Source: Spiribacter vilamensis
GTDB lineage: Bacteria > Pseudomonadota > Gammaproteobacteria > Nitrococcales > Nitrococcaceae
Reading direction: 5' to 3'
DNA length: 64,000 nt
Assembly: GCF_004217415.1 (NCBI RefSeq)
Contig: NZ_SHLI01000001.1
Coordinates: 992,001-1,056,000 of the forward strand
The notes under the pieces are model-generated. The model did not search any database. It was not told the DNA's origin and worked only from the letters and a program-made list of their open reading frames with translations. The position numbers and the translations under genes are program-made. Position 1 is the stretch's first letter. The number at the start of each line of letters is the position of its first letter. Positions 1 through 64,000 of the stretch are shown piece by piece.

Positions 1-799
1 GGTCTTTTAGCCATTCGATCTTTTTGATGTGCTCCGTCGAGGAGAACTCCGTATCATTTTGAGAGATGTCTTCGAAGGCGTGCCCCGCAACCGCAAGATG
101 GCAGAAGTAGTCAATCAGCTTCCGAAGGTTGCGACCCTCATCTCCATAGGTTGCGATCTTGCTCATCACGAAATCCGCGCTCGATAGAGGAACACCCTTT
201 GCGTTGATCCGAACAAATATCTCGGCCACAGTCTCAACATCGAGATCGTCAGCCAGCGAGATCACGCCGATCTGGGCATGCTCAATCCCCGCCAGGTTTG
301 TAAACGTCTTCTCAACCGTCTCCTGATCAACATCGGGGTTGCGCCCGAAGTACTCTTTCAGGAACGACAGCTGACTCTTGGCGGAGAAAAACGTCGAGAT
401 GTCGTGTACCCACTGGTTACTGTGTGCAATCGCTGGCGTCTTGGTCGCAAACTCCTCCGTTAACGGGTTGAAAGAGATAGCAATGCGCTGCTTCTGGTAG
501 CGGTTTCCCACCACCTTCTGGCCGGCGATTGCTGCCCTCAAGGCGCTTACACGCTGCTGCCCATCAATAAGAATCTGCTGATGTGCAGCCACCTGACCGC
601 CTTTGAGTTTGGCGCCCACTGACTGCCACGTGATCAGGTACCCCACCGGATAGCCGTTGTAGAGAGAGTCCATGAGGTCACGGACCTGCGACGTCTTCCA
701 GACAAAGGGACGCTGCAGCTCTGGAATCGCGATTTTATCGCTGCGCACGTCCGATAGCACCTGGCTAATCGCGGTTTGTTTGACCTCATATTTGGCCAT
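1..799 (-). CDS. DUF262 domain protein (GmrSD/ParB-like nuclease superfamily), 3' end outside window
   Basis: Reading the minus strand from the ATG at 799 gives 266 uninterrupted codons that run off the left edge. DUF262 landmarks visible in order are IPELQRPFVW (about residues 25-34), GYPVGYLITW, the DGQQR motif (near residue 80) and FVRINAKGVPLSSADF (near 200). In this family the DGQQR segment belongs to a ParB/Srx-like nucleotide-binding or nuclease fold, found in type IV restriction (GmrS/GmrD), Ssp and other defence proteins as well as uncharacterised proteins. Only the N-terminal domain is visible, so the C-terminal domain that would separate these classes is missing. The gene lies next to other accessory genes. 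Family assignment is firm; function is not. Confidence 0.85.
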   Translation of the reverse strand, partial: MAKYEVKQTAISQVLSDVRSDKIAIPELQRPFVWKTSQVRDLMDSLYNGYPVGYLITWQSVGAKLKGGQVAAHQQILIDGQQRVSALRAAIAGQKVVGNRYQKQRIAISFNPLTEEFATKTPAIAHSNQWVHDISTFFSAKSQLSFLKEYFGRNPDVDQETVEKTFTNLAGIEHAQIGVISLADDLDVETVAEIFVRINAKGVPLSSADFVMSKIATYGDEGRNLRKLIDYFCHLAVAGHAFEDISQNDTEFSSTEHIKKIEWLKD

Positions 800-957
800 C
801 TAACGTATCCCTTCGCGGTTGATGCCTACCGGTAAATGGATCTATTTCTGTAGACGAGGATTGACCTGAACGACCTAAACACCAGCTTGTTGTGTAGGCT
901 CTAGATGAGCGAGATCGGCCTATGAGGCAAAATCTCTGCATCTTGGTCTATGGAACA

Positions 958-1881
958 CTAAACCCAAACAAATCGCTCTCCGGATATCCTCTGCAATCCA
1001 TCCCATCGGTAAGCCGTTAACTTCCCCGTCGGCAGCGGTTCGGTCACTGTGTAATCAACGCACGCGACCTTGCTGCTCATCGGTTGTGGTGTACCGCGCA
1101 GCCAGTAATGGCCGACAAAAACCGGCTTATCGTCCTGATAGCCCGGGAGCTCGTGTGTCGGAACCTCTTCATCGGGCAACGTTGCGCGGGTCTGCTCATC
1201 CATCATTGCGATTGAGCGATAGGTCGCTTGGCCCTCGTCCCACCAGCGCGTGCGGATATGTCGGCGCTCGTTACGTTCTTTATCGAGGAACGTCGCACCG
1301 TCCGGGAGTGGGATTTCCAGGCCTTTTAGCACCGTTTCCACGGCCTCGTAGGCTTCGCTGCCTTTCTGTGCGACTTCCGGCCACGCCCGCTCTGTCAGTC
1401 GCTGCCCATCATCGGTGAGCGGACCTAGTGTCTCCAGCGCCCAGTGGTGCCAGCAGGCATGCACAACCCGCAAAGCCTCCAGATCGAGGTAGAGCGGCAG
1501 GGTCTTGAACCAGGCAATCATCTCGTCGTGCAGGTCACTGTCCTCACCGACCTGGTCCAGGAAGGCCGCATGCTGCTGGCGGTTCTTTTCTGAGTGCGGA
1601 CGCAGGCGTTCATCAGGACGATCGGGATGCGGGGTCTTGAAGGCCACGGCATTGAATTCGTGGTTGCCCATGACGGCGAGCGCTGAACCGCGCTCGATCA
1701 TGCGGCGGACCAACTCGTAGGTCTCGACCTGCTCCGGGCCGCGATCGATGAAGTCACCCAAAAAGATGGCGTGCCGCTCGGGATGGCGCCAGCTATGGCC
1801 ATCGTGATCATATCCAAGCTTCTGGAGGAGGGATTCCAGGCGGCTCGCATGTCCATGAATATCGCCGATGATGTCGTACAT
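958..1881 (-). CDS. calcineurin-like metallophosphoesterase (PPP/ApaH-type)
   Basis: 307 residues. The three PPP-family metal-binding blocks are intact and near the N-terminus: GDIHGH (D7, H9), GDFIDRG (D43, R47) and GNHE (N73, H74). These coordinate two metal ions, and in this family they hydrolyse phosphoprotein serine/threonine or dinucleoside polyphosphates. The protein is longer than ApaH (about 280) and carries a C-terminal segment with GHYWLRG, which fits the metal-liganding His of PPP enzymes. No signal peptide is seen, so it is probably cytosolic. The start at 1881 is the first ATG and lies directly before the first motif. The substrate cannot be told from sequence. It stands alone on the minus strand. 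Confidence 0.85.
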   Translation of the reverse strand: MYDIIGDIHGHASRLESLLQKLGYDHDGHSWRHPERHAIFLGDFIDRGPEQVETYELVRRMIERGSALAVMGNHEFNAVAFKTPHPDRPDERLRPHSEKNRQQHAAFLDQVGEDSDLHDEMIAWFKTLPLYLDLEALRVVHACWHHWALETLGPLTDDGQRLTERAWPEVAQKGSEAYEAVETVLKGLEIPLPDGATFLDKERNERRHIRTRWWDEGQATYRSIAMMDEQTRATLPDEEVPTHELPGYQDDKPVFVGHYWLRGTPQPMSSKVACVDYTVTEPLPTGKLTAYRWDGLQRISGERFVWV

Positions 1882-1962
1882 GACCTGTTCCCTGGTCCGT
1901 TGATCTGAAGGGAGCGTACTAGCCGTCCGGCGGCGGATCCAGCCCGAAAATTGGCCTTGCCA

Positions 1963-2388
1963 TCACAGCCAGCCCTCGAGCTCAGCCACCTCACCCTTTA
2001 TCAACTCCCCTGGGTCCAGAACCTGGATACGCACCTCAGTGGTGTTTTTCAGTCTGTCCGCCTGTCGCTCGCGTCCGACCCACTCTCGCAGCCGGCGGCG
2101 GGCACTATCATCGAGCTCATCCACCGTGAGGCTCCAGTAGGTCGCTGGGCGGATGTAACGCCGCGTCCGGATCCAGCCTTTCAAAACGAGTTCGTGGATG
2201 ATGGCGGCGCGGGCACGGCCCTCACAGCCAAAGCGCTCCGCCTCGCCGTGTTCGGCGTACATCGACCGCAGCCATCCCTCGGTCACCCCAAAGCGGGCCG
2301 GGTCGGCGATGACGGAAGCGATATGCGAGGTCTGGACCTCGAGCTGATCGCCATCCGGCGTGATCCAGTGGGCAGGTGTAAGCGTCAT
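1963..2388 (-). CDS. hypothetical protein, about 141 residues
   Basis: I start at the ATG at 2388 because GGGAGGG lies 7-8 bases upstream; an upstream in-frame ATG at 2520 lacks a ribosome-binding site and adds a low-complexity Arg-rich extension. The product begins MTLTPAHWITPDG and is soluble, with a conserved-looking core (HIASVIADPARFGV, then RAAIIHELVLKGWIR) and a charged helical C-terminus. The GWIR/RRY/YWSL pattern resembles a small winged-helix-like region, but I do not recognise the family. No partner gene is obvious; the gene is separated from the neighbouring phosphoesterase by about 80 bp. Confidence 0.6.
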   Translation of the reverse strand: MTLTPAHWITPDGDQLEVQTSHIASVIADPARFGVTEGWLRSMYAEHGEAERFGCEGRARAAIIHELVLKGWIRTRRYIRPATYWSLTVDELDDSARRRLREWVGRERQADRLKNTTEVRIQVLDPGELIKGEVAELEGWL

Positions 2389-2604
2389 CCGGTCGCCCTC
2401 CCGTGTGGCACCGAGGTGTTCTGGGCGCAATGTAATGCAGCACGACGACAGGCATCGTCGCACCAGCGGGTGCGCTATTAATAGCTGCCGTGGTTTCTGG
2501 CGTCCCCTCCCCTCCGACACTGACTGTCGCCGCCGGTGGTTACGCTTTCAACGTAGTCGGCATGGGTCGGCTGCGCCCGCCTGTCGCGACAAGGAGGCAC
2601 TGTT

Positions 2605-3042
2605 ATGCCTGGCACTCCCTCCATCGAATGCCAGACTTTCACCATTGACGGCTTCGATTACGCCCTGGTGTTGCCCGAGTGTGGCGGCCTCACGCTCGCC
2701 CTTACGAACGGCTATCTCTCTGGCCGCGGCCCATTGCGCGGGATCTACGAGGAAGACGATCCCTTTGAGAAGTGGGAGGACTATGATCCTCGGATCGAGG
2801 TTTTCGACGACATCACCCTCGGTATCAACGGCTTTCGCCTAATTCGCGAAGCACGCAATCGTATTAACGGCTGGGCGAACCGCGTGCGGCCAAGCTATTT
2901 CTTCATCTCACCCAGTACCGATCGTAAGGCCCCCGTCTATGACCGGATCTGCGCCCTGCTCGCCCGCCGCATCAAGGGCTATCACTACCAGCAGATTGAA
3001 GGCAGCCATCAGTTCTACCGCCTCCACGGGGGACACGCATGA
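2605..3042 (+). CDS. hypothetical protein, first gene of a two-gene unit
   Basis: 145 residues beginning MPGTPSIECQTF, with a strong ribosome-binding site (AAGGAGG, 8 bases before the ATG). It has no signal peptide or membrane segment. The C-terminal half contains YDRICALLARRIKGYHYQQIEG, an amphipathic helix. The stop codon overlaps the start of the next gene in an ATGA arrangement, so the two are translationally coupled and probably act together. I do not recognise the family. A coupled small pair with a putative DNA-binding second partner could be a toxin-antitoxin-like module, but nothing in the sequence proves it. Confidence 0.65.
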   Translation: MPGTPSIECQTFTIDGFDYALVLPECGGLTLALTNGYLSGRGPLRGIYEEDDPFEKWEDYDPRIEVFDDITLGINGFRLIREARNRINGWANRVRPSYFFISPSTDRKAPVYDRICALLARRIKGYHYQQIEGSHQFYRLHGGHA

Positions 3043-3611
3043 CGGATACCAATCCACTCAAAGCTACTGTCACCGAGCGGATGGAGACGCTGGCGATGAC
3101 CCGCGGCCAGCTAGGCCGTCGGCTCAGCAATCGCAATCCATCCAAAGCGCTACGGCGTCTGGATGATTACCTGGCGCGGGGTGCCAGCCCGAGCAGTGAC
3201 TTTACCGCTCGCCTGGCCGAGGCGCTTGAGACCTCGCCCGATGCGCTAGAAGACGCGGTCGTTGACCATCGAACGCAGCAACAGGCGCACGCCGAGACCC
3301 GATACCGTGAGACGTTCGTCGCGCATGCGGTCTGGACCACGACCCGGGAGCGACCAGGCTCGTTCGCCATGGCCGGATTGATCAACGCGCCCGCTCGTCG
3401 TGTACTCCGATTTCCCGCGGATTTGCCGGACACCGAATACGTCGCTTATTGCCGTGACAATGCGCCAGAAGGCATCCCGCTTTACGGCCACGTCACCGGG
3501 TTTGTGATCAACTACCATCCGGACCAGGCGGTGCGCTATGACCTGGAGGGCGAGCGGCTGGAGACGCTGGCGGCAGCGAAACGCGTGGGCGTCGCAGTCG
3601 CCTCGGTCTAG
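3039..3611 (+). CDS. hypothetical protein with N-terminal helix-turn-helix-like region
   Basis: 190 residues, coupled to the preceding gene by a 4-bp ATGA overlap. Residues about 10-70 (TERMETLAMTRGQLGRRLSN, then SSDFTARLAEALETSPDAL) look like a phage-repressor or XRE-type helical bundle, here with NRNPSKALRRLDDYL between the helices. The C-terminal half (residues about 85-185) is beta-rich, with GHVTGFVINYHPDQAVRYDLEGE. I infer a DNA-binding or regulatory role from the N-terminus only; the C-terminal domain is not recognised. Confidence 0.65.
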   Translation: MTDTNPLKATVTERMETLAMTRGQLGRRLSNRNPSKALRRLDDYLARGASPSSDFTARLAEALETSPDALEDAVVDHRTQQQAHAETRYRETFVAHAVWTTTRERPGSFAMAGLINAPARRVLRFPADLPDTEYVAYCRDNAPEGIPLYGHVTGFVINYHPDQAVRYDLEGERLETLAAAKRVGVAVASV

Positions 3612-3627
3612 CCAGGTATCTGGTTAC

Positions 3628-4626
3628 TCAAATACCAGCCTGTCGCTGAACCGCAGCATTCAGCTTCTCAACGACCGCTTCCCGCAGCCATGCCGGTGCC
3701 CGGATATCCAGGTGCGGGGCCTGTGCCATCAGCCACCAGCGCAAATCCTGGGTGTCGCTCACGGTCACGATGACATGGAATTGATCGGCTGATACCGGCT
3801 CGATGACCTGATCGTCACCGAGCGGCGACTCCTCGATATGCGACAGCACGGGCCGATCGCAGCGGAGCTCGAGGCGAATGGGTTGATCGGACAGGAGCTG
3901 GCCCATGGCGCCGGACTGAATATAGTTATCGAGATCAAAGTCCTCGCGCTCCTCCGCCGGCGCCTCTCTCAGCGTCGCATCACTGGCACGATGCAGCACG
4001 AGCTGGCGGACACCCTCCCGGCCATCGATCCGGCAGACGAGATAGATATTCGGGTCGCGCAGGATCAGGCCATACGGATGGACCCGAATCGTTTCCGGTC
4101 GGTCCCAGTGCCGCGCCTGGTATCGGAGCTCGCACTGGCGCTCGCGCAGCAAGGCCTCAGAGACGATCTCGAGCACCGCACCGTCTACCGCAGGACGCTG
4201 CGTCATCAGGCCCCGATTGATGACTCGCACCTGGTCGGGCCACTTTCCGAGTGGATGATGCTGCCGCTCCAGGGTCTGTTGTGCCTCCTCGAAGTGAGGC
4301 TTGAGGTGCCGGAGCGCGCGCTGCGGCAGCACCGGGGTGAGGTAGGCCCGGGCGAGCTCCAGCGTTAGGGCAGCAGGCAGATCCAGCGCCGGGATCATGT
4401 TCGAGGTGGCCTCCGCGTCGTAGGCCCATCCGTAGGGACGCGTGTCCTCGTCAGCAATCAGGGGAAACCAGGCGGATAAGCGGCCGAGATCACGCTGGAT
4501 TGTGCGCAGGTCGACCTCGAATCCGTGGTCATGCAATCCGTCACGCAGCCGGTTGGCCGTAATCGTGCGCGGGTAGCGCGGGATCATCCGCAGCATGGTG
4601 ATATAGCGGAGCGTGGTGTCGGTCAT
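3628..4626 (-). CDS. WYL-domain transcriptional regulator (YafY/DeoR-like)
   Basis: 332 residues. The N-terminus (residues 1-65) is a winged helix-turn-helix with DLRTIQRDLGRLSAWFPL as the recognition region. The middle and C-terminus carry a WYL domain: a strand with LRYQARHWDRPETIRVHPYGLI, then YLVCRIDGREGVRQLVLHRAS and a WCX-like C-terminal extension (DTQDLRWWLMAQAPHLDIRAP). WYL proteins sense nucleic acid or nucleotide ligands, and several of them (BrxR, CapW) control anti-phage loci. The DUF262 gene and the Fic gene nearby make a defence-related role possible, but that is inference. AGGGAAAGG upstream supports the start at 4626. Confidence 0.85.
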   Translation of the reverse strand: MTDTTLRYITMLRMIPRYPRTITANRLRDGLHDHGFEVDLRTIQRDLGRLSAWFPLIADEDTRPYGWAYDAEATSNMIPALDLPAALTLELARAYLTPVLPQRALRHLKPHFEEAQQTLERQHHPLGKWPDQVRVINRGLMTQRPAVDGAVLEIVSEALLRERQCELRYQARHWDRPETIRVHPYGLILRDPNIYLVCRIDGREGVRQLVLHRASDATLREAPAEEREDFDLDNYIQSGAMGQLLSDQPIRLELRCDRPVLSHIEESPLGDDQVIEPVSADQFHVIVTVSDTQDLRWWLMAQAPHLDIRAPAWLREAVVEKLNAAVQRQAGI

Positions 4627-4752
4627 GTCGCTGCCTTTCCCTGGAGCCTGTGCGTTGAAAGCCTAATGGATATCACGTGCTACGTTGCGGGTGTGACCGG
4701 CAGTACGGACCTGCCACGCAAACAGACCGATCAACTTACGAGGCCGCCTCCA

Positions 4753-5304
4753 ATGAAATCACTCATCGCGCTATTGGTGGGAATGCTGCTGGCCACGAGC
4801 GCCTTCGCCGAGGAAGACAGCTTCCAGGCCCTCCGCGACGGGGGCCATGTCCTACTGCTTCGCCATGCCATCGCCCCGGGGTTTGGTGACCCGACGGGAT
4901 TCGAGCTGGATGACTGCGCTACGCAACGCAATCTCTCGGCAGAAGGCCGGGAACAGGCTCGGGCCATTGGCGAGCGCCTGCGTGCCGAGGGGCTCGGGGA
5001 TGCCGCCGTTTACACCAGCGAATGGTGCCGTGGCCGGGAAACGGCAGAGGAAATGGCGCTCACCGAACCACAACCCCATCCCGGCCTGAACAGCTTTTTC
5101 CAGAACCGAGAGAAGCGCGATGAGATCGTTGCCGAACTACGCGATCTACTCGGCGCGCTCGCCAACGGCCCGCCGGCAGTCCTCGTTACCCATGGAGTGA
5201 GCATCCGGGCGGTGACCGGACAGGGTGTTCGTTCCGGGGAAGGGGTTGTCGTGCGACCCGAGGCAGACGGTTCCGTCAGCTTCATCGGCGCGTTTCCGCC
5301 CTGA
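4753..5304 (+). CDS. periplasmic histidine phosphatase superfamily protein
   Basis: 183 residues. The ATG at 4753 gives a clean signal peptide (MKSLIALLVGMLLATSAFA). The catalytic RH pair is R37-H38 in LLLRHAIAPG; this is the branch-1 RHG motif with Ala in place of Gly, as in many SixA-like and exported members. The second catalytic histidine is H147 in LVTHGVSI, and the phosphate-pocket arginine is in TSEWCRGRET. Family members are phosphomonoesterases; the substrate is unknown and the action is extracytoplasmic. A degenerate partial copy of codons 114-131 lies at 7480-7532, beyond the blue-light gene pair. Confidence 0.88.
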   Translation: MKSLIALLVGMLLATSAFAEEDSFQALRDGGHVLLLRHAIAPGFGDPTGFELDDCATQRNLSAEGREQARAIGERLRAEGLGDAAVYTSEWCRGRETAEEMALTEPQPHPGLNSFFQNREKRDEIVAELRDLLGALANGPPAVLVTHGVSIRAVTGQGVRSGEGVVVRPEADGSVSFIGAFPP

Positions 5305-5382
5305 TTGTCGGACGGGTGATCGCCTGGACCACCACCGAGCGTAAGCCGGCAGACCCGGTCGTGTCGGTCGCTCCCCGTTTAT

Positions 5383-5826
5383 CTAACCTTTCTGCACAGA
5401 CTGATGCTGCGACAGTAGATTCTCCAGCACTGAAACAAGGTTTTTACCAGTTTCGTGCATTTTCATCTTGTCTTTCGATTCAAGAATACCACTCAAGTCG
5501 AACCGTTCCTCATCTTCAATGCCCGCAAATGCCATTGCCCACTCGCTAAACCCGCGAGATTCGATCGGCTCGAAATGAAGAACGGCGATATCGGAGTGGC
5601 GGTCATCCATCTGAATCTCTTCGAATAGATCCTCAAGCGTGTCTTCTTCCCCTTCAATCACCTGACAAAAGACATCGCCAGAGTAGAGCAAAGCTCCGGT
5701 CACATTGAGCGATGGATTATTCTTGTGAGCGGAAGCTAATATGTCAGCGATTTCCTCTTCAACTTCCTGACGCGGCTTTTGAATACTGTTTTTACTGATA
5801 TAAGCCAGGCTGTAAAGCTGAGACAT
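5383..5826 (-). CDS. BLUF-domain blue-light photoreceptor
   Basis: 147 residues, a single BLUF domain with a short C-terminal tail. The flavin-binding photoactive residues fall exactly where expected by spacing to AppA: Tyr9 (LAYIS), Asn37 (KNNPSLNVTG), Gln55 (FCQVIEG) and Trp96 (FSEWAMAF). Light would change FAD hydrogen bonding through Tyr9/Gln55. No output domain is fused; the gene directly upstream on the same strand (91 bp away) encodes a GGDEF-EAL protein, so the pair looks like a split version of BLUF-EAL proteins such as BlrP1. GGAG lies before the start. Base composition is more AT-rich than the surroundings. Confidence 0.95.
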   Translation of the reverse strand: MSQLYSLAYISKNSIQKPRQEVEEEIADILASAHKNNPSLNVTGALLYSGDVFCQVIEGEEDTLEDLFEEIQMDDRHSDIAVLHFEPIESRGFSEWAMAFAGIEDEERFDLSGILESKDKMKMHETGKNLVSVLENLLSQHQSVQKG

Positions 5827-5917
5827 GGCAGTGCACTCCGGTGTCGTAGAATTTAGAAGCGTCCAGTTGACCCCTCTGAAGGATCCCTGGGTATTGTTTA
5901 CAGAGCCCTTGCTTGTT

Positions 5918-7264
5918 TCAAGCCCTGACGAGGCTTTCGCTCGAATGTCTCACGTAGTCGGCAACCTCCGCAGCTGGCATAGGCCGGGAAAAATAATAGC
6001 CCTGTATCAGATTTGCACCGCAATCGCGCACCACTCGGAGTTGGTATTCATTTTCAATGCCTTCGACAATCGGAGTCAGTTCAAAAGTCGCAGCCAGGGA
6101 AAGGATACATTGAGTCATTCGAAGACTCCCCTTGCTTTCAAACCTGTTGTCACTGCCAATCTTCTGTACAAAGGATCTGTCGAGTTTTAGGTAATCAAGC
6201 GGAAGATTGTTTACTTGTGTTAATGAAGAGTAACCAGTTCCAAAGTCATCGAGCGCGATTCTGAACCCCATGTCACGCAACTTTTCTATCGTGGCAATCA
6301 TCCCCTGACTGAAGGCGGAAGATTCAGTGAGTTCTAACTTGACAAGGTCAGGACTCAAGCCACTTTCTGAGATAGCCTTCTGTGCAGCGTTCAATAGCAC
6401 TTCTGGATGGATAAACTGAGTCGGTGAGAGGTTGATGCTCACGCCAATCGGATTTCCGTCGTGATCATATGGCCACTGAACTGCGTCCGTGCACGCTTTT
6501 TTCAGCACCCAGCTCCCCAGAACGTCCATCACCTGGATCTTCTCTGCTGCAGGGATGAATTGGTCGGGCAATATAAATCCATGTGTTGGGTGTTGCCACC
6601 GAATCAGCGCTTCAAACGCATCGATTTTATTTTCCGTTGTGTTAATTATAGGATGATAATAAAGCTGGAATTCTTCGTTATCAATTCCACGGTGCAAATC
6701 GGCATGATTGGTCGATAGAGAAACACGTAGATTATTTTCTAGCGCATGCGCCGCTTTAGCCTCTTCCTGATACCGCTCATCGTATAAACAGTAATTTTTT
6801 CCACTCTTTTTTGCCCGATTAAGCGATACCTCGGCACAATGCAATAGCAAATCTCGAGAAATGTTAGAACCGGGCAACGATTCCGCGGCTCCAAAACGTA
6901 CGTTAAGGACAATTACTTCACCGCGCAATACTAACGGACGTTCAATGAAGTCGCGCACAACCTCGACTTCTTTATTTAAATCGAATTCTCCGGTAAACAA
7001 CAAGCAAAAGTGATCTCCATGGGAGCGAGCAATCAGTTCTGTCCCGGAAGAAAACTTTTTGTTTAGACGTTTAGCAATCGTAGATATTACTTTGTCGCCC
7101 AGAGCACTCCCAATACTGTCCGTCATGGTGGAAAAACGGGAAAGTGCAAACAAAAGAACTGCCACCGGCTGTTCCAGCGATTCGTCTTTTAACTCTAAAA
7201 GACGCTTCTCCATACCAATTCGATTAGCGAGTCCGGTCAGAGGGTCGAGGTTCTGATCAGTCAT
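5918..7264 (-). CDS. GGDEF-EAL protein with degenerate GGDEF; probable c-di-GMP phosphodiesterase
   Basis: 448 residues. The N-terminal GGDEF domain (about 1-165) has SHGDHF where an active cyclase has GG(D/E)EF, so it is probably inactive or regulatory. The EAL domain (about 185-440) keeps its catalytic features: EALIRW, a Glu in LTESS, DDFGTGYSS, KLDRSFV, EGIE and QGYYF. I therefore predict hydrolysis of c-di-GMP. No PAS or membrane segment is present, so input probably comes from the BLUF protein encoded immediately downstream. The pair is unusually AT-rich here and is bracketed by an intact gene and a fragment copy of that gene, which suggests acquisition. Confidence 0.92.
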   Translation of the reverse strand: MTDQNLDPLTGLANRIGMEKRLLELKDESLEQPVAVLLFALSRFSTMTDSIGSALGDKVISTIAKRLNKKFSSGTELIARSHGDHFCLLFTGEFDLNKEVEVVRDFIERPLVLRGEVIVLNVRFGAAESLPGSNISRDLLLHCAEVSLNRAKKSGKNYCLYDERYQEEAKAAHALENNLRVSLSTNHADLHRGIDNEEFQLYYHPIINTTENKIDAFEALIRWQHPTHGFILPDQFIPAAEKIQVMDVLGSWVLKKACTDAVQWPYDHDGNPIGVSINLSPTQFIHPEVLLNAAQKAISESGLSPDLVKLELTESSAFSQGMIATIEKLRDMGFRIALDDFGTGYSSLTQVNNLPLDYLKLDRSFVQKIGSDNRFESKGSLRMTQCILSLAATFELTPIVEGIENEYQLRVVRDCGANLIQGYYFSRPMPAAEVADYVRHSSESLVRA

Positions 7265-7621
7265 TAGTTTTCTTTAGATCTATTTTAGGGGATTTGCACC
7301 TGCTGAAGATGCAGGCCAACTTTGCGCGGGAGTATCGCACACTTGTCTTTCAGTTGCATTGTTCGCTTGCGACCTGCTCAGGGACCGTCCGGTTCATTGG
7401 GGGTGCGAACATGTGCAGGACCACTTCCGTCAGCTTGTTGAGTAGTCGTCCACAGTTACCAACTGCCGGACCGATCGCGCTGGAACGGCTTTCCAGAACG
7501 GCGAGCAACGCGATGAGATCGTTACCGAACTGTCCAGGGCCTTGTCGACCGCTCGCCGCAGGGCGATCAACGCTTTCGACTCCTCCGCCAGTTCAACCGC
7601 CATGGCTCGCCATCTCCGTAA
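7265..7621. other. intergenic region with gene debris
   Basis: No intact gene is seen. Positions 7480-7532 carry a decayed piece of a histidine phosphatase gene (separate entry). On the minus strand an ATG near 7603 opens about 57 codons (MAVELAEESKALIALRR and onward) that run antisense through the same debris; I cannot support it as a gene. The 7290-7480 part shows no clear promoter or repeat. Confidence 0.5.
7480..7532 (+). pseudogene. fragment of a histidine phosphatase gene (copy of part of 4753-5304)
   Basis: Positions 7491-7532 match 5098-5139 at 36 of 42 bases by eye, and translate to FQNGEQRDEIVTEL against FQNREKRDEIVAEL in the intact protein. Weaker similarity with small indels extends to about 7480. 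Nothing else of the gene is present, so this is a relic of a duplicate or of a paralogous locus. It lies on the far side of the AT-rich BLUF/EAL pair from the intact gene. Confidence 0.6.
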
Positions 7622-8623
7622 TCATGAGTTGTCCTGCGCCAGCATATTCATGATGAGGTGGATGAGGGTCTCTTTCTGATCGGCAGCGGACTCGGCCACT
7701 AGCAGGGTCAGAGCAGCAAGGCCGGCGTCGTTGACCACGGGCCGTTGGGTCTCATCGAGGAGGCGGCGATTGCGGTGGAGGAAGTCCACGAACAGGAAGG
7801 CGCCGCTGCGCTTGTTGCCGTCGCTGAAGGGGTGGTTCTTGACCACGAAGTAAAGCAGATGCGCGGCCTTCGCCTCGATACTCGGGTAGGCCGGCTGGCC
7901 GAACACGGTCTGGTCCAGGTTGCCGAGGATCGAGGCGAGCCCGTCATCGCGGAGCCGGGCGAACAGCTCGGTCGCCTCCTCGCGCGCCATCAGCTCGGCC
8001 TTGAGGTCGTTCAGGGCGGCCATGGCCTCGTCGGGCGTAGGTAGGTCCCCGCCAGGCTGGCCCCCGGGCTCCTGGAGACAGCCCTCGTCGTAGCGCTGCA
8101 GCCAGAGGAAGGTACGGGTGTAGTGGCTGAGAATCTCCACCAGCCCCTGGCCGCTCCGGGCGTCCAGCGCCGGCGCGGCCGCGGCCTTACGGACGAGCTG
8201 GAGGGCGGCTTCCAGCTCGCGGGCGTTTTCCTCGAAGCGCTGGCGATTGAGGGTATAGCCCTGTACCAAGTGGTCGCGCAGGATCCGGGTTGCCCACTTG
8301 CGGAACTGGATGGCCCGACCCGAGCTTACCCGGTAACCCACTGCGAGGATGACATCCAGTCCGTAATGCCGCAGGCGGCGGCGTACCTCACGCTGCCCTT
8401 CCCGGCGAAGTACCGAGAAATCCTCGGTGGTTGCCTCTTCCGCCATCTCGCCGTCGGCGAAGATGTTCCTCAGGTGCAGGCTAATATTGTCGGTGCTGGT
8501 CTCGAAGACCTCGGCCATCTGCCGCTGGGTCAGCCAGACGGATTCCTCCAGGATCTGAACCCGGACCTCCCCGGTCTCGGCCTCGAAGATGGCGATCTCA
8601 GTCGTCTGGGTCCCCTGCTCCAT
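7622..8623 (-). CDS. RhuM-Fic fusion protein (predicted AMP-transferase)
   Basis: 333 residues. The N-terminal half is a RhuM-type domain: VWLTQRQMAEVFETSTDNISLH (helix-turn-helix, residues 29-50), then RHYGLDVILAVGYRVSS and RAIQFRKWATRIL. The C-terminal half (about 205-330) is a Fic/DOC domain with the complete active-site motif HPFSDGNKR (H264-R272), the signature for transfer of AMP or another phosphonucleotide to a hydroxyl side chain. I see no clear inhibitory [S/T]xxxE[G/N] helix. Proteins of this architecture occur in accessory regions, sometimes as single-gene toxin-like elements. The gene starts 4 bp after the stop of the upstream SEC-C gene, so the two probably form an operon. Confidence 0.88.
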   Translation of the reverse strand: MEQGTQTTEIAIFEAETGEVRVQILEESVWLTQRQMAEVFETSTDNISLHLRNIFADGEMAEEATTEDFSVLRREGQREVRRRLRHYGLDVILAVGYRVSSGRAIQFRKWATRILRDHLVQGYTLNRQRFEENARELEAALQLVRKAAAAPALDARSGQGLVEILSHYTRTFLWLQRYDEGCLQEPGGQPGGDLPTPDEAMAALNDLKAELMAREEATELFARLRDDGLASILGNLDQTVFGQPAYPSIEAKAAHLLYFVVKNHPFSDGNKRSGAFLFVDFLHRNRRLLDETQRPVVNDAGLAALTLLVAESAADQKETLIHLIMNMLAQDNS

Positions 8624-8627
8624 GCCT

Positions 8628-9500
8628 TCAGTACTCGCCCCTAAAGTCGATGAGCCTGCTCAGCAGCGGCGTCGCCTGCACATTGATCGCCTGCGGGTCT
8701 GTCAAAAAGCCACCGCCCTCGCGGCGGACCATGGCAATGCCGGTGAAATCGGCAAAGCGCTCGAGGCAGCGCACGGTGTAGAGCAAACGCCAGGTCTCCT
8801 CCAGCGAACGGTACAAGGATTCCCCTTCCAGTTCGATGTCGACTGCAGGGAACGCCTGGCGAAAGGCGTCCGCGTACAACGTAGCGGGTTGCTGCCGGTG
8901 CCCGTCGAGATGAAGCAGATAGGCGGTGAACCCCCAGCCCTGCTGGATAAACGGCATTTCCGCAAAGCCGTCCTGGTACGCCCAGTTGAACTCGGTGGCG
9001 TAGGTCCGGAAAAGCCGGGAATACAGCTCCCGCTGCCCCGTGGAGGCCAGCATGGCCCGCGCCGGGCGGGAGAGGATGAACCGGCCGCGATACTTGCGCA
9101 CGAACCCGGCCAGTTCGGCGACCACACGGGTGGCGTGGAGCTCGGGCGCGTCATGCTCTCCGTTGATACCGCCAATGCGGGTGTAATCGGCGTAGCCGCT
9201 CTCACCGAGAAAGGACTGCATGATCTCGCGACAGGCATTGCGCGGGAAGTTGCCCTTGGCGGTGGGTTTGAGCCCTTTGTCGCCGATGGCCTCGGCGAGC
9301 AAGCCGAACAGGTGCGCCAGCGGGGTATCGGGCTCGCTTTCAAGCACGGTGCTGACCTGCAGCACGTCCGGTGAGTCCAGCGGGAAGTGCAGTAGCCGGT
9401 ACATCTGGTCAGGGGATAAGCCGCGGAAATCATCGACGGGACGACGGTTTCGTTCGCCGCAGCTGCAGGGATCATTCCGGCCGATCTTGTCTACGGGCAT
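8628..9500 (-). CDS. SEC-C-like motif protein of unknown function
   Basis: 290 residues from the ATG at 9500 (MPVDKIGRNDPCSCG). The N-terminal motif GRNDPCSCG is the first half of a SEC-C zinc-binding motif, but the second metal-ligand pair (CH or CC), normally 8 residues later, is missing: the sequence continues ERNRRPVDDFRG. Zinc binding is therefore doubtful. The remaining 270 residues are a soluble mixed alpha/beta region (KYRGRFILSRPARAML, then ETWRLLYTVRCLERFADFTG) that I do not recognise. It lies 4 bp upstream of the RhuM-Fic gene on the same strand and may be its partner. Confidence 0.7.
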   Translation of the reverse strand: MPVDKIGRNDPCSCGERNRRPVDDFRGLSPDQMYRLLHFPLDSPDVLQVSTVLESEPDTPLAHLFGLLAEAIGDKGLKPTAKGNFPRNACREIMQSFLGESGYADYTRIGGINGEHDAPELHATRVVAELAGFVRKYRGRFILSRPARAMLASTGQRELYSRLFRTYATEFNWAYQDGFAEMPFIQQGWGFTAYLLHLDGHRQQPATLYADAFRQAFPAVDIELEGESLYRSLEETWRLLYTVRCLERFADFTGIAMVRREGGGFLTDPQAINVQATPLLSRLIDFRGEY

Positions 9501-9618
9501 CGGTGCCTTTCCGAGGTGGGCGAGTGCATGACTCTGTAGCCTAATCGGAACGTAAGATAATGTCGTATCCGTTGCCAGATCCATCCACAAACCTGGCCGA
9601 TGGCCACGCTTCAAGCCC

Positions 9619-9926
9619 TTGCCCATGCCCATGCCCCATCACCCCCTGCTCATCATCGACTTCGAAGCGACCTGTGACAGCCGTGCTCGCTTGCCCGCCG
9701 CCGACATGAAGATCATCGAGATTGGGGCCGTGCTGCTGGACGGTGACGACCAGTTGGCGGGGCAGTTCCAGTGCTTCGTGAAGCCTGTCCTCAACCCCCT
9801 GCTGACGCCCTCGCCCACGTGGAGTTGGCTTTCGAGGGGACGCTGCATCGCGGCCTCGATGATGCCCTGAATGTCGCCCGCCTGGTGCAAAACGACGAGG
9901 CATTGAAGGCGATACTGCACGGTTAG
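9619..9926 (+). pseudogene. internally deleted, frameshifted DEDDh 3'-5' exonuclease gene (KapD/ERI1-like)
   Basis: The 5' part (starts at 9619, 9625 or 9631) encodes LLIIDFEATCD and KIIEIGAVLLD, the first exonuclease motif with the DxE catalytic pair. After VKPVLNPLLT the frame changes: the natural C-terminus HRGLDDALNVARL, carrying the catalytic His and Asp of ExoIII, continues in another frame through to the TAG at 9924-9926. The product is about 100 codons in total against about 180 in intact relatives, so roughly 80 codons of the middle, including Exo II, have been lost with a frame change. The reading frame as it stands stops at 9870 and should not be functional. Confidence 0.8.
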
Positions 9927-10048
9927 TCGAGCTCGAGGACGTCCGCGCACCTTTATCAGGGAGCGCGGTTCGGATTCATAAACATGTTGCGTTGCAACAT
10001 GAAGAAAAACCTCTCATGCCCAAACAATTAACCGATCAGGAAGACATC

Positions 10049-10444
10049 ATGAATAACGAACTCTTTAACCAGTACACCAAGCAGATCGAGACCCTTTTCA
10101 TGGCCCCGGCCCGCGCCTACGCGACCCTGGCCGCCACCCATACCCAGAAGCTGATGGACGCGCAGATGGACGCCGTGCGCACCTACAGCGAAATCGGCGT
10201 GCAGCAGGCCCGCGCGGCGATGGAGATCAAGGATGCCGACGCGCTGCAGCAGTACGCGGCCGATCAGCAGTCGGTGGCCAAGGATCTGGGCGAGCGGGTC
10301 AAGGCCGACGGTGAGAAGGTGGTTGCCCTGAACCAGAACTTCGCCAACGAGGCCCGCAAGCTCGTTGAGTCGAGCGCTCAGAGCGCCTCGGAAACGACCA
10401 AGGAGACGGTCGAAGCCACCAAGAAGGCCGCCAAGGCCGGTTAA
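10049..10444 (+). CDS. phasin family protein
   Basis: 131 residues from the ATG at 10049, which has AGGAAG 7 bases upstream. The first 100 residues match the phasin pattern (FNQYTKQIETLFMAPARAYATLA, then YSEIGVQQARAAMEIKDADALQQY), an amphipathic all-helical protein that coats polyhydroxyalkanoate granules. The C-terminus is a Lys/Ala-rich tail (TKETVEATKKAAKAG). No PHA synthase is in the window, so a link to granules is from the family only; some phasins act as general chaperones. A strong terminator follows directly. Confidence 0.9.
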   Translation: MNNELFNQYTKQIETLFMAPARAYATLAATHTQKLMDAQMDAVRTYSEIGVQQARAAMEIKDADALQQYAADQQSVAKDLGERVKADGEKVVALNQNFANEARKLVESSAQSASETTKETVEATKKAAKAG

Positions 10445-10478
10445 ACCGCACCACCGGACGCCTGTCCGGGGCATTGAA

Positions 10479-10509
10479 ACCGCTGGTCGCCGACCGGCGG
10501 TTTTTTTTG
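10479..10509 (+). terminator. rho-independent terminator of the phasin gene
   Basis: The stem CCGC-TGGTC / GACC-GCGG with a short loop is followed by eight T residues at 10501-10508. It starts 35 bases after the phasin stop codon. A second hairpin (CCGGAC, loop, GTCCGG) lies at 10455-10470 just before it. Confidence 0.85.
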
Positions 10510-10592
10510 TTTAAAACCACCGGCGTCAGCTGCCCTTGACGGGATTGTCATCACCCGGTCACCGTCACGAATCATTCTCATCAGGAGTCGGC

Positions 10593-11042
10593 ATGGCCTC
10601 GGCCGCCAATCCATGCACCGGTGTATGCAAGTTCCGGGATCAGGTTTGCCTGTCCTGTGGTCGTCTGCGTAGCGAGAAAAAGCGCTGGAAAAAACTCGGC
10701 CAGTCCGAGCGCCGTGAAGTGATCCGGCAATCGGCGGTCCGCCTCGAGGCACTCGGCGATCAGGTCATCCCGAGCAAGAAGGCCCGACGCAAACACAAGA
10801 AGGCTGTGGCCCGGGCACCGAGCCATCCGCCCGGCACGCCGGTGCGGGTGCAGCCGGATCAGCTCAACCTCGGCGCGCCCGACCCCCGACCCGATGCACC
10901 GCTGCCCATCGTCAACGCCGAGGCCGCGAGGGAGGCCCGCCAGCGCTGGAAAAAGGCACGCAAGCTCGCGCAAAAGGCGAAGAAGAACGCGCAGAAGGCC
11001 CGCGAGGCGGACGCCGCCGCGCGAGGGTTACCCCCCGGGTAA
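10593..11042 (+). CDS. DUF1289 family protein
   Basis: 149 residues from the ATG at 10593, preceded by AGGAG. The N-terminus has the four-cysteine DUF1289 signature NPCTGVC and VCLSCGR (residues about 6-27), followed by SEKKRWKKL with the conserved Trp. The family is small and probably metal binding, with no firm function. Residues 60-149 are a long extension that is extremely Lys/Arg/Ala rich (ARRKHKKAVARAP, then KARKLAQKAKKNAQKAREA), suggesting nucleic-acid or polyanion contact. Most relatives are only 60-80 residues, so this tail is unusual. Confidence 0.85.
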   Translation: MASAANPCTGVCKFRDQVCLSCGRLRSEKKRWKKLGQSERREVIRQSAVRLEALGDQVIPSKKARRKHKKAVARAPSHPPGTPVRVQPDQLNLGAPDPRPDAPLPIVNAEAAREARQRWKKARKLAQKAKKNAQKAREADAAARGLPPG

Positions 11043-11130
11043 TCGCCCCGCCGACTCCGAATACTCCGACGGGATCAGTGCGGTGGATTGCTAGGTGCTG
11101 CGCGCCGAGCGCTTCTGAGCCCGGACGCCC

Positions 11131-12171
11131 TCAGCCGCCCTGGATCCGACAGACTCTCTGCCGGGCGGCGGCCGGCTCGAGCCCCTCGCCGGAGGGCAGG
11201 ACACCGTCGGGATCCGCGAGGAAATGGCGGATATCCGCGAGCACGGTATCGGCACCGCTATAGCGGGTGAGCATGTGATAGCCGTCGGGGTAGATGGCGG
11301 CTCGCCACGGGGCGGCCGTGGGCAGCGCCGAGAGCAGATCGCAGACCGCTACTGGCGGGATGACCTCGTCTGCCGTGCCGTACTGGATCAGCGTCGGTGG
11401 CCCCTTGAAGCGGGGCGCGCGACGCAGCGCGCGGTCCATCAGGTCGCTGACGCCCGCGATTGATTCGACCGTCGGGGCGCCGATCCAGAGCGGATCGGCC
11501 TCGAGGGCGCGCAGCACGTCGGGATCATCACTCGGCTCGATACCGATCCAGTCGTTGCTCAGCGTCAGTCCCGGCATGAAGCGGGCCGCGGTCCACAGCG
11601 CGAGGCGCTGATAGGCCGGCACGGCCGAATGCCCCCAGAACGCCGGCCCGACGAGAATCGCTGCCGCGGGATCCAGCGACGGCTGACCATCCATCGCCAG
11701 TGTCGCGACAGCGGCACCCATGCTCAGCCCTATCACGGCGATGGATGTATCGGGGTAGCGGCGCTGGAGCACACCCAATGCCCAGCGCGCGTCGCTGACC
11801 AGTGTGCCCGTCCCCGGCCAATCCCCACGCAACGCCGTCGCCCCGAATCCCCGCTGGTCGTAGGCGTACACGGCAATGCCGTCTGGCACCAGGGCGGCCG
11901 CGGTGGCTACAAGGGCACCGGCATGATCATTGAACCCATGCAGTCCGAGCACCACCACTTCGGGCGATTGCCCGGCCTCTGGCGCCGGCCCCCAGCGCCG
12001 CAGCGGCAGCGATGTCCCATCCGGCGTGACCAGACGGTGCGGCGTCGCATGATGGACGCTGGGCGTATCCGCTGGCGGTTCGGCGACCTGCCGCAGGGCG
12101 TTGGGCGCCAACTGCAAACCGGGCTCGGAAGCCATTCCCGCCGCGGCGAGCGCAAGACCCAGAACCACCAC
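11131..12171 (-). CDS. alpha/beta hydrolase, monoacylglycerol-lipase-like (S33), probably exported
   Basis: About 346 residues. An oxyanion-region HG (VLGLHGFNDHAG), the nucleophile elbow GLSMGA, an acidic residue in YGTADEVIPP and a terminal His in YPDGYHML form a serine-hydrolase triad, and the layout is that of hydrolase-4/lysophospholipase proteins. The N-terminus VVLGLALAAAGMASEPG is a signal-like hydrophobic stretch. The only standard in-frame start is the GTG at 12171, which lacks a positive n-region; a non-standard ATT or CTG start 21-27 bases upstream would add SGLGRAL and make a better signal. The start is therefore uncertain. It follows the lipoprotein hydrolase gene on the same strand and is likely in one operon. 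Confidence 0.8.
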   Translation of the reverse strand: MVVLGLALAAAGMASEPGLQLAPNALRQVAEPPADTPSVHHATPHRLVTPDGTSLPLRRWGPAPEAGQSPEVVVLGLHGFNDHAGALVATAAALVPDGIAVYAYDQRGFGATALRGDWPGTGTLVSDARWALGVLQRRYPDTSIAVIGLSMGAAVATLAMDGQPSLDPAAAILVGPAFWGHSAVPAYQRLALWTAARFMPGLTLSNDWIGIEPSDDPDVLRALEADPLWIGAPTVESIAGVSDLMDRALRRAPRFKGPPTLIQYGTADEVIPPVAVCDLLSALPTAAPWRAAIYPDGYHMLTRYSGADTVLADIRHFLADPDGVLPSGEGLEPAAARQRVCRIQGG

Positions 12172-12230
12172 CAGCGCACGCCCCAGCCCGCTCAGAATGA
12201 CAGCATCCCCCGGAAATCCGATACCGGCAA

Positions 12231-13202
12231 TTATTGCGCCTCACCCAGCCCGGCCCGCTCGGCGGTACGACGGATCGTGTCCGCCACCAATTCCGGCGCA
12301 GCGTGGTGAGGAACATGGCCCATCCCCTCGACACGGGTCAGGTTGACGCTCTCGACTTCCTCCTCGAGACGCGCCGAGTGGTATTGCAGGCCGACCGTGG
12401 TATCCGCCTCGCCATGCACGATCTCGATGGGCAGGGTCAGCGCCGGGTAGCCGGGGTACATGGCCTCGAGATAGCCCTTGAGACTGTCCACCTGTCGCGC
12501 GTTGATCCGTAACTGGCTGGTCTGAAGCGTTAGATCAACGCCCAGATGATCGACATACCCCTCGGGCACCGGATCGGGCTCGAACACCCCGGTGATCGAG
12601 CGCTCGAGCAGGGCGCGGGGTGCGAGATTGGCGACCAGGGGCAACACCAGGCGCTGTCCGAGGAAAGAGGCGGAGAACCGATACCAGAGACCAAGCTCTC
12701 CGGGCCAGGGGTGCGATGCCGGGGCGAGGAGTGTCAGCCCTGCGACCCCATCGCCCGCCTCCAGCGCCCAGGCCAGTGCGACGGCACCGCCATAGGAATG
12801 GCCCAGCACGATCGGATCCTCGACGCCGAGTTGCCGGGCCCCGCGGCGCAGGATATCGGCCTGCGCCGATGGGCTGAGCGGACCACCGAAACGGTCCGAA
12901 TACCCGAAACCGGGACGATCAAAGGCGATGACCCGGAAGTCGTCGGCCATGCGCCCGATCAGATCAAAGCTGAAGTCCCGCACATTGCTGTTGGCGCCAT
13001 GAATCATCACGAGATCCGGCCCCTCGCCCTCCACGATGACGTGGAGCTGGCCCTGCGGCAGGGTCACGAATTGGCCCTCCGGGCCGTTATCGGCAGACGC
13101 CATGCGATCCTCCCGTCCCGCTGCACAGGCAGTGATCACGCTCGCCGCGAGGAGCGCGGTGGCGAGTCGAGCGATCCATTTCAGCCTAATCCGGCTCATC
13201 AC
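12231..13202 (-). CDS. alpha/beta hydrolase lipoprotein
   Basis: 323 residues. The N-terminus is a lipoprotein signal with lipobox ITAC (LLAASVITACAAG), so the mature protein starts at Cys26 and is membrane anchored in the periplasm. The hydrolase core shows the HGANSN oxyanion loop, FDRPGFGYSD, the nucleophile elbow GHSYGG, an acidic residue in VHGEADTTV and the catalytic His in GMGHVPHH. The substrate is unknown. The 5' end of the gene overlaps the 3' end of the truncated nucleotidyltransferase relic by 17 bp. Confidence 0.88.
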   Translation of the reverse strand: MMSRIRLKWIARLATALLAASVITACAAGREDRMASADNGPEGQFVTLPQGQLHVIVEGEGPDLVMIHGANSNVRDFSFDLIGRMADDFRVIAFDRPGFGYSDRFGGPLSPSAQADILRRGARQLGVEDPIVLGHSYGGAVALAWALEAGDGVAGLTLLAPASHPWPGELGLWYRFSASFLGQRLVLPLVANLAPRALLERSITGVFEPDPVPEGYVDHLGVDLTLQTSQLRINARQVDSLKGYLEAMYPGYPALTLPIEIVHGEADTTVGLQYHSARLEEEVESVNLTRVEGMGHVPHHAAPELVADTIRRTAERAGLGEAQ

Positions 13203-13344
13203 TTACAAGTAGGTCTAGATCGCTGCTGGCCTTGCCTTCGTCCCGCGCACAAGACCCGAACAGCGCGAGGTCAGTCACGCCGAATTCGCGTGCAAGGTAG
13301 GGCTTGTACGCACGGAGCTGAGAAAGGATGTACGTATGCTTCAT
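13186..13344 (-). pseudogene. truncated MNT-type nucleotidyltransferase (MntA-like antitoxin) relic
   Basis: The ATG at 13344 opens 52 codons: MKHTYILSQLRAYKPYLAR, then LALFGSCARDEGKASSDLDLLV and a stop at 13186-13188. The GSxARxExxxxSDxDLLV block is the polymerase-beta catalytic motif of minimal nucleotidyltransferases, which adenylylate their HEPN partner toxins. Complete members have about 95-110 residues; here the gene ends immediately after the motif, and no HEPN gene follows. The end runs 17 bp into the lipoprotein hydrolase gene. I call it a relic, although the catalytic motif itself is intact. Confidence 0.75.
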
Positions 13345-13372
13345 CGGTGACTGATCCTGTGTTGCCGGTTGC

Positions 13373-13399
13373 CTACCAGCAAGTTAAAGCCACTTTCCA
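13373..13399 (-). pseudogene. possible stub of a YoeB/Txe-type toxin gene
   Basis: Two bases after the antitoxin stop codon the sequence reads WKVALTCW then a stop. Toxins paired with this antitoxin type commonly begin (M)xWKxVYTKQAQKDA directly behind the antitoxin. Only six matching codons remain, so this is suggestive, not proven. Confidence 0.3.
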
Positions 13400-13401
13400 G
13401 A

Positions 13402-13644
13402 TTACCAGTCCAGCGTCTCATCGCATTCATCCACGCGAGTATCCATTCCTTCCCGGATAGACTCCCGCATGCCGGGTATCGAAACCAGGTAAAGCGTTTG
13501 CTGAATGGCCGACCAGTCGTCCTCTGATACCAGGACCGCCTTGTTTCGCTTTCCTGCGATGAGGATTGGCTGATGAGATTCTACGACCTCATCAATGAGC
13601 CGATACAGGTTGCTACGCGCCTCGGTAGCTGTCATGGCGATCAT
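13402..13644 (-). CDS. YefM/Phd-family antitoxin, without an intact toxin partner
   Basis: 80 residues. MTATEARSNLYRLIDEVVESHQPILIAGKR is the Phd/YefM DNA-binding N-terminus, followed by NKAVLVSEDDWSAIQQTLYL and a toxin-neutralising acidic tail that ends ECDETLDW, the typical end of Txe/YoeB-linked antitoxins. The gene normally precedes a toxin gene, but the bases behind it hold only a six-codon toxin-like stub. It may persist as a solitary antitoxin that protects against related toxins. The start may be Met1 or Met4. Confidence 0.85.
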   Translation of the reverse strand: MIAMTATEARSNLYRLIDEVVESHQPILIAGKRNKAVLVSEDDWSAIQQTLYLVSIPGMRESIREGMDTRVDECDETLDW

Positions 13645-13742
13645 GCTTGAGCCTTTTGCCTAGTTGTCTTGCCGAAGAAGGTACGACGCAGGGTACGGGC
13701 ACACAAACGATCGCTCGGTATGACAATGAATCGAGATCCACA

Positions 13743-14540
13743 TCATCCCGCGCGCCTGCCGGATCCGTCACTCCCGATCCCCATTGACCGCCCGATATCG
13801 AACCTGAAGTGGCTCCAGTAGTTACCCTTGGCATCATACTCAATGATTCGCCACTCACCCGGCTGATTCCAGTAGATAACGAACGACTGCAGCATCGGCG
13901 CGTGGGGCCCAAGCAGTTTCCCGAGCTGTTTACCTGATCGCACGTCGCCCGCCGAGGGTGCGGTGTCGCCGTTGTGGACGGGATGGTTGTGATACTGGCG
14001 GATCTCGTCGCAGCCAAGCCGGACGATGTGATCACGCCACTTCGCCGGGTCATCCGCGGGGCGGCATCGGTACAGAGAACCGATCGAGGCGGTGACACGA
14101 ACAACAACGCCGGATCGCATGAACGCGGTGACGAACACCTCGCGGCGCTCGCGGTACATGCCGACGGCCAGTGCCTCCTCCAGGCTCGTGACGCCTCGCC
14201 CGGCAAGCCCGTAGGCCTTCTTGAACGATTCGCCCTTGCGCCGCATACGGAAGGCGTCGAAGCGCGCTGCCAGCGCCTGTTCGAGTCTCGCGAGTTCAGT
14301 GCGAACCACCGAGGATCGCTGGCATGCGGCGCGATACCGCCGCGACACGACCAGGAACACCCCATGAGCGATCACCAGAGCGAAGGGCAGCGCCAGTGCA
14401 ACATAGAGCAGCCGGTCCGAAGCGCTATCCGCCAGCCCGTATGCTGCAGCCACCATCAATGCCGTGGGCCCGGCCAGCACAAAGGCTTGCTGCCTGCGCA
14501 GATTCAAGCCCTCGGCGCGGAGGCGTTCGTACTGGGACAA
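13743..14540 (-). CDS. membrane-anchored JAB/JAMM-motif protein
   Basis: 265 residues, TTG start at 14540 with AGGATCC upstream. Two membrane helices lie at about 18-37 and 44-66, followed by a basic helical linker. The C-terminal domain contains HNHPVHNGDTAPSAGD: H184-x-H186-P with S196 and D199, which fits the JAMM zinc-protease pattern HxHP-x(7-8)-SxxD seen in RadC, Cap3 and other MPN proteins. The upstream catalytic Glu is probably E133 or nearby, but I cannot fix it. It could be a membrane isopeptidase, or a RadC-like domain of unknown action. It has no obvious conjugation or CBASS partner nearby. Confidence 0.7.
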   Translation of the reverse strand: MSQYERLRAEGLNLRRQQAFVLAGPTALMVAAAYGLADSASDRLLYVALALPFALVIAHGVFLVVSRRYRAACQRSSVVRTELARLEQALAARFDAFRMRRKGESFKKAYGLAGRGVTSLEEALAVGMYRERREVFVTAFMRSGVVVRVTASIGSLYRCRPADDPAKWRDHIVRLGCDEIRQYHNHPVHNGDTAPSAGDVRSGKQLGKLLGPHAPMLQSFVIYWNQPGEWRIIEYDAKGNYWSHFRFDIGRSMGIGSDGSGRRAG

Positions 14541-14571
14541 TCAAGGATCCTATTCAGTCAGGTCGCAATAC

Positions 14572-15225
14572 CTAACCATCCAGACGCACGAAAAACCCTG
14601 CACCGGTGCTATCGAACGCCCCGCCCTTCTGAATCAGCCGTACACGATCCTCCAACGGCGCGTCGTAGAGCAGATAACTGCGGCCATTCACCTCCGCCGC
14701 CGGCGCCAGAACGCTGCTCGAGCGTCCATCCAGCCGGAATTTGGTCGGGTGATAGGCATCCGGGCTGAGCATGAAGTTGATCGCCGACATCTCCCCTTCC
14801 ATGCGTGCGAAATCATCGCCCGTCTCGAATGAAACCCGGTGATAGCCCGGCAATGACGCCGACTCGGTCACCGACAGGTAGTAGGCATGATCGGCTCGAT
14901 CGACGCCAAGCACCGGCAGCTCCCCCTCAACCGTTACCTCGAAGCCCAGATCGGTCCTTTCCAGCTCGAAATCGTCGACGCTCATATATTGCGTGAGGAT
15001 ATCCTCAACGGCACCCACCTGGGCGCGCTGTTCGTCGTCGAGCTCGCCGATATTCGAGAAAACCGCCTCGAACTCGGCCGTGACTTCCTCGCCGGCTGCG
15101 ACCGCCTTGAGCTGTTCGATGGCGAGATCGATTTCCACCTCGTCCGCTTTGCAACCGGCCAGCAGCACGGCAACCATGCCCATGGTCGCGATACGGCCCA
15201 GTTTCCACTTGCGTAATCCCTGCAT
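14572..15225 (-). CDS. 217-residue lipoprotein (paralogue of 28777-29430)
   Basis: The ATG at 15225 has AGAAGGAAACAGG upstream. A lipoprotein signal with lipobox LLAGC (MVAVLLAGCKADEVEI) puts the mature N-terminus at Cys. The rest is soluble and mixed alpha/beta, ending GAGFFVRLDG. It is the same length as, and clearly homologous throughout to, the lipoprotein at 28777-29430 (GCKADE, then SINF, HPT, GRSS, APAA, LLYD, GGAF, GFFVR in register). Family function is unknown. It is divergent from, and 42 bp away from, no promoter-sharing partner; the coiled-coil membrane protein gene ends 42 bp upstream on the same strand. Confidence 0.82.
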   Translation of the reverse strand: MQGLRKWKLGRIATMGMVAVLLAGCKADEVEIDLAIEQLKAVAAGEEVTAEFEAVFSNIGELDDEQRAQVGAVEDILTQYMSVDDFELERTDLGFEVTVEGELPVLGVDRADHAYYLSVTESASLPGYHRVSFETGDDFARMEGEMSAINFMLSPDAYHPTKFRLDGRSSSVLAPAAEVNGRSYLLYDAPLEDRVRLIQKGGAFDSTGAGFFVRLDG

Positions 15226-15266
15226 GATCCTGTTTCCTTCTACTGCCAGTAAGCCTTCTATCCAAC

Positions 15267-16448
15267 CTACTCTCTCGCATCCTTCCATTGATTGGCGACA
15301 AACGTCCGTGCATCGATACCCCACAGGTACCGGAAACCCTTCAGCAGGATTAGCAGGAAAACGACGGGCATGATCACGGTTTTCAAAACGAAAAGCGCCA
15401 TGATCCGCAGGATTGAGTCGATCATCGCCTCGGCGCTTTCCTGCCAGGCACCGATGTCCGTCATTTTCTTAACGGACCCGATCTTCGCCATGGCCGCCCG
15501 CCAGTAGCCCTGGTCCTCTCCGTTGAGGCGAGCGACCAGATCGGCTTTTTCCGCGTCCAGTGAGTCCAGTTCCGTCGCCAGCGCATCCAGTCGCTCAATC
15601 GCTTGTCCATGGGCCGCGCGGTTTGCCTTGACCCGTTCAACCAGTGCCTTGTGTTCCGCACTCTCGGGGAAATACCGCTCGACTATCCCTTTATCGGCCT
15701 CCAGCGCGGCCAGGTCTGCTTCCGTTTTATCCAGTGCCGACCTGGCGTCAGCGACTGCTTTGCGTGCCTCCTCGATCGTGGCGAGCAGCGCCTCCCGCTT
15801 CTGGTCATTCTGCTTGATGCGCCCCTTTACCTCCTCGGCTTCCGCTGCATCCAGCGAGCTTTCGGGATCGCCCACCGCCTGCGACATCTCGGCGGCATTC
15901 TTCTCCAGCTCCTGGCGGGTCCCCTCGGTTTTCCTGTCGATGAACGCCTGGTCGAAAACCGCGTTGAGGAAAACCGTCATGACCAGCAGGAACCTCGTCA
16001 GCACGGCCAGCGAGAAGATCTTCAGGAGGACATCGGCGTAACGGCTGCCTCGAAAATAAAGGGAAAGGATCAGGATTAGTCCCGCAAGGGTAAGCGCTAT
16101 CTTGAAGAAGGGTGTCGAGACGATTTCGACGATGATTTTCTGGGTGATGAGCGAGCCGATCGCAAACCGCATGACATTGGAGCCCTCCTCGATCAGCGTA
16201 TCGACCGGATCCAGCGCCGCCCCGACCTGGACAGAGGCAACCTGCGCATCGACCTCAACCGATTCGGCGACCGAAACCGCGGCGTTGGCCAGACGCAACG
16301 TGCCATACGTCGCCAGCGCCTGGACTGTTGCATCGTTAACGTAACCCTCGGTCTTGCGATCCAGCACATTGAGCCACGAGACAAGGATGACGAGGCAGAT
16401 CCCGACAACGAGGATCTGGCGATTCCGCCCGTGGAAAAGCTCACTCAT
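15267..16448 (-). CDS. integral membrane protein with periplasmic or cytosolic coiled coil, unknown function
   Basis: 393 residues. Hydrophobic segments lie at about 10-26, 115-132, 142-162 and 345-368. Between the third and fourth is a 170-residue charged heptad-like region (KRIKQNDQKREALLATIEEARKAVADARSALDKTEADLAAL is part of it) that should form a long coiled-coil hairpin. Residues 35-105 are rich in Val/Ala and are probably outside the membrane. I do not recognise the family. It precedes the lipoprotein gene at 14572-15225 on the same strand with 42 bp between, so the pair may be co-transcribed and could form an envelope complex. Confidence 0.75.
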   Translation of the reverse strand: MSELFHGRNRQILVVGICLVILVSWLNVLDRKTEGYVNDATVQALATYGTLRLANAAVSVAESVEVDAQVASVQVGAALDPVDTLIEEGSNVMRFAIGSLITQKIIVEIVSTPFFKIALTLAGLILILSLYFRGSRYADVLLKIFSLAVLTRFLLVMTVFLNAVFDQAFIDRKTEGTRQELEKNAAEMSQAVGDPESSLDAAEAEEVKGRIKQNDQKREALLATIEEARKAVADARSALDKTEADLAALEADKGIVERYFPESAEHKALVERVKANRAAHGQAIERLDALATELDSLDAEKADLVARLNGEDQGYWRAAMAKIGSVKKMTDIGAWQESAEAMIDSILRIMALFVLKTVIMPVVFLLILLKGFRYLWGIDARTFVANQWKDARE

Positions 16449-16484
16449 GTGGCTGGCTCCCCATGATCTGTCGCGCCCGCAGCA

Positions 16485-17117
16485 TCACTCATACAACGAC
16501 GGCACGCCGATAACCACCCCCACCAGGATCATCAGCACCCCGGCCACCTGGTTGACCCGCTTCAGCGCCGCGGGCGACTGGATTAACTGCCGCAGGCGGT
16601 CGATACCCACGGCGAAGATCATGTTGCCCAGAAACGGGATGATCATCGTGACGCCGACGATGACGCCGATATCGAGCCCGGTCACCCGGCCCAGATCGAA
16701 GAAACCCGGCAGCAGGCCCAGGTAGAAAAGCGCCGCCTTGGGGTTGCCGAGAATCGCCGCCAGTCCGGCGGTGAATCCGGGCCAGAACCCCGGTCGCGTC
16801 AGGCGACCGTCCGATTGGATGGCCCGATCCGCATGCCGAATCAGTTGCAGCCCCATCGCGACGAAGAAAATCGCCGCCACCCAGCGCAGAACCAGCAGGG
16901 TGTCGGAATACACCGAGATCACCCAGGTCAGGCCATGGATGGCCGCCAGCGGCCAGAGCACGTCACCTACGACAACACCGAGGGCAAGCGGCAGTGCGGC
17001 CGCAAAGCCCCCCGAGAGCGTTCGCGCCAGCAGCGCCAGCCACACGGGCCCGGGGGTGAAGAACAGCACCAGCAAGGCACCGGCATAGAGTATGAGGTCA
17101 CCGGCATCAATCGTCAT
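16485..17117 (-). CDS. LysE/RhtB-family amino-acid exporter
   Basis: 210 residues with about six membrane helices. The family signature FFTPGPVWLALLARTLSGG near the N-terminus, and GLAAILGNPKAALFYLGLLPGF in the middle, are typical of LysE/RhtB translocators, which export amino acids such as homoserine, threonine, lysine or leucine. The substrate cannot be read from sequence. The gene stands alone between a membrane protein gene and a divergent diguanylate cyclase gene. Confidence 0.9.
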   Translation of the reverse strand: MTIDAGDLILYAGALLVLFFTPGPVWLALLARTLSGGFAAALPLALGVVVGDVLWPLAAIHGLTWVISVYSDTLLVLRWVAAIFFVAMGLQLIRHADRAIQSDGRLTRPGFWPGFTAGLAAILGNPKAALFYLGLLPGFFDLGRVTGLDIGVIVGVTMIIPFLGNMIFAVGIDRLRQLIQSPAALKRVNQVAGVLMILVGVVIGVPSLYE

Positions 17118-17219
17118 GGCCCGCGATGATACAGACTGGTCCGTCGACGAGGTTTCTTGTAAATGTCAGGGGTTTCGGTAACCTCGAACCTAGCCCGATT
17201 GCCAGGACAATAAACGCTG

Positions 17220-20003
17220 ATGCATGGATCGCAGCGACATGCTGATGGAACAGGCCCCGGCGACGGGCGTTGCTGGTCGGGTGTCCTGCTGGCGCTGTTG
17301 CTATCCACGGGGGCGTCGGCCGAACCGAATTCTGAGCAACAGGCGGAAAGCCGAGCGCCGCTGATCGTCGCCCAGGATCATGCCTGGCCGCCTTTCGCTT
17401 ACCTCGACGGGAATGATCAGCCCCGCGGACTGCTCATCGATCTGTGGCGGATTCTCGGTGAAGAACTGGATCGCCCCGTGGAATTCCGGCTGGTGGACTG
17501 GCCCCAATCCATCGAGCTGGTCCGTGACGGTGTGGCGGATGTGCATGGCGGGCTGTTCTTCTCCAGCGAAAGAGACGCGTTCCTCGACTTCAGCGACGAG
17601 CTGCTGCCGCTCAGCACGGCCGCGTTCACGGCCTCGGATTTGCCGATCCCTGACCTCGATGCACTGGGTAACCGGGCAATCGGCGTGGTCGCGGGCAGCT
17701 TCGAGAAAACGTTCATGCAGAGTGAGCGGCCGGATCTGGCCCTGAAAACCTATCCGAACAACGACGCGATGGTGGAGGCCGCGGTCGCGAACGAGGTCGA
17801 AGTCTTCATCGCCGACTATCCAGTGGGCATGTTTCTGCTCGCTCGCCACACTGACCCTGCGGCATTCCGCCCCCTTGAGGTGCTCTACACGAAGCCATTG
17901 AGAGTGGGCGTCAAGGCAGGTGATGAGGCGTTGACGAGCGGGTTCAACCGCGCGATAGCAGGCGTGAGCGACGAGACTCTGCGACAGATCGAACAGCGCT
18001 GGCTCCGCGGCGAAACCCGGGAAGTCGTTCCGGTGCGCCTGATCCTGACCATCCTCGGCGTTTCATTACTGGGCATCCTGCTCGCCGGCGCATCTTTTCT
18101 CCTGCTGCAGCGCCGCTGGCTCCGCCAGCAGGTGATCGCGCGTACCGAGGAATTGCGCCACGCCAACGAGCAGATCGAGGCGACCCTCCGCTTCCTGCGT
18201 CAAGTCACCGACAACGTGCCCGGCATTATCTTCAGCTTTCGACGCCCCGCCGACGGCGGACAGGACAGCTTTACCTACATCAGCGACCGGGTGACGGCAT
18301 GGTTTGACCTGACGCCGGCACAACTTCACCAGGACGCCGCGCCGCTCATCCAGAGAATCGAGCCGACCGATGCCGGCACCGTTGCCCGGAACATCGACCA
18401 GTCCGCGCGCACCCTTGCCCTCTGGCGCGGCCAGTTCCGCATCCGGTTCAGGGATGGGCAATACCGATGGATCAATGCCCAGTCCATGCCGGCGACACAG
18501 GACGACGGCGGCATCGTCTGGTACGGCTATTTCGCCGAGGTGCAAGACTACAAGGAAATGGAGATCGCCCTCCTCGCCCGGGAACGCCAGTTCCGCCTGA
18601 TCGTGGAGAATGCCAACGACATCATCTACACGGTCAACGCCAAAGGCCTTCTGACCTACGTCTCCCCGAACTGGACGGCGATGCTTGGCCATGCGGTAAG
18701 CGAGGTCCGGGGCCAACCACTGAAATCCTTTATATATATCGAGGACCAGACGCAGTTCCAGCGCTTCCTGCACGAGGTGCTCAGCACGGGCGAGAGAAAA
18801 AGGGAGATTGAATTCCGCGTACGACATAAAAGCGGAGAGATCCGATGGCACATGTCCAATGCCGCTCCCATTTACGATGACGAGACCGGCGAGACCCTTT
18901 ACCTGGGGATTGGACGCGACATAACGGCGCGCCGGATCGCGGAGCAGGAGCAACGCTATCAATTCCGTTTCCAGCGCCTTGTCGCGGACTTGTCTGCCCA
19001 CCTCGTCAGTTATGGATTCGGCAACATCGACCCGCAGATCAACTACATTCTCCGCCGCATCGGCGAGTTCTTCGGGGTCGATCGCGCCTATCTGTTCCGC
19101 TTTTCGCCTGACCAGAAGATCATGACCAATACCCATGAATGGTGCGCGCCGGAAATCCCGTCGGTTATCGAAGACATGCAGGACGTGTCGCTGGCGGAAT
19201 TCAGATGGTGGTGGCGGAAGATCGCCGGCATGGTGGACAACGAGGAGGTCGCTTTTGTCCGTGACGTCGAGGCACTGCCGGAGGAAGCGGCGATAGAGCG
19301 GGAAGTACTCCGCCGCCAGCAGGTGCGCTCGATGTTCGGGGTACCGGTCAAAATCAACCAGCAGGTGATCGGCTTTTTCGGTGTCGATTCCGTGACCGCG
19401 CGCGACTGGCGCGAGGATCAGACGGATCTGTTGCTGGTCATTGCCAACCTCATGTCCGGGGCGCTGGAGAAGAACCGGCTGGAACAGGAGGTGATGAGCA
19501 TGTCGATCACCGATGCGCTCACCGGCCTGCCCAATCGTCGCTACCTGGAGACTCGTCTGACGGAGAGCATCAAGAACTACTCACGTCATGGCCAGGACTT
19601 TGCCACGGCCATTCTCGATCTCGATCATTTCAAACGCATCAATGACACCTACGGGCATGGCACGGGGGACCACGCCCTGCGTCGATTCGCCGCCATTGCC
19701 CGCAGTTGCGTGCGAGGCATTGATGTTGTCGCCCGGTACGGGGGTGAAGAGTTTGTCATCGTGTTCCCTGACACCCCGCTGACTGACGCCCGGCAATCCG
19801 TTGAGCGTGTGCTCGAGCGGACACGCACCCTGACGGAACATGACGATGGCCTGCCCATGACGCTCACGGTGAGCGCCGGACTGGTCATGGCCTCGGAGCT
19901 GAAAGAGGAGACGTTGTCACTGCAGGCGTTGACCGCGGTCGCCGATGCCCGACTCTTTCGGGCCAAAAACCTCGGCCGCGATCGGATGGTGTGGGACGAC
20001 TGA
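17220..20003 (+). CDS. multidomain sensor diguanylate cyclase (SBP3-TM-PAS-PAS-GAF-GGDEF)
   Basis: 927 residues. A signal peptide (VLLALLLSTGASA) leads into a periplasmic solute-binding protein family 3 domain (about 45-265: APLIVAQDHAWPPFAYLDGN, then WPQSIELVRDGVADV). One membrane helix (about 270-292) follows, then two PAS/PAC domains (about 315-445 and 455-575), a GAF domain (about 590-755) and a GGDEF domain (about 765-925). The GGDEF motif is YGGEEF, which is active, so the protein should make c-di-GMP in response to a small periplasmic ligand, probably an amino acid by analogy with the binding domain. No receiver domain or EAL domain is present. It is transcribed alone. Confidence 0.93.
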   Translation: MHGSQRHADGTGPGDGRCWSGVLLALLLSTGASAEPNSEQQAESRAPLIVAQDHAWPPFAYLDGNDQPRGLLIDLWRILGEELDRPVEFRLVDWPQSIELVRDGVADVHGGLFFSSERDAFLDFSDELLPLSTAAFTASDLPIPDLDALGNRAIGVVAGSFEKTFMQSERPDLALKTYPNNDAMVEAAVANEVEVFIADYPVGMFLLARHTDPAAFRPLEVLYTKPLRVGVKAGDEALTSGFNRAIAGVSDETLRQIEQRWLRGETREVVPVRLILTILGVSLLGILLAGASFLLLQRRWLRQQVIARTEELRHANEQIEATLRFLRQVTDNVPGIIFSFRRPADGGQDSFTYISDRVTAWFDLTPAQLHQDAAPLIQRIEPTDAGTVARNIDQSARTLALWRGQFRIRFRDGQYRWINAQSMPATQDDGGIVWYGYFAEVQDYKEMEIALLARERQFRLIVENANDIIYTVNAKGLLTYVSPNWTAMLGHAVSEVRGQPLKSFIYIEDQTQFQRFLHEVLSTGERKREIEFRVRHKSGEIRWHMSNAAPIYDDETGETLYLGIGRDITARRIAEQEQRYQFRFQRLVADLSAHLVSYGFGNIDPQINYILRRIGEFFGVDRAYLFRFSPDQKIMTNTHEWCAPEIPSVIEDMQDVSLAEFRWWWRKIAGMVDNEEVAFVRDVEALPEEAAIEREVLRRQQVRSMFGVPVKINQQVIGFFGVDSVTARDWREDQTDLLLVIANLMSGALEKNRLEQEVMSMSITDALTGLPNRRYLETRLTESIKNYSRHGQDFATAILDLDHFKRINDTYGHGTGDHALRRFAAIARSCVRGIDVVARYGGEEFVIVFPDTPLTDARQSVERVLERTRTLTEHDDGLPMTLTVSAGLVMASELKEETLSLQALTAVADARLFRAKNLGRDRMVWDD

Positions 20004-20064
20004 GTCAGCGCTCACTGAAGATCGACGGGTTCAGGACTATCCGCCCCCTACTTATAGAGCGAAA

Positions 20065-20448
20065 TCAGTCCTCATGCCTGGCACCGCTGCGATAATCCCC
20101 GCTCGGGATCCACCCCTCCGCCAGCGGCTGGCGATTATAGCGGTAGGCCTGCACCGATAGCGCCTCGCCGGTCTCTGCCTGCCGGGCCGTGAACACATCG
20201 CGGACGTAGAGTGATCCCGCCGGATCGGCTGGATCATACTGCTCGAAGGCGTCGATCTCGGGCAGACGGGCATCGTCGACCTCGCAGACCTCGCCGTGGA
20301 CGATACCGTCTCCAGCAACCAGTCCCGGGTAGCCCCCCAGATCGTAGAGCCACCCCTGCGTTGTCGCCTCGCCCAGCGAGCGGGCGTTGCCGAGCAGTTT
20401 CGCCCCCTCGAATCCCGGCCGCAGCAGTCCGTAGATAAACAGCTTCAT
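20065..20448 (-). CDS. gamma-glutamylcyclotransferase-like protein (GGCT/AIG2 fold)
   Basis: 127 residues. The N-terminal YGLLRPG corresponds to the YGSLxxG substrate-binding loop, and the acidic residue in DAFEQYDP to the catalytic Glu, of GGCT/YtfP-type proteins. Such enzymes release 5-oxoproline from gamma-glutamyl compounds; many bacterial members are uncharacterised. It is the last gene of a four-gene minus-strand cluster with the betaine methyltransferase, 7 bp behind the preceding membrane protein gene. Confidence 0.85.
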   Translation of the reverse strand: MKLFIYGLLRPGFEGAKLLGNARSLGEATTQGWLYDLGGYPGLVAGDGIVHGEVCEVDDARLPEIDAFEQYDPADPAGSLYVRDVFTARQAETGEALSVQAYRYNRQPLAEGWIPSGDYRSGARHED

Positions 20449-20455
20449 AGCGCCC

Positions 20456-20686
20456 TCATAACAGTGACAGTTCGATACCGACCACGATCAGCAACCCCAC
20501 CACGGCAGGCCAGACCCGCTGCATCATGACGCCGAAGATCACCGCGGGAATCAGGACCGTCAGCGCCGCCGCGATATGCGGCAACTCCGCGACGCCGCCG
20601 CCGGCCATTGACCAGACACGCGTCGCGCCGAGGAGTCCCAGCACGATGCTCAACCAGACATTACGGTTGCGTAGGAGTGTTGTCAT
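20456..20686 (-). CDS. small membrane protein (76 residues)
   Basis: Begins MTTLLRNRNVWLSIVLGLLG and contains three hydrophobic stretches (about 10-24, 36-52, 58-75). It resembles small AzlD-like or similar hydrophobic proteins, but is too short to assign. It lies 10 bp after the methyltransferase gene and 7 bp before the GGCT gene, so it is almost certainly co-transcribed with both. Confidence 0.6.
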   Translation of the reverse strand: MTTLLRNRNVWLSIVLGLLGATRVWSMAGGGVAELPHIAAALTVLIPAVIFGVMMQRVWPAVVGLLIVVGIELSLL

Positions 20687-20696
20687 TTCAGCGCCA

Positions 20697-21548
20697 TTAC
20701 GGTTTACGGAAGGTGAAAATGCCCCAGGTCAGATCACCGCGGTTGCCACCGTCGACCCAGTGTTGCAGCCCGCGTTTCATGCGCTCGATGTAGTCACCGC
20801 TGACGTACTGCCCGACCCTGTCCTGCTCGTCGACCAGCACTTCGCGCACACGGCCGTAATGCGCAGCAATCATCCCGCCGCGCTGATCGAAACCAACCTC
20901 CTCGAGGCCGAGCTCGCGCAGCGTGTCGCGATAGAAATCCGGGGAGCCGAGCGAGTCGAGGTGCAGACGGTCGAGGATGGGCTGCAGTCCCTCGTTCGAT
21001 CGGTCATCGGCCTGCATCGGATCGCTGAAGATCAGTGTGCCTCCCGGGCGGAGGATGCGCACAGCCTCTTCCAGCAAACGGCGCCGATCGCCGCTGTGCA
21101 GGAATGCCTCCTGTGACCAGACCACGTCGAAGCTGGCGTCCTCGTAGGTCACGTCCTCGAAGTTGCCGTCGACGATCTCGACGCGATCATCAAGGGCCTG
21201 TTCGGCATTCTGCCGTCGGCCGCGCTCGTTCTCGCGCTCGCTCACGTTGAAGCCGATCCCCGGGCAGCCATATTCGCGGGCCAGGTAGCGCAGTGCGCCC
21301 CCATAGCCCGACCCCAGGTCGATGACGCGCGTGTTCGCGCCAAGCCCCGGTATCCGCCCGGCCATAACCGCATTGCTGCGCACGCTGGCCGTGTAGATAT
21401 CCTCCTGTGGATACTCGTAGAGACCGACATGGATATCTTCGCCACCCCAGACGAGCGCGTAGAAATTGTCGGCATCCTCGCTGTTGTAGTAATCACGCGC
21501 GGTCTGGACCGCGGCGCTATAGCGCTTTTCATTCACGGAATCACTCAT
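20697..21548 (-). CDS. sarcosine/dimethylglycine N-methyltransferase
   Basis: 283 residues, preceded by an excellent ribosome-binding site (AAAGGAGG). The start of the domain, YYNSEDADNFYALVWGGEDI followed by HVGLYE, closely matches the Ectothiorhodospira enzyme family. The SAM-binding motif is VIDLGSGYGGALRYLA. Later motifs are VWSQEAFLHSGDR, FSDPMQADD and, near the end, YIERMKRGLQHWVDGG. The enzyme adds methyl groups to sarcosine and dimethylglycine to make the compatible solute glycine betaine. The partner for the first step, glycine/sarcosine N-methyltransferase, is not adjacent and must be elsewhere if the pathway is complete. Confidence 0.9.
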   Translation of the reverse strand: MSDSVNEKRYSAAVQTARDYYNSEDADNFYALVWGGEDIHVGLYEYPQEDIYTASVRSNAVMAGRIPGLGANTRVIDLGSGYGGALRYLAREYGCPGIGFNVSERENERGRRQNAEQALDDRVEIVDGNFEDVTYEDASFDVVWSQEAFLHSGDRRRLLEEAVRILRPGGTLIFSDPMQADDRSNEGLQPILDRLHLDSLGSPDFYRDTLRELGLEEVGFDQRGGMIAAHYGRVREVLVDEQDRVGQYVSGDYIERMKRGLQHWVDGGNRGDLTWGIFTFRKP

Positions 21549-21563
21549 GGGGACCTCCTTTTT

Positions 21564-21737
21564 CTAGACCTTACGGAACAGCACGCCGAAGACCAGCAAG
21601 CCCCAGGCGACCGTCATCAGCCAGAAGCCGGAAATCGGCAGCGTGATCAGCACCACCCCGAACACGCGCAGCAGTGCGAATAGCCCACAGGCGAGCGAAA
21701 TGGCCAGAATAATGAAGCTTGGAGCGGTCAGTCGCAT
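21564..21737 (-). CDS. small two-helix membrane protein (57 residues)
   Basis: A short gene from the ATG at 21737 to the TAG at 21564-21566, beginning MRLTAPSFIILAISLACG. GGGAGA lies 6 bases upstream of the start. It has two membrane helices (about 6-30 and 34-54) with a short loop. It lies directly upstream of the betaine methyltransferase gene (15 bp gap containing that gene's strong Shine-Dalgarno sequence), so it is first in that operon. No family was recognised. Confidence 0.6.
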   Translation of the reverse strand: MRLTAPSFIILAISLACGLFALLRVFGVVLITLPISGFWLMTVAWGLLVFGVLFRKV

Positions 21738-21795
21738 GGCAATCTCCCGATTGGTTTTGTTGCCGCATTAATGAGTTGTCGTGCCCGTTTCAGCC

Positions 21796-22602
21796 CTACG
21801 CGGCGAAGCTGAGCAGTTCATCGCGAACAAGCTCGGGATGGGTCATGTGAATGGCATGACCGGCAGTCGGCAGGATGCGCAGGGTGCTGTCGGGCATATG
21901 GGCATGCATGTAGCGCCCCACGGACGGGTTGGCGAGCGTGTCCGACGCGCTCTGAAGGATCAGGCCAGGCTGCGCGACCTGCGGCAGGATCGATCGGTAG
22001 TCGGAGAAAAACGTGGCATCGGCGAACGTCCTCGCCACCAGTGGATCGGTGGAGCAGAAGCTGGCGGTCAGTTCGTCGGTCAGGCGTTGCGGGCTTTCAT
22101 GCCCCATCACCAGCGGCGCCAGCTGGTGCGCCCAACCCAGGTGGTTCTGGTCCATGAGCGCGATGAGTTCGGCGAGATCCTCGCGTTCGAACCCACCGTG
22201 GTAGTCGGGCGGCTTGTTCAGGAAACAGGGTGACGGACAAACCATCGCGTGCCCGGCAAATCGCGACGGTGCCTCCAGTGCGGCCAGCAGCCCGATGATG
22301 GCGCTCACGGAATGGCCAACGAAAACCACATTCTCTAGATCGAGCGCGGCGCAGATCTCGTTCACGTCGCGGGCATATCCCTCGAGAGTACGGTAACGGG
22401 ACGCGCTGAACGCCGAGAGGTCGGATTGGCCGGACCCGACGTAATCGAACAGAACCAGGCGGTAATGGTCGGTCAGCATTGGCAGGAGGTATTGCCACAT
22501 CTGCTGGTCGCAGCCGAAGCCGTGCGCAAGCATGAGCGTCGTCGAACCTGTCCCGACGATATTGACGTTGTTCCGGGCGGTAATGTCTTCACAATCCTTC
22601 AT
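21796..22602 (-). CDS. RsbQ-like alpha/beta hydrolase
   Basis: 268 residues. The triad is S98 (VFVGHSVSA), D221 (SASDTLANP) and H249 (TAGHAIH), at almost the same spacing as Bacillus RsbQ (S96, D219, H247). AHGFGCDQQMW and DYVGSGQSD are also family marks. RsbQ-type hydrolases partner PAS-containing signalling proteins, probably by making the small ligand for the PAS domain. Here the start overlaps the end of a PAS-GGDEF-EAL gene by 14 bp, which supports the same kind of partnership with c-di-GMP output instead of a phosphatase. Confidence 0.88.
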   Translation of the reverse strand: MKDCEDITARNNVNIVGTGSTTLMLAHGFGCDQQMWQYLLPMLTDHYRLVLFDYVGSGQSDLSAFSASRYRTLEGYARDVNEICAALDLENVVFVGHSVSAIIGLLAALEAPSRFAGHAMVCPSPCFLNKPPDYHGGFEREDLAELIALMDQNHLGWAHQLAPLVMGHESPQRLTDELTASFCSTDPLVARTFADATFFSDYRSILPQVAQPGLILQSASDTLANPSVGRYMHAHMPDSTLRILPTAGHAIHMTHPELVRDELLSFAA

Positions 22603-24337
22603 GAAGCGCTCCGAATTTCTCGACGAAGCCGGACTGACGCCAGCGCTCGACCCACTCGAGCAACTCGCAGGCCCGCATGGGTCGGGCGATATAATACCCC
22701 TGCCCCCAGAGACACCCCAGATCCATCAGGGCACCGGCATGCTGAATCGTCTCCACGCCCTCGGCGATCAGCCCGCAGTCAAACGCCCCGGCAAACCCGA
22801 TAACGCCGCGCAGGATCGCGCGATCACCGTCGTCGGTCAGCATGGTCTGGACAAAGCGTCGATCGATCTTGAGCGTATCGAGTGGTAGATCCCGCAAATG
22901 CCCGAGGGTGGAGTAGCCCGTCCCGAAGTCGTCCAGCGACACCTTCACGCCCATCATTCGACAGAGCTGAAGCACCCGGGCCGCCTGGCCCACGTCCTCG
23001 ATCGCGCTTGATTCGAGCACCTCCAGCTCCAGGCGGTTGTTCGGCACGGCCGCGAACGCCGTGAGTGTAGCGCGGAGGTGCTCGAGGAAATCGGGGTGCT
23101 GGAGATGGTAGCCGGCGATATTCACACTCACGTGCATATCGATGCCCTGCCGACGCCACTCGCGGATCTGTTCCACCGCGCGGCGCACGACCCACTGGCC
23201 CAGCGTGATGCCGGTTTCCGTTCCATCCAGTAGCGGCAGAAACGCCGATGGCGGCTGGAGACCGTGCTCCGGGTGATTGCGCCGGATCAGTGCCTCGGCG
23301 CCCATCACCTCCCCACTGCGCATGTCCACTTTAGGCTGGTAGTAGAGCTCGAACTGGTTATCGGTAATGGCATCGCTGATTGCGTCGATCTCGGTTCGCC
23401 GATGGACATCCTTCTCGGCCTGCTGGACGTTGAAGAAACGGATCTGGTTGCGACCCGTTCGCTTAGCCTCGTACATGGCCTGGTCGGCCTGGCGGATCAG
23501 CTGATCCGGCTCGATATCAGTCGCCTGCGGATAGACCGTCACACCGATACTGGCGGATACCGACAGGGCGACGCCGTCAACCTCGAAGGGTCGAGCGATT
23601 TCCTCGAGCAGGCGCCCCAGCAACCGCCGGATCATCGACTCGCCCATCGCCCCTTGCAGCAGCAAAATGAACTCGTCTCCACCAAACCGCGCGAGAAGGT
23701 CGTTGCTGCGTAGATTGTCGCTCATTCGCTCGGCCACCTGACGCAGCAGCTGATCTCCCGCGGCGTGCCCGTGGTCGTCGTTGATGGCCTTGAATCCATC
23801 CAAGTCGATGAAGGCGAGCGCGAACGTCTGCTGCCCGGGCAGACCCGTCGCAATGATCTGCTCGAGTCGACGAGTCAGGGCATCGCGGTTGCGAATGCCG
23901 GTCAGGTAATCCTGCTCGGCGAGGTTATGGAGCAGCGAGTTCTTCTGCTCGAGCAATGCGCGGGCCTCGGTCAACTCCTGGAACAGCTGCTCGGATCGCT
24001 TCGCACTCGACACGCTCCAGTAAATGCGCGTCCCGTTCCCGTACTCGCAGCGCGCACTCACCATCACCGCGCAGGACTCGCCCGCAGCCGTCTGCAGCGT
24101 CAAGCGCAGCTCATCGAAGTAGCCATCGTGCTCGAGCAATGGCACCAGGTAGGTCTCGTACATGATCTGCGACGCCCGATTGAGGAGCGTAAACAGATCG
24201 ACCTCTACCAGATCGGCACTGCGATAGCCGAAGTGGTCCTGGATGTAGCGGTTGGCATAGAGGATGCGACGCTGGCCGTCGGAGACCAGGCACCCGGTGG
24301 GGAACTGATCAATGGAGATGGACTCGGCTTCCGACAT
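22589..24337 (-). CDS. PAS-GGDEF-EAL protein (bifunctional c-di-GMP turnover)
   Basis: About 582 residues from the ATG at 24337 (MSEAESISIDQFPTG), preceded by AGG; an in-frame ATG at 24406 would add 23 residues but lacks a ribosome-binding site. A PAS domain (SDGQRRILYANRYIQDHFGY) is followed by a short coiled linker, a GGDEF domain with an intact FGGDEF motif and an EAL domain with intact EALIR, DDFGTGYSTLG, KIDRRFV, EGVET and QGYY. Both activities may work, with PAS setting the balance. No membrane segment is present. Coupling to the RsbQ-like gene suggests that the hydrolase supplies the PAS ligand. Confidence 0.92.
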   Translation of the reverse strand: MSEAESISIDQFPTGCLVSDGQRRILYANRYIQDHFGYRSADLVEVDLFTLLNRASQIMYETYLVPLLEHDGYFDELRLTLQTAAGESCAVMVSARCEYGNGTRIYWSVSSAKRSEQLFQELTEARALLEQKNSLLHNLAEQDYLTGIRNRDALTRRLEQIIATGLPGQQTFALAFIDLDGFKAINDDHGHAAGDQLLRQVAERMSDNLRSNDLLARFGGDEFILLLQGAMGESMIRRLLGRLLEEIARPFEVDGVALSVSASIGVTVYPQATDIEPDQLIRQADQAMYEAKRTGRNQIRFFNVQQAEKDVHRRTEIDAISDAITDNQFELYYQPKVDMRSGEVMGAEALIRRNHPEHGLQPPSAFLPLLDGTETGITLGQWVVRRAVEQIREWRRQGIDMHVSVNIAGYHLQHPDFLEHLRATLTAFAAVPNNRLELEVLESSAIEDVGQAARVLQLCRMMGVKVSLDDFGTGYSTLGHLRDLPLDTLKIDRRFVQTMLTDDGDRAILRGVIGFAGAFDCGLIAEGVETIQHAGALMDLGCLWGQGYYIARPMRACELLEWVERWRQSGFVEKFGALHEGL

Positions 24338-24447
24338 GGCCTGCACTCTCGATCGCTGGGCGTCATCAAGACTCAACACCCGTGGAGGATGCAGGAAAGA
24401 CCACATGAACGCGAACCGCTGCGGCCCGGCGGACCGCAGCGCTACGA

Positions 24448-25107
24448 CTAACTGTCGTACCAGTGGCGTGAAAGGTTGGCTTTTGCCTTGAACACCCGAT
24501 CGAAGGCCGGCGTCTTGCCATGCTCGTCAAAGATCGAGCGTGCCGCCACATCCAGATCGTGGAGTATTTCGCGCTGGCCCGGCTCGCGAACCCAGCTCGT
24601 GATCCAGCCGACGACGGCGACCCTTTCACCGGATGTAACCGGCTCGACGCGGTGCAGTGCCGAAGTGGGGTACAACACGATATCCCCGGCCTCGAGCTTG
24701 ATGGCCCGATCCTCGATATCGTCCTCCATCACCAGTTCGCCGCCGGCGTAGTCATCCGCGCCGGTCAACGACAGGGTGAAGGACAGATCCGTGCGATGAC
24801 CATTCATGACCGGGTCATCGACGTGCGTTCCGTAGGTCATGCCACCGCGATAGCGCGACAGCAGCATCCGTGCATAGCGCTTCGGTCGGGCCACCGACTT
24901 AACCATCTCGTTGGCGTTGAGTCGGGCACGTACCTGTTCGAAGATCGCCTCCAGGCCCGGCGATTTCCGGGCCTGGAGGTTCGACTTCACGTCACGTGCA
25001 TATCGGCCGGCGGTCTTGCCGCCATCCTCGTAGTCGAGCTTTTCCGCCGCCTCGCGAAGTGCGGCGAGCTCCTTTTCATCGAAAAGGTTGCCAATGACGA
25101 TCGCCAT
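24448..25107 (-). CDS. piuC: PiuC/YbiX-type Fe(II)/2-oxoglutarate-dependent PKHD hydroxylase
   Basis: 219 residues, a little short but typical of the family (about 225). The iron ligands are H95 and D97 (GTHVDDP) and H152 (LHRVEPV), with R162 for 2-oxoglutarate. The C-terminus NLSRHWYDS matches PiuC proteins. PiuC genes are usually next to siderophore receptors and under Fur; here the gene starts 3 bp after the Fur-controlled periplasmic protein gene, so it should be iron-repressed. The substrate in this family is not established. Confidence 0.9.
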   Translation of the reverse strand: MAIVIGNLFDEKELAALREAAEKLDYEDGGKTAGRYARDVKSNLQARKSPGLEAIFEQVRARLNANEMVKSVARPKRYARMLLSRYRGGMTYGTHVDDPVMNGHRTDLSFTLSLTGADDYAGGELVMEDDIEDRAIKLEAGDIVLYPTSALHRVEPVTSGERVAVVGWITSWVREPGQREILHDLDVAARSIFDEHGKTPAFDRVFKAKANLSRHWYDS

Positions 25108-25110
25108 CGA

Positions 25111-25995
25111 TCAGTTCGCCCCGTTCGAGTCCAGATCGAGCGCCGCGATCTCCATGCGTGCCGCCGCGGAGTAGATCGTCGACGGGGTTATCTCGAAATC
25201 GCCCTGGCCCTGCAGGTCACCATAGACGCCATCCATGGCGTTGACCTGCGCGCGAATGGCGGCACCGACTTCCGCCACCGTCTCGTTATTGCTCGCCGCC
25301 ATCTGGATCGCCTCGGTCTCTACGGCGCGGATAAAGCCCCAGCTGTCCTGGTATTCATGCAGGTTGGAGATGCCGTCACCCTTGACGGCGACGGTGTACT
25401 CCTCGCCGGCGACGCGGGTGAGCGCGACCAGGCCAGCCGCCTGCTCGGCCGTCGTGTAGTGCGTCCGGGCTTCCTCGAAGCGGGCATAGACCTGGGCGAA
25501 GAGCGCTGAAACGGTCTCGTAATCGGCCTCCGCCTCGGCGGCATCGGCAAGGGCGGTGAGGTCTGCCCGCACGTCACTCATGCCGAGCTCTTCCAGCTGC
25601 CCGGCCACGGCGCCGTACTTTTCCTTGATCGGGTGACCCATGTGAGTCTTGGCCGCCTCGAGATCACCGGCCTCATACAGCGCAACGCCGGCACGGATAT
25701 GCCCCTCCATGAAACCGAGGCCGCTCAGGAAGGCGGTTGTCGGATCGAGGGAGGCACCCCCTTCACCCTCGCCTTCACCTTCACCGCCTTCGCCTTCACC
25801 GCCGGCGACTGAAGCACCTTCGTGCTCGCCTTCACCTTCGGCCTGGGCAAGCAGCATGGTGGGCTCCAGTGGCGTTTCGGCCATGTCGCCAACCGGGGCC
25901 GCCGACACGGTTCCGCTGACGGCAACGGCCGCCAGGCCGCCAATGATCCGGCGGGCGTGAACGCGGCGAACCGTACGATTAATTGAGTCACTCAT
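25111..25995 (-). CDS. Fur-controlled periplasmic helical protein with EGE-rich linker
   Basis: 294 residues. An N-terminal twin-basic stretch and hydrophobic core (RRIIGGLAAVAVSGTVSAAP) give a signal peptide. Residues about 53-82 are a low-complexity Glu/Gly linker (EGEGEHEGAS, then GGEGEGGEGEGEGEGG). The remaining 200 residues are all-helical with several His and Glu residues (FMEGHIRAGVALYEAGDL, KTHMGHPIKEKYG). I do not recognise the domain. A near-consensus Fur box lies 41-55 bases upstream of the start, and piuC follows 3 bp downstream, so a role in iron acquisition or handling is inferred; the acidic linker could bind metal. Confidence 0.78.
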   Translation of the reverse strand: MSDSINRTVRRVHARRIIGGLAAVAVSGTVSAAPVGDMAETPLEPTMLLAQAEGEGEHEGASVAGGEGEGGEGEGEGEGGASLDPTTAFLSGLGFMEGHIRAGVALYEAGDLEAAKTHMGHPIKEKYGAVAGQLEELGMSDVRADLTALADAAEAEADYETVSALFAQVYARFEEARTHYTTAEQAAGLVALTRVAGEEYTVAVKGDGISNLHEYQDSWGFIRAVETEAIQMAASNNETVAEVGAAIRAQVNAMDGVYGDLQGQGDFEITPSTIYSAAARMEIAALDLDSNGAN

Positions 25996-26035
25996 GGTGT
26001 CTTCCTTGTCGATCTAATTGGAAGCTTCAAGCTAA

Positions 26036-26050
26036 TGAGAATGATTATCA
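26036..26050. promoter_or_regulatory. Fur box (leftward gene 25111-25995)
   Basis: TGAGAAT-G-ATTATCA matches the 7-1-7 Fur consensus TGATAAT-N-ATTATCA with one mismatch. It lies 41 bases upstream of the minus-strand start at 25995. Confidence 0.85.
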
Positions 26051-26095
26051 CTGTCAAACGCCACGCCCGGCCGGTAGATCACCCGGATCAAGTGT

Positions 26096-26110
26096 TGCGA
26101 ATGATTCTCA
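26096..26110. promoter_or_regulatory. second Fur box (rightward gene 26181-26558)
   Basis: TGCGAAT-G-ATTCTCA matches the 7-1-7 Fur consensus with three mismatches. It lies 71 bases upstream of the plus-strand start at 26181 and exactly 60 bp, centre to centre, from the first box. Confidence 0.75.
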
Positions 26111-26180
26111 TTGTGCATTAAGCTCCGCTCGTCACGTTGATGACCATCGCGACAAAGCCTGTTCAGCAAGGAGACAAACC

Positions 26181-26558
26181 ATGACGTATTTCACCCGCAA
26201 GGCGACCATTGCGCTGGCTACCGCCACGTTCATGGGCGCGGGCTTCGTCCACGCACAAGAAGCGGATCACTTCGAGGGCAAGCCGTCGCGAACGGTGACC
26301 GAGGCACTGGAGAATCTCGAGGAAGGCAATGCGAAGCTGCGCAGCCTGCTCGAGGGTGAGCTTTCGCCCACGGAGATGGGTCGGGTTCACGAGGTCACGT
26401 ACACGCTCGAGAATGCGCTGGCCCGTCTGGCAGAGGCACGCGAGAAAGCGGCCGTGAGCCTCGAGAATGTGCATCTGGCCTCCGAGCGGAATGATGTGGA
26501 GACCGTGCGCGATATCGGCGGGACCTACATCGAGGTATCGAGCGGATTCGAGCGTTAG
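26181..26558 (+). CDS. small periplasmic protein, DUF6746-like, Fur-controlled
   Basis: 125 residues from the ATG at 26181 with AAGGAG upstream. The signal peptide ends at VHAQ. The mature part, ADHFEGKPSRTVTEALENL, then ELSPTEMGRVHEVTYTLENALARL, is an all-helical domain that resembles the family I know as DUF6746, of unknown function. It is divergent from the Fur-controlled piuC operon and has its own Fur box, so it should be iron-repressed. The name of the family is from memory; the helical periplasmic nature is clear. Confidence 0.8.
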   Translation: MTYFTRKATIALATATFMGAGFVHAQEADHFEGKPSRTVTEALENLEEGNAKLRSLLEGELSPTEMGRVHEVTYTLENALARLAEAREKAAVSLENVHLASERNDVETVRDIGGTYIEVSSGFER

Positions 26559-26581
26559 ACCGACGAATACCCTTTAAAAAG

Positions 26582-26611
26582 CCGGCCGATAGATCGGGAT
26601 TTATCGGCCGG
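26582..26611 (-). terminator. terminator of the gabT-like gene
   Basis: A perfect 10-bp stem (CCGGCCGATA / TATCGGCCGG, loop of 10) is followed on the minus strand by GCTTTTTAAA. It lies 7 bases after the aminotransferase stop codon and may also stop the convergent plus-strand gene, though the T-run is only on the minus side. Confidence 0.85.
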
Positions 26612-26617
26612 TATCAA

Positions 26618-27922
26618 TTACGCCATCGAGACGTTACGGCTTGAGGCGGTTTGATTCGTAAGCTCCGCGAGGGACGACTCGATAATACCCAGGCCCTCTT
26701 CGAGCAACTCCTCTTCAATGGTAACCGGCATGAGGAAACGAATCGTATTACCGAAAAGACCGCATGACAGCAGAATCAGCCCCTTCTCGCGAACACGCTT
26801 ACACAGTGCCGCCGTCAGGTCGGCATCCGGTGTCCCATCAGCGGTGACGAGATCGAACGCCGCCATGGCGCCCAGATGGCGTGAGTTCTCGACGCAATCG
26901 AATTGCTTCTCCCACTGGGAAAAACGCTTCTCCAGCTTCTCGCCCACCGCCTGGCTCTTGCCGAGAATGTTCTCCTGCTCGAACACCTCGAATACCGCCA
27001 GTACGGCCGCGCACGAGGCCGGACTGCCGGCATAGGTGCCACCCAGGGAGCCCGGACCCGAGGCATCCATGTGTTTGTCCGTCCCCACAATGGCAGAGAT
27101 CGGCATACCGGCTGCCATGCTCTTGGCCATGGTCATCAAATCCGGCTCGACACCGCTGTGCTCGATGGCAAACATCTTGCCGGTACGACCAAAGCCGGAC
27201 TGCACCTCATCGACGATCATCAGCATGCCGTGCTCGTCACAGATCTCGCGTATCGCCTTGAGGAAGCTTGCCGGGGCAGGATGGAAGCCGCCCTCGCCCA
27301 GCACGGGCTCGATCACAATCGCGGCGGTATCGCGCGGGTTGGCATCGGTCTTCAGTGCCATTTTCAGGCCGCGAATGGCCTCTTCTTCGCTGACCCCGTG
27401 GGCCGGCACCGGATAAGGGGCGCGAAACACGGTGCCCGGCATGCTGCCGAAATCCCCGGCGTAGGGGGCGACCTTGCCGTTCATCGCCATGGTCATGAAA
27501 GTACGACCATGATAGCTGCCGTCAAAGCAGATAACGTTGGTTTTGCCCGTCGATGCACGCGCGATCTTGACCGCGTTCTCCAGTGCCTCGGCGCCGGAAT
27601 TCACCAGCATGACCTTGCCATGGCCGCGAACCGGGACAACTCCACTCAGCTTCTCGGCGACCCGGACATAGCCCTCATAAGGCATGACGGTCTGGCAGGT
27701 ATGCATCATATTGCCCACCTGCTCCTGCACGGCCTTGACCACCTTCGGATGGCAATGCCCGATGTTGAGGACGCCAATCCCGCCGGCAAAATCGATCAAA
27801 CGATTGCCGTCCGCATCCCAGACCAGGGCGTTCTCCGACTTATGGGCGAACTGCGGGTTGGCGCTGGCAGCGCCATTGGCCACGTACTTCTTTTTCATTT
27901 CATTTAAATGGGCATTATCCAT
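26618..27922 (-). CDS. gabT: 4-aminobutyrate aminotransferase (class III, PLP)
   Basis: 434 residues from the ATG at 27922 (GAGGAAAAAGC upstream); an upstream in-frame start at 27955 is less likely. The PLP-binding features of class III aminotransferases are present: NSGAEALENAVKIARASTGK, CFDGSYHGRTFM, VIEPVLGEGGF, IVDEVQSGFGRTG and the Schiff-base Lys in MTMAKSMAAG. The close resemblance to bacterial GabT proteins suggests GABA to succinate semialdehyde with 2-oxoglutarate as acceptor, although related omega-amino acids are possible. No gabD, permease or regulator is adjacent. Confidence 0.9.
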   Translation of the reverse strand: MDNAHLNEMKKKYVANGAASANPQFAHKSENALVWDADGNRLIDFAGGIGVLNIGHCHPKVVKAVQEQVGNMMHTCQTVMPYEGYVRVAEKLSGVVPVRGHGKVMLVNSGAEALENAVKIARASTGKTNVICFDGSYHGRTFMTMAMNGKVAPYAGDFGSMPGTVFRAPYPVPAHGVSEEEAIRGLKMALKTDANPRDTAAIVIEPVLGEGGFHPAPASFLKAIREICDEHGMLMIVDEVQSGFGRTGKMFAIEHSGVEPDLMTMAKSMAAGMPISAIVGTDKHMDASGPGSLGGTYAGSPASCAAVLAVFEVFEQENILGKSQAVGEKLEKRFSQWEKQFDCVENSRHLGAMAAFDLVTADGTPDADLTAALCKRVREKGLILLSCGLFGNTIRFLMPVTIEEELLEEGLGIIESSLAELTNQTASSRNVSMA

Positions 27923-28102
27923 TTGCTTTTTCCTCGTCTGTCTTTCTACTGACACGTGCCGGTAAGGATTGAGGCCTGCATGCTTCGACCTGTTTCAATC
28001 CAGCAAATTCATTGGTGTTCCTATACGTTGACCCAAGTGTACATCTGGCCGCAGGCGAGTGCGATGACCCCACCAGCGAAGCCAGGCGCGGACGCATGAG
28101 CG

Positions 28103-28630
28103 TCAGGCGTCGCGAAGATCCGCCCGAGTAATCGCCCGCTCCTGCGCCGCCGCAATCACCTCTGGATCCCGCGCCGCCTGCGTGCACAGATAGTCGGGAT
28201 TGACCGTAATACCGACGCGCGGCAGATCCAGCCGGTCGGCGTCCCAACAGCTCGCGATCGTCGGATCGGCATGCGTGCGTTCGGTCGTATGGCCTCGGCA
28301 GGCGGTGACGAGCAAATCAAGCTCGGCCTCGCTGGCGGGCAGATCACCCCGGGCAAACACCTCGAGCGCGAGTTCCGCACCGCGCGGGCCGTGCGTGACA
28401 TCCCAACCATCGGTTTCCCGACAGCTGTCATGGAAAAAGGCGAACAGCTCGATGACACGCGGGTTGGCGCCGGTGATCCCGGCGATCAACAGGCCGTTGT
28501 AGCGGACCCGATGCCAGTGATCCGGCCCGTGTGGGCTGTGGGCCGGGAGCACGAAGCGGTCGGTGGTGTGCTCGAGAATAGCCGCTCGGTCCTCGGCGGC
28601 GAGCAGGGTGGCGAGTGTCGTCTGGTTCAC
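28103..28630 (-). CDS. HD-domain protein
   Basis: 175 residues from a GTG at 28630 preceded by AGGAAG; an upstream ATG at 28681 is in frame but lacks a site. The HD features are H in HSPHGPDHWHRVRYNG, then FFHDSCR (the HD pair) and a distal D in CWDADRLDLPRVG. These are the metal ligands of HD phosphohydrolases. The size is that of small single-domain HD proteins; the substrate is unknown. It is followed by about 180 bases with nothing recognisable before the aminotransferase gene. Confidence 0.8.
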   Translation of the reverse strand: MNQTTLATLLAAEDRAAILEHTTDRFVLPAHSPHGPDHWHRVRYNGLLIAGITGANPRVIELFAFFHDSCRETDGWDVTHGPRGAELALEVFARGDLPASEAELDLLVTACRGHTTERTHADPTIASCWDADRLDLPRVGITVNPDYLCTQAARDPEVIAAAQERAITRADLRDA

Positions 28631-28776
28631 GGGGACTTCCTGTACCTTGAGTGCGAATGGAAACCTTTGTCTGTAACCCAATCATAAACCCGGGCGGCTT
28701 TGCGCACGAGTTGGCTCCGCGTGAGTCACAATGATCGGGAGACAGGAATAACCGACCCAATCACTGGAGGTGGACA

Positions 28777-29430
28777 TTGCTCGGGATTCTTCACAAAGGC
28801 GCCAGGCGCGTCATTCTGCTGGCGGTAATCGCCACCCTGCTGGTGGGCTGCAAGGCCGATGAGCTCGAACTGCAGATCGACCTTACGCAATTGCGCTCGG
28901 CGGCGGCCGGCAACGAGGTCCTTCTACCCTTGAAAGCGGTTTTTACCGATCCGCGACCGCTGAACACCCGCCAGAGTGCCCAGGTGGATGATGTCTGGAG
29001 CACACTCAGTGAGTACATGAGGGTCAGGGAGTTCAAGCGTGAAAACGTCGACGGCGGGTTGCGCGTGACCATAGAGAGCGAGGTCCCGGTCCTGACCACC
29101 CGCAACGCCGATGATGCCCTGTTCGTCTCATTCACCGAATCGACGATCTTCAGCGGCCTGCATCGGGTCACGCTGGAGAGCGGTGAGCGCTTTGAGGCGC
29201 TGCAGGACGAGCTTGCATCCATCAACTTCGCACTCGATCTGGCAGAGTTCCATCCCACCACCATCGAGATCACCGGACGTTCCTCGCGACTCGTGGCGCC
29301 GGCGGCGACGGTGGAGGATGAAAGCCATCTACTCTATGACGGGACGCTCGATGGTCAATTGCGAATCCGCCAGTCAGGCGGTGCCTTCGAGCAGACCGGC
29401 CCGGGGTTTTTCGTGCGTATGGACCGCTGA
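28777..29430 (+). CDS. 217-residue lipoprotein (paralogue of 14572-15225)
   Basis: TTG start at 28777 with GGAGG 6 bases upstream. The lipobox LLVGC (VIATLLVGCKADELEL) gives an N-terminal lipidated Cys. It has exactly the same length as the lipoprotein at 14572-15225, and the two align from GCKADE to GFFVR with shared SINF, HPT, GRSS, APAA and LLYDG/LLYDA blocks. The family is unknown to me. It stands alone, convergent with a small exported protein gene. Confidence 0.82.
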   Translation: MLGILHKGARRVILLAVIATLLVGCKADELELQIDLTQLRSAAAGNEVLLPLKAVFTDPRPLNTRQSAQVDDVWSTLSEYMRVREFKRENVDGGLRVTIESEVPVLTTRNADDALFVSFTESTIFSGLHRVTLESGERFEALQDELASINFALDLAEFHPTTIEITGRSSRLVAPAATVEDESHLLYDGTLDGQLRIRQSGGAFEQTGPGFFVRMDR

Positions 29431-29450
29431 CAGACGACGAAGCGTGGCCA

Positions 29451-29789
29451 TTACTCGATGATGTACTCGAGGACGATCGCCTCCGGCACGGGCGCGTTGA
29501 GTGACACCTCGAACTCACCGTCCATGATGTAGGTGAAATCACTGGCGATTTCCTCGCCGGAGGCATCATCGAAAACGGTCAGGTCCAGCCGCGCCTCACT
29601 ACAGGTCGCCGAGCCGGTGATGTAGAGCTGCCCCATGCGCTCTTCATAGCTGTACTCCTCGATCTGGCAACCTTCGACGATTCCCTCCTGCGCCGACGCA
29701 ACGGGGGACAGACCGAGTACCAGCAACAGCCCGGCCAGTGCCAGCCAGCGGCGCCGCCCCGGCAGGGTCATACGGGGTGTTTTGTACAT
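29451..29789 (-). CDS. small exported protein, unknown
   Basis: 112 residues. A long basic n-region and hydrophobic core (RRRWLALAGLLLVLGLSPVASAQ) form a signal peptide. The mature 77 residues contain two cysteines (EGCQIEEYSY and SATCSEARLDL), likely a disulfide, and a beta-sandwich-like pattern. No family recognised. It lies just behind the DUF4168 gene but beyond that gene's terminator. Confidence 0.7.
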   Translation of the reverse strand: MYKTPRMTLPGRRRWLALAGLLLVLGLSPVASAQEGIVEGCQIEEYSYEERMGQLYITGSATCSEARLDLTVFDDASGEEIASDFTYIMDGEFEVSLNAPVPEAIVLEYIIE

Positions 29790-29812
29790 AAAGCACTCCA
29801 GGTTAATGGGTT

Positions 29813-29842
29813 AAAAGGGGGGAGGCCCTTTCGGCCACCCCC
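29813..29842 (-). terminator. terminator of the DUF4168 gene
   Basis: On the minus strand GGGGGTGGCC-GAAAG-GGCCTCCCCC is followed by TTTT. It begins 17 bases after the DUF4168 stop codon. Confidence 0.75.
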
Positions 29843-29858
29843 TGGTTGCAGGATGGAA

Positions 29859-30194
29859 TCACTCCATCTTCGACTGGATGCGCTCGGCGAGCTCCTGGTT
29901 TTCCGAGGCGGCCTGGGCGATGGAGCTGTAGGTATCAACCTCCAGCCCGGTGTCCTCGACGGCCTCGACCATCATCTCGTTGCCTTCCTGCTCGAGCGCC
30001 ATCGCCTCTTCACGATCCTCGGTGGACTCGATGCGCTGGACATACTCGTTGCGGATTTCCATTACCTCGTTCTGCGCCTCGACGAACTGATCGATCTGCT
30101 CACCGGAAAAGTCCGTGCTCTGCGCGCCTGCCGTCATCGATGCCGCCATGAGGGCCGCCAGACTCAGGGAGGTAAGGGTTGTCTTGATTCGCAT
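29859..30194 (-). CDS. DUF4168 periplasmic protein
   Basis: 111 residues with a signal peptide ending AGAQ. The mature part is helical and acidic (SGEQIDQFVEAQNEVMEIRNEY, with EDREEAMALEQEGNEMMVEAVE further on), matching DUF4168, a family of small secreted proteins of unknown function found in proteobacteria and cyanobacteria. It is divergent from the histidine kinase gene. A strong terminator follows, so it is monocistronic. Confidence 0.82.
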   Translation of the reverse strand: MRIKTTLTSLSLAALMAASMTAGAQSTDFSGEQIDQFVEAQNEVMEIRNEYVQRIESTEDREEAMALEQEGNEMMVEAVEDTGLEVDTYSSIAQAASENQELAERIQSKME

Positions 30195-30346
30195 TGGTTG
30201 ACTCCTGATATTGAGGATTAACGTCCCCGGCCATCCGGGTCACCGTCAACGGTGCAAAGACCCTGCCAACTGCGTCAGACTGATCCAGACGCGGTTTTGA
30301 GGCTACCAGTGCGAATAATGTGTGCCGTAATGACTCACCCTCTGCC

Positions 30347-31840
30347 ATGCTGACACGGCCAGATTGGCATCGTATCGGCCGGATGCGGCTGCGTACGACG
30401 ATCATTGCCCTCATCGTGCTGCCGGTCACCCTCAGCGTCGGGCTCGTGGGCTGGCTCGGGATCGGCTGGCTGGAGCGCGAGGCCGAGTCGCGCATGCGCG
30501 AGGACATCGAGCTCATCGCCCGGGCCCTGCAGCAGCCCCTCAACCGGGCGATCCGCCAACGCGAACCGGTGCTCCTGGAGGATTCGCTGCAATCGGCCTT
30601 CGAATTCGGACGGGTCTATGGCGCGCACATCTACGGACGTGACGGCGAGCTTCTCGCCGGGGCCGGTGTCGGCGAGCGCCGATTCAGCACCGAACGCACC
30701 GAGGCGCTGGATACACTCAATCCGCGCAGCGAGGGCTATGCGGCGCTGGGCGACGACCCGACCTATGCCTATTTCCTGCCGCTGACAACGCAGGGTGGCC
30801 GCATCGCCGCCATCCTCCAGATCACCCGCCAGCCGGACAGCCTCCGTCACATGGTCGGGCGCATCCGCGTTACCGGCACGGCCGCCCTCGCCGGCCTGGC
30901 GCTCCTGCTGTCGCTGATCGTCATCGTCGGTCACCGACGGGCGATCGGGACACCGCTCAATGCCCTCGCCCGCGGCATGAACCAGGTCGCGGACGGGCAG
31001 CTCGACTATCGCATCGTGCCCACCGGCCCGCTGGAAACCCGGGAGCTTGGCGAGGGATTCAACAACATGCTCGATCGCATCGAGCGCGCCACCGACGAGA
31101 TCGCCGAGCGCCGCGGCACCCAGGCGAGCCTGCAGGCGGATCTGCAGGCATCGCGCAAGCTCGCGGCCGTTGGCGAGCTGTCGGCAGGCGTGGCCCATCA
31201 GCTCGGCACACCGCTGAGCGTGCTCGACGGCCGCGCCCAGGGACTGCTTCGCCGCGGCGATCTCGACCCTCGCACCCGCGAGACGCTGGAGGATATGCGG
31301 GCCGAGGTGACACGCATCAGCCAGACCGTGCGTCAGCTGATGGATTTCGCCCGCAGCCGGCCGCTACAGCGTCGCAACACTCGCCTCTCGCGGGTTGTGA
31401 CCAGTGCCGTGGACCGGGTCCACGAGGACCCCACCGCCGCCGGTGTCACAATCGAGCGGCACGGCGTGGTCGATGAGGACGACGAGCCCGTCCTTGCCAT
31501 CGACGGATCGCGCCTCGAGGAGGCGCTTTGCAACCTGTTGAACAACGCGGTGCAGGCCGCGCCCGACGGAACCATTCGGGTCAGCCTGTATAACGACGCC
31601 AACGACAGCCATATACGGGTGGAGGATGATGGCCCCGGCATCCCGGCATCGGAGCGGGCGCGACTCTTCGAGCCATTCCATACCACCAAGCCGGTGGGAT
31701 CGGGGACCGGGCTCGGGCTCGCCGTCGCCCATGGCGTCGCCCGCAGTCACGGGGGCGAACTCACCCTCTCGGCGGGAGACCTCCCCGGCGCATGCTTTGA
31801 CCTGCGACTCCCGCGACGCGAAACGGAGGCACCGAGTTGA
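30347..31840 (+). CDS. membrane sensor histidine kinase (NtrB/ZraS-like)
   Basis: About 497 residues from the ATG at 30347; starts at 30320 (GTG) and 30383 (ATG) are also in frame and none has a clear ribosome-binding site. Two membrane helices (about 20-42 and 175-195) flank a periplasmic sensor of about 130 residues. A HAMP domain follows, then HisKA with the phospho-acceptor motif GVAHQLGTPLSVL, and HATPase_c with NLLNNAVQAA (N box), EDDGPGIP (G1) and GTGLGLAVAHG (G2). Its stop overlaps the start of the sigma-54 response regulator gene, so the two are a cognate pair. Confidence 0.92.
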   Translation: MLTRPDWHRIGRMRLRTTIIALIVLPVTLSVGLVGWLGIGWLEREAESRMREDIELIARALQQPLNRAIRQREPVLLEDSLQSAFEFGRVYGAHIYGRDGELLAGAGVGERRFSTERTEALDTLNPRSEGYAALGDDPTYAYFLPLTTQGGRIAAILQITRQPDSLRHMVGRIRVTGTAALAGLALLLSLIVIVGHRRAIGTPLNALARGMNQVADGQLDYRIVPTGPLETRELGEGFNNMLDRIERATDEIAERRGTQASLQADLQASRKLAAVGELSAGVAHQLGTPLSVLDGRAQGLLRRGDLDPRTRETLEDMRAEVTRISQTVRQLMDFARSRPLQRRNTRLSRVVTSAVDRVHEDPTAAGVTIERHGVVDEDDEPVLAIDGSRLEEALCNLLNNAVQAAPDGTIRVSLYNDANDSHIRVEDDGPGIPASERARLFEPFHTTKPVGSGTGLGLAVAHGVARSHGGELTLSAGDLPGACFDLRLPRRETEAPS

Positions 31841-33216
31841 GCGACCCGACAATAGCCACGATCCTGGTTGTCGAGGATGACCGCAGTCTGCGCGCCCTGC
31901 TGCGCGACGAACTCGAGGGCCTGGGGCATACCGTTGTCACCGCCGCCGGCGAGGCGGAGGCGCGCGCGGCCCTCCACGAGCATCGCCCCGCGCTCGTGGT
32001 CAGTGACCTGCGCCTGCCGGATGGCGACGGGATCCAGCTGCTCGAGCATGTTCGCCATGCCGGCGGCGGCCGCGAGATCGGCTTTATCGTGATCACCGGG
32101 TTCGGGACCATCGAACAGGCCGTTGACGCGCTGAAAAAGGACGCCGACGACTTCCTGACCAAGCCGCTCGATCTCGACCATCTCGGCCTGAGCGTGGGCC
32201 GCGTCCTCGAGAACATCCGGTTGCGCCGGCGACTGAGTGGCTACGAGGCGCTCCATGGCCGCGAGGGCTTCCATGGCATGGTCGGCCAGAGCGCACCCAT
32301 GCAGCAGCTCTACCGCAGCATTGAGCGTATCGCCGTCACCGAAAGCCCGGTGCTGATCCACGGCGAGAGCGGGACGGGCAAGGAGCTGGTCGCCGCCGCC
32401 GTCCACGCCGAGAGCAATCGCGCCGGCAAGCCCTTCATCGCCGTGAACTGTGCCGGCGTGCCCGCCGATCTGCTCGAGAGCGAGTTTTTCGGGCATGTGC
32501 GCGGCGCCTTCACCGGCGCGGATTCCACCCGGCGCGGTCTGCTGCAGGCCGCCGATACGGGGACGCTTTTCCTCGACGAGATCGGCGAGATGCCCCTCCC
32601 GCTGCAGGCCAAGCTGCTGCGTGTGCTCGAGGATGGATCGCTGCGGCCGGTGGGCGCCGATACCGAATTCAAGGTGGACGTACGCATCGTGGCCGCCACC
32701 AACCGTGACCTCGAGCAGCGCGTCGCCGACGGGGCGTTTCGGGAGGATCTGTTCTACCGCATCGATACGTTTACCGTGACCGTGCCGCCACTGCGCCAGC
32801 GCGGTGAGGACATTGATCGACTGGCAGTGGGGTTCCTCGCCGCGGCGGCCCGCCGCCAGGGCCGCGAGCCACCCGCGCTCAGCCCCGAGGCGCATGCCGA
32901 GCTGGCCGCCCACGACTGGCCCGGCAACGTGCGCGAGCTCGCCAACGCCATGGAGCGCGCCCTCGCGTTCGCCGGTGACCAGCAGATCGACGCGACGGAT
33001 CTACCCGCCCGCGTCGGCCGGACGCCGGGCGCCGCGACACCCACCCGCGGCGAAGATGATCGCTCCCTAGCCACCCTCGCCGATGTCGAAGCGAGCCACA
33101 TCCGCCATGTGCTGGATGCCGTTGGCGGGAACCGCCGCCGCGCGGCGGACATCCTCGGGATCGGTCGGCGCACGCTGTATCGCAAGCTCGACTCTTCGCA
33201 ATCCGGCGGTTTGTGA
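31837..33216 (+). CDS. sigma-54-dependent response regulator (NtrC family)
   Basis: 459 residues, TTG start at 31837 overlapping the kinase stop by 4 bp. A receiver domain (1-120) has the phospho-acceptor D57 in VVSDLRLPDGDG. The AAA+ domain has Walker A GESGTGKE, the sigma-54 contact loop GAFTGA, Walker B LFLDEIGEM and an R-finger region. The C-terminus is a Fis-type helix-turn-helix (GGNRRRAADILGIGRRTLYRK). It should activate sigma-54 promoters in response to the paired kinase. The neighbouring ZIP transporter gene is 84 bp downstream, but I found no GG-N10-GC promoter in that gap. Confidence 0.94.
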   Translation: MSDPTIATILVVEDDRSLRALLRDELEGLGHTVVTAAGEAEARAALHEHRPALVVSDLRLPDGDGIQLLEHVRHAGGGREIGFIVITGFGTIEQAVDALKKDADDFLTKPLDLDHLGLSVGRVLENIRLRRRLSGYEALHGREGFHGMVGQSAPMQQLYRSIERIAVTESPVLIHGESGTGKELVAAAVHAESNRAGKPFIAVNCAGVPADLLESEFFGHVRGAFTGADSTRRGLLQAADTGTLFLDEIGEMPLPLQAKLLRVLEDGSLRPVGADTEFKVDVRIVAATNRDLEQRVADGAFREDLFYRIDTFTVTVPPLRQRGEDIDRLAVGFLAAAARRQGREPPALSPEAHAELAAHDWPGNVRELANAMERALAFAGDQQIDATDLPARVGRTPGAATPTRGEDDRSLATLADVEASHIRHVLDAVGGNRRRAADILGIGRRTLYRKLDSSQSGGL

Positions 33217-33299
33217 CAATCTCACTGTAACTGTTCCAAAGAACTGTCAGGGTAGCCGATGAATCAATACCCACTGCTTTAGGACATGGCGGTTTATCT

Positions 33300-34046
33300 A
33301 TGGCTATCGAAGTTTCGTTACTGACGGTGTTCATCGCGGCGTGGATCACGGCGATCACGACCGGGATCGGCGCCTTTCCACTCGTTTTCGCCGACCGCAT
33401 CAGTGACCGCTGGCTGTCGATTGGCGCGGCGATTGCCAGCGGGCTGATGCTGGCGGCCAGTCATAGCCTGATTGGCGAGGGCAACAGCATCGGCGCCTGG
33501 CGCACGCTCATCGGCATCGCCACCGGCCTCCTGCTGATCGTGATGGCGAATCGCTGGATGGAGAGCCACGACACGCCGGATGTGGGTGACCTGCAGGGGG
33601 CAAGCGCCCGCAAGGCGCTGCTCATCGTCGGCGTCATGACGCTGCACTCGTTCGCCGAGGGCGTTGGTGTGGGCGTGTCCTACGGCGGCGGTGAGGAACT
33701 GGGCGTATTCATCACCACCGCGATCGCCGTGCACAACGTGCCAGAGGGCCTCGCGATTGCGCTGGTGCTGGTGCCCCGCGGCGTCTCGGTCTGGAAAGCC
33801 GCCGGCTGGTCGGTCTTCTCGAGCGTGCCGCAGCCCATCATGGCCGTTCCGGCGTTCCTCTTTGTCTCCACCTTCGAGCCCCTGCTACCGGTGGGGCTGG
33901 GCCTCGCCGCGGGTGCAATGATCTGGATGGTGTTCTCGGAACTCCTCCCCGACGCCAACAAGTCGCTGACACCCTCCGGCGTGGGGATCGTTATCGTGCT
34001 GTCGTTCATGGCGATGTTCGCCTTCCAGACGTTTATCCCGCACTAA
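33300..34046 (+). CDS. ZIP-family divalent metal transporter
   Basis: 248 residues with about eight membrane helices. The metal-binding helices are MTLHSFAEGVGVG and AVHNVPEGLAIAL, with the HxxxE and HNxPEG motifs of the ZIP family (ZupT-like), which bring zinc, iron or manganese into the cytosol. No His-rich loop is present. It lies directly downstream of the kinase/regulator pair on the same strand; a ZraSR-like link to metal homeostasis is possible but unproven. Confidence 0.9.
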   Translation: MAIEVSLLTVFIAAWITAITTGIGAFPLVFADRISDRWLSIGAAIASGLMLAASHSLIGEGNSIGAWRTLIGIATGLLLIVMANRWMESHDTPDVGDLQGASARKALLIVGVMTLHSFAEGVGVGVSYGGGEELGVFITTAIAVHNVPEGLAIALVLVPRGVSVWKAAGWSVFSSVPQPIMAVPAFLFVSTFEPLLPVGLGLAAGAMIWMVFSELLPDANKSLTPSGVGIVIVLSFMAMFAFQTFIPH

Positions 34047-34127
34047 TCCGGCCCTTTGCACCCCCGGGCGAACATGTCCAAACTATCGCTTTGACCCTAA
34101 AAATCGGCTGGCGGAGGAGAGAACGCC

Positions 34128-35957
34128 ATGAACCTCGGACTGATCGTTCTGATGGCCCTGCTACCCCTGGTAACAGTGGCCGTTTTCCTTGTAATGCTGC
34201 GCTGGCCCGCCAAACACGCCATGCCCCTCGCCTACGGGGTCGCGGTCGTGGTGGCACTCGGGTTCTGGGGGACGGACCTCAACATCGTGGCCGGCGCCTC
34301 GGTCAACGGCGTCGTCACCGCCCTGAATATCCTCTTTATCGTCTTCGGCGCCATTCTGTTGCTCTACACCCTGCGCGAGAGCGGGGCGATCAGCGTCATC
34401 CAGAAGGGCTTCGAGGATATCTCGCCGGACCGGCGTGTCCAGGCGATCATCGTCGCCTGGCTGTTCGGGGCGCTGATCGAGGGCGCCTCGGGCTTCGGGA
34501 CGCCGGCCGCCATTGCCGCCCCGCTGCTGGTGGCACTGGGCTTTCCGGCCATGGCGGCAGTCGTCTCGGCCATGATCATCCAGTCGACGCCGGTGTCGTT
34601 CGGCGCCATCGGCACGCCGATCATCGTCGGCGTTAACGCCGGGCTCTCCGGCCAGTCGGTCACCGATCGCATGGTCGAGGCCGCCGGCATCCCCTACGCG
34701 CAGTACCTCGATCAGATCGGCATGCAGGTGGCGATGCTGCACACCCTCGTGGGCGTATTCATTCCGCTGATCATGGTGGGCATGCTGACGCGCTTTTTCG
34801 GCGCGAACCGCTCCTTTGTCGAGGGGCTGCGGGCCTGGCCGTTTGCGCTGTTCGCCGGTGTCGCGTTCGTGGTGCCCTACTATGCCGTTGCCGCTCTGCT
34901 CGGCCCGGAATTCCCGGCGCTGTTCGGCGGTCTGATCGGGCTGGCGATCGTCATTCCCGCCGCCCGTCGCGGCTGGTTCCTGCCGAAGGACACCTTCGAT
35001 TTCGAGGCGCGCGAGCACTGGCAGCCGGAGTGGATCAGCACCCTCCAGGATCGTGTGCAGACCACCCGGGATGAGAGCCAGCCGCTCTCGCAGCTGCAGG
35101 CGTGGATGCCCTACATCATCGTCGCGGTCCTGCTGGTACTCACCCGCGTGGTCCCGCCCATCACCGATGCGCTGCGCGCCGATGCGGTGACGCTGTCGAT
35201 CCCGAATGTCTTCGGCTCCGGTATCACCGCCGCCTCGCAGCCGCTGTATCTGCCCGGCTTCATCCTGCTGGTCAGCTCGGTGATCACGTATTTCCTGCAC
35301 CAGATGTGGAACAACGGCAACTATCTGCACGCCTGGAAGACCTCCGGCCGGACCATCGTCTCCGCCGGATCGGCGCTGATCTTCGCGGTCCCGATGGTGC
35401 AGGTGTTCATCAACTCCGCCCCTGATGGCCACGACACCGTGACGGCGATTCAGGCATCGCTGGACGAGGGCGTTGCGCTGGGCACTCTGGCGCAGGTCGC
35501 AAGCATGCCGGAGATGCTCGCCCAGGGCGTCGCCGCGCTGACCGGTCAGCTCTGGCCGCTGTTCGCGCCCCTTGTCGGGGGACTGGGCGCGTTCCTCGCC
35601 GGCAGTAACACCATCAGCAACATGATGTTCTCGTTCTTCCAGATCTCCACCGCCGAGCAGATCGGCCTGGGCTCGTTCGGGGCGTCGATGGTCGTCTCGC
35701 TGCAGGCGGTCGGCGGGGCCGGCGGCAACATGGTGACGGTGCACAACGTCGTTGCGGCATCGGCGACCGTCGGCCTCCTCGGCCGGGAGGGTGATGTCAT
35801 TCGCAAGACACTGATCCCCATGGCCTATTACATGGCGGCCGCGGGCCTGCTGGGCATGGCGGTCATCACCGGTGGCGCGAACCTGTGGTATGCCGGCTGG
35901 CTCGGCTTCCTCGGGGTTGTGCTCGTGTTCATGCTGACCAATCGCGGAGGCAGATAA
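34128..35957 (+). CDS. lldP: L-lactate permease
   Basis: 609 residues, about 14 membrane helices, with GGAGGAGAG upstream. The LctP family marks are present: [15 protein letters not shown] in the first half, [13 protein letters not shown], and the second-half repeat ending [18 protein letters not shown]. It imports lactate, and in relatives glycolate, by proton symport. It is the first gene of the lldP-lldD-dld operon, 2 bp before lldD. No LldR regulator is adjacent. Confidence 0.93.
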
Positions 35958-35959
35958 GC

Positions 35960-37126
35960 GTGGCCGTCATAACCTGTATCGATGATCTCAAGCGGCTCTA
36001 CAAGCGTCGCGTTCCGAAGATGTTCTACGACTACTGCGAGACGGGGAGCTGGACCGAGCAGACGTTCCAGGAGAACAGCAGCGACTTCCAGTCGATCTAT
36101 TTCCGCCAGCGGGTGGCCATCGACATGACCAACCGCACCACGGCAAGCCGGATGCTGGGCGAGGACGTGAGCATGCCGGTGGCGCTGTCGCCGGTGGGGC
36201 TGACCGGCATGCAGCACGCCGATGGCGAGATCCTTGCCGCAAAGGCGGCGGAGGAATTCGGTGTCCCGTTCGCCCTCTCGACGCTGTCGATCTGCTCGAT
36301 CGAGGATGTCGCCGCGGAGACCACGAAGCCATTCTGGTTCCAGGTCTATACGCTCTCGGATGACGACTTCATGCGGCGGCTGATGGAGCGGGCGCGGGCG
36401 GCCAACTGCTCGGCGGTGGTCATCACCCTGGATCTGCAGGTCCAGGGCCAGCGCCACAAGGACCTGAAGAACGGGCTGAGCGCGCCGCCCAAACTCACCA
36501 TCAAATCCATTGCCAACCTGGCCACCAAGGTGAACTGGGGGCTGGAAATGCTCGGCGCCAAGCGCCGGACCTTCGGTAACGTGGTGGGCCACGCGAAGGG
36601 TGTGACCGATTCCAGCTCGCTGTCGTCATGGACGGCGGAGGCCTTCGATCACTCGCTGGACTGGAACCGCGTCAAGGAATTGATGGACATGTGGGGCGGC
36701 AAGGTCGTCCTTAAGGGCATCATGAACCGCGAGGACGCCGAGCGCGCGGTCGAACTGGGCGCCGACGCCATCGTGGTCTCCAACCATGGGGGCCGCCAGC
36801 TCGACGGCGCGTTGAGCACCATCCGCGTCCTGCCCGATATCATCGAGGCGGTGGGTGATCGCATGGAGGTGTACTTCGACAGCGGCGTACGCTCCGGCCA
36901 GGACATCCTCAAGGCCCTTGCCCTGGGGGCCGACGGTGTAATGATCGGTCGCGCCTGGGTCTACGGCCTGGGGGCGATGGGCCAGGACGGCGTCCGCAAG
37001 GCGCTCGAGGTCCTGCACAAGGAGCTCGACACCACGATGGCACTCTGTGGCCACCGCGACATCAAAGAAGTCGACCGCAACATTCTGCATGTCCCGAAGG
37101 ATTTCGAGGGACGCTGGGCCGACTGA
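35960..37126 (+). CDS. lldD: L-lactate dehydrogenase (FMN, quinone-linked)
   Basis: 388 residues from a GTG at 35960, with GGAGG 8 bases upstream inside the end of lldP. FMN hydroxy-acid dehydrogenase marks are ALSPVGLTGM, FQVYTLSDDD, the substrate-binding KGI region (VVLKGIMN), the catalytic-base motif VVSNHGGRQLDG and FDSGVRSGQDILKALALGADGVMIGR. It oxidises L-lactate to pyruvate on the inner face of the membrane. The length and sequence fit LldD better than glycolate oxidase. Coupled to lldP, followed 17 bp on by dld. Confidence 0.94.
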   Translation: MAVITCIDDLKRLYKRRVPKMFYDYCETGSWTEQTFQENSSDFQSIYFRQRVAIDMTNRTTASRMLGEDVSMPVALSPVGLTGMQHADGEILAAKAAEEFGVPFALSTLSICSIEDVAAETTKPFWFQVYTLSDDDFMRRLMERARAANCSAVVITLDLQVQGQRHKDLKNGLSAPPKLTIKSIANLATKVNWGLEMLGAKRRTFGNVVGHAKGVTDSSSLSSWTAEAFDHSLDWNRVKELMDMWGGKVVLKGIMNREDAERAVELGADAIVVSNHGGRQLDGALSTIRVLPDIIEAVGDRMEVYFDSGVRSGQDILKALALGADGVMIGRAWVYGLGAMGQDGVRKALEVLHKELDTTMALCGHRDIKEVDRNILHVPKDFEGRWAD

Positions 37127-37143
37127 GCCGGGAGGAGAGGAAC

Positions 37144-38838
37144 ATGAGTGCGACGGACGATCTTGTCGAGCGGCTGCAGGCCATCGCCGGCGAGGACCAT
37201 GTATTAACCGATACCGCCGCGACCCGGCCCTACCGCACCGGCTATCGCTCGGGCAGTGGCGAGGTGGCGGCCGTGGTTCATCCCGGCACGCTGGTGGAAC
37301 TCTGGCAGTGCACCCGCGCCGCCATCGAGGCGGGGGCCGTGATTGTTCCCCAGGCCGCCAATACCGGGCTGACCGAGGGCTCAACCCCGAAGGACAGCTA
37401 CGACCGCACCGCCGTCGCCATCAACGCGATGCGCATCAAGGGCCTGCAACTGCTTGGTGACGCCGACCAGGTCATTGCCCTGCCCGCCGCCACCCTGTTC
37501 GAGCTGACCCAGACCCTCGCACCCCATGGCCGCGAGCCACACTCGGTGATCGGCTCCACCTCGCTGGGGGCCACCGTGGTGGGCGGTGTCTGCAACAACT
37601 CCGGCGGTGCGCTCTGCCGGCGGGGGCCCGCCTATACCGAGCTGGCCGTCTATGCCCGCGTCAACGGGAACGGCGAACTCGAGCTGGTCAACGAACTGGG
37701 CATTGATCTCGGCGAGACCCCGGAGACCATCCTCGATCGGCTCGAGCGCGGCGATTATCGCCCCGAGGACATCGACTGGAACGCCGGCAAGGCGAGCGAT
37801 GACGGCTACCCCGAGATTATCCGCGGCGCCGACGAACCCGGCGCGGCGCGGTTCAACAACGATCCCCGCCTGCTGCATGGCGTCTCCGGCAGCGCCGGCA
37901 AGGTCATGGTGTTCGCGGTCCGCATGGATACCTTCGAGCAGGAATCCGATGTGCGGACGTACTACATCGGCAGTAACGATACCCACCAGATGGCGGAATT
38001 CCGGGCCCGGTTCCTGCGCGAGGCCTCGAAGCTGCCGATCACCGCGGAGTATCTGCATCGCGAGCTGTTCGACGTGGCGCGTCGCTACGGCAAGGACAGC
38101 TTCCTGATCATCAAAAAGCTTGGTACGGCCCGCCTACCGAAGGCGTTTAAACTCAAAAACCGGATCGATGCGTTCTTCCGGCGGTTGCCACTACTCCCCG
38201 CCCCGATCACCGACCATGTCCTCCAGCGCCTGTCATGGCTCGCCCCCGATCCGCTGCCCGAGCGCGTGGTGGAGTGGCGCGACCGCTTCGAGCATCACCT
38301 GATCCTGCGCGTCAACGGCGACATGGTCGAAGAGACCGAGGGCTTTCTACAGGAATGCTTCCCCGATGCCTGGTTCCGGTGCACCGCCGATGAGGGTGAA
38401 CGGGCAATGCTGCATCGCTTCGCCGCCGCCGGCGCCGGTGTGCGCTACCTGACCATCCACCACAAGGAGGCCGAGGACATCCTCGCGCTGGATATCGCCC
38501 TCGCCCGCAACGACCGCGACTGGTTCGAGGCGCTCCCCGAGTCCATCACCCGCGACCTGGTGCATCGGCTCTACTACGGGCATTTCTTCTGCAACGTCTT
38601 CCACCAGGACTACGTGTTCCGGAAGGGGGCCGACGTCGAGGCCCACAAGGCGAAGATGCTGGAGATCCTCGACGAGCGTGGTGCCGAGTATCCGGCCGAG
38701 CACAACGTCGGCCACCTCTATCCGGCTAAGCCGCCGCTCGCGGCGTTCTACCGCCGGCTGGATCCCACCAACAGCTTCAATCCCGGCGTCGGTAAACTCC
38801 CGCGGGCGCCCTGGTACGGCGAGCCGACCGAGGCCTGA
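37144..38838 (+). CDS. dld: D-lactate dehydrogenase (FAD, quinone-linked, Dld type)
   Basis: 564 residues with GGGAGGAGAGG upstream. The N-terminal PCMH-type FAD domain carries VVPQAANTGLTEGSTP and SVIGSTSLGATVVGGVCNNSGG. The Dld-specific cap and membrane-binding region follow (AEYLHRELFDVARRYGKDSF), and the C-terminus has AEHNVGHLYPAKP and LDPTNSFNPGVGK. It oxidises D-lactate at the membrane. With lldP and lldD it lets the cell use both lactate isomers. Its stop codon abuts the convergent nadC stop (TGA|TCA) with no intergenic DNA. Confidence 0.94.
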   Translation: MSATDDLVERLQAIAGEDHVLTDTAATRPYRTGYRSGSGEVAAVVHPGTLVELWQCTRAAIEAGAVIVPQAANTGLTEGSTPKDSYDRTAVAINAMRIKGLQLLGDADQVIALPAATLFELTQTLAPHGREPHSVIGSTSLGATVVGGVCNNSGGALCRRGPAYTELAVYARVNGNGELELVNELGIDLGETPETILDRLERGDYRPEDIDWNAGKASDDGYPEIIRGADEPGAARFNNDPRLLHGVSGSAGKVMVFAVRMDTFEQESDVRTYYIGSNDTHQMAEFRARFLREASKLPITAEYLHRELFDVARRYGKDSFLIIKKLGTARLPKAFKLKNRIDAFFRRLPLLPAPITDHVLQRLSWLAPDPLPERVVEWRDRFEHHLILRVNGDMVEETEGFLQECFPDAWFRCTADEGERAMLHRFAAAGAGVRYLTIHHKEAEDILALDIALARNDRDWFEALPESITRDLVHRLYYGHFFCNVFHQDYVFRKGADVEAHKAKMLEILDERGAEYPAEHNVGHLYPAKPPLAAFYRRLDPTNSFNPGVGKLPRAPWYGEPTEA

Positions 38839-39699
38839 TCAGGTCCCGGTCGGTTCGGTATCGAGGCCGAGGTCGAGGATCGGCGCGCTATGGGTCAGGG
38901 CGCCGGCGGAGATGATGTTGACACCGCTGGCGGCCATAGCGGCCACGGTGTCGCGGCTAACCCGCCCCGAGGCCTCGGTGACGGCCCGACCGTCAACTCG
39001 ACGGACGGCCGCCGCCAGCGTCGCCGGATCCATATTGTCGAGCAGCACGACATCGGCGCCGCCGGCGAGGGCCTCGTCAAGCTGATCCAGGGTGTCGACC
39101 TCTATCTCGATCTTTACCAGGTGCCCGGCGGCGTTGCGGGCCCGCGCCAGTGCCGGTTCGATGCCGCCGGCCACGGCGATGTGGTTGTCCTTGATGAGCA
39201 TCGCATCATCCAGCCCGAAGCGGTGATTGACGCCGCCACCGGCGCGCACCGCGTGCTTTTCCAGGAACCGCAGACCGGGCGTGGTCTTGCGGGTGCAGGC
39301 GATGCGGGCGGGATAGTCCGCCACCGCCTCCACCAGCTGTGCCGTCGCCGTGGCGATGCCGCTCAGATGGCAGAGCAGATTGAGGGCAACGCGCTCGGCG
39401 GCCAGGATCGCGCGCGCCGGGCCGTTCACTGACAGGACCATCGTCCCCGGTTCCACGACCGACCCATCGGGATGAACAATCTCCACGCGCACAGCATCAT
39501 CCACCAGCGTAAACGCCAGTGCGGCGGCGGCCACCCCGGCGATACACCCGGACTCGCGGCTGCGGATAACGCCCTCCATCATCGTGTCGGCCGGGATGAC
39601 CGCGTCACTGGTGATATCGCCGGCCCGGCCCAGATCCTCGGCCAGCGCCGCGCGCACGACCGGTTCCAGTTGCAGGCGGGGTATTTCGGGGAGCTCCAT
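38839..39699 (-). CDS. nadC: quinolinate phosphoribosyltransferase (decarboxylating)
   Basis: 286 residues from the ATG at 39699, which overlaps the nadB stop by one base (TGATG) and has GGGAGG upstream. Motifs: [56 protein letters not shown] and EIEVDTLDQ, all active-site features of NadC. It converts quinolinate and PRPP to nicotinate mononucleotide. It is the last gene of nadA-nadB-nadC. Confidence 0.96.
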
Positions 39700-41234
39700 C
39701 ACGACTGGCCTCCCGCCGCCTGTGCCGGTTGGGGCACCACCGGCCATTCCGCCTGCAGATCATCCAGCGTCAGTGTCATCCGCGGCGGGATGGGTGACTG
39801 CGACTGCGGGAAGTCGCGACGCAGGTGCCCGCCCCGACTCTCGCAGCGCCGTTGCGCCGCCGTGGCGACAAACAGCGCGGCCAGGGCGTGGTCGGCCTGG
39901 GGATCGCCCGGATCGAACGCCACCACCGACAGCGCATCCATCGCCCGGGCCAGCCCGTCGTTGTCGCGAACGACGCCCACCGAGCGACTCATCAGGGCGC
40001 GGATCCAGGGTGCAACCCGGGGCGCCGTCGGCGTCACCGGCGTGATCTCATCGGTCGGCCGGTGCATCTCCCTGGTATCCGAAATGGCGATGTCTTCGGC
40101 GATCCAGCGCGCGAACACCAGGCCCTCGAGGAGCGAATTGCTGGCCAGCCGGTTGGCGCCGTGCAGCCCGGTACAGGCCACCTCGCCACAGGCCCACAGG
40201 CCGGGTACGCCCGTCCGTCCGCGGTCATCAACGGCAATGCCGCCCATGTGGTAGTGCGCCGCCGGCCGAATCGGAATGGGTTCGGCCGCCGGGTCGATGC
40301 CCGCGGCCCGGCAGGCGGCATGCACCGCCGGATACCGATGGGGGAAGGCCTCGCCGATGGCCTCGCGACCGTCGAGGTAGACGCTATCGCCGGCATTCAG
40401 TGCCGCGTGGATCCGGCGTGAAATCACATCGCGCGCCGCCAGGTCACCGCCGGGCGTATCGGCCATGAGTGGCTCGCCGTCTGCATTCACCAATGTTGCG
40501 CCCTCGCCGCGCAGCGCCTCGGTGGCGAGCGGCATGGGATCGCGCCCGACCGCCATCGCGGTGGGGTGGAACTGCACGAATTCGGCGTCCGCGACGGCGG
40601 CACCGGCCCGCGCCGCCATCGCGACGCCGCGACCGACGGCGCCGAGGGGATTGGTGGTCTCGGCGTAGAGGCCGCTCAGGCCCCCGGTCGCCAGCACCAC
40701 CGCCCGTCCGTGGAGCGGGCCCTCATCGAGGTGGACACCCTGCACGTCGCCGTCCGCGGTCAACAGGCTATGGACCGGGGTGTTCTCCCGAATCGTGATG
40801 GACGGCGCCGATCGCGCCTGGCCGATCAGGGCATTGAGAATGGCCACGCCGCTGCCGTCGCCACCGACATGGGCCACCCGGCGACGTCCGTGCGCGCCCT
40901 CGAGGCCGAGGGACCAGTCGCCGTTGGCATCGCGGTCGAAGTTCGCGCCCCACTCATCGAGCTGGCGGAGGCAGTCCGGTGCCGCCTCGGTGACCGCCCG
41001 GGCGATCGCCGGGTCGACCAGTCCGACGCCGGCGGCCTCGGTATCGGCCTGGTGCAACGCCGGTGCGTCATCGTCGGCCACGGCGGCGGCGATACCGCCC
41101 TGCGCCCAGGCAGTGGAGGTGTTCTCGCGCAGCGCACTCGCGGTGAGGACGATCACCGGCAGTGGCGCGAGCCGGAGCGCCGTCGCCAGCCCGGCGATCC
41201 CGGCCCCCACGACAATCACGGGTCGGTTCGTCAT
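39699..41234 (-). CDS. nadB: L-aspartate oxidase
   Basis: 511 residues from the ATG at 41234 (AAGGAGG upstream). FAD-binding [15 protein letters not shown], then [12 protein letters not shown], the FADH-family substrate region [10 protein letters not shown] and the late motif [22 protein letters not shown] cut short here; all are typical of NadB. It oxidises aspartate to iminoaspartate for quinolinate synthase. It sits 11 bp behind nadA and overlaps nadC by one base. Confidence 0.95.
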
Positions 41235-41245
41235 GGCGCCCTCCT

Positions 41246-42223
41246 TCATCGGACTTCGAGCATCCGTGTCACCGCCTCGCGCGCCCGATCGGCGATTGCC
41301 GGCTCGATCTCCACCCGCGGCGCCATCCGCTCGAGGGACTGGCGGATCTTCGGCAGCGTAATGCGTTTCATGTGCGGGCACAGGTTGCAGGGCCGGATGA
41401 ACTCCACGTCTGGTACCTCGGCGGCGACGTTATCGCTCATCGAGCATTCGGTGACCATCAGTACGCGTCGGGGCTTGCGTGTCGTGACCGCGTTGATCAT
41501 CTGCGCGGTGGAACCCACCGTGTCAGCGGCCTCCAGCACATCCGGCGGGCACTCGGGATGGGCGATGACCATCAGGTCATCATGGGCCTCGCGGTACTGA
41601 CGGATCTCGTCGCCGGTGAACCGCTCGTGCACCTCGCAGTGCCCCTTCCAGGAAATGATCTCGACATCGGTCTGCAGCGCGACGTAATGCGCCAGGTACT
41701 CGTCGGGCAGGAAGATCACCCGATCCACACCCAGGGACTCGACAATCGCGACGGCATTGCCGGAGGTCACGCAGATATCCGATTCGGCCTTCACCGCCGC
41801 CGACGTATTGACATAGGTGACCACCGGGACACCCGGGTAGCGCTCACGGAGGCCGCGGATATCGTCGGCGGTAATGGATTCGGCCAGCGAGCATCCCGCG
41901 GCCAGGTCGGGGATCAGCACGGTTTTCTCCGGGCAGAGCAGCTTCGAGGTTTCCGCCATGAAGTGCACTCCCGCCTGCACGATGACATCGGCATCGCTCT
42001 CGGCCGCCTTGCGCGCCAGCGCCAGGGAATCGCCGACGATATCCGCCACGCCGTGGAAGATCTCCGGCGTCTGGTAGTTATGCGCCAGGATCACCGCGTT
42101 GTGCTCGGCCTTGAGCCGGTGGATGGCGTCGATCTCGGGCTCGAGGACGGGCCACTCCATCGGTGGGATGACATCCTTCAACCGTTCCTGAGCCGCCGCC
42201 GTCTGTTCCATTACCGCTGCCAC
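41246..42223 (-). CDS. nadA: quinolinate synthase (4Fe-4S)
   Basis: 325 residues from a GTG at 42223, chosen because AAGGAG lies 7 bases upstream; the later ATG at 42211 has no site. [44 protein letters not shown] and the C-terminal PCNLCPHM supply the three cluster cysteines. It condenses iminoaspartate with dihydroxyacetone phosphate. Two palindromic operators (42234-42254 and 42276-42296) lie immediately upstream, between it and the regulator gene. Confidence 0.95.
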
Positions 42224-42233
42224 CGGGAGCTCC

Positions 42234-42254
42234 TTATGCTCTAACTGAGCATTA
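42234..42254. promoter_or_regulatory. proximal NAD-regulator operator
   Basis: TTATGCTC-N5-GAGCATTA, an inverted repeat with one mismatch, beginning 11 bases upstream of the nadA start and overlapping its leader. The identical layout occurs at 42276-42296. Confidence 0.75.
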
Positions 42255-42275
42255 ATTGCGCCTAAAGATTTTCCC

Positions 42276-42296
42276 TTATGCTGCGTTTGAGCATAA
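42276..42296. promoter_or_regulatory. distal NAD-regulator operator
   Basis: TTATGCTG-N5-GAGCATAA, an inverted repeat with one mismatch, 42 bp centre to centre (four helical turns) from the proximal copy. It lies in the gap between the Nudix-type regulator gene and nadA. Confidence 0.75.
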
Positions 42297-42315
42297 GCGC
42301 AGCGGCAGAGTTCAA

Positions 42316-43302
42316 TCAACCCTGGCTGCGAGCGATTCGCCCCGTCGCTTTCACGCCAACACCGGGGGCCGGCCGCTCCAGGGTCACCGCCGGCCGGAAG
42401 CGCATCAGCCGGGCCGGCCGGCCCCCGGTCTGCGTCTCGTGCTCGCCGGTCTCTTCCACCAGCTGCTGGCGCTCGACCAGGCGCCGGAAATTCTGCTTGT
42501 GCAGGCGGGTTCCGGACAGGGCCTCCGCGGTGCGTTGCAGCTGGAGCAGCGTAAACTGCGGCGGCATCAGCTCGAACAGCAGCGGGCGGTACTTGATCTT
42601 GCCGCGCAGCCGTCCGACGGCGGTCGCGAGGATCCGCCGATGATCGGTCGCCATGGGGCGATCGGGCCGCCCGTAAACGTCCACCGGTGGCGTCAGCCCC
42701 TGGTCATGCCAGGCCTCGGAGATCAGGCGTGCGCCGTAGAGCAGCTCATAGCGCTCGAGCGAGCGCTCCTCGTCCCAGGGGGCGGCGCCGTTGGCAAAGG
42801 TGAGGCGCAGGCGTTCCGCCCGCCGTCGACGCTTTTGCACCGTCGGCGCGGCATCGACCCAGCTGCCGAGGCCGTCGAGCAGCGTGTCCACCACGGGAGG
42901 GCGCTCGGTACGCCAGTCCTCCCAGGGGAGATAGTCGTACCACGGCTGCCAGTCGGTCTCGGGGCTGGTCTGCAGGTCGGCATCGTGGACCAGGGCCAGG
43001 TAGGCGACAGACACCGGTCGCACCCCCTCGCCGGATGTCGTCTCGCCATTAAAGCGGTCACGATCCGCGAAGGTATAGAGCTGCTCCATGTAACCGAGCT
43101 TGAGCCCGGTCTGGTACTCCACCCAGCTGCGCAGCCCCGCCTGGAGGGTCCGGTGATCGGGCTGCAGGGGCCCGCACGGCAGCGTATCCGGGCCACTGGT
43201 ACCGGATCGGACGGTCAGGATGCAGGGATCGCCATCGACCATGGCGACGATCACCGCCGTGAGATCGACCGTCGCCGGGCTGGCGCCCTGATTCAGCTCC
43301 AT
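42316..43302 (-). CDS. Nudix-related transcriptional regulator of NAD synthesis (NrtR/NadQ-like)
   Basis: 328 residues. The N-terminal half is a Nudix-fold domain ([41 protein letters not shown]) in which the Nudix box is degenerate, so it should bind rather than hydrolyse its ligand. The C-terminal half is a winged helix ([22 protein letters not shown], then [19 protein letters not shown]). This architecture defines NrtR/NadQ regulators, which sense NAD-related metabolites and repress nad genes. It lies directly upstream of nadABC with two matching palindromes in between. Its start overlaps the uvrB stop by one base. Confidence 0.85.
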
Positions 43303-45335
43303 TACGCGCTGTCCCGATCCGGCTCGCCCAGGGCATGGCGCTGCAGCCGCTTGACCTCGTCGCGTAGCTTGCCGGCCTCCTCGAACTCGAGGTTGCGGGC
43401 GTGCTGGTGCATCTTCTGCTCCAGCTCCTTGATGCGCTTCACCGCCTGGGCGGTAGTCAGATCGGCGTAGGCCCGGGCCTCGTCGGCCACCTCGGCGTAG
43501 TGCTCGGCACTGTCCGGGGCGCTGGCGCCGCCGCGCTGCATGACATCGGCGATGGCCTTCTGGATGCCCTGCGGCGTGATCCCGTGTTCCTCGTTATGCG
43601 CGATCTGCTTCTCGCGCCGGCGTTCGGTCTCGCCGATGGCCTTGGTCATGGAGTCGGTCATCTGATCGGCGTAGAGGATGGCGCGGCCGTTGACGTTTCG
43701 CGCGGCGCGGCCGATCGTCTGGATGAGTGAACGCTCGGCGCGCAGGAAGCCCTCCTTGTCGGCGTCGAGGATCGCCACCAGCGAGACCTCGGGGATGTCC
43801 AGCCCCTCACGCAGCAGGTTGATGCCCACGAGCACGTCGAACGCCCCCAGCCGCAGGTCACGGATGATCTCGGTGCGCTCCACGGTATCGATGTCGGAGT
43901 GCAGGTAGCGCACGCGCACGCCGTTTTCCGACAGGTACTCGGTCAGGTCCTCGGCCATGCGCTTGGTGAGCGTGGTCACCAGCACGCGCTCGCCGATCTG
44001 GCTGCGCTCGTTGATCTCGCCGAGCACGTCGTCCACCTGCGTGCCCGCCGGACGGACCTCGATTTGCGGGTCGACCAGTCCGGTGGGCCTGACCACCTGC
44101 TCGGCCACGGCGCTGGAGTGCTGCTTTTCATACGGCCCCGGTGTTGCCGAGATGTAGACCCGCTGCGGGGCGATCGTGTCGAACTCCTCGAACTTGAGCG
44201 GTCGGTTGTCCAGCGCCGACGGCAGCCGGAAGCCGTACTCCACCAGCGTCTCCTTGCGGGCGCGGTCACCGCGGTACATGCCGCCGACCTGCGAGACGGT
44301 GACATGCGACTCGTCGACGAACAGCATCGCGTCGTCGGGGACATAGTCGAACAGGCACGGCGGCGCCTGCCCCGGCCCGCGACCGGAGAGATAGCGCGAG
44401 TAGTTCTCGATGCCGTTGCAGTAACCGAGCTCCTGCATCATCTCCAGATCGAACCGGGTGCGCTGCTCCAGGCGCTGAGCCTCCAGCAGTTTCCCGGCGT
44501 TCTGCAGCTGCTCGAGCCGCTCCCCGAGCTCGACCTTGATCTTCTCCACGGCGTTCAGAACCGTGTCGCGGGGCGTGACGTAGTGTGACTTGGGATAGAC
44601 CGTCAGCTCCTGGACCCGGCGCAGCACTTCTCCGGTGAGGGGATCGAACCAGGAGAGCCCCTCGATCTCGTCGTCGAAGAGCTCGACGCGGACCGCCTCG
44701 TCCTCGGATTCGGCGGGAAAGATATCGATCACGTCGCCACGGGCCCGGTAGTTGCCACGCGAGAAGTCGTAGTCGTTACGGGCGTACTGGAGTTGTGCGA
44801 GCCGCCGGAGGATGTGGCGCTGATCGACCTGCTCGCCGACCTTCAGGTGCAGCACCATCTCCAGGTAGGCGCTGGGATCGCCCAGTCCGTAGATCGACGA
44901 CACCGAGGCGACGATGATGGTGTCGCGCCGCTCCACGATGGCCTTGGTCGCCGACAGCCGCATCTGCTCGATGTGCTCATTCACCGAGGCGTCTTTCTCG
45001 ATGAAGGTATCCGACGACGGCACATAGGCCTCGGGCTGGTAATAGTCGTAGTAGGAGACGAAGTACTCCACGGCGTTATTGGGGAAAAACGCCTTCATCT
45101 CGCCGTAGAGCTGCGCGGCGAGCGTCTTGTTGGGTGCGAGCACTACCGCCGGGCGCTGCTCTTTCGCGATCAGGCTCGCCATGGTGAAGGTCTTGCCCGA
45201 TCCGGTAACGCCCAGCAGCGTCTGATGCGAATGCCCGGCCCGCAGGCTGTCGGCGAGCGTCTCGATCGCCGCGGGCTGGTCGCCGGCGGGCTCGAAGTCA
45301 CTCTCGAGCTGGAAACGCAGTGTCTGGTCAGTCAT
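43302..45335 (-). CDS. uvrB: excinuclease ABC subunit B
   Basis: 677 residues, full length. Helicase motif I is [12 protein letters not shown]; the beta-hairpin region is [16 protein letters not shown]; later motifs include [18 protein letters not shown] and [26 protein letters not shown]. The C-terminal UVR domain ([21 protein letters not shown]) is present. It loads onto damaged DNA with UvrA and recruits UvrC. No SOS box was found in the 65-bp gap to the divergent aminotransferase gene. Confidence 0.97.
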
Positions 45336-45400
45336 AGCAATGCAGGCCCTGTCGTGTTTGGCGTATCATTCCGGCTAAATGACGGAAATGGAGATTACCC

Positions 45401-46591
45401 TTGGCTATCGAACTCTCTGAGCGTGTCGGGCGCGTCCAACCCTCCCCGACTATGGCGGTGACGGCACGGGCGGCGGAAATGCGCGCGGCCGGTCACGACA
45501 TTATCGGACTGGGCGCGGGTGAACCGGATTTTGATACCCCGGAGCATATCAGCGCGGCCGCGATCCAGGCGATCCATGACGGTCAGACCCGCTACACACC
45601 GGTGGATGGAACGCCGGCGCTCAAGCAGGCAATCCAGGCCAAGTTCAAGCGCGACAACGGCCTCGAATACGACGCCAACCAGATCCTGGTCTCCACCGGC
45701 GCCAAGCAGAGCCTCTACAACCTGTTCATGGCGGTGATGAGCCCCGGCGACGAAGTCGTGATCCCGGCACCGTACTGGGTGTCCTACCCCGACATGGCCC
45801 TGCTCGCTGACGGCGTGCCGCGGATCGTCGAGGCGGATCAGTCGCAGCGCTTCAAGATCAGCGCGGAGCAGCTCGAGGCGGCGATCACCGATCGCACCCG
45901 GGTCGTCGTCCTTAATAGCCCTTCCAACCCCACTGGGACTGCGTACACCCGGGCAGAGTTCGAGGCCCTCGGCGAGGTGCTACGGCGCCATCCGGATATT
46001 CTGATTGCGAGTGACGACATCTACGAGCCGATCCTCTGGATGGACGAGCCGTTCTGCAATATCGCCATGGCCTGCCCCGACCTCGCCGAGCGCACAGTTG
46101 TGGTCAATGGAGTCTCCAAGTCCTACGCCATGACCGGATGGCGGATCGGTTATGCGGCGGGACCCGCCAACGTCATCGGCGCGATGAAAAAGATCCAGTC
46201 GCAGAGTACCTCCAATGCCAGCTCCATTTCGCAGGCGGCCTCGGTCGAGGCACTGAATGGCGATCAGGGCGTGATCGGCCCGATGGTCAAGGCCTTCCGC
46301 GAGCGGCACGACTTCGTGGTCGAACGCCTGAATGCCATGAAGGGCGTGAGCTGCATCGCCGGCGACGGGACTTTCTATGCCTATCCCGACGTCAGTGAGG
46401 CGATGGCCGCGATTGATGGTATCGACACGGACACGGCACTGGCTGAATACCTCATCAGCGAGGCCAACGTCGCCCTGGTGCCGGGTACGGCGTTCGGCCT
46501 GTCAGGGCATGCAAGGATTTCCTTCGCCACCAGCATGGAGAACCTGGAGAAGGCCATGGACCGGCTGGAGAAGGTCTTCGGGCGCGAGTAA
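45401..46591 (+). CDS. aspC: aspartate aminotransferase (class I, PLP)
   Basis: 396 residues, TTG start at 45401 with GGAG 8 bases upstream. Class Ib features: LGAGEPDFDTPEHI, STGAKQSLYNLFMA, NSPSNPTGTAYT, SDDIYEPILW and the PLP lysine in NGVSKSYAMTGWRIGYAAG. The length and sequence fit bacterial AatA-type aspartate transaminases, some of which also use prephenate. The gene is monocistronic and is followed by a perfect GC-rich hairpin (46606-46630). Confidence 0.92.
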   Translation: MAIELSERVGRVQPSPTMAVTARAAEMRAAGHDIIGLGAGEPDFDTPEHISAAAIQAIHDGQTRYTPVDGTPALKQAIQAKFKRDNGLEYDANQILVSTGAKQSLYNLFMAVMSPGDEVVIPAPYWVSYPDMALLADGVPRIVEADQSQRFKISAEQLEAAITDRTRVVVLNSPSNPTGTAYTRAEFEALGEVLRRHPDILIASDDIYEPILWMDEPFCNIAMACPDLAERTVVVNGVSKSYAMTGWRIGYAAGPANVIGAMKKIQSQSTSNASSISQAASVEALNGDQGVIGPMVKAFRERHDFVVERLNAMKGVSCIAGDGTFYAYPDVSEAMAAIDGIDTDTALAEYLISEANVALVPGTAFGLSGHARISFATSMENLEKAMDRLEKVFGRE

Positions 46592-46605
46592 CCTGCGAAT
46601 CAGGA

Positions 46606-46630
46606 CGCCGCGCCGGTTGACGGCGCGGCG
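46606..46630 (+). repeat. perfect 10-bp GC hairpin after aspC, overlapping the tRNA promoter
   Basis: CGCCGCGCCG-GTTGA-CGGCGCGGCG is a perfect inverted repeat starting 14 bases after the aspC stop. It lacks a T-run, so termination is uncertain. The loop and first stem bases contain TTGACG, the candidate -35 box of the tRNA gene. Confidence 0.7.
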
Positions 46631-46644
46631 TAAAACGCTAGACT
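46617..46644 (+). promoter_or_regulatory. sigma-70 promoter of tRNA-Asn
   Basis: TTGACG and TAGACT are separated by 16 bp and end 22 bases before the tRNA 5' end, the usual distance for a tRNA promoter. Confidence 0.6.
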
Positions 46645-46666
46645 ACTCATCGAGTTAATCAGCGAT

Positions 46667-46741
46667 TCCCCGGTAGCTCAGTGGTAGAGCGAGTGACTGT
46701 TAATCACTTGGTCGGCGGTTCGAATCCGTCCCGGGGAGCCA
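46667..46741 (+). tRNA. tRNA-Asn (anticodon GTT)
   Basis: A complete cloverleaf: acceptor TCCCCGG pairs with CCGGGGA, D arm with AGCTCAGTGGTAGAGC, anticodon loop CTGTTAA, T arm GGCGGTTCGAATCCGTC, discriminator G and an encoded CCA. Its last 46 bases are repeated exactly at 56448-56493, marking it as the integration site of the adjacent element, which rebuilds an intact tRNA 3' end. Confidence 0.97.
46696..46741 (+). repeat. attL core (46 bp)
   Basis: Identical to 56448-56493, from the anticodon loop to the CCA end of tRNA-Asn. Confidence 0.95.
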
Positions 46742-46759
46742 AAAAACACTAGATAATCA

Positions 46760-46791
46760 GGGGGTTAAGCCGGTCGGCTTGCCCCTTTTTT
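46760..46791 (+). terminator. terminator behind tRNA-Asn, inside the element
   Basis: GGGG-TT-AAGCC / GGCTT-G-CCCC with a short loop, followed by six T residues. It is supplied by the element, just inside attL. Confidence 0.85.
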
Positions 46792-46806
46792 ATGCCCGAA
46801 AGGCGC

Positions 46807-46838
46807 TTGTCACCTGATTTGTAACCATTGGTGACAAA
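46807..46838. promoter_or_regulatory. TTTGTCACC-type motif cluster, left end
   Basis: TTGTCACC (46807-46814), TTTGTAACC (46818-46826) and inverted GGTGACAAA (46830-46838) lie directly in front of the first cargo gene. The same 9-mer recurs in front of the terminase and integrase genes and at the origin. Confidence 0.6.
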
Positions 46839-46851
46839 GGAGCATGGACGC

Positions 46852-47064
46852 ATGCGGATCAGGCTCTACATCACAGCTTTGGTGCTCGTATCAATCAACG
46901 TCGCCGCGCCGAGTGCCGAGGCGACAGCACCCCACCCCTACTGCGACGAATATCAAGAGACGCTCAAAGAGGCGGCCGCGAAACGGCGACAGGACTATCC
47001 AAACTATGCGGGCAGCCTTTTCTTTCTCAATACCTCCACCGTTCGAGCCCTGCTTGTCCGGTGA
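46852..47064 (+). CDS. small exported protein, satellite cargo
   Basis: 70 residues from the ATG at 46852, with AAGGAG 10 bases upstream; a TTG at 46828 is an alternative. A signal peptide (IRLYITALVLVSINVAAPSAEA) is followed by a short mature region with one Cys (HPYCDEYQETLKEAAAKRR). I do not recognise it. It is the first gene inside the left end of the element, transcribed opposite to the satellite core genes, and 36 bp before a second exported protein gene. Confidence 0.55.
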   Translation: MRIRLYITALVLVSINVAAPSAEATAPHPYCDEYQETLKEAAAKRRQDYPNYAGSLFFLNTSTVRALLVR

Positions 47065-47100
47065 ATTGCCGAGGTAAAACCGCAAGGAGAGACATTAACT

Positions 47101-47658
47101 ATGTGGAAAAAAACTAGTTTTATCCCGGTGACATTTCTAGCGCTCCAGGTCGCGAACGCCTCAGATTCTTCCAATAGTCCATTCGAAACAGCTCCCGGCG
47201 TAGTCGAATGCCAGAATACACCTTGCGGCGAGGCACTAGATCAATTTTCAATCGTCTGCAGAGAGGGCGATAGAGTCTCTACCCACTGGGAATACAAAGA
47301 TGGTGAATACACTTACTTCACCGTGAATGAATCGACTGATTCCGAGAACGTTATATTCAGCGCAAGGCCTTCCAGAGTTGAGGTATCATATCGTTCCAAC
47401 CCGAGCATCCCAGACGATAAAGAAAAATCTTGGGCACGAATAACGATCGGAACAAAAGGGGCAGAGGCAATTGATGATAATGCGATGGGGCAGCCGGATC
47501 TTATGACAATTCGCATTCGTTCCTCTATTGATTCCCCGGAAGATCGTTGGTCTGAAATAAACATCCTGAAACAAGAAGCATTTATTGGTCCAGACGGTTA
47601 TTTAAGTTCGGTATTTAAGAACGAGAAAAATAGAGATGGTTGCTCTGCTGACTTCTAG
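47101..47658 (+). CDS. exported protein, satellite cargo, unknown
   Basis: 185 residues with AAGGAGAG upstream. The N-terminus (MWKKTSFIPVTFLALQVANA) is a signal peptide. The mature protein has four cysteines (VECQNTPCGEALDQFSIVC, and one near the C-terminus in DGCSADF) and a beta-rich pattern with YFTVNESTD. It is clearly more AT-rich than the rest of the window, which suggests a different origin. No family recognised. As accessory cargo of a satellite it might serve host fitness or phage interference; there is no direct evidence. Confidence 0.68.
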   Translation: MWKKTSFIPVTFLALQVANASDSSNSPFETAPGVVECQNTPCGEALDQFSIVCREGDRVSTHWEYKDGEYTYFTVNESTDSENVIFSARPSRVEVSYRSNPSIPDDKEKSWARITIGTKGAEAIDDNAMGQPDLMTIRIRSSIDSPEDRWSEINILKQEAFIGPDGYLSSVFKNEKNRDGCSADF

Positions 47659-47693
47659 CCTTTCCGAGTAATCAGTCCTTAAAGGAGTGCGAC

Positions 47694-47822
47694 ATGTTCT
47701 ATACTAATAGGGCGTGCGCCAGTATTCTGAAAACCTCACCGGGAGCATGGCTCCCGGCCGGGACTAGCCGCCTTGCCATGCGGTGGCGCGCCTTACCACC
47801 CCCGGAGACCCCCGGAAACTAG
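47694..47822 (+). CDS. possible small gene (42 residues)
   Basis: The ATG at 47694 has AAAGGAG at good spacing and opens MFYTNRACASILKTSPGAW, ending at the TAG at 47820-47822. Two strong hairpins cover most of it, so it may instead be a structured non-coding region between convergent units. Low confidence as a protein. Confidence 0.3.
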   Translation: MFYTNRACASILKTSPGAWLPAGTSRLAMRWRALPPPETPGN

Positions 47823-47829
47823 TCTCCGG
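47740..47829. terminator. two stem-loops between convergent cargo and head-protein genes
   Basis: CCGGGAGC-ATG-GCTCCCGG lies near 47741-47759, and CCGGAGAC-N12-GTCTCCGG at 47802-47829. Neither has a long T-run. The position between two convergent transcription units suggests a termination role. Confidence 0.45.
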
Positions 47830-47844
47830 GACACCGCCTCAATC

Positions 47845-48294
47845 TCAACCGATTCTTACCGCCGAACCGGCCCGGCCATGTTTAACCAATGCAATATGGT
47901 TTCCAACCACGGATTCTTGCCGGTACCGGGAACCGTCAGCCCGATATTCAGCCGTGTATCCTGCACTCAACTCCCTGGTGCCTTGAGCAATCGCCCGTAT
48001 GGCCTTGGCGTCCCAAACCAGCAGATCGCCCTTTAACTGCCCGGTGGCACCGTCGAACGTGACCTCGGACACCAGCCCCACGGCGTCGCGCTGAACGGCC
48101 TGTGAGTCCATTAGAGCGGGCGGGTGGTCGATGGTGACCGGTACGCCATTGAACGATTCGGCGCTGGCCTGTACGGCTACCGCTGGACGGTCAACGGTAA
48201 CCATCGCATCGCCAGTCATGCCGAGTTCGCTCGCCATGTAGGTTTGCTGCCCCGTCCTGGCGAACGGCACTTTTCGGAACAGCTTTGCCTTCAT
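47845..48294 (-). CDS. DUF2213 phage head/protease-like protein, apparently shortened
   Basis: 149 residues. ARTGQQTYMASELG, VPVTIDHPPALM, GTRELSAGYTAEY and VGNHIALVKHGRAG are the conserved blocks of DUF2213, a family found in phage head-morphogenesis modules and thought to be related to prohead protease or scaffold. Other members usually continue past the GRAG motif by 100 residues or more, whereas this one stops seven residues later, so the C-terminal part is missing. It is the last gene of the minus-strand satellite unit and overlaps the preceding gene by 4 bp. Confidence 0.78.
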   Translation of the reverse strand: MKAKLFRKVPFARTGQQTYMASELGMTGDAMVTVDRPAVAVQASAESFNGVPVTIDHPPALMDSQAVQRDAVGLVSEVTFDGATGQLKGDLLVWDAKAIRAIAQGTRELSAGYTAEYRADGSRYRQESVVGNHIALVKHGRAGSAVRIG

Positions 48295-48536
48295 CGCTGG
48301 CGACCTGCGAGGAAGTCATCGAACCCACCAGGGCGTCCGCCACCGTCGAGGAATTGGCTGTATTCCGTGGGCGGCTCCGGGCGTGTGGCCGGAGCGTCAT
48401 CCATGCTTACAGCCCGCATGGCTCTACCCTTGAGGCGACGGAGTTCGTCATCCGTAAGGGTCAGTTCATCATGCTCGATGAAGCCGCGATGCACGCCCGC
48501 ATCGAGGGCGCTATCAGTCATGTAAAAGGCGCTCAT
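48291..48536 (-). CDS. small satellite protein, unknown
   Basis: 81 residues (MSAFYMTDSALDAGVHRGFI). Acidic, with a helical segment DELTLTDDELRRLKGRAMRAV and a proline-rich C-terminus. It overlaps the DUF2213 gene (ATGA) and the upstream gene (4 bp), so it is translated as part of the terminase-to-head unit. No family recognised. Confidence 0.6.
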   Translation of the reverse strand: MSAFYMTDSALDAGVHRGFIEHDELTLTDDELRRLKGRAMRAVSMDDAPATRPEPPTEYSQFLDGGGRPGGFDDFLAGRQR

Positions 48537-49162
48537 GCTGCGGCCTCCTCGTTGCTGTTTTCGGATAGGACGCGGGGCAGATTCGGCGCTGCGGCCTCCA
48601 GGGCGTCGAGGATGCTCTCGGCCTCCGTCAGCCGATCGTGCGCTTGTGTCTGGCGCTGATCTTCAGCGGCCACGGCTTCAGGGTCGGCGAGGATCGCCAC
48701 CTGTTTGGCCTGATACGGCTCCAGGTGCGCTGTCACTGACTCCGGCCACACCATCACCCCATGCTCCAATTCGCACCGGGTCGCCATCGTCACGGCATCG
48801 GCCACCGTCGCCTTCTGCGTGGCGTTCCATCCGCTCGTGAGGGCAGGCAGGCGCGAAATAAGGATGGCGCCTTTGGTCTTGTCGGCGTCGAAAATCCACT
48901 GATCCTGGGCAAACCGCCCCAGCAGCATGGTCATCGTGGATCGGGCGGTTTCTCGGGGCGGGAACCTGCGGGTGCAGGCGTCTTGAATGATCGCCTCCCA
49001 CGGCCCGGTGTCATTGTCACCGGTGGCCTCGATCAGTTCCTTACGGGCGCTGCGGGCTTCGGCGATGGCGGCATCGTAGGCGGGCTTTAAGGTGCGCTCG
49101 GCTTCGGCCAGGGCATCGTCATAACGGGCGGCGAGATTCATAGCTTTGTTTGTGGTGCGCAT
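48533..49162 (-). CDS. satellite protein with coiled-coil ends, unknown
   Basis: 209 residues. The N-terminal 50 residues (ARYDDALAEAERTLKPAYDAAIAEARSARK) and the C-terminal 50 (EDQRQTQAHDRLTEAESILDALEAAAP) are coiled-coil helices flanking a compact middle. Its place between the terminase and the DUF2213 gene is where a portal or scaffold gene would be in a phage, but it has no portal-like motifs and is too short for one. Overlaps the next gene by 4 bp. Confidence 0.6.
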   Translation of the reverse strand: MRTTNKAMNLAARYDDALAEAERTLKPAYDAAIAEARSARKELIEATGDNDTGPWEAIIQDACTRRFPPRETARSTMTMLLGRFAQDQWIFDADKTKGAILISRLPALTSGWNATQKATVADAVTMATRCELEHGVMVWPESVTAHLEPYQAKQVAILADPEAVAAEDQRQTQAHDRLTEAESILDALEAAAPNLPRVLSENSNEEAAA

Positions 49163-49192
49163 GGTTTATGTCTCCATCTGTCGAGGTTGCGG

Positions 49193-50575
49193 TTAGAGCA
49201 TGTCCGCCACGGAAACCACCGGGCGGGTTGAGGTTGCGACTAGCCCCGCCACGGCATTGGCTCTATCGTCATGCCCGTTCGGCGGATGGTCGATACTGTC
49301 GCGCCCACCGCGGCTGGTACGGCGCTCTAGGGATTGAAACTGCAACGTCAACCGGTCGTCCGGTGGCAGTTCCACTTGGCCGGAATTGAGCGCGGCGAGG
49401 CAGTCTCTGTATAGGTCGGACTTAGGCTTGGCGGACGGTTCAACCTTGATTCCATGCCGGTTGAATTCATCGGATGGCCAGCTTCCGGCGTAGCGGTCGG
49501 ACGTCGCTTTGCGAACCCCGTAAGACTTCAGCAACGCCGCATATTCCTCGACGATCTCGGCCGGGGTGCCTTTCCGGGCGCGGATGCAGTCCACAACCAG
49601 GACACCGTTATCCCGGTGGCCGATTGAAACGCTGAATTCATCGCCGCCGCCACCGGCGGGGTCGATAAAGGCCTGGTACGTCCGCCCGCGCATATACGGG
49701 ATTTCCAACGGCCCGGAGCGGGTGGCGGCATCCAGCACCTCCCGTTGAATAAACGATTCGATGTCGGATCGAAACTGTGCGCCATACTCAGCGGCGGCAC
49801 TGGAGGCGTCGCGCTCATACGCTTTATCAATAATGCGCTGCGGTAGGTTGGGGTTGAGATACCGGCTGCTCGCCTGTGCAACCAAAACCTCGTCACCGTC
49901 CTGCGCATAGTGCTGGCGGTAGTTATCCCAAAGCTCGCCTCGGCGAGCGTAGGGGCTGGACAAGGCCAGCAATGGCCCGCCAAGGGTCGCCAGACCGGGG
50001 CGCACTGCGTTAATGATTTCGAAGTCTGGATTCGCCGAATCCTCGCTCCTATAAAATGCTATTTCGTCGCATATGATGGCCGCATAGCTGAAACCCCTAG
50101 CTGTGCGGTAACTAGCCGTGCCCACCTCGATCACGGATCGGTTAGTTAGCTCTACGCTTTCTTTATCTTGCCGGTCGATCATCGCGGCGAGCATGGGGTT
50201 TGATTCCAGCAATCCGACCACATACCGCATGACGCTCCGCGCCTGCGCCCGGTCGGCGGCCATGCAGCGCACCGTTGCAACCTCCCCCGGTGCCAGCTTG
50301 TCGCGGTGGTCGCGAAAGGCGGCCTCGTAGACTGCTAACAGCGCCGCGCATTGGCTCTTACCACCGCGCCGCCCTACCACCTGCCATAACTCCGCGTGGG
50401 GTTGTGTGGGCGCTGTGCGGCCCGTCAGGGCGAACCAGTGTTCGGCCTCGGCATCGTCGAGGGGCAGTCCATAGAAGCCTGCGAGTAGCGCACGCCACGC
50501 GGCCCAACTGTCACCGCCAAACTGGCCACCAAACAGGGCGGGGTCAGTCATCACTTGGCGAATATCAACGGTCAT
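49193..50575 (-). CDS. terL: terminase large subunit
   Basis: 460 residues, close to the usual length. The ATPase has Walker A GRRGGKS (68-74) and Walker B IICDEIAF (about 165-172). The nuclease has AFIDPAGGGGDEFSV, a middle acidic residue in TSDRYAG, and HDDRANAVAG near the C-terminus, so all three RNase H-like acidic positions appear present. It powers DNA packaging into capsids. Finding it in an element without capsid genes implies packaging into a helper's heads or decay of a former capsid module. Overlaps the small-subunit gene by 4 bp. Confidence 0.9.
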   Translation of the reverse strand: MTVDIRQVMTDPALFGGQFGGDSWAAWRALLAGFYGLPLDDAEAEHWFALTGRTAPTQPHAELWQVVGRRGGKSQCAALLAVYEAAFRDHRDKLAPGEVATVRCMAADRAQARSVMRYVVGLLESNPMLAAMIDRQDKESVELTNRSVIEVGTASYRTARGFSYAAIICDEIAFYRSEDSANPDFEIINAVRPGLATLGGPLLALSSPYARRGELWDNYRQHYAQDGDEVLVAQASSRYLNPNLPQRIIDKAYERDASSAAAEYGAQFRSDIESFIQREVLDAATRSGPLEIPYMRGRTYQAFIDPAGGGGDEFSVSIGHRDNGVLVVDCIRARKGTPAEIVEEYAALLKSYGVRKATSDRYAGSWPSDEFNRHGIKVEPSAKPKSDLYRDCLAALNSGQVELPPDDRLTLQFQSLERRTSRGGRDSIDHPPNGHDDRANAVAGLVATSTRPVVSVADML

Positions 50576-50934
50576 GCCGATGCCTCCCGCTGGCGGAGAT
50601 AATCGGTCAGGCTTGGCGCTTCACGCTTTTGCCGATCCAGCCCTAAACGCGAATAGATACCCTGGAGACTGTTAGCCGCCTGAATCCAGCGCGACACATC
50701 GAACGTGTGGCCTTTCGCTAATGCCTGCTCTTGTTGCGAAAGCCAGTACTCAAGCCACAAGGCGCGCTCGACTAGGCTGCGTTGCATATACGACAAACGA
50801 TCAGCGCCGCCAAGGTCTGCACAAACTTCATCGAACCGCGCGCGCAATTCGCGGGCGATGCCGTATCGACCGTCTAGCGAATCCAGCCAGCCGGGGCGGT
50901 ATTGATTCGGAATGTCGGTGTTTTTAGTGCTCAT
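50572..50934 (-). CDS. terminase small subunit-like protein
   Basis: 120 residues, helical, directly upstream of and overlapping (ATGA) the large terminase gene, as small subunits usually are. Segments such as GRYGIARELRARFDEVCADLGG and DVSRWIQAANSLQGIYSRLG look like the DNA-binding and oligomerisation helices of small terminases. Assignment rests largely on position. A pair of TTTGTCACC motifs lies 26-46 bases upstream of the start. Confidence 0.65.
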   Translation of the reverse strand: MSTKNTDIPNQYRPGWLDSLDGRYGIARELRARFDEVCADLGGADRLSYMQRSLVERALWLEYWLSQQEQALAKGHTFDVSRWIQAANSLQGIYSRLGLDRQKREAPSLTDYLRQREASA

Positions 50935-50959
50935 TTAGCGCCTAGTTTGCATTGCGATC

Positions 50960-50980
50960 GGTGACAAAATTGGTGACAAA
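50960..50980. promoter_or_regulatory. TTTGTCACC pair in front of the terminase genes
   Basis: GGTGACAAA at 50960-50968 and again at 50972-50980, exactly 12 bp apart. The same pair, inverted, occurs at 56284-56304 before the integrase gene. Confidence 0.65.
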
Positions 50981-51200
50981 TTGCCGCCGTATGATCTTAT
51001 TATCCCATTAAAACAGGCTTTTGCAATAGATTGGCGCGTGACCAAACATCACTTACTACTGTTTTTTGCGCTGGTCACGGGTAGGGGATATAGGGCGGTC
51101 GGTGTTTAGCGTCGGGGTTCTGGAGGGTTTGGCTTACTGGCGTTCGGCGAGATAGGCGGGGTTTTGTTATTGGGCGCGAAGGCGTCCAGACATCGACCGT

Positions 51201-51308
51201 GTGAGTTTTGTGAGTTTTTTGAGTTTTATTTCACCCTATGCCCTGATTTGTCACATGACACTTGACCCCCCTAGGTTGTAAGAAACTCACAAAAACTCAC
51301 AAACTCAC
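51201..51308. other. candidate satellite replication origin (inverted iteron array)
   Basis: Three left-side iterons, GTGAGTTT at 51201 and 51210 and TGAGTTT near 51220, mirror three right-side copies AAACTCAC at 51283, 51293 and 51301. The exact centre of the array (51254.5) is also the centre of TGTCA-CA-TGACA (51249-51260). The array lies 37 bp beyond the stop codon of the primase-helicase gene, the place where PICI and SaPI origins sit. The rest of the 50935-51344 gap shows only the TTTGTCACC pair noted above. Confidence 0.65.
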
Positions 51309-51344
51309 AACCCCCCCGGTGGAGGGGTCGGAGTATTTCATCGC

Positions 51345-54110
51345 TTAGAACGGCGGTTCCGGGTTTAACGGCACGACGCGCCATTGCTTCGCCCGTCGAT
51401 ACGTTCCGTCCTGCTCGATCCGGTAACCGTCGATCACCCGTCCAACGCGGCCCTCGATCCAGCGCCCCAGGCGGCGGGGGTTGATAACGCCCCGCTCCCC
51501 TGCGATTTCCTGCAACGTCTCGTCGAGCATCACAGCCTGTTCGTCACCGAACATGGCCCGCTTCGCTTCGTCGATAAGCGTTGCGGCCCGCACGGCGTCG
51601 GTGCCGTGGATGTCATGCCAGGTGGCAATCAGCGCCCGCAGCTTTTGCGTTTCCGGGTCGGCGTCGTAGTTTGCCCTTACCGCGTCGAGGGGATCGTCCA
51701 GGGTGACGGGTGCCAGAAACTCGTCGTTCATCCACACAACACACTGGCGGATCAGGGCGTCCCATCGCTCAAATGACCCCATCTCACCCGCTGCACGGCG
51801 TGGCGCTCCAGCCGCCATGAATCCTCGCAGGATCGTCAAGGCAGCAGCCCGATACTGGAGCCACCGATCGCGCACCCGTGCCACCGGGTCGAACGGGAAT
51901 TGCAGGGTTTCGGGGCTTTCGACGCCATGATCCATCGTCGCCACCAGTACCCGCCGCGATAGATCACCGGCCACCCGTAGGTTGTTGCCGGTGGCGAGCA
52001 TCAGGGTGCGCGTGGGCGCGTAGATTTCTTCAGAAACCCCCAACTTCCGATCCTTGAACCAGCTTGCGGTAAGAGCGGCGTTCAGCGCGTCCGATTTGAT
52101 CGGCTCCGATATGTTGTCGAACATCATCGACGCTGGCCCGGCCATTAGCCCTGCCATGATCCGCTTGCGCTGTTCCTCGGCCTGATCGCTCCACGGGGAT
52201 TCCACGGGTTCAGACCCGCCGAACCACGCGGTGGCCTTGGCGGCCTTGCTCTTGCCCGTCCCGGCCTTGTAAGCGTTCATCCCGAAACCCGGCGCCGTTT
52301 CGAGAATCGGGCGCTGCACGGCGGTCAGAATCGCCGCCATTTGCACCCCACGGCTCATGGCATCGACATACGGGAAATGGGCGAACGGTTCCCACACCAC
52401 CTCAGCGGCGGCGCGGATTTGCTCTTCTGTCGGGTGTGACGGAATGGCTGGCCAGTCGTCCGGAGTACTAGCGTCGAGGAGTAACCCGGTCTCGGCGTCG
52501 TATCCGGGCTTGTCGAGCAATGAACCATCGGCTCGCAGGATCGGCCCGTTGATGATTCCGACAAGTTCCGGCATACCCCACCCGCCGCGATTGGCGAGCA
52601 TACGGACGGACAAATCCCCCGGCGCGTCGCATGGGCGCCAGCCTTTCGCGCGGGCGTCGTAGCGTTGCCATGCTGCGACTTCCTCCAGGTGCGTCCGCAG
52701 CCACGGCGCCTGCACTCCGTAGATACCCCCGCCCGGTACGATTCTCACCAACTGCCCGCCGCGCTGGTACACTTCGCCCGCGTCAGTCACCAGGGCATCA
52801 GCCTCCCGCAGAATCCGGGGCATTTCGCCCGGTTGCGTCTTGATCGTGGCGCTGCTCCGAACCAGCGTGAACCGCTGGCCGCCGTGGGCATGGCTGTAAA
52901 TAAACGGGCGCCCGCCGCTTTTGAGATTCAGCCACGCAATCCGGGCGTCGTTGCCGTACTGGGGTTCGAGCGGATCGGCGAAACGCTCGCCGTGCCACTT
53001 GTCCGGCGCGTCCATCACATCGGCCACCGTGATGGTCTCGCCGCTTGAATGGATCAGTTCAAAGTCGCCGTAAAGCCGATGATTCTGCACGGCTTCGACC
53101 AGCCGTTGCAGGGCTTCGCCTCCGTCGTCATCGGGCATGTTCGCCATACGATCCTTCACCCACTGATCGTAGGCTTCGCGCTGCTCAGGCTTTACGGCCT
53201 GGGCGGCTTCGGCCTCGATCTCTTTCAGGGTGCGTCGCTCGTCACTGGATAGATCGGGGAGCGTGACGGTGGTACTGATCGGGGCGGCGTTATCGTTGCG
53301 GGCATCAGGCGCGGGGCGGTACTGCTCCAGCGGCTCGCAACATGCCGCGCCCGCCGCGAAGTCCAGCCGCTCCGGCTGCCAAACCTCTTTATCCACGGGG
53401 CTTCGATTGAGTAGCGCCCCGGATGCGCTTACCGCGAAATAGCCGTATCCGGCCAGCCATAGGCGGCGGTGCAACGTGTCCCCGGCCCGTTTAATGTCTC
53501 GGGCATCGGCAACCAGCACATACAGCCGCAATCCCCCGCGGCCCTTAACCTGTTCGCCGGTATCCGTGCGGTATATATGCGATGTCCCGCTATCCCCTAC
53601 CACGGCGGGGGCGGCGGTGATCTCCGGCCATACCTGTTCGATCATCGCCAGCAGCCCCGCCCTGTCGAGCGGCTCCGCGCCTTTCGGCGGATCATTATCA
53701 AGCATCATCCAGCCCGGCCCGGCTTTCCAGTCGAACCGATCCCGGATGCGTAGCAAGTCGCCATCCCGGGCGGCTTTACGGGATGCAACCGGCCCGGATT
53801 CAACCTTTGCCACGCCATAGGCGAGCGCTTGATTGGTGTCGAGCGTGGGGATCAGTTCGGCTAGATCAGACGGGCGGGCGCATGGGCGGCGCTCGTAGTG
53901 TCCACGCACCAGTTCACCGCCCGGGGTTTTGTCCAGGTTGCCGCTATCGTCGAGGGTGTACAGCTTCGACAGCCGATCCCGTGACGTGAACACGCTTACC
54001 AGCGCTGGCGAGCCTTTGCCGGTCGGGGTATGCTGATTCACAGGATAGGAAAAGGACTCAGCCCCGTCAGCGCCCGCCAGCGCGTCGGGGTTTTTTTTCG
54101 TTGGCTGCAT
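51345..54110 (-). CDS. satellite primase-helicase
   Basis: 921 residues. The N-terminal part (about 90-290) resembles archaeo-eukaryotic-type primases of mobile elements, with WMMLDNDPP and a glycine-rich GRGGLRLYVLVADA. The C-terminal part (about 590-800) is a helicase-type ATPase with Walker A GTGKSKAAKA, a Walker B-like MMFDN, and LMLATGNN as sensor I. Such fusions initiate replication of P4-like and PICI satellites and of some phages. It follows the AlpA-like gene at 2 bp, and the origin-like array is directly 3' of it. Activity details are inference. Confidence 0.8.
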   Translation of the reverse strand: MQPTKKNPDALAGADGAESFSYPVNQHTPTGKGSPALVSVFTSRDRLSKLYTLDDSGNLDKTPGGELVRGHYERRPCARPSDLAELIPTLDTNQALAYGVAKVESGPVASRKAARDGDLLRIRDRFDWKAGPGWMMLDNDPPKGAEPLDRAGLLAMIEQVWPEITAAPAVVGDSGTSHIYRTDTGEQVKGRGGLRLYVLVADARDIKRAGDTLHRRLWLAGYGYFAVSASGALLNRSPVDKEVWQPERLDFAAGAACCEPLEQYRPAPDARNDNAAPISTTVTLPDLSSDERRTLKEIEAEAAQAVKPEQREAYDQWVKDRMANMPDDDGGEALQRLVEAVQNHRLYGDFELIHSSGETITVADVMDAPDKWHGERFADPLEPQYGNDARIAWLNLKSGGRPFIYSHAHGGQRFTLVRSSATIKTQPGEMPRILREADALVTDAGEVYQRGGQLVRIVPGGGIYGVQAPWLRTHLEEVAAWQRYDARAKGWRPCDAPGDLSVRMLANRGGWGMPELVGIINGPILRADGSLLDKPGYDAETGLLLDASTPDDWPAIPSHPTEEQIRAAAEVVWEPFAHFPYVDAMSRGVQMAAILTAVQRPILETAPGFGMNAYKAGTGKSKAAKATAWFGGSEPVESPWSDQAEEQRKRIMAGLMAGPASMMFDNISEPIKSDALNAALTASWFKDRKLGVSEEIYAPTRTLMLATGNNLRVAGDLSRRVLVATMDHGVESPETLQFPFDPVARVRDRWLQYRAAALTILRGFMAAGAPRRAAGEMGSFERWDALIRQCVVWMNDEFLAPVTLDDPLDAVRANYDADPETQKLRALIATWHDIHGTDAVRAATLIDEAKRAMFGDEQAVMLDETLQEIAGERGVINPRRLGRWIEGRVGRVIDGYRIEQDGTYRRAKQWRVVPLNPEPPF

Positions 54111-54112
54111 GT

Positions 54113-54319
54113 TTAGACCCTCCCCGCCGCGCGCGGCTCGGTCTGCTCATGAGCGATGATCCAATCGGAAATAGACTCGCGCCGATAAAACACTTGCTTG
54201 CCGATTTTAATTCGCGGCGGGCCAATCCTCTGCGCGTGCCAGCGTTCAACTGTGCGCCTTGTGACGCCCATTTCCTCCGCGAACGTCTGGAGGCTGATTA
54301 AATCGTCTCGAATGGTCAT
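54113..54319 (-). CDS. AlpA/excisionase-like helix-turn-helix regulator
   Basis: 68 residues: ISLQTFAEEMGVTRRTVERWHAQR, then PPRIKIGKQVFYRRESISDWI. This is the MerR-like winged helix of AlpA-type regulators, which in P4 and Gram-negative PICIs activate integrase or satellite genes and may serve as excisionase. It leads the short operon with primase-helicase. The 98 bp upstream (54320-54417) is AT-rich with a CCCCG/CGGGG inverted repeat, and may hold its promoter. Confidence 0.82.
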   Translation of the reverse strand: MTIRDDLISLQTFAEEMGVTRRTVERWHAQRIGPPRIKIGKQVFYRRESISDWIIAHEQTEPRAAGRV

Positions 54320-54417
54320 AAAAAATCCCCGGATTCGTCGTGAATGTCGGGGACTATTTAATTAAACCCATCGCGATTAAGGCTGGGTATGTATTTGGCG
54401 CAATTATACCCCCAGCA

Positions 54418-54984
54418 TCATGTCTGCCTTTTGAGCCGGGGCGTATTTTCTTTTTCGTGGCGATACAATTCTCCGCACGCAGCGGCTTCGCGGGCATCGT
54501 GTAGGTTATCGGTGAAAACGTCCTCCGCTCCCATTTGCGCGAATTTCTGCAACGCGTCCTCCCGGTCTAGTCCGTCGCGCTTCGCTTTTGCTCCGATTTC
54601 TCGCGCGCGCAACCAATAATTCCCGCCGTTATGGTTTTTCCAGTACTCATTAACCGTATGCTCCGAGAATGGAAAAAAGCGCGGGGCTATTTCTGCCACG
54701 CTGATTCGCGGCGCTTTTCCGGTGTCGGATCGGGCGGTGATTCCATACCCCACCGCCATATGCATGAACACGATTAACCGCAGCCGCGTTTGACGCGCTC
54801 TTACATCCTGCGGCGCACCCCTACCCTGCAACGCGGTGGCAATAATCTCTCGCGCTTCGGAACACTCCAAAACTTCCGTGATCCCCGCTCGCACCATTGC
54901 AATGAGCGGTTTCGGATCTCCGTCGCGATAGTCGGCGACCGCTGCCTCGACAATCTCGGCTGCTGTACCGATCTGCGCGCTCAT
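54418..54984 (-). CDS. satellite protein, unknown, coupled to integrase
   Basis: 188 residues, helical. Residues about 60-115 (ARQTRLRLIVFMHMAVGYGITA, then APRISVAEIAPRFFPFSEHTVNEYW) suggest a DNA-binding helix-turn-helix with SEHTVNEYWK as recognition helix. It overlaps the integrase stop codon by 4 bp (ATGA) and could be a regulator. No family recognised. Confidence 0.6.
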   Translation of the reverse strand: MSAQIGTAAEIVEAAVADYRDGDPKPLIAMVRAGITEVLECSEAREIIATALQGRGAPQDVRARQTRLRLIVFMHMAVGYGITARSDTGKAPRISVAEIAPRFFPFSEHTVNEYWKNHNGGNYWLRAREIGAKAKRDGLDREDALQKFAQMGAEDVFTDNLHDAREAAACGELYRHEKENTPRLKRQT

Positions 54985-56270
54985 GTCCGCGCCTCCGCAA
55001 TCGACACCACGTTATCGTCGGCCGACTCGCCGCTAGTGATCCGCAGCAAACGGCGCTCCCATGCCTCAAGGGCGGCGCGCTTCTCGTGGTCGTACTGGTG
55101 TTGGTTATAAACGGCGACGATGCCCTGATCCGCGTGGCCGATAACCCGCTCGGCGATTTCCTGCGGGTAGCCGCAGGCGGTGACTTCGGTGCGCGCGGTA
55201 CGGCGTAAATCGTGCGGCGTCCAGTGCCCCCACGTCGGCGCGTCCCGATTGCCGAGCGGTTCGGCGAAACGGTGGACGGCTTTACTCAACGCGGACACAG
55301 AAACCGGCGCATGGGGACGGGCTTCAAACACATAGCCGGACGGTTCGCCGCGACGGCGTTCATACAGCCGGGCCACCTCGTTGCGCGCGGTGTCGATGAT
55401 CTCCAACGCCAACGGGGTGAGCGGGACGCGGTGCGCGGTTTCAGTTTTCCGACGCCGCTCTGCGGGGATCGTCCACACGTCGCCGCTGATTTCGTCGTGG
55501 TGCATCCCCGCAACTTCTCCGGGACGCTGGCCGGTTAGTAAGACCATTTTCAACGCCAGCGCGGTCAGCCGGTGGATACCGCAGTCCTCGGCACCAGACC
55601 AGAACGCCGCCACCTCGTCGTGATCGAGCACCCGCCGACGCTGGCGGGTCTTGAGCGCATCTTTGCGCCCCTGCGCCTTTACGTTTTTCGGTTTGATGCT
55701 GGCGGCGGGGCTGGCGTCGATGTATTCCCGATCAACACACCAGTCGAAAAAACCCTTCGAATAGGCCAGCAAATGACGGGCGGCAGTCGGTGTCTGCTCG
55801 GCTTTGTCCTCGATCATGTCGAGCACATCACGGCGACGAACGTCACGCACCTTGAGCGCGCCAAGGGCGGGCACCATGTCCCGTTCGAAATAACGCGTTA
55901 TCGGTTTTTCGCTCACCAGCCCGGTGACGTGCTTGCGGATGTAGTCGGCCACGGCATCGGCCACCGTCGGGTCAGCGCGGCGACGGCGCTTTTCTTCGAG
56001 TGGATCAATACCGGAGTCGATCTGCTGGCGGATGCCACGCGCTTCATCGCGTGCCGCCTCCAGGCTCCAATCAGGCCACGCACCGATGGTCTTTCGGCGC
56101 TGTTTGCCCTCCGACGTGTATTTGAGGATGAACGCCTTGCCGCCCGCCCCCGTGATCCGCAACCCGAATCCTCGGGGCGCGTCCCGGTGGTCGTCGAACA
56201 ACAACCTTTGCCCTTTCTCCGGCGGCTCCGCCCTCGCGATGTTACCGCCCTTCCCGTCTGTAAACTTCAT
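54981..56270 (-). CDS. int: P4-type tyrosine integrase
   Basis: 429 residues from the ATG at 56270 (MKFTDGKGG), with GAGGC upstream. The N-terminal DUF4102 arm-binding domain includes RGFGLRITGAGGKAFILKY and ARDEARGIRQQIDSGIDPLEEK. The catalytic domain has Arg in LTGQRPGEV, HDLRRTART (H-x-x-R), the second His in GHAD and the Tyr nucleophile in AVYNQHQY. It recombines the 46-bp tRNA-Asn site. The gene lies next to attR, reading inward. A pair of TTTGTCACC motifs sits 14-34 bases before the start. Confidence 0.93.
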   Translation of the reverse strand: MKFTDGKGGNIARAEPPEKGQRLLFDDHRDAPRGFGLRITGAGGKAFILKYTSEGKQRRKTIGAWPDWSLEAARDEARGIRQQIDSGIDPLEEKRRRRADPTVADAVADYIRKHVTGLVSEKPITRYFERDMVPALGALKVRDVRRRDVLDMIEDKAEQTPTAARHLLAYSKGFFDWCVDREYIDASPAASIKPKNVKAQGRKDALKTRQRRRVLDHDEVAAFWSGAEDCGIHRLTALALKMVLLTGQRPGEVAGMHHDEISGDVWTIPAERRRKTETAHRVPLTPLALEIIDTARNEVARLYERRRGEPSGYVFEARPHAPVSVSALSKAVHRFAEPLGNRDAPTWGHWTPHDLRRTARTEVTACGYPQEIAERVIGHADQGIVAVYNQHQYDHEKRAALEAWERRLLRITSGESADDNVVSIAEART

Positions 56271-56283
56271 GCCGCTGCCTCGA

Positions 56284-56304
56284 TTTGTCACCGGATTTGT
56301 CACC
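56284..56304. promoter_or_regulatory. TTTGTCACC pair in front of the integrase gene
   Basis: TTTGTCACC at 56284-56292 and 56296-56304, 12 bp apart; another copy (TTTGTCACT) lies at 56407-56415 near attR. These may be integrase arm sites, repressor operators, or both. Confidence 0.65.
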
Positions 56305-56447
56305 AGATGAACGTGTATCGTCTGACAGGCAATGTCGCATATCGTCACTTACCATGCAACGTATAGCGCACTAAATACAGGGGTTTATATGATCGGAGCG
56401 GCGAGATTTGTCACTAATCAGGGGGTTATGAAAACCCCCTTCCGGTA

Positions 56448-56493
56448 ACTGTTAATCACTTGGTCGGCGGTTCGAATCCGTCCCGGGGAGCCA
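56448..56493 (+). repeat. attR core (46 bp, tRNA-Asn 3' fragment)
   Basis: Identical to 46696-46741. It lacks the tRNA 5' half, so it is not a functional tRNA gene. Confidence 0.95.
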
Positions 56494-56535
56494 TCAAACC
56501 GCCGCTGCATCCTCGCTACCAACCCTTATCGAGTC

Positions 56536-57618
56536 TCACGATGCCTGCTTCATGCGGCGTCGCCCCGCCAGCGTTCCGAACAAACCTCCAACGAGCAACG
56601 CAAGCGCTCCCGGTGCCGGTACAGGGGTGGGCCCACCATCGGCAACACCGATAAGATCCAGCTCCGCTATCGCAGTCGAACCATCGGTACCGAACGCCTG
56701 GGCAATGAATATGTTGGAGCCCAGTCCCAGCGAATAGCCAGGTGAAGTAAAGCCCCCGATCGCATCGGTTGCCACATCACCCTGGATAGTCCCGTCAGGC
56801 AGGGTAATGTCCACTCGTTCAAGGCCGACCAGGTTGCCGGTTGTGCCCGAGAAGATATCGAGAAGCGCCTGCAAATCGGTCCCATCCGTGAACGTACCAT
56901 TATCATCGGAGTTTCCAACGATACCGTCGGGGCCATCCGCGAGGTCCTGCATCGTGCCGACGTTGGCGCCCGGCAATGCGACGGAATTCACCGAAATACC
57001 GTTGCTGTTCGCGATATCCGCCTCGGCCGGACCGGATTGCGACTCGCCATCGGAGAACACGACCATTTGCTGACTGCGCCCGACCGTGGCATCCACACCG
57101 GTCAGAATCGCCTCCGCCTCTGTTATTCCGTCGCCGATGTCGGTCAAACCAGACGCATCGACTGAATCAATAGCCGAATTAATGAGGCTAATGTTTCCGG
57201 GAGAACTCAGTGGTGTGAGCGACTGCACCGTGGACGCAGAAGAATCAAATTCCACGATACCAACCGAGGTGTTGGTGGTCGGGAGTCCGCTTACCAGATC
57301 CCTGGCGAACTGCTGCTGCCATTCTCTACGGGTTTGCGTCGTATTACCCACGGTCTCGAAAGCGCCCATGCTGCCCGACGAATCCATAACGATTCCCAGA
57401 TCCAGGCCGCTGCCTCCACTCCCCGTACCGCTTGCGATCCCTGTGGGGCTGACGGTGGTCCCGACCGGGAACATGGTCAGGTTCGCCGGCGAGGTCCAGG
57501 AGACGCTGGTGGCGGCCTGTGCCGATGCCGCCAGGCCCAGGGCCCCGACACCCGCCAGGGCACCGACCAGTAGCCAGTGCCGGGATGCAAAACCTTCGTA
57601 TTGCGCCTTGTGTTTCAT
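56536..57618 (-). CDS. exported VWA-domain protein with PEP-CTERM-like sorting signal
   Basis: 360 residues. The signal peptide ends ASAQAA. A von Willebrand factor A domain spans about 72-275, with MIDAS residues D79, S81 and S83 in VMDSSGSMG. The C-terminus has VPAPGALALLVGGLFG followed by AGRRRMKQAS: a VPAP variant of the VPEP motif, a membrane helix and a basic tail, the layout of PEP-CTERM signals handled by exosortase. It is probably a surface or matrix protein. GAGGG precedes the start, and a sigma-54 promoter lies 71-87 bases upstream. The 57706-57892 stretch beyond the promoter shows nothing recognisable. Confidence 0.88.
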   Translation of the reverse strand: MKHKAQYEGFASRHWLLVGALAGVGALGLAASAQAATSVSWTSPANLTMFPVGTTVSPTGIASGTGSGGSGLDLGIVMDSSGSMGAFETVGNTTQTRREWQQQFARDLVSGLPTTNTSVGIVEFDSSASTVQSLTPLSSPGNISLINSAIDSVDASGLTDIGDGITEAEAILTGVDATVGRSQQMVVFSDGESQSGPAEADIANSNGISVNSVALPGANVGTMQDLADGPDGIVGNSDDNGTFTDGTDLQALLDIFSGTTGNLVGLERVDITLPDGTIQGDVATDAIGGFTSPGYSLGLGSNIFIAQAFGTDGSTAIAELDLIGVADGGPTPVPAPGALALLVGGLFGTLAGRRRMKQAS

Positions 57619-57688
57619 GATTTGCCCTCTGCTAATGCGCTGTTGTAACCCGTACGCCGTGATTTTCGATCACGCGCACTGATTAGCT

Positions 57689-57705
57689 AGCAAGAAAGGG
57701 GCCAA
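57689..57705 (-). promoter_or_regulatory. sigma-54 promoter of the VWA/PEP-CTERM gene
   Basis: Minus-strand TTGGCCCCTTTCTTGCT has the -24 GG and -12 GC at the canonical GG-N10-GC spacing, and a TTGCT block at -12. It would start transcription near 57679, about 60 bases before the start codon. Confidence 0.7.
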
Positions 57706-57892
57706 TCTTTAGAATATTCTTTAAATCAGCAGTTTATGTATTTATTGCCACCGCTGAAGAGGCGATGATGTAAGAATTACCGACGCCCCGATGACGGCAC
57801 CCCCGCCCAGGGGCGACTGGAAGAATATTGATGCTCTCGATCTGCAGGCTATAGAGGGAGCTCTCTGGTGTGGCACTGCCCGACCTCGCGTC

Positions 57893-59107
57893 TCAGGCGA
57901 CCTTGATAAGCTCCAGCCAATGCCGCACCGGAATCTCCGAGGCTTCATCCAGATGCGCGAGGCAGCCGATATTAGCGGTGGCGATGATCTCGGGAGATCC
58001 GGTATTGAGATTGTCCAGCTTTTGCGTGCGTAGCTGATCCGCCATTTCCGGCTGCAGGACCGAGTAGGTCCCGGCGGAACCACAGCAGATATGAGCATCC
58101 GGCACCGGCGCCATGTCAAAGCCGATGCGCGCCATAAGGGCATCCACCCGGCCATTGAGCTTCTGGGCGTGCTGGAGTGTACAAGGCGTCTGGAACGCCA
58201 CCCGGCGCGGCGCATTGTCCGCCGGCGCCAGTTGATCAGCGTGGCGCTCCAGCATCTCGATTGGATCGATGGCGAGCTCTGCGACTCGCGCCGCCTTCTC
58301 GGCATAGACCGGATCGTCGGCAAGGAGGTGGCTGTAGTCCTTGACCTGGGCGCCGCAGCCACTGGCATTGACTACGATCGCCTCGGCCCCGGCTTCGATA
58401 TGCGGCCACCAGGCGTCGATATTCAACCGGATACGCTCTAGCGCCGCTTCGCTCGCCCCCAGGTGCTGGTCGATCGCTCCACAGCAGCTGACCTGCGTCG
58501 TCCTTTTGACGCCGATACCCAGATCATCCATCAGCCGAGCCGTCTGCGGGTTGATAGGCGGCTCCAGTGCCGGCTGGACACAGCCCTCGAGCATGAGCAC
58601 AAACCGGGTATGGGTTGAATTCGCCGGCCACGGAGGCGCCAAACGGCGGGGACGGATTTTTTTACGCAGCGGTTGGGGGACCAGCGGCCGGGTCAGACGA
58701 CCCATCGCGAGCAAGGCGCCGAAAAGCCGTGGCCGGGGCAGAACAGTGCGCAGTCCGGTGCGCAGCCATCGCTGCATTCCGTGTCGCGGCACCTGCTCTT
58801 CGACGATCTGACGTCCCAGTTCCGCGAGGCGACCATACTCGACACCGGAGGGGCAGGTCGTCTCGCAGGCCCGGCAGGTCAAGCAACGATCCAGGTGCAG
58901 CTGGACGCTCTCGGTGGGCGCCTCGCCCTCGAGGACCTGCTTGATCTGATAAATCCGACCGCGGGGACTATCCAGTTCGTCGCCCAACAGGCGATAAGTC
59001 GGACAATTAGCAAGACAGAATCCGCAATGCGTGCATTTGCGCAAAATATCATCCGCTTCCTGGCCGGCGGCGGTATCTTTAATGAAGTCAACCAGATTCG
59101 TCTGCAT
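57893..59107 (-). CDS. glcF: glycolate oxidase iron-sulfur subunit
   Basis: 404 residues. Two 4Fe-4S motifs, CTHCGFCLANCPTY and CLTCRACETTCPSG, are followed by two CCG domains (VSCCGAIDQHLG and HICCGSAGTY). This is the GlcF layout, passing electrons from GlcDE to the quinone pool. It is the last gene of glcD-glcE-glcF, 2 bp behind glcE. Confidence 0.95.
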   Translation of the reverse strand: MQTNLVDFIKDTAAGQEADDILRKCTHCGFCLANCPTYRLLGDELDSPRGRIYQIKQVLEGEAPTESVQLHLDRCLTCRACETTCPSGVEYGRLAELGRQIVEEQVPRHGMQRWLRTGLRTVLPRPRLFGALLAMGRLTRPLVPQPLRKKIRPRRLAPPWPANSTHTRFVLMLEGCVQPALEPPINPQTARLMDDLGIGVKRTTQVSCCGAIDQHLGASEAALERIRLNIDAWWPHIEAGAEAIVVNASGCGAQVKDYSHLLADDPVYAEKAARVAELAIDPIEMLERHADQLAPADNAPRRVAFQTPCTLQHAQKLNGRVDALMARIGFDMAPVPDAHICCGSAGTYSVLQPEMADQLRTQKLDNLNTGSPEIIATANIGCLAHLDEASEIPVRHWLELIKVA

Positions 59108-59109
59108 GT

Positions 59110-60192
59110 TCAGCCCATCTCCACGTCGGAATAGAGTCGACCGGGGTTGAGGATACCCTGGGGATCAAAGGCCCTTTTGATGCTCCGATGCAGGCGGCTC
59201 TGGACGGGATCAAGGGCCGGAAAGGCGTCGACGCCCTCGATTCGTCCGCGGAACAGGGTTGCGCTACCGCCCTGGGCGGCGGCCTGGGCACGAAGGGCCT
59301 CCGGGTCAGGTTGGCTCCGCAGCCAGAGTTGTTGACCGGACCAATCGATAAAAACGTGGTCGCCGAACGATGTCGGGGCCGAGGCCGGCGGCAGGGAAAC
59401 CCGCCAGAGGGGCGCCTCGCCCTCGGCAAAAAATGCGTGGCTATGGTCACGAATGGATTGCCAGAGCGCATCCGCGACTGCCGGTTCCAGCGCCTCACCC
59501 TCAATGGCCGCCATCGCGTCATCGACCGCCGAGGTCGTGCCTTCGAAACGTGCGTATAACGCTCCGCCATCATGAACCATCCCGCTCAGGGGACGGCCGT
59601 TCCGCAGCCACTCCTCGCTCAGGTCATGACATTGGGCAGGCTCGGCCCGAAGCTGCAATGTTGCCCGGGCTGCCGGTGATGGAAGAACCTTGAGCGAGAC
59701 CTCGGTGATAACACCGAGTGTCCCCAGGGCACCGGTATTCAGCCGCGCGACATCGTACCCTGCGACGTTTTTCATGACCTCGCCGCCGAACCGCATTAAC
59801 TCGCCACGCCCATTGATCAACCGCAGGCCCAGCACCATGTCGCGAACCGCACCCCCATAGGGACGCCGGGGCCCGGCGAGTCCCGCCGCGACCGCGCCGC
59901 CCAGCGTGGCGCCACCGTCGAAGTGAGGTGGCTCGAAGGCCAGACGCTGTCCCTCGGCGTTCAGCGCGTCCTCGATCTCGGCGATCGGCGTGCCCGCGCG
60001 CGCCGTCAGCACAAGTTCGGTGGGCTCGTAGGTGATAATCCCGCGATGCCCGCTGACATCCAGCACCCTGCCTTGCACAGGATTGCCGTAGAACTGCTTA
60101 CTTCCCCCGCCGATGATCGACAAGGCTTCGCCCTGCTCGGCCGCGGCCACCACCTGCCCGCGAAGCTCTTCAGTCTGGTTGGTTCCCGCCAT
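59110..60192 (-). CDS. glcE: glycolate oxidase FAD-binding subunit
   Basis: 360 residues from the ATG at 60192, overlapping the glcD stop by one base (TAATG). The PCMH-type FAD domain shows LSIIGGGSKQFYG, FDGGATLGGAVAAGLAGPRR and GEVMKNVAGYDVARLNTGALG. GlcE is a shorter relative of GlcD and is needed for glycolate oxidase activity. Middle gene of the glc operon. Confidence 0.94.
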   Translation of the reverse strand: MAGTNQTEELRGQVVAAAEQGEALSIIGGGSKQFYGNPVQGRVLDVSGHRGIITYEPTELVLTARAGTPIAEIEDALNAEGQRLAFEPPHFDGGATLGGAVAAGLAGPRRPYGGAVRDMVLGLRLINGRGELMRFGGEVMKNVAGYDVARLNTGALGTLGVITEVSLKVLPSPAARATLQLRAEPAQCHDLSEEWLRNGRPLSGMVHDGGALYARFEGTTSAVDDAMAAIEGEALEPAVADALWQSIRDHSHAFFAEGEAPLWRVSLPPASAPTSFGDHVFIDWSGQQLWLRSQPDPEALRAQAAAQGGSATLFRGRIEGVDAFPALDPVQSRLHRSIKRAFDPQGILNPGRLYSDVEMG

Positions 60193-61691
60193 TAAAGCCT
60201 TTCCAGCTCGGGATGAGGCAGCTCGCCGTTGTGCACGTGCAGATGGCCGAACTCGGCACACCGATTCAGTGTGGGGATGGCTTTACCCGGATTGAGCAGA
60301 CCCTTTTCGTCGAAGGCCGCCTTGATACCGTGGAATTGCTCGATCTCGGCGCTGGCGAATTGCACGCACATCTCGTTGATTTTCTCGACACCGACGCCAT
60401 GCTCGCCGGTTACCGTACCGCCAACTTCGACGCAAAGCTGCAGGATAGCGCTACCTACCCGCTCAGCCGCCTCGAGCTGGCCGGGCTGGTTACCGTCAAA
60501 GAGAATCAACGGGTGGAGATTCCCGTCGCCGGCATGGAAGACGTTGACCGTCTCCAGCGCCTGCGCCGCGCTGATTTCGCTGATGCGTTGCAGGACATAC
60601 GCGAGCTGCTTGCGGGGGATCGTGCCGTCCATGCAGTAATAATCCGGCGAGATGCGACCGACGGCAGGGAACGCCGCCTTGCGTCCGGCCCAGAAGCGGG
60701 CCTTTTCCTGATCATCTGCCGCCAGCTGGATACGGGTGGCGCCATGGTCCCGCAGGCATTCATCAACGGCCTTTATCTGGTCGGCGACTTCTGCCTCGCT
60801 ACCGTCGAGCTCGCAAATGAGAATCGCGGCGGCGTCGGTGTCATAACCGGCGTGAACGAAATCTTCAGCCGCCTGGATTGCCGCGCCATCCATCATCTCC
60901 AGCCCGCCCGGGATAATCCCTCGGGCAATCAACCCGGCAACAGCTTGGCCACCGGATCCGACATCCGCAAACGACGCCATTAGCACTTGCTTGGTCAGGG
61001 GGTTGGGCAGCAGCTTGACGGTCACCTCGACGATGACCCCCAGCATGCCCTCGGAACCATGCATCAGCGCGAGTAGGTCAAGTCCCGGGCTATCCAGCGC
61101 CTCGGACCCGATGGTCGTGATCTCGCCTTCCATGGTGATGACCTTGAGCGCGAGGACATTGTGGACGGTCAGGCCGTATTTCAGGCAGTGAACGCCGCCG
61201 GCGTTCTCGCCGACGTTGCCACCGATCGAGCAGGCAATCTGCGATGAAGGATCCGGTGCGTAATAAAGCCCGTAGGGAGCGGCCGCCTCTGTAATTGTCA
61301 GGTTGCGGACTCCCGGCTCGACGCGGGCAATTCGCCGATGACGGTCGATTTCACGGATCCGGTTGAATTTGCCCATGGCCAGGAGCACGCCCTGGGGGTG
61401 CGGGAGAGACCCACCGGAGAGGCTCGTCCCGGAGCCCCGGGTCACCACCGGGACGCCTGCGTCATAACAGAGCCGCAGCACGGTCTGAACCTGTTCAACG
61501 GTCTCCGGGACAACCACGAGACGGGGCAGTTGTTTATAGGGAGCAAGGCCATCGCATTCATAGGCGCGCAGCCCTTGCTCATGAACGATCAACCCCTGGT
61601 CCGGCAGAACCTGCCGGAGCGACTCGATGAGCGGATCAATATCCACATCGAAGCGCAAATCTTCCGCGCGGAACAATGCATTGGCCGGCAT
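60192..61691 (-). CDS. glcD: glycolate oxidase subunit D
   Basis: 499 residues. The FAD-linked oxidase marks are VVTRGSGTSLSGGSLP, SIGGNVGENAGGVHCLKYG and, near the C-terminus, TGEHGVGVEKI. HAGDGNLHPLIL is also characteristic. It oxidises glycolate to glyoxylate, and often D-lactate as well. First gene of glcD-glcE-glcF; no GlcC regulator or glycolate permease is adjacent, although LldP in this window can carry glycolate in related bacteria. Confidence 0.95.
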   Translation of the reverse strand: MPANALFRAEDLRFDVDIDPLIESLRQVLPDQGLIVHEQGLRAYECDGLAPYKQLPRLVVVPETVEQVQTVLRLCYDAGVPVVTRGSGTSLSGGSLPHPQGVLLAMGKFNRIREIDRHRRIARVEPGVRNLTITEAAAPYGLYYAPDPSSQIACSIGGNVGENAGGVHCLKYGLTVHNVLALKVITMEGEITTIGSEALDSPGLDLLALMHGSEGMLGVIVEVTVKLLPNPLTKQVLMASFADVGSGGQAVAGLIARGIIPGGLEMMDGAAIQAAEDFVHAGYDTDAAAILICELDGSEAEVADQIKAVDECLRDHGATRIQLAADDQEKARFWAGRKAAFPAVGRISPDYYCMDGTIPRKQLAYVLQRISEISAAQALETVNVFHAGDGNLHPLILFDGNQPGQLEAAERVGSAILQLCVEVGGTVTGEHGVGVEKINEMCVQFASAEIEQFHGIKAAFDEKGLLNPGKAIPTLNRCAEFGHLHVHNGELPHPELERL

Positions 61692-61789
61692 TATGCTTCT
61701 CTCCTCACTCGTTCTTTCGAATATATCTCAGGAGGTCGTGGCGTCAAACCTACTCGAATGGAGGCAGCCAGTGGCGTCCACGGCCGGCA

Positions 61790-63316
61790 TCACTCCATGG
61801 TCGGCATGTTGAAGGCCGAACCCGCACGCACTCCCTTCGGCCAGCGCGCGGTTACCGTTTTCATCTGCGTGTAGAAACGGATGCCATCCGGCCCGTGCAT
61901 ATGCAGCGGGCCGAACAGTGATCGCTTCCAGCCGCCGAAACTGTGAAAGGCCATGGGCACTGGAATCGGGACGTTCACACCCACCATGCCGGCCTGTACG
62001 TCACTGGTGAATTGCCGGGCGGCGTCGCCATCGCGGGTAAAAATGGCCGTGCCGTTGCCGAATTCGTTCTCATTGACCAACGCCACTGCCGACTCATAGT
62101 CCGGCACACGGACGACACATAGCACTGGCCCGAAAATTTCGTCCGTGTAAATACGCATATCCGTTTTGACGTGATCGAAGAGCGTACCGCCCAGGAAGTA
62201 GCCATCTTCCCCCCGGAATTCCCGCTGACGGCCATCCACCACCATGGTCGCGCCCTCTTGCTCGCCGAGATCCACGTAGCGATGCACGTTGTCCCGATGC
62301 TCGCGGGTCACGAGTGGCCCCATCTCCAGACCCTTCTCGGCCAGACCATCGCCGATCTTCAAGGTCTGGACGCGCGGTTTGAGATGATCCACCAGGCGGT
62401 CGCCGATCGCGTCGCCGACCACCACGGCGACGGAGATCGCCATGCAGCGCTCGCCTGCAGAACCATAGGCAGCGCCCAGAAGGGCCTCCACGGCTCCTTC
62501 CAGATCGGCATCGGGCATGATGACCATATGATTCTTGGCGCCGCCCAGCGCCTGCACGCGCTTGCCGTGGGCGCTCCCCGTCGAGTAGACGTGCTCGGCA
62601 ATCGGCGTGGAGCCCACAAAACTGATTGCCGAGACATCCGGATCCGTCAGCAGGGTATCAACGGCTTCCTTGTCCCCGTTAACGACGTTCAGCACGCCGT
62701 TCGGCGCACCGGCTTCCGTCATGAGCTCCGCGAGGTACATGGGCACCGACGGATCCTTTTCGGAGGGCTTGAGCACGAACGTGTTGCCGCACACCAGAGC
62801 CACCGGGAACATCCACATGGGGACCATGGCCGGGAAGTTGAACGGAGTAATGCCGGCACATACCCCGACGGGCTGCATCATGCTGTAACTGTCGACGCCG
62901 TTACCCACGTTGAGCGAATGCTCACCCTTGAGCAGGTGCGGCGCGCCGCAGGCGAACTCGACAATCTCGAGACCACGAGTGAGCTCGCCGCGTGCGTCCT
63001 CGATCACCTTGCCGTGCTCCCGGGTGATCAGCTGGGCGATCTCCTCGAAATGCGCCTCGATGAGCGCCTTGTAGCGGAACATGACCCGGGCACGATTGAG
63101 CGGTGTCATCGCGGACCACGTTGGCAGGGCTTCGCTGGCTGCCTGGATTGCCCGCCGGGTCATCGCGGTGTCAGCCAGAGCCAGGTGCGCGCTAACTGCG
63201 CCCTTCGCCGGATCATGAACCGCCAGGCTGCGACCGCCATCCTGCTGCAGGGTGGTGCCATTGATGTAATGATGGATTTGCGGCACGGATTCTGTCGCAG
63301 TACGAACTTCGGACAT
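61790..63316 (-). CDS. mmsA: methylmalonate-semialdehyde dehydrogenase (CoA-acylating)
   Basis: 508 residues from the ATG at 63316, with AGGAGGAG upstream; an upstream in-frame start at 63370 is less likely. Aldehyde-dehydrogenase features are GITPFNFPAMVPMWMFP, VLKPSEKDPS, FVGSTPIAEHVY and the catalytic Cys in GSAGERCMAIS. FNFPAMVPMWM and GSAGERCMA are diagnostic of MmsA. It turns (methyl)malonate semialdehyde into propionyl- or acetyl-CoA in valine, inositol and beta-alanine catabolism. No other catabolic gene of these pathways is adjacent. Confidence 0.93.
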   Translation of the reverse strand: MSEVRTATESVPQIHHYINGTTLQQDGGRSLAVHDPAKGAVSAHLALADTAMTRRAIQAASEALPTWSAMTPLNRARVMFRYKALIEAHFEEIAQLITREHGKVIEDARGELTRGLEIVEFACGAPHLLKGEHSLNVGNGVDSYSMMQPVGVCAGITPFNFPAMVPMWMFPVALVCGNTFVLKPSEKDPSVPMYLAELMTEAGAPNGVLNVVNGDKEAVDTLLTDPDVSAISFVGSTPIAEHVYSTGSAHGKRVQALGGAKNHMVIMPDADLEGAVEALLGAAYGSAGERCMAISVAVVVGDAIGDRLVDHLKPRVQTLKIGDGLAEKGLEMGPLVTREHRDNVHRYVDLGEQEGATMVVDGRQREFRGEDGYFLGGTLFDHVKTDMRIYTDEIFGPVLCVVRVPDYESAVALVNENEFGNGTAIFTRDGDAARQFTSDVQAGMVGVNVPIPVPMAFHSFGGWKRSLFGPLHMHGPDGIRFYTQMKTVTARWPKGVRAGSAFNMPTME

Positions 63317-63466
63317 GGTTTTCTCCTCCTGCCGGGCAGTGACAGTGGTTGTCATTCCTGCTCGGCTCAATAACTTTATTGTTAGGCGGTAGTGTATCCG
63401 GCACCGACGTGTATGTGGCGAGGCAGGACGATATGGGCTGCCGCTTATGACTCTTCCCGGTTATTA

Positions 63467-63494
63467 TTGACCCCATCCCGACACTGCCTAGAGC
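63467..63494 (+). promoter_or_regulatory. possible tpx promoter
   Basis: TTGACC and TAGAGC are separated by 16 bp, 42 bases before the tpx start. Moderate match only. Confidence 0.35.
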
Positions 63495-63535
63495 TTGCAG
63501 CCTTACTCACCACATTGAAGAACCGGGAGGGAGCC

Positions 63536-64000
63536 ATGACGACCGTCACGCGCCTCGGCGAAACCATTCACCTGAGCGGCGAACTCCCGCGTATCGGTAC
63601 GATCGCCCCGGATTTCTGCCTCACTCGCACGGATCTCAGCGATGCGACGCTCGCCGATTACGCAGGCAAACGCAAGGTGCTCAGCATCGTACCCAGTCTC
63701 GATACCCCGACCTGCGCCATGTCCGCCCGGCAGTTCAATGTTCGCGCCGCGGCCCTCGCAGATACCGTCGTCCTCAACATCTCGGCGGATCTGCCGTTCG
63801 CCGCCGCCCGGTTTTGCGAGACCGAGGGTATCGAGGGTGTCGAGGCGCTTTCCATGATGCGCGACCACCGTTTTGCCACCGATTACGGAGTGCTCCAGCT
63901 CGACGGTCCCATGGCGGGGCTGGCCGCTCGTGCCGTGCTGGTGCTGGACCGGAACAACCTTGTAATCCACACCGAGCTGGTCCCGGAGATTCGCCAGGAA
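63536..64000 (+). CDS. tpx: thiol peroxidase (Tpx), 3' end outside window
   Basis: 155 codons are visible of about 165. GGGAGGGAG precedes the ATG. The peroxidatic cysteine is C60 in PSLDTPTCAMSARQFN and the resolving cysteine is C94 in ARFCETEGIEG, at the spacing of E. coli Tpx (C61, C95). The atypical 2-Cys peroxiredoxin reduces lipid and hydrogen peroxides, using thioredoxin. The frame stays open to the window end. Confidence 0.95.
   Translation, partial: MTTVTRLGETIHLSGELPRIGTIAPDFCLTRTDLSDATLADYAGKRKVLSIVPSLDTPTCAMSARQFNVRAAALADTVVLNISADLPFAAARFCETEGIEGVEALSMMRDHRFATDYGVLQLDGPMAGLAARAVLVLDRNNLVIHTELVPEIRQE

Follow-up and report, generated by a model that had tools for sequence, protein, structure and literature searches.

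A satellite-like element in a tRNA-Asn gene of Spiribacter vilamensis with its own large terminase gene and no recognised portal gene

PICIs of Gram-negative bacteria contain int, alpA, a primase gene with an origin and a fixed att site, lack tail and lysis genes and may carry terS (PMC6092414). Some of them encode a capsid homologue, and single head genes are possible (PMC6092414). In one PICI studied, the large terminase subunit and the portal are those of the phage (PMC12597102). cf-PICIs encode capsid, protease, portal, connectors and an HNH nuclease (PMC10690885). They also have integrase, regulator and replication genes. PICMIs are very small and display int, a gene overlapping int by ATGA, alpA and the primase gene in this order; they reside in fis of Vibrionaceae and have no identifiable packaging genes (PMC10803314). 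P4-like satellites have Psu, Sid and Delta and use the terminase of their helper. The satellite-plasmid PISP comprises a head protease and a small terminase, and no portal was named (PMC13230959; this report also describes cf-PISP). In SaPIbov5 with Ccm, a single satellite capsid homologue redirects helper heads (PMC8569155). The satellites in the literature searched either depend on a helper for the large terminase and the portal or make a complete head. Published satellites include some with an incomplete head set and their own TerS. A satellite with its own TerL but no portal was not found in the literature that could be searched.

The element described here is located in Spiribacter vilamensis (GCF_004217415.1, contig NZ_SHLI01000001.1). 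The stretch analysed, termed the window, comprises 64,000 nt (992,001–1,056,000, forward strand), and all coordinates refer to it. The element spans 9.75 kb and is bounded by an exact 46-bp repeat of a tRNA-Asn 3' end. The integration site, a tRNA-Asn (GTT) gene (46667–46741, plus strand) detected by ARAGORN, includes attL (46696–46741), and the repeat ends at the 3' end of the gene; attR is the second copy (56448–56493, plus strand). In the nine other loci of the genus that were examined, one tRNA-Asn copy each is present (9/9). For ten of the 11 element ORFs, all but one of 78 aa, Pfam and PHROGs were searched (E 0.1). The scan revealed a P4-type integrase, an AlpA-like regulator, a primase, TerL and a DUF2213 protein. 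Portal, capsid, tail and lysis families were not matched in these 10 of 11 ORFs, aside from one match of the otherwise unknown orf81 (48291–48536, minus strand) to the head-tail adaptor family phrog_137, the only one for this ORF and unreliable (E 0.018). A near DNA match to the element was not found in the phage collection. Among 23 family genomes, DUF2213 is present here only, and this TerL is present here and in one other satellite only.

The order integrase, AlpA-type regulator and primase-replication module is present in the element. The tyrosine integrase of P4 type (455 aa; 54981–56348, minus strand) matches PF00589 (9.3e-20) and PF13356 (4e-18); a single-protein search with it gave 28–33% for all matches but one short one. 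A 4-nt overlap connects int with orf188 (54418–54984, minus strand), whose function is unknown and which has no Pfam or PHROG match, but is placed like iolg of PICMIs. A PADLOC match of orf188 to Cas10h (E 0.006) is taken as chance. The AlpA-like HTH regulator/excisionase has 68 aa (54113–54319, minus strand; HTH_17, 9.3e-7; phrog_66, 3.9e-9). The primase (921 aa; 51345–54110, minus strand) lacks a Pfam match. Its residues 37–386 match phrog_16593 (DNA primase) at 6.3e-43 and residues 422–913 match phrog_29234 at 2.1e-87. Because the function of phrog_29234 is unknown, the designation helicase is inferred, and the protein is probably a primase-helicase. Iterons with the sequence TTGTGAGTTT in both orientations, together with inverted repeats I1 and I7, form a probable replication origin at 51199–51310. 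When one mismatch is allowed, TTGTGAGTTT has 8 matches in the window versus 1.32 expected, and six of them are in this region.

A further repeat, TTTGTCAC, occurs twice upstream of terS (50961–50980). The five remaining copies in the window (46831, 51247, 56284, 56296 and 56407) are all within the element. Its presence at the two ends of the element, in the origin region and upstream of terS might reflect one regulator that links excision and packaging, a possibility which is inferred. In the window, 8-mers common to the int and terS regions are clear. Some with at least four copies were also found in the related elements L018, L020, L077 and L108 (see below), but their weight is unknown, since a control is lacking. 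In L076, L003 and L021, no common 8-mers were found in these two regions.

TerL (460 aa; 49193–50575, minus strand) was assigned by phrog_2 (3.6e-22) and by alignments, in which Walker-type and acidic nuclease-type residues are conserved. These we take to be the Walker and nuclease motifs of TerL. All four Pfam terminase matches are below the curated cut-offs, and a PDB sequence search yielded four terminase sequences as weak matches (E 5e-4 to 7e-3). In 50,697 phage records, TerL has matches in three, at about 25%, and TerS in none. The gene in the place of terS (50572–50934, minus strand) encodes 120 aa without a Pfam or PHROG match at E 0.1. In a VIA comparison, its AF2 model (pLDDT 85.4) is closest to the HK97 small terminase, with Z 7.1 over 99 aligned residues, and the next row reaches 5.9. 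Foldseek did not yield a match under E 1, and the PDB sequence search provided nothing of use. The name TerS rests on the gene position ahead of TerL, on a partner family that is conserved and on this weak fold match.

The DUF2213 protein (149 aa; 47845–48294, minus strand; PF09979, 8.6e-33; AF2 pLDDT 95.6) is a short head-protease domain. A few conserved residues are missing from it, as is the C-terminal extension that most of its phage relatives have. At the 20 positions invariant in 32 relatives, the window protein not being counted, it keeps 17 residues and departs at three; in addition, it departs at 6 of 15 nearly conserved positions. These departures possibly indicate that the protein is decaying or that its role has changed. 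Of 80 loci, 58 were used for length measurements. Three of the 58 relatives are short, too, and represent the first, second and fifth best matches; such short forms occur in phages. DUF2213 matches 872 of the 50,697 phage records, and phages place it near head genes. Foldseek of the model did not show a protease among the best 50 rows. MCE-domain matches (E ≥0.05, TM-scores about 0.3) were not accepted as a relation.

The original prediction, made from the sequence alone, held for the exact 46-bp att duplication in tRNA-Asn, for the P4-type integrase, AlpA-like regulator, primase, iterons and TerL (Pfam, PHROGs, repeat counts), and, for 10 of 11 ORFs, for the lack of portal, capsid, tail and lysis genes. 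Of the proposed primase-helicase, only the primase part was confirmed. Of the two terminase subunits claimed, TerL was substantiated by phrog_2, and TerS remains an assignment by position, family and fold. The designation of the DUF2213 protein as a fragment is doubtful, as positions 12–165 of the 167-position Pfam domain are covered.

orf209 (48533–49162, minus strand) has no Pfam or PHROG match, looks helix-rich by eye and might be a scaffold, which is inferred. In other elements, its slot holds unrelated proteins. One common post-TerL protein was considered and rejected: the proteins at this place belong to several unrelated sets. The genes beside TerL vary among the elements and encode a protease, a capsid, a cement, a neck or a helix-rich protein. 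The distal 1.1 kb of the element contains only unknown cargo, orf185 (47101–47658, plus strand; no match, N-terminus resembling a signal peptide by eye) and orf78 (46828–47064, plus strand; only scanned with PADLOC, no match). PADLOC did not reveal a convincing defence gene among four window proteins.

How does this element compare to the described systems? It resembles Gram-negative PICIs in that it combines int and alpA with a primase gene and an origin, sits at a fixed att site and has no recognised tail or lysis genes, but its terS comes with terL. Regarding the PICI criterion 'no structural or lysis genes', portal, capsid, tail and lysis matches are missing from the 10 ORFs scanned, yet the element does encode TerL and a head protease. 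It shares TerS, here less certain, and TerL with cf-PICIs, but of their head set only the protease was found in the 10 ORFs scanned, so that the criterion of its own portal, capsid and connectors is not fulfilled. Like PICMIs, the element is very small, and int with the 4-nt overlapping gene, alpA and primase are found in this order; in contrast, the element resides in tRNA-Asn and encodes TerL. The P4-like criterion of a P4-type integrase (PF13356) and an AlpA/Vis-type regulator (HTH_17) is fulfilled. A Psu/Sid/Delta-type Pfam match was absent from the 10 ORFs (the existence of such models is unconfirmed), and the element has its own terminase. With PISP it has in common a head protease and small terminase without a named portal, whereas PISP has a capsid gene, no named TerL and is episomal (PMC13230959). 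SaPIbov5 is mirrored by the related element L108 with its single HK97-type capsid gene adjoining TerL; a TerL of SaPIbov5 is, however, not mentioned in the relevant parts of PMC8569155.

The same gene order was sought in related genomes, as the original prediction had proposed, and related intact-looking elements were found. Single-protein searches with TerL and DUF2213 gave few or distant loci, and profile searches did better. The matches L008–L015 were weak and partial and were left aside. Of 16 genome-derived TerL loci, ten, the window included, are elements in ten genomes bounded by tRNA-gene repeats. Four (L078, L079, L081, L083) reach contig ends, L078 and L079 being perhaps halves of one locus, and for L002 and L082 no bounding repeat was found. 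The sites are tRNA-Asn (window, L018, L003), tRNA-Leu (L020, L077, L108, L076), tRNA-Ser (L021), tRNA-Gln (L022) and tRNA-Lys (L080, for which a longer repeat, of 26 bp and in another part of the stretch, was disregarded). All ten encode a tyrosine integrase, L077, L022 and L080 included, and TerL, the copy in L022 being broken by an insertion. TerS was recognised in nine, each time adjoining TerL; it was looked for in L022 and not found. The 4-nt int overlap recurs in L020, L076, L077 and L108; in L018 and L021 it differs (79 and 70 nt). In L077, a replication gene was not recognised; a 281-aa candidate has no PHROG match. L108 is the only one of the ten with a capsid gene. For the first family scan, 99 ORFs were listed in seven elements; 62 of them were used, together with three L003 ORFs missed by the gene caller. 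Left out were the TerL, TerS and int genes of every element and 16 further ORFs, among them the L020 AlpA gene and presumed shadow ORFs. In the second scan, 22 ORFs of L022 (36 listed) and six of L108 (11 listed) were covered, and the L108 primase was scanned separately. That no portal was found in the nine other bounded elements rests on the complete Pfam lists (65 + 28 ORFs) and not on the PHROG tallies.

The original prediction had offered two readings, a new satellite type using helper heads and a decayed capsid-forming island. The satellite reading is supported and preferred over the other. Under decay, a capsid-forming island or prophage would have lost portal, capsid and connectors, and TerS-TerL and DUF2213 would be leftovers. 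Portal-bearing relatives of the window TerL, the position of DUF2213 near phage head genes, its missing conserved residues, a distal 1.1 kb with nothing but unknown cargo and the visibly broken L022 speak for it. Against it argues that ten bounded elements share their core and that no portal was recognised in any of them, and that the DUF2213 domain is nearly whole and has short counterparts among its best matches. In addition, neither DUF2213 nor TerL occurs as part of a fuller element in the 23 family genomes. A further argument against decay is purifying selection on TerL in the only pair open to testing: L077 and L108, in different tRNA-Leu genes, show dN 0.19, dS 1.6 and dN/dS of about 0.12; for the window TerL, no close relative was found. 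A complete prophage at the same site in close relatives, which would have refuted the satellite reading, was not seen in the genomes examined, and the second would-be refuter, absence of any related intact element, does not apply. Decay is judged unlikely. Loss from fuller head modules may nevertheless be the distant origin of the element, because portal-bearing relatives of this TerL exist.

A TerL tree was built from 43 rows (cluster members ≥300 aa). Eight loci (L052–L055, L057, L061–L063) were left out as near copies, L108, fetched later, is absent, and L080 is on a very long branch. The window TerL and those of three other satellites of its class form a clade (support 99/98). Outside this four-member clade, TerLs of satellites are intermingled with TerLs that have a portal beside them, so that fuller modules may have suffered losses repeatedly. 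TerL relatives adjoin three portal families, as would be expected of a motor that can cooperate with more than one portal.

Taken together, the element is best viewed, with a probability of about 0.6, as an integrated PICI/PICMI-like satellite which has its own TerS-TerL motor and borrows portal and shell from a helper. Helper, induction and packaging are inferred. Upon entry of a helper phage, AlpA and Int would excise the element, which would replicate from the iterons. TerS would select the concatemers of the element, and TerL would pump its DNA into proheads with portal and shell of the helper. Head-related genes beside TerL, here the protease and orf209, elsewhere capsid, cement or neck, might adjust the helper heads, and tails and lysis would be supplied by the helper. 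Against this reading it can be held that helper, circle, particle or transfer have not been observed and that the motor is only presumed to dock on a foreign portal. Alternatively, the TerL of the helper might package, and the own TerS-TerL might mainly interfere, for instance by sitting on the portals of the helper or cleaving its DNA. TerL indeed keeps the family-conserved residues and an own portal is lacking; however, in each of the nine bounded elements in which both could be identified, TerS and TerL are neighbours, and published satellites interfere by other means (PMC10690885). This alternative is considered very unlikely. Still less likely is a second mobile element in the cell, instead of an infecting phage, as source of portal and capsid. 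Genome G443 has at least two TerL loci of the window TerL family, with two of three matches at contig ends and perhaps from one gene; in contrast, the genome of the window has no second DUF2213 gene, portal and capsid families being outside that genome-wide search.

The own-motor reading can be taken further, to a proposal as likely to fail as to hold: a satellite type with TerS, TerL and no portal, whose portal-promiscuous motor is paired with a head gene (for a protease, a capsid, a cement, a neck or a helix-rich protein) that is exchangeable and fits the current helper. If an element indeed owns the motor but not the portal, unrelated elements in nature can combine their motors and portals, and the determinants of the motor-portal fit would become accessible to a simple genetic test. 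Furthermore, TerS-TerL near a replication gene without a portal would provide an additional signature for satellite searches. Among the relatives, L003 and L021 carry defence-type cargo, and a Komagataeibacter plasmid encodes TerS, TerL and DUF2213 together with ParA.

The putative satellite lies in a tRNA-Asn gene. The original prediction, made from the sequence alone, was right in nearly every part. The 46-bp att duplication it had claimed was confirmed: Exact copies are present at 46696-46741 (attL) and 56448-56493 (attR), and their end is the 3' end of tRNA-Asn. Between them, eleven ORFs were called: int, orf188, AlpA, primase, the small and large terminase genes (TerS, TerL), orf209, orf81 and DUF2213 on the minus strand, and two unknown ORFs close to the tRNA on the plus strand. 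The claimed lack of portal, capsid, tail and lysis genes held as well: Pfam and PHROG scans found none of these families in 10 of the 11 ORFs, the exception being orf81 with a single, unreliable adaptor match. Likewise, the predicted origin-like iterons were found between primase and TerS in a number exceeding chance. The 9-mer ATTTGTCAC has 5 matches vs. 0.27 expected. All seven copies of a second repeat, TTTGTCAC, in the 64-kb window fall within the element, at both its ends, at the origin and, in two cases, ahead of terS. The GC content of the element is 59.9%, compared to 65.5% for the 20 kb on the left and 61.7% on the right side.

Genome searches used the window's TerL, singly or as a profile, and the counts include the central genome of each search. 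Matches were found in 2 of 14 genomes of the genus and 2 of 23 of the family. At E 1e-20, 4 of 369 genomes of the class and 4 of 385 of the class of genome G200 were positive; at E 0.001, 12 of 398 genomes of the phylum (eight weakly); at E 1e-30, 1/247, 2/62 and 1/20 genomes of the orders of G353, G460 and G730, respectively. Ten of the 16 genome TerL loci, the window counted in, are bounded by tRNA-gene repeats. Six have a single exact block (window, 46 bp; L018, 47; L108, 57; L022, 50; L003, 17; L021, 14), three have exact blocks split by mismatches (L020, 25 + 18; L077, 18 + 17 + 15; L080, 23 + 15), and L076 has a diverged repeat with blocks of 13, 12 and 10. The bounded elements span 7.4 to 16 kb. 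All ten encode a tyrosine integrase, recognised by similarity to the window's integrase or its cluster (L003, L018, L020, L021, L076), by PDB relatives (L077, L022, L080) or, in L108, by 62.8% identity to the L077 enzyme. TerL is present in all ten, with a split copy in L022, and TerS was recognised in nine; it was looked for in L022 and not found. Matches to primase or helicase families are found among the ORFs of these elements, but none was recognised for L077. A 4-nt overlap between int and the next gene, an arrangement also reported for iolg in PICMI (PMC10803314), is found in the window, L020, L076, L077 and L108; for L018 and L021, the overlaps of the called ORFs at int are 79 and 70 nt. 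The element is one of a family rather than a lone remnant. In L022 (9545-11812), TerL is interrupted by an apparent insertion-sequence transposase gene on the opposite strand (10432-11244). Genome G443 has three TerL matches of this family (L078, L079, L080); two are located at the ends of contigs and could be parts of a single gene.

Which head genes accompany the motor? Complete Pfam lists contained no portal, whether from seven elements (65 ORFs, 20 families) or from L022 and L108 (28 ORFs, 8 families). Head-related matches were Phage_tail_S and Phage_cement_2 in the former set and Phage_capsid and HK97-gp10_like in the latter. L080 has genes for both a cement-like (phrog_673, 1.6e-10) and a neck protein (phrog_26, 2e-15). 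L022 also encodes a neck protein, and one L003 protein weakly matches head proteases (best 7e-4). L108, a 9.3-kb satellite in tRNA-Leu, carries an apparently complete HK97-type capsid gene (phrog_10, 2e-68). This gene (L108:11356-12498) is located directly 3' of TerL, and there is no space for a portal behind it. In the incomplete viral contig L043, TerS, TerL and a capsid gene are consecutive. The remaining proteins encoded after TerL are helix-rich by eye and form several mutually unrelated sets. The cargo includes probable defence genes in L003 (UzuA, 14691-15524, 1.6e-70) and in L021 (13481-15302), where PDC-S31 (6.5e-47) is accompanied by a gene with only weak similarity to SIR2 (6e-4). 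A second group (L040, L039, L090, L091; similar L034, L036, L047, L002) starts with a resolvase, followed by TerS-TerL, in many cases DUF2213, and finally tape-measure and tail genes. For 41 ORFs of four of these loci, the 25 of 56 PHROG families inspected included neither portal nor capsid. These might be motor and tail elements without a head, or their capsid genes might be located elsewhere.

In a 43-row tree, the window's TerL clusters with those of L076, L020 and L077 (support 99/98), all four being bounded satellites from the host's class, taken to be Gammaproteobacteria. Outside this clade, satellite and portal-bearing TerLs are intermingled, and the portals of TerL-related contigs belong to three PHROG families (145, 146, 2662). 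L108, absent from the tree, shares 78.6% TerL identity with L077 (dN 0.19, dS 1.6, ratio 0.12). The gene 3' of TerL differs between the two, a capsid gene in L108 vs. one for a helix-rich protein in L077, and they occupy tRNA-Leu genes with different anticodons. Among 50,697 phage records, TerL had 3 matches at about 25% identity (two from the same phage), TerS none and DUF2213 872. This means that the motor comes from a line very rarely met among isolated phages, and that the protease is of a common phage type. TerL is present in 5 of 72,556 plasmid records.

The window's DUF2213 protein has 149 aa, compared to a median of 434 aa in 58 viral relatives measured, three of which are short (196-216 aa). 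These three (L142, L143, L146) take the first, second and fifth rank in a set of 80 loci (identity 43, 42 and 40%). In L142 and L143, the gene after DUF2213 encodes 320-325 aa and, judged by eye, could be a separate scaffold. The window's protein retains 17 of the 20 residues invariant across 32 relatives, including H57, S110 and H133, which we take, by analogy, to be catalytic, and 9 of 15 nearly invariant ones. The AF2 model predicts a compact fold (pLDDT 95.6). These data are compatible with a working short form, whose activity is only inferred; early decay or a changed role cannot be excluded. The Komagataeibacter nataicola plasmid L140 (NZ_CP134887.1) encodes a recombinase, TerS, TerL, DUF2213 (277 aa), ParA, VapE and a 226-aa protein, helix-rich by eye. 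Therefore, the combination of TerL and DUF2213 recurs in another setting. No portal or capsid is among the L140 genes given in the incomplete PLSDB tables. The 30.4-kb record appears to consist of a repeated unit of about 15.2 kb and resembles a plasmid-borne satellite.

The element is predicted to be a PICI/PICMI-like satellite whose own TerS-TerL motor would use a helper's portal and shell. By analogy to PICMI115, where such genes have demonstrated roles in excision and replication (PMC10803314), Int would act in excision with AlpA and the int-overlapping gene, and the element's primase in replication. Its own TerS would choose satellite DNA. DNA choice via an own TerS is known from PICIs; whereas a studied PICI takes the large subunit and portal from the phage (PMC12597102), the element brings its large subunit, too. 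Docking of this TerL on the helper's portal would be a new step, which is unproven, and no helper has been identified. Ccm of SaPIbov5 is a precedent for a single head gene redirecting helper heads (PMC8569155), some Gram-negative PICIs have capsid homologues (PMC6092414), and the plasmid satellite PISP encodes capsid, protease and TerS (PMC13230959). In the literature searched on satellites with terminases, none with its own large terminase and without a portal was found. This search was partial; work on VEIMEs, tycheposons, cf-PICIs and SatelliteFinder was not covered and may describe some.

The proposed check for empty tRNA-Asn sites in related genomes was carried out within the genus, where aspC, the neighbour of the insertion site, could be located in 13 of 14 genomes. 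In addition to the window and G007, the analysis covered nine loci, two of them short (L112, L117), and left out two more at contig ends. In all nine, the att core is single-copy and the tRNA is without the element; seven element proteins queried against them gave no match. These loci show no synteny with the window's right flank, so 'empty' refers to a tRNA that lacks the element. None of the family's 22 remaining genomes has DUF2213. A von Willebrand-type protein encoded outside the element (56536-57618), adjoining attR, had no match in the nine loci either. By eye, it seems to end in a PEP-CTERM-like signal.
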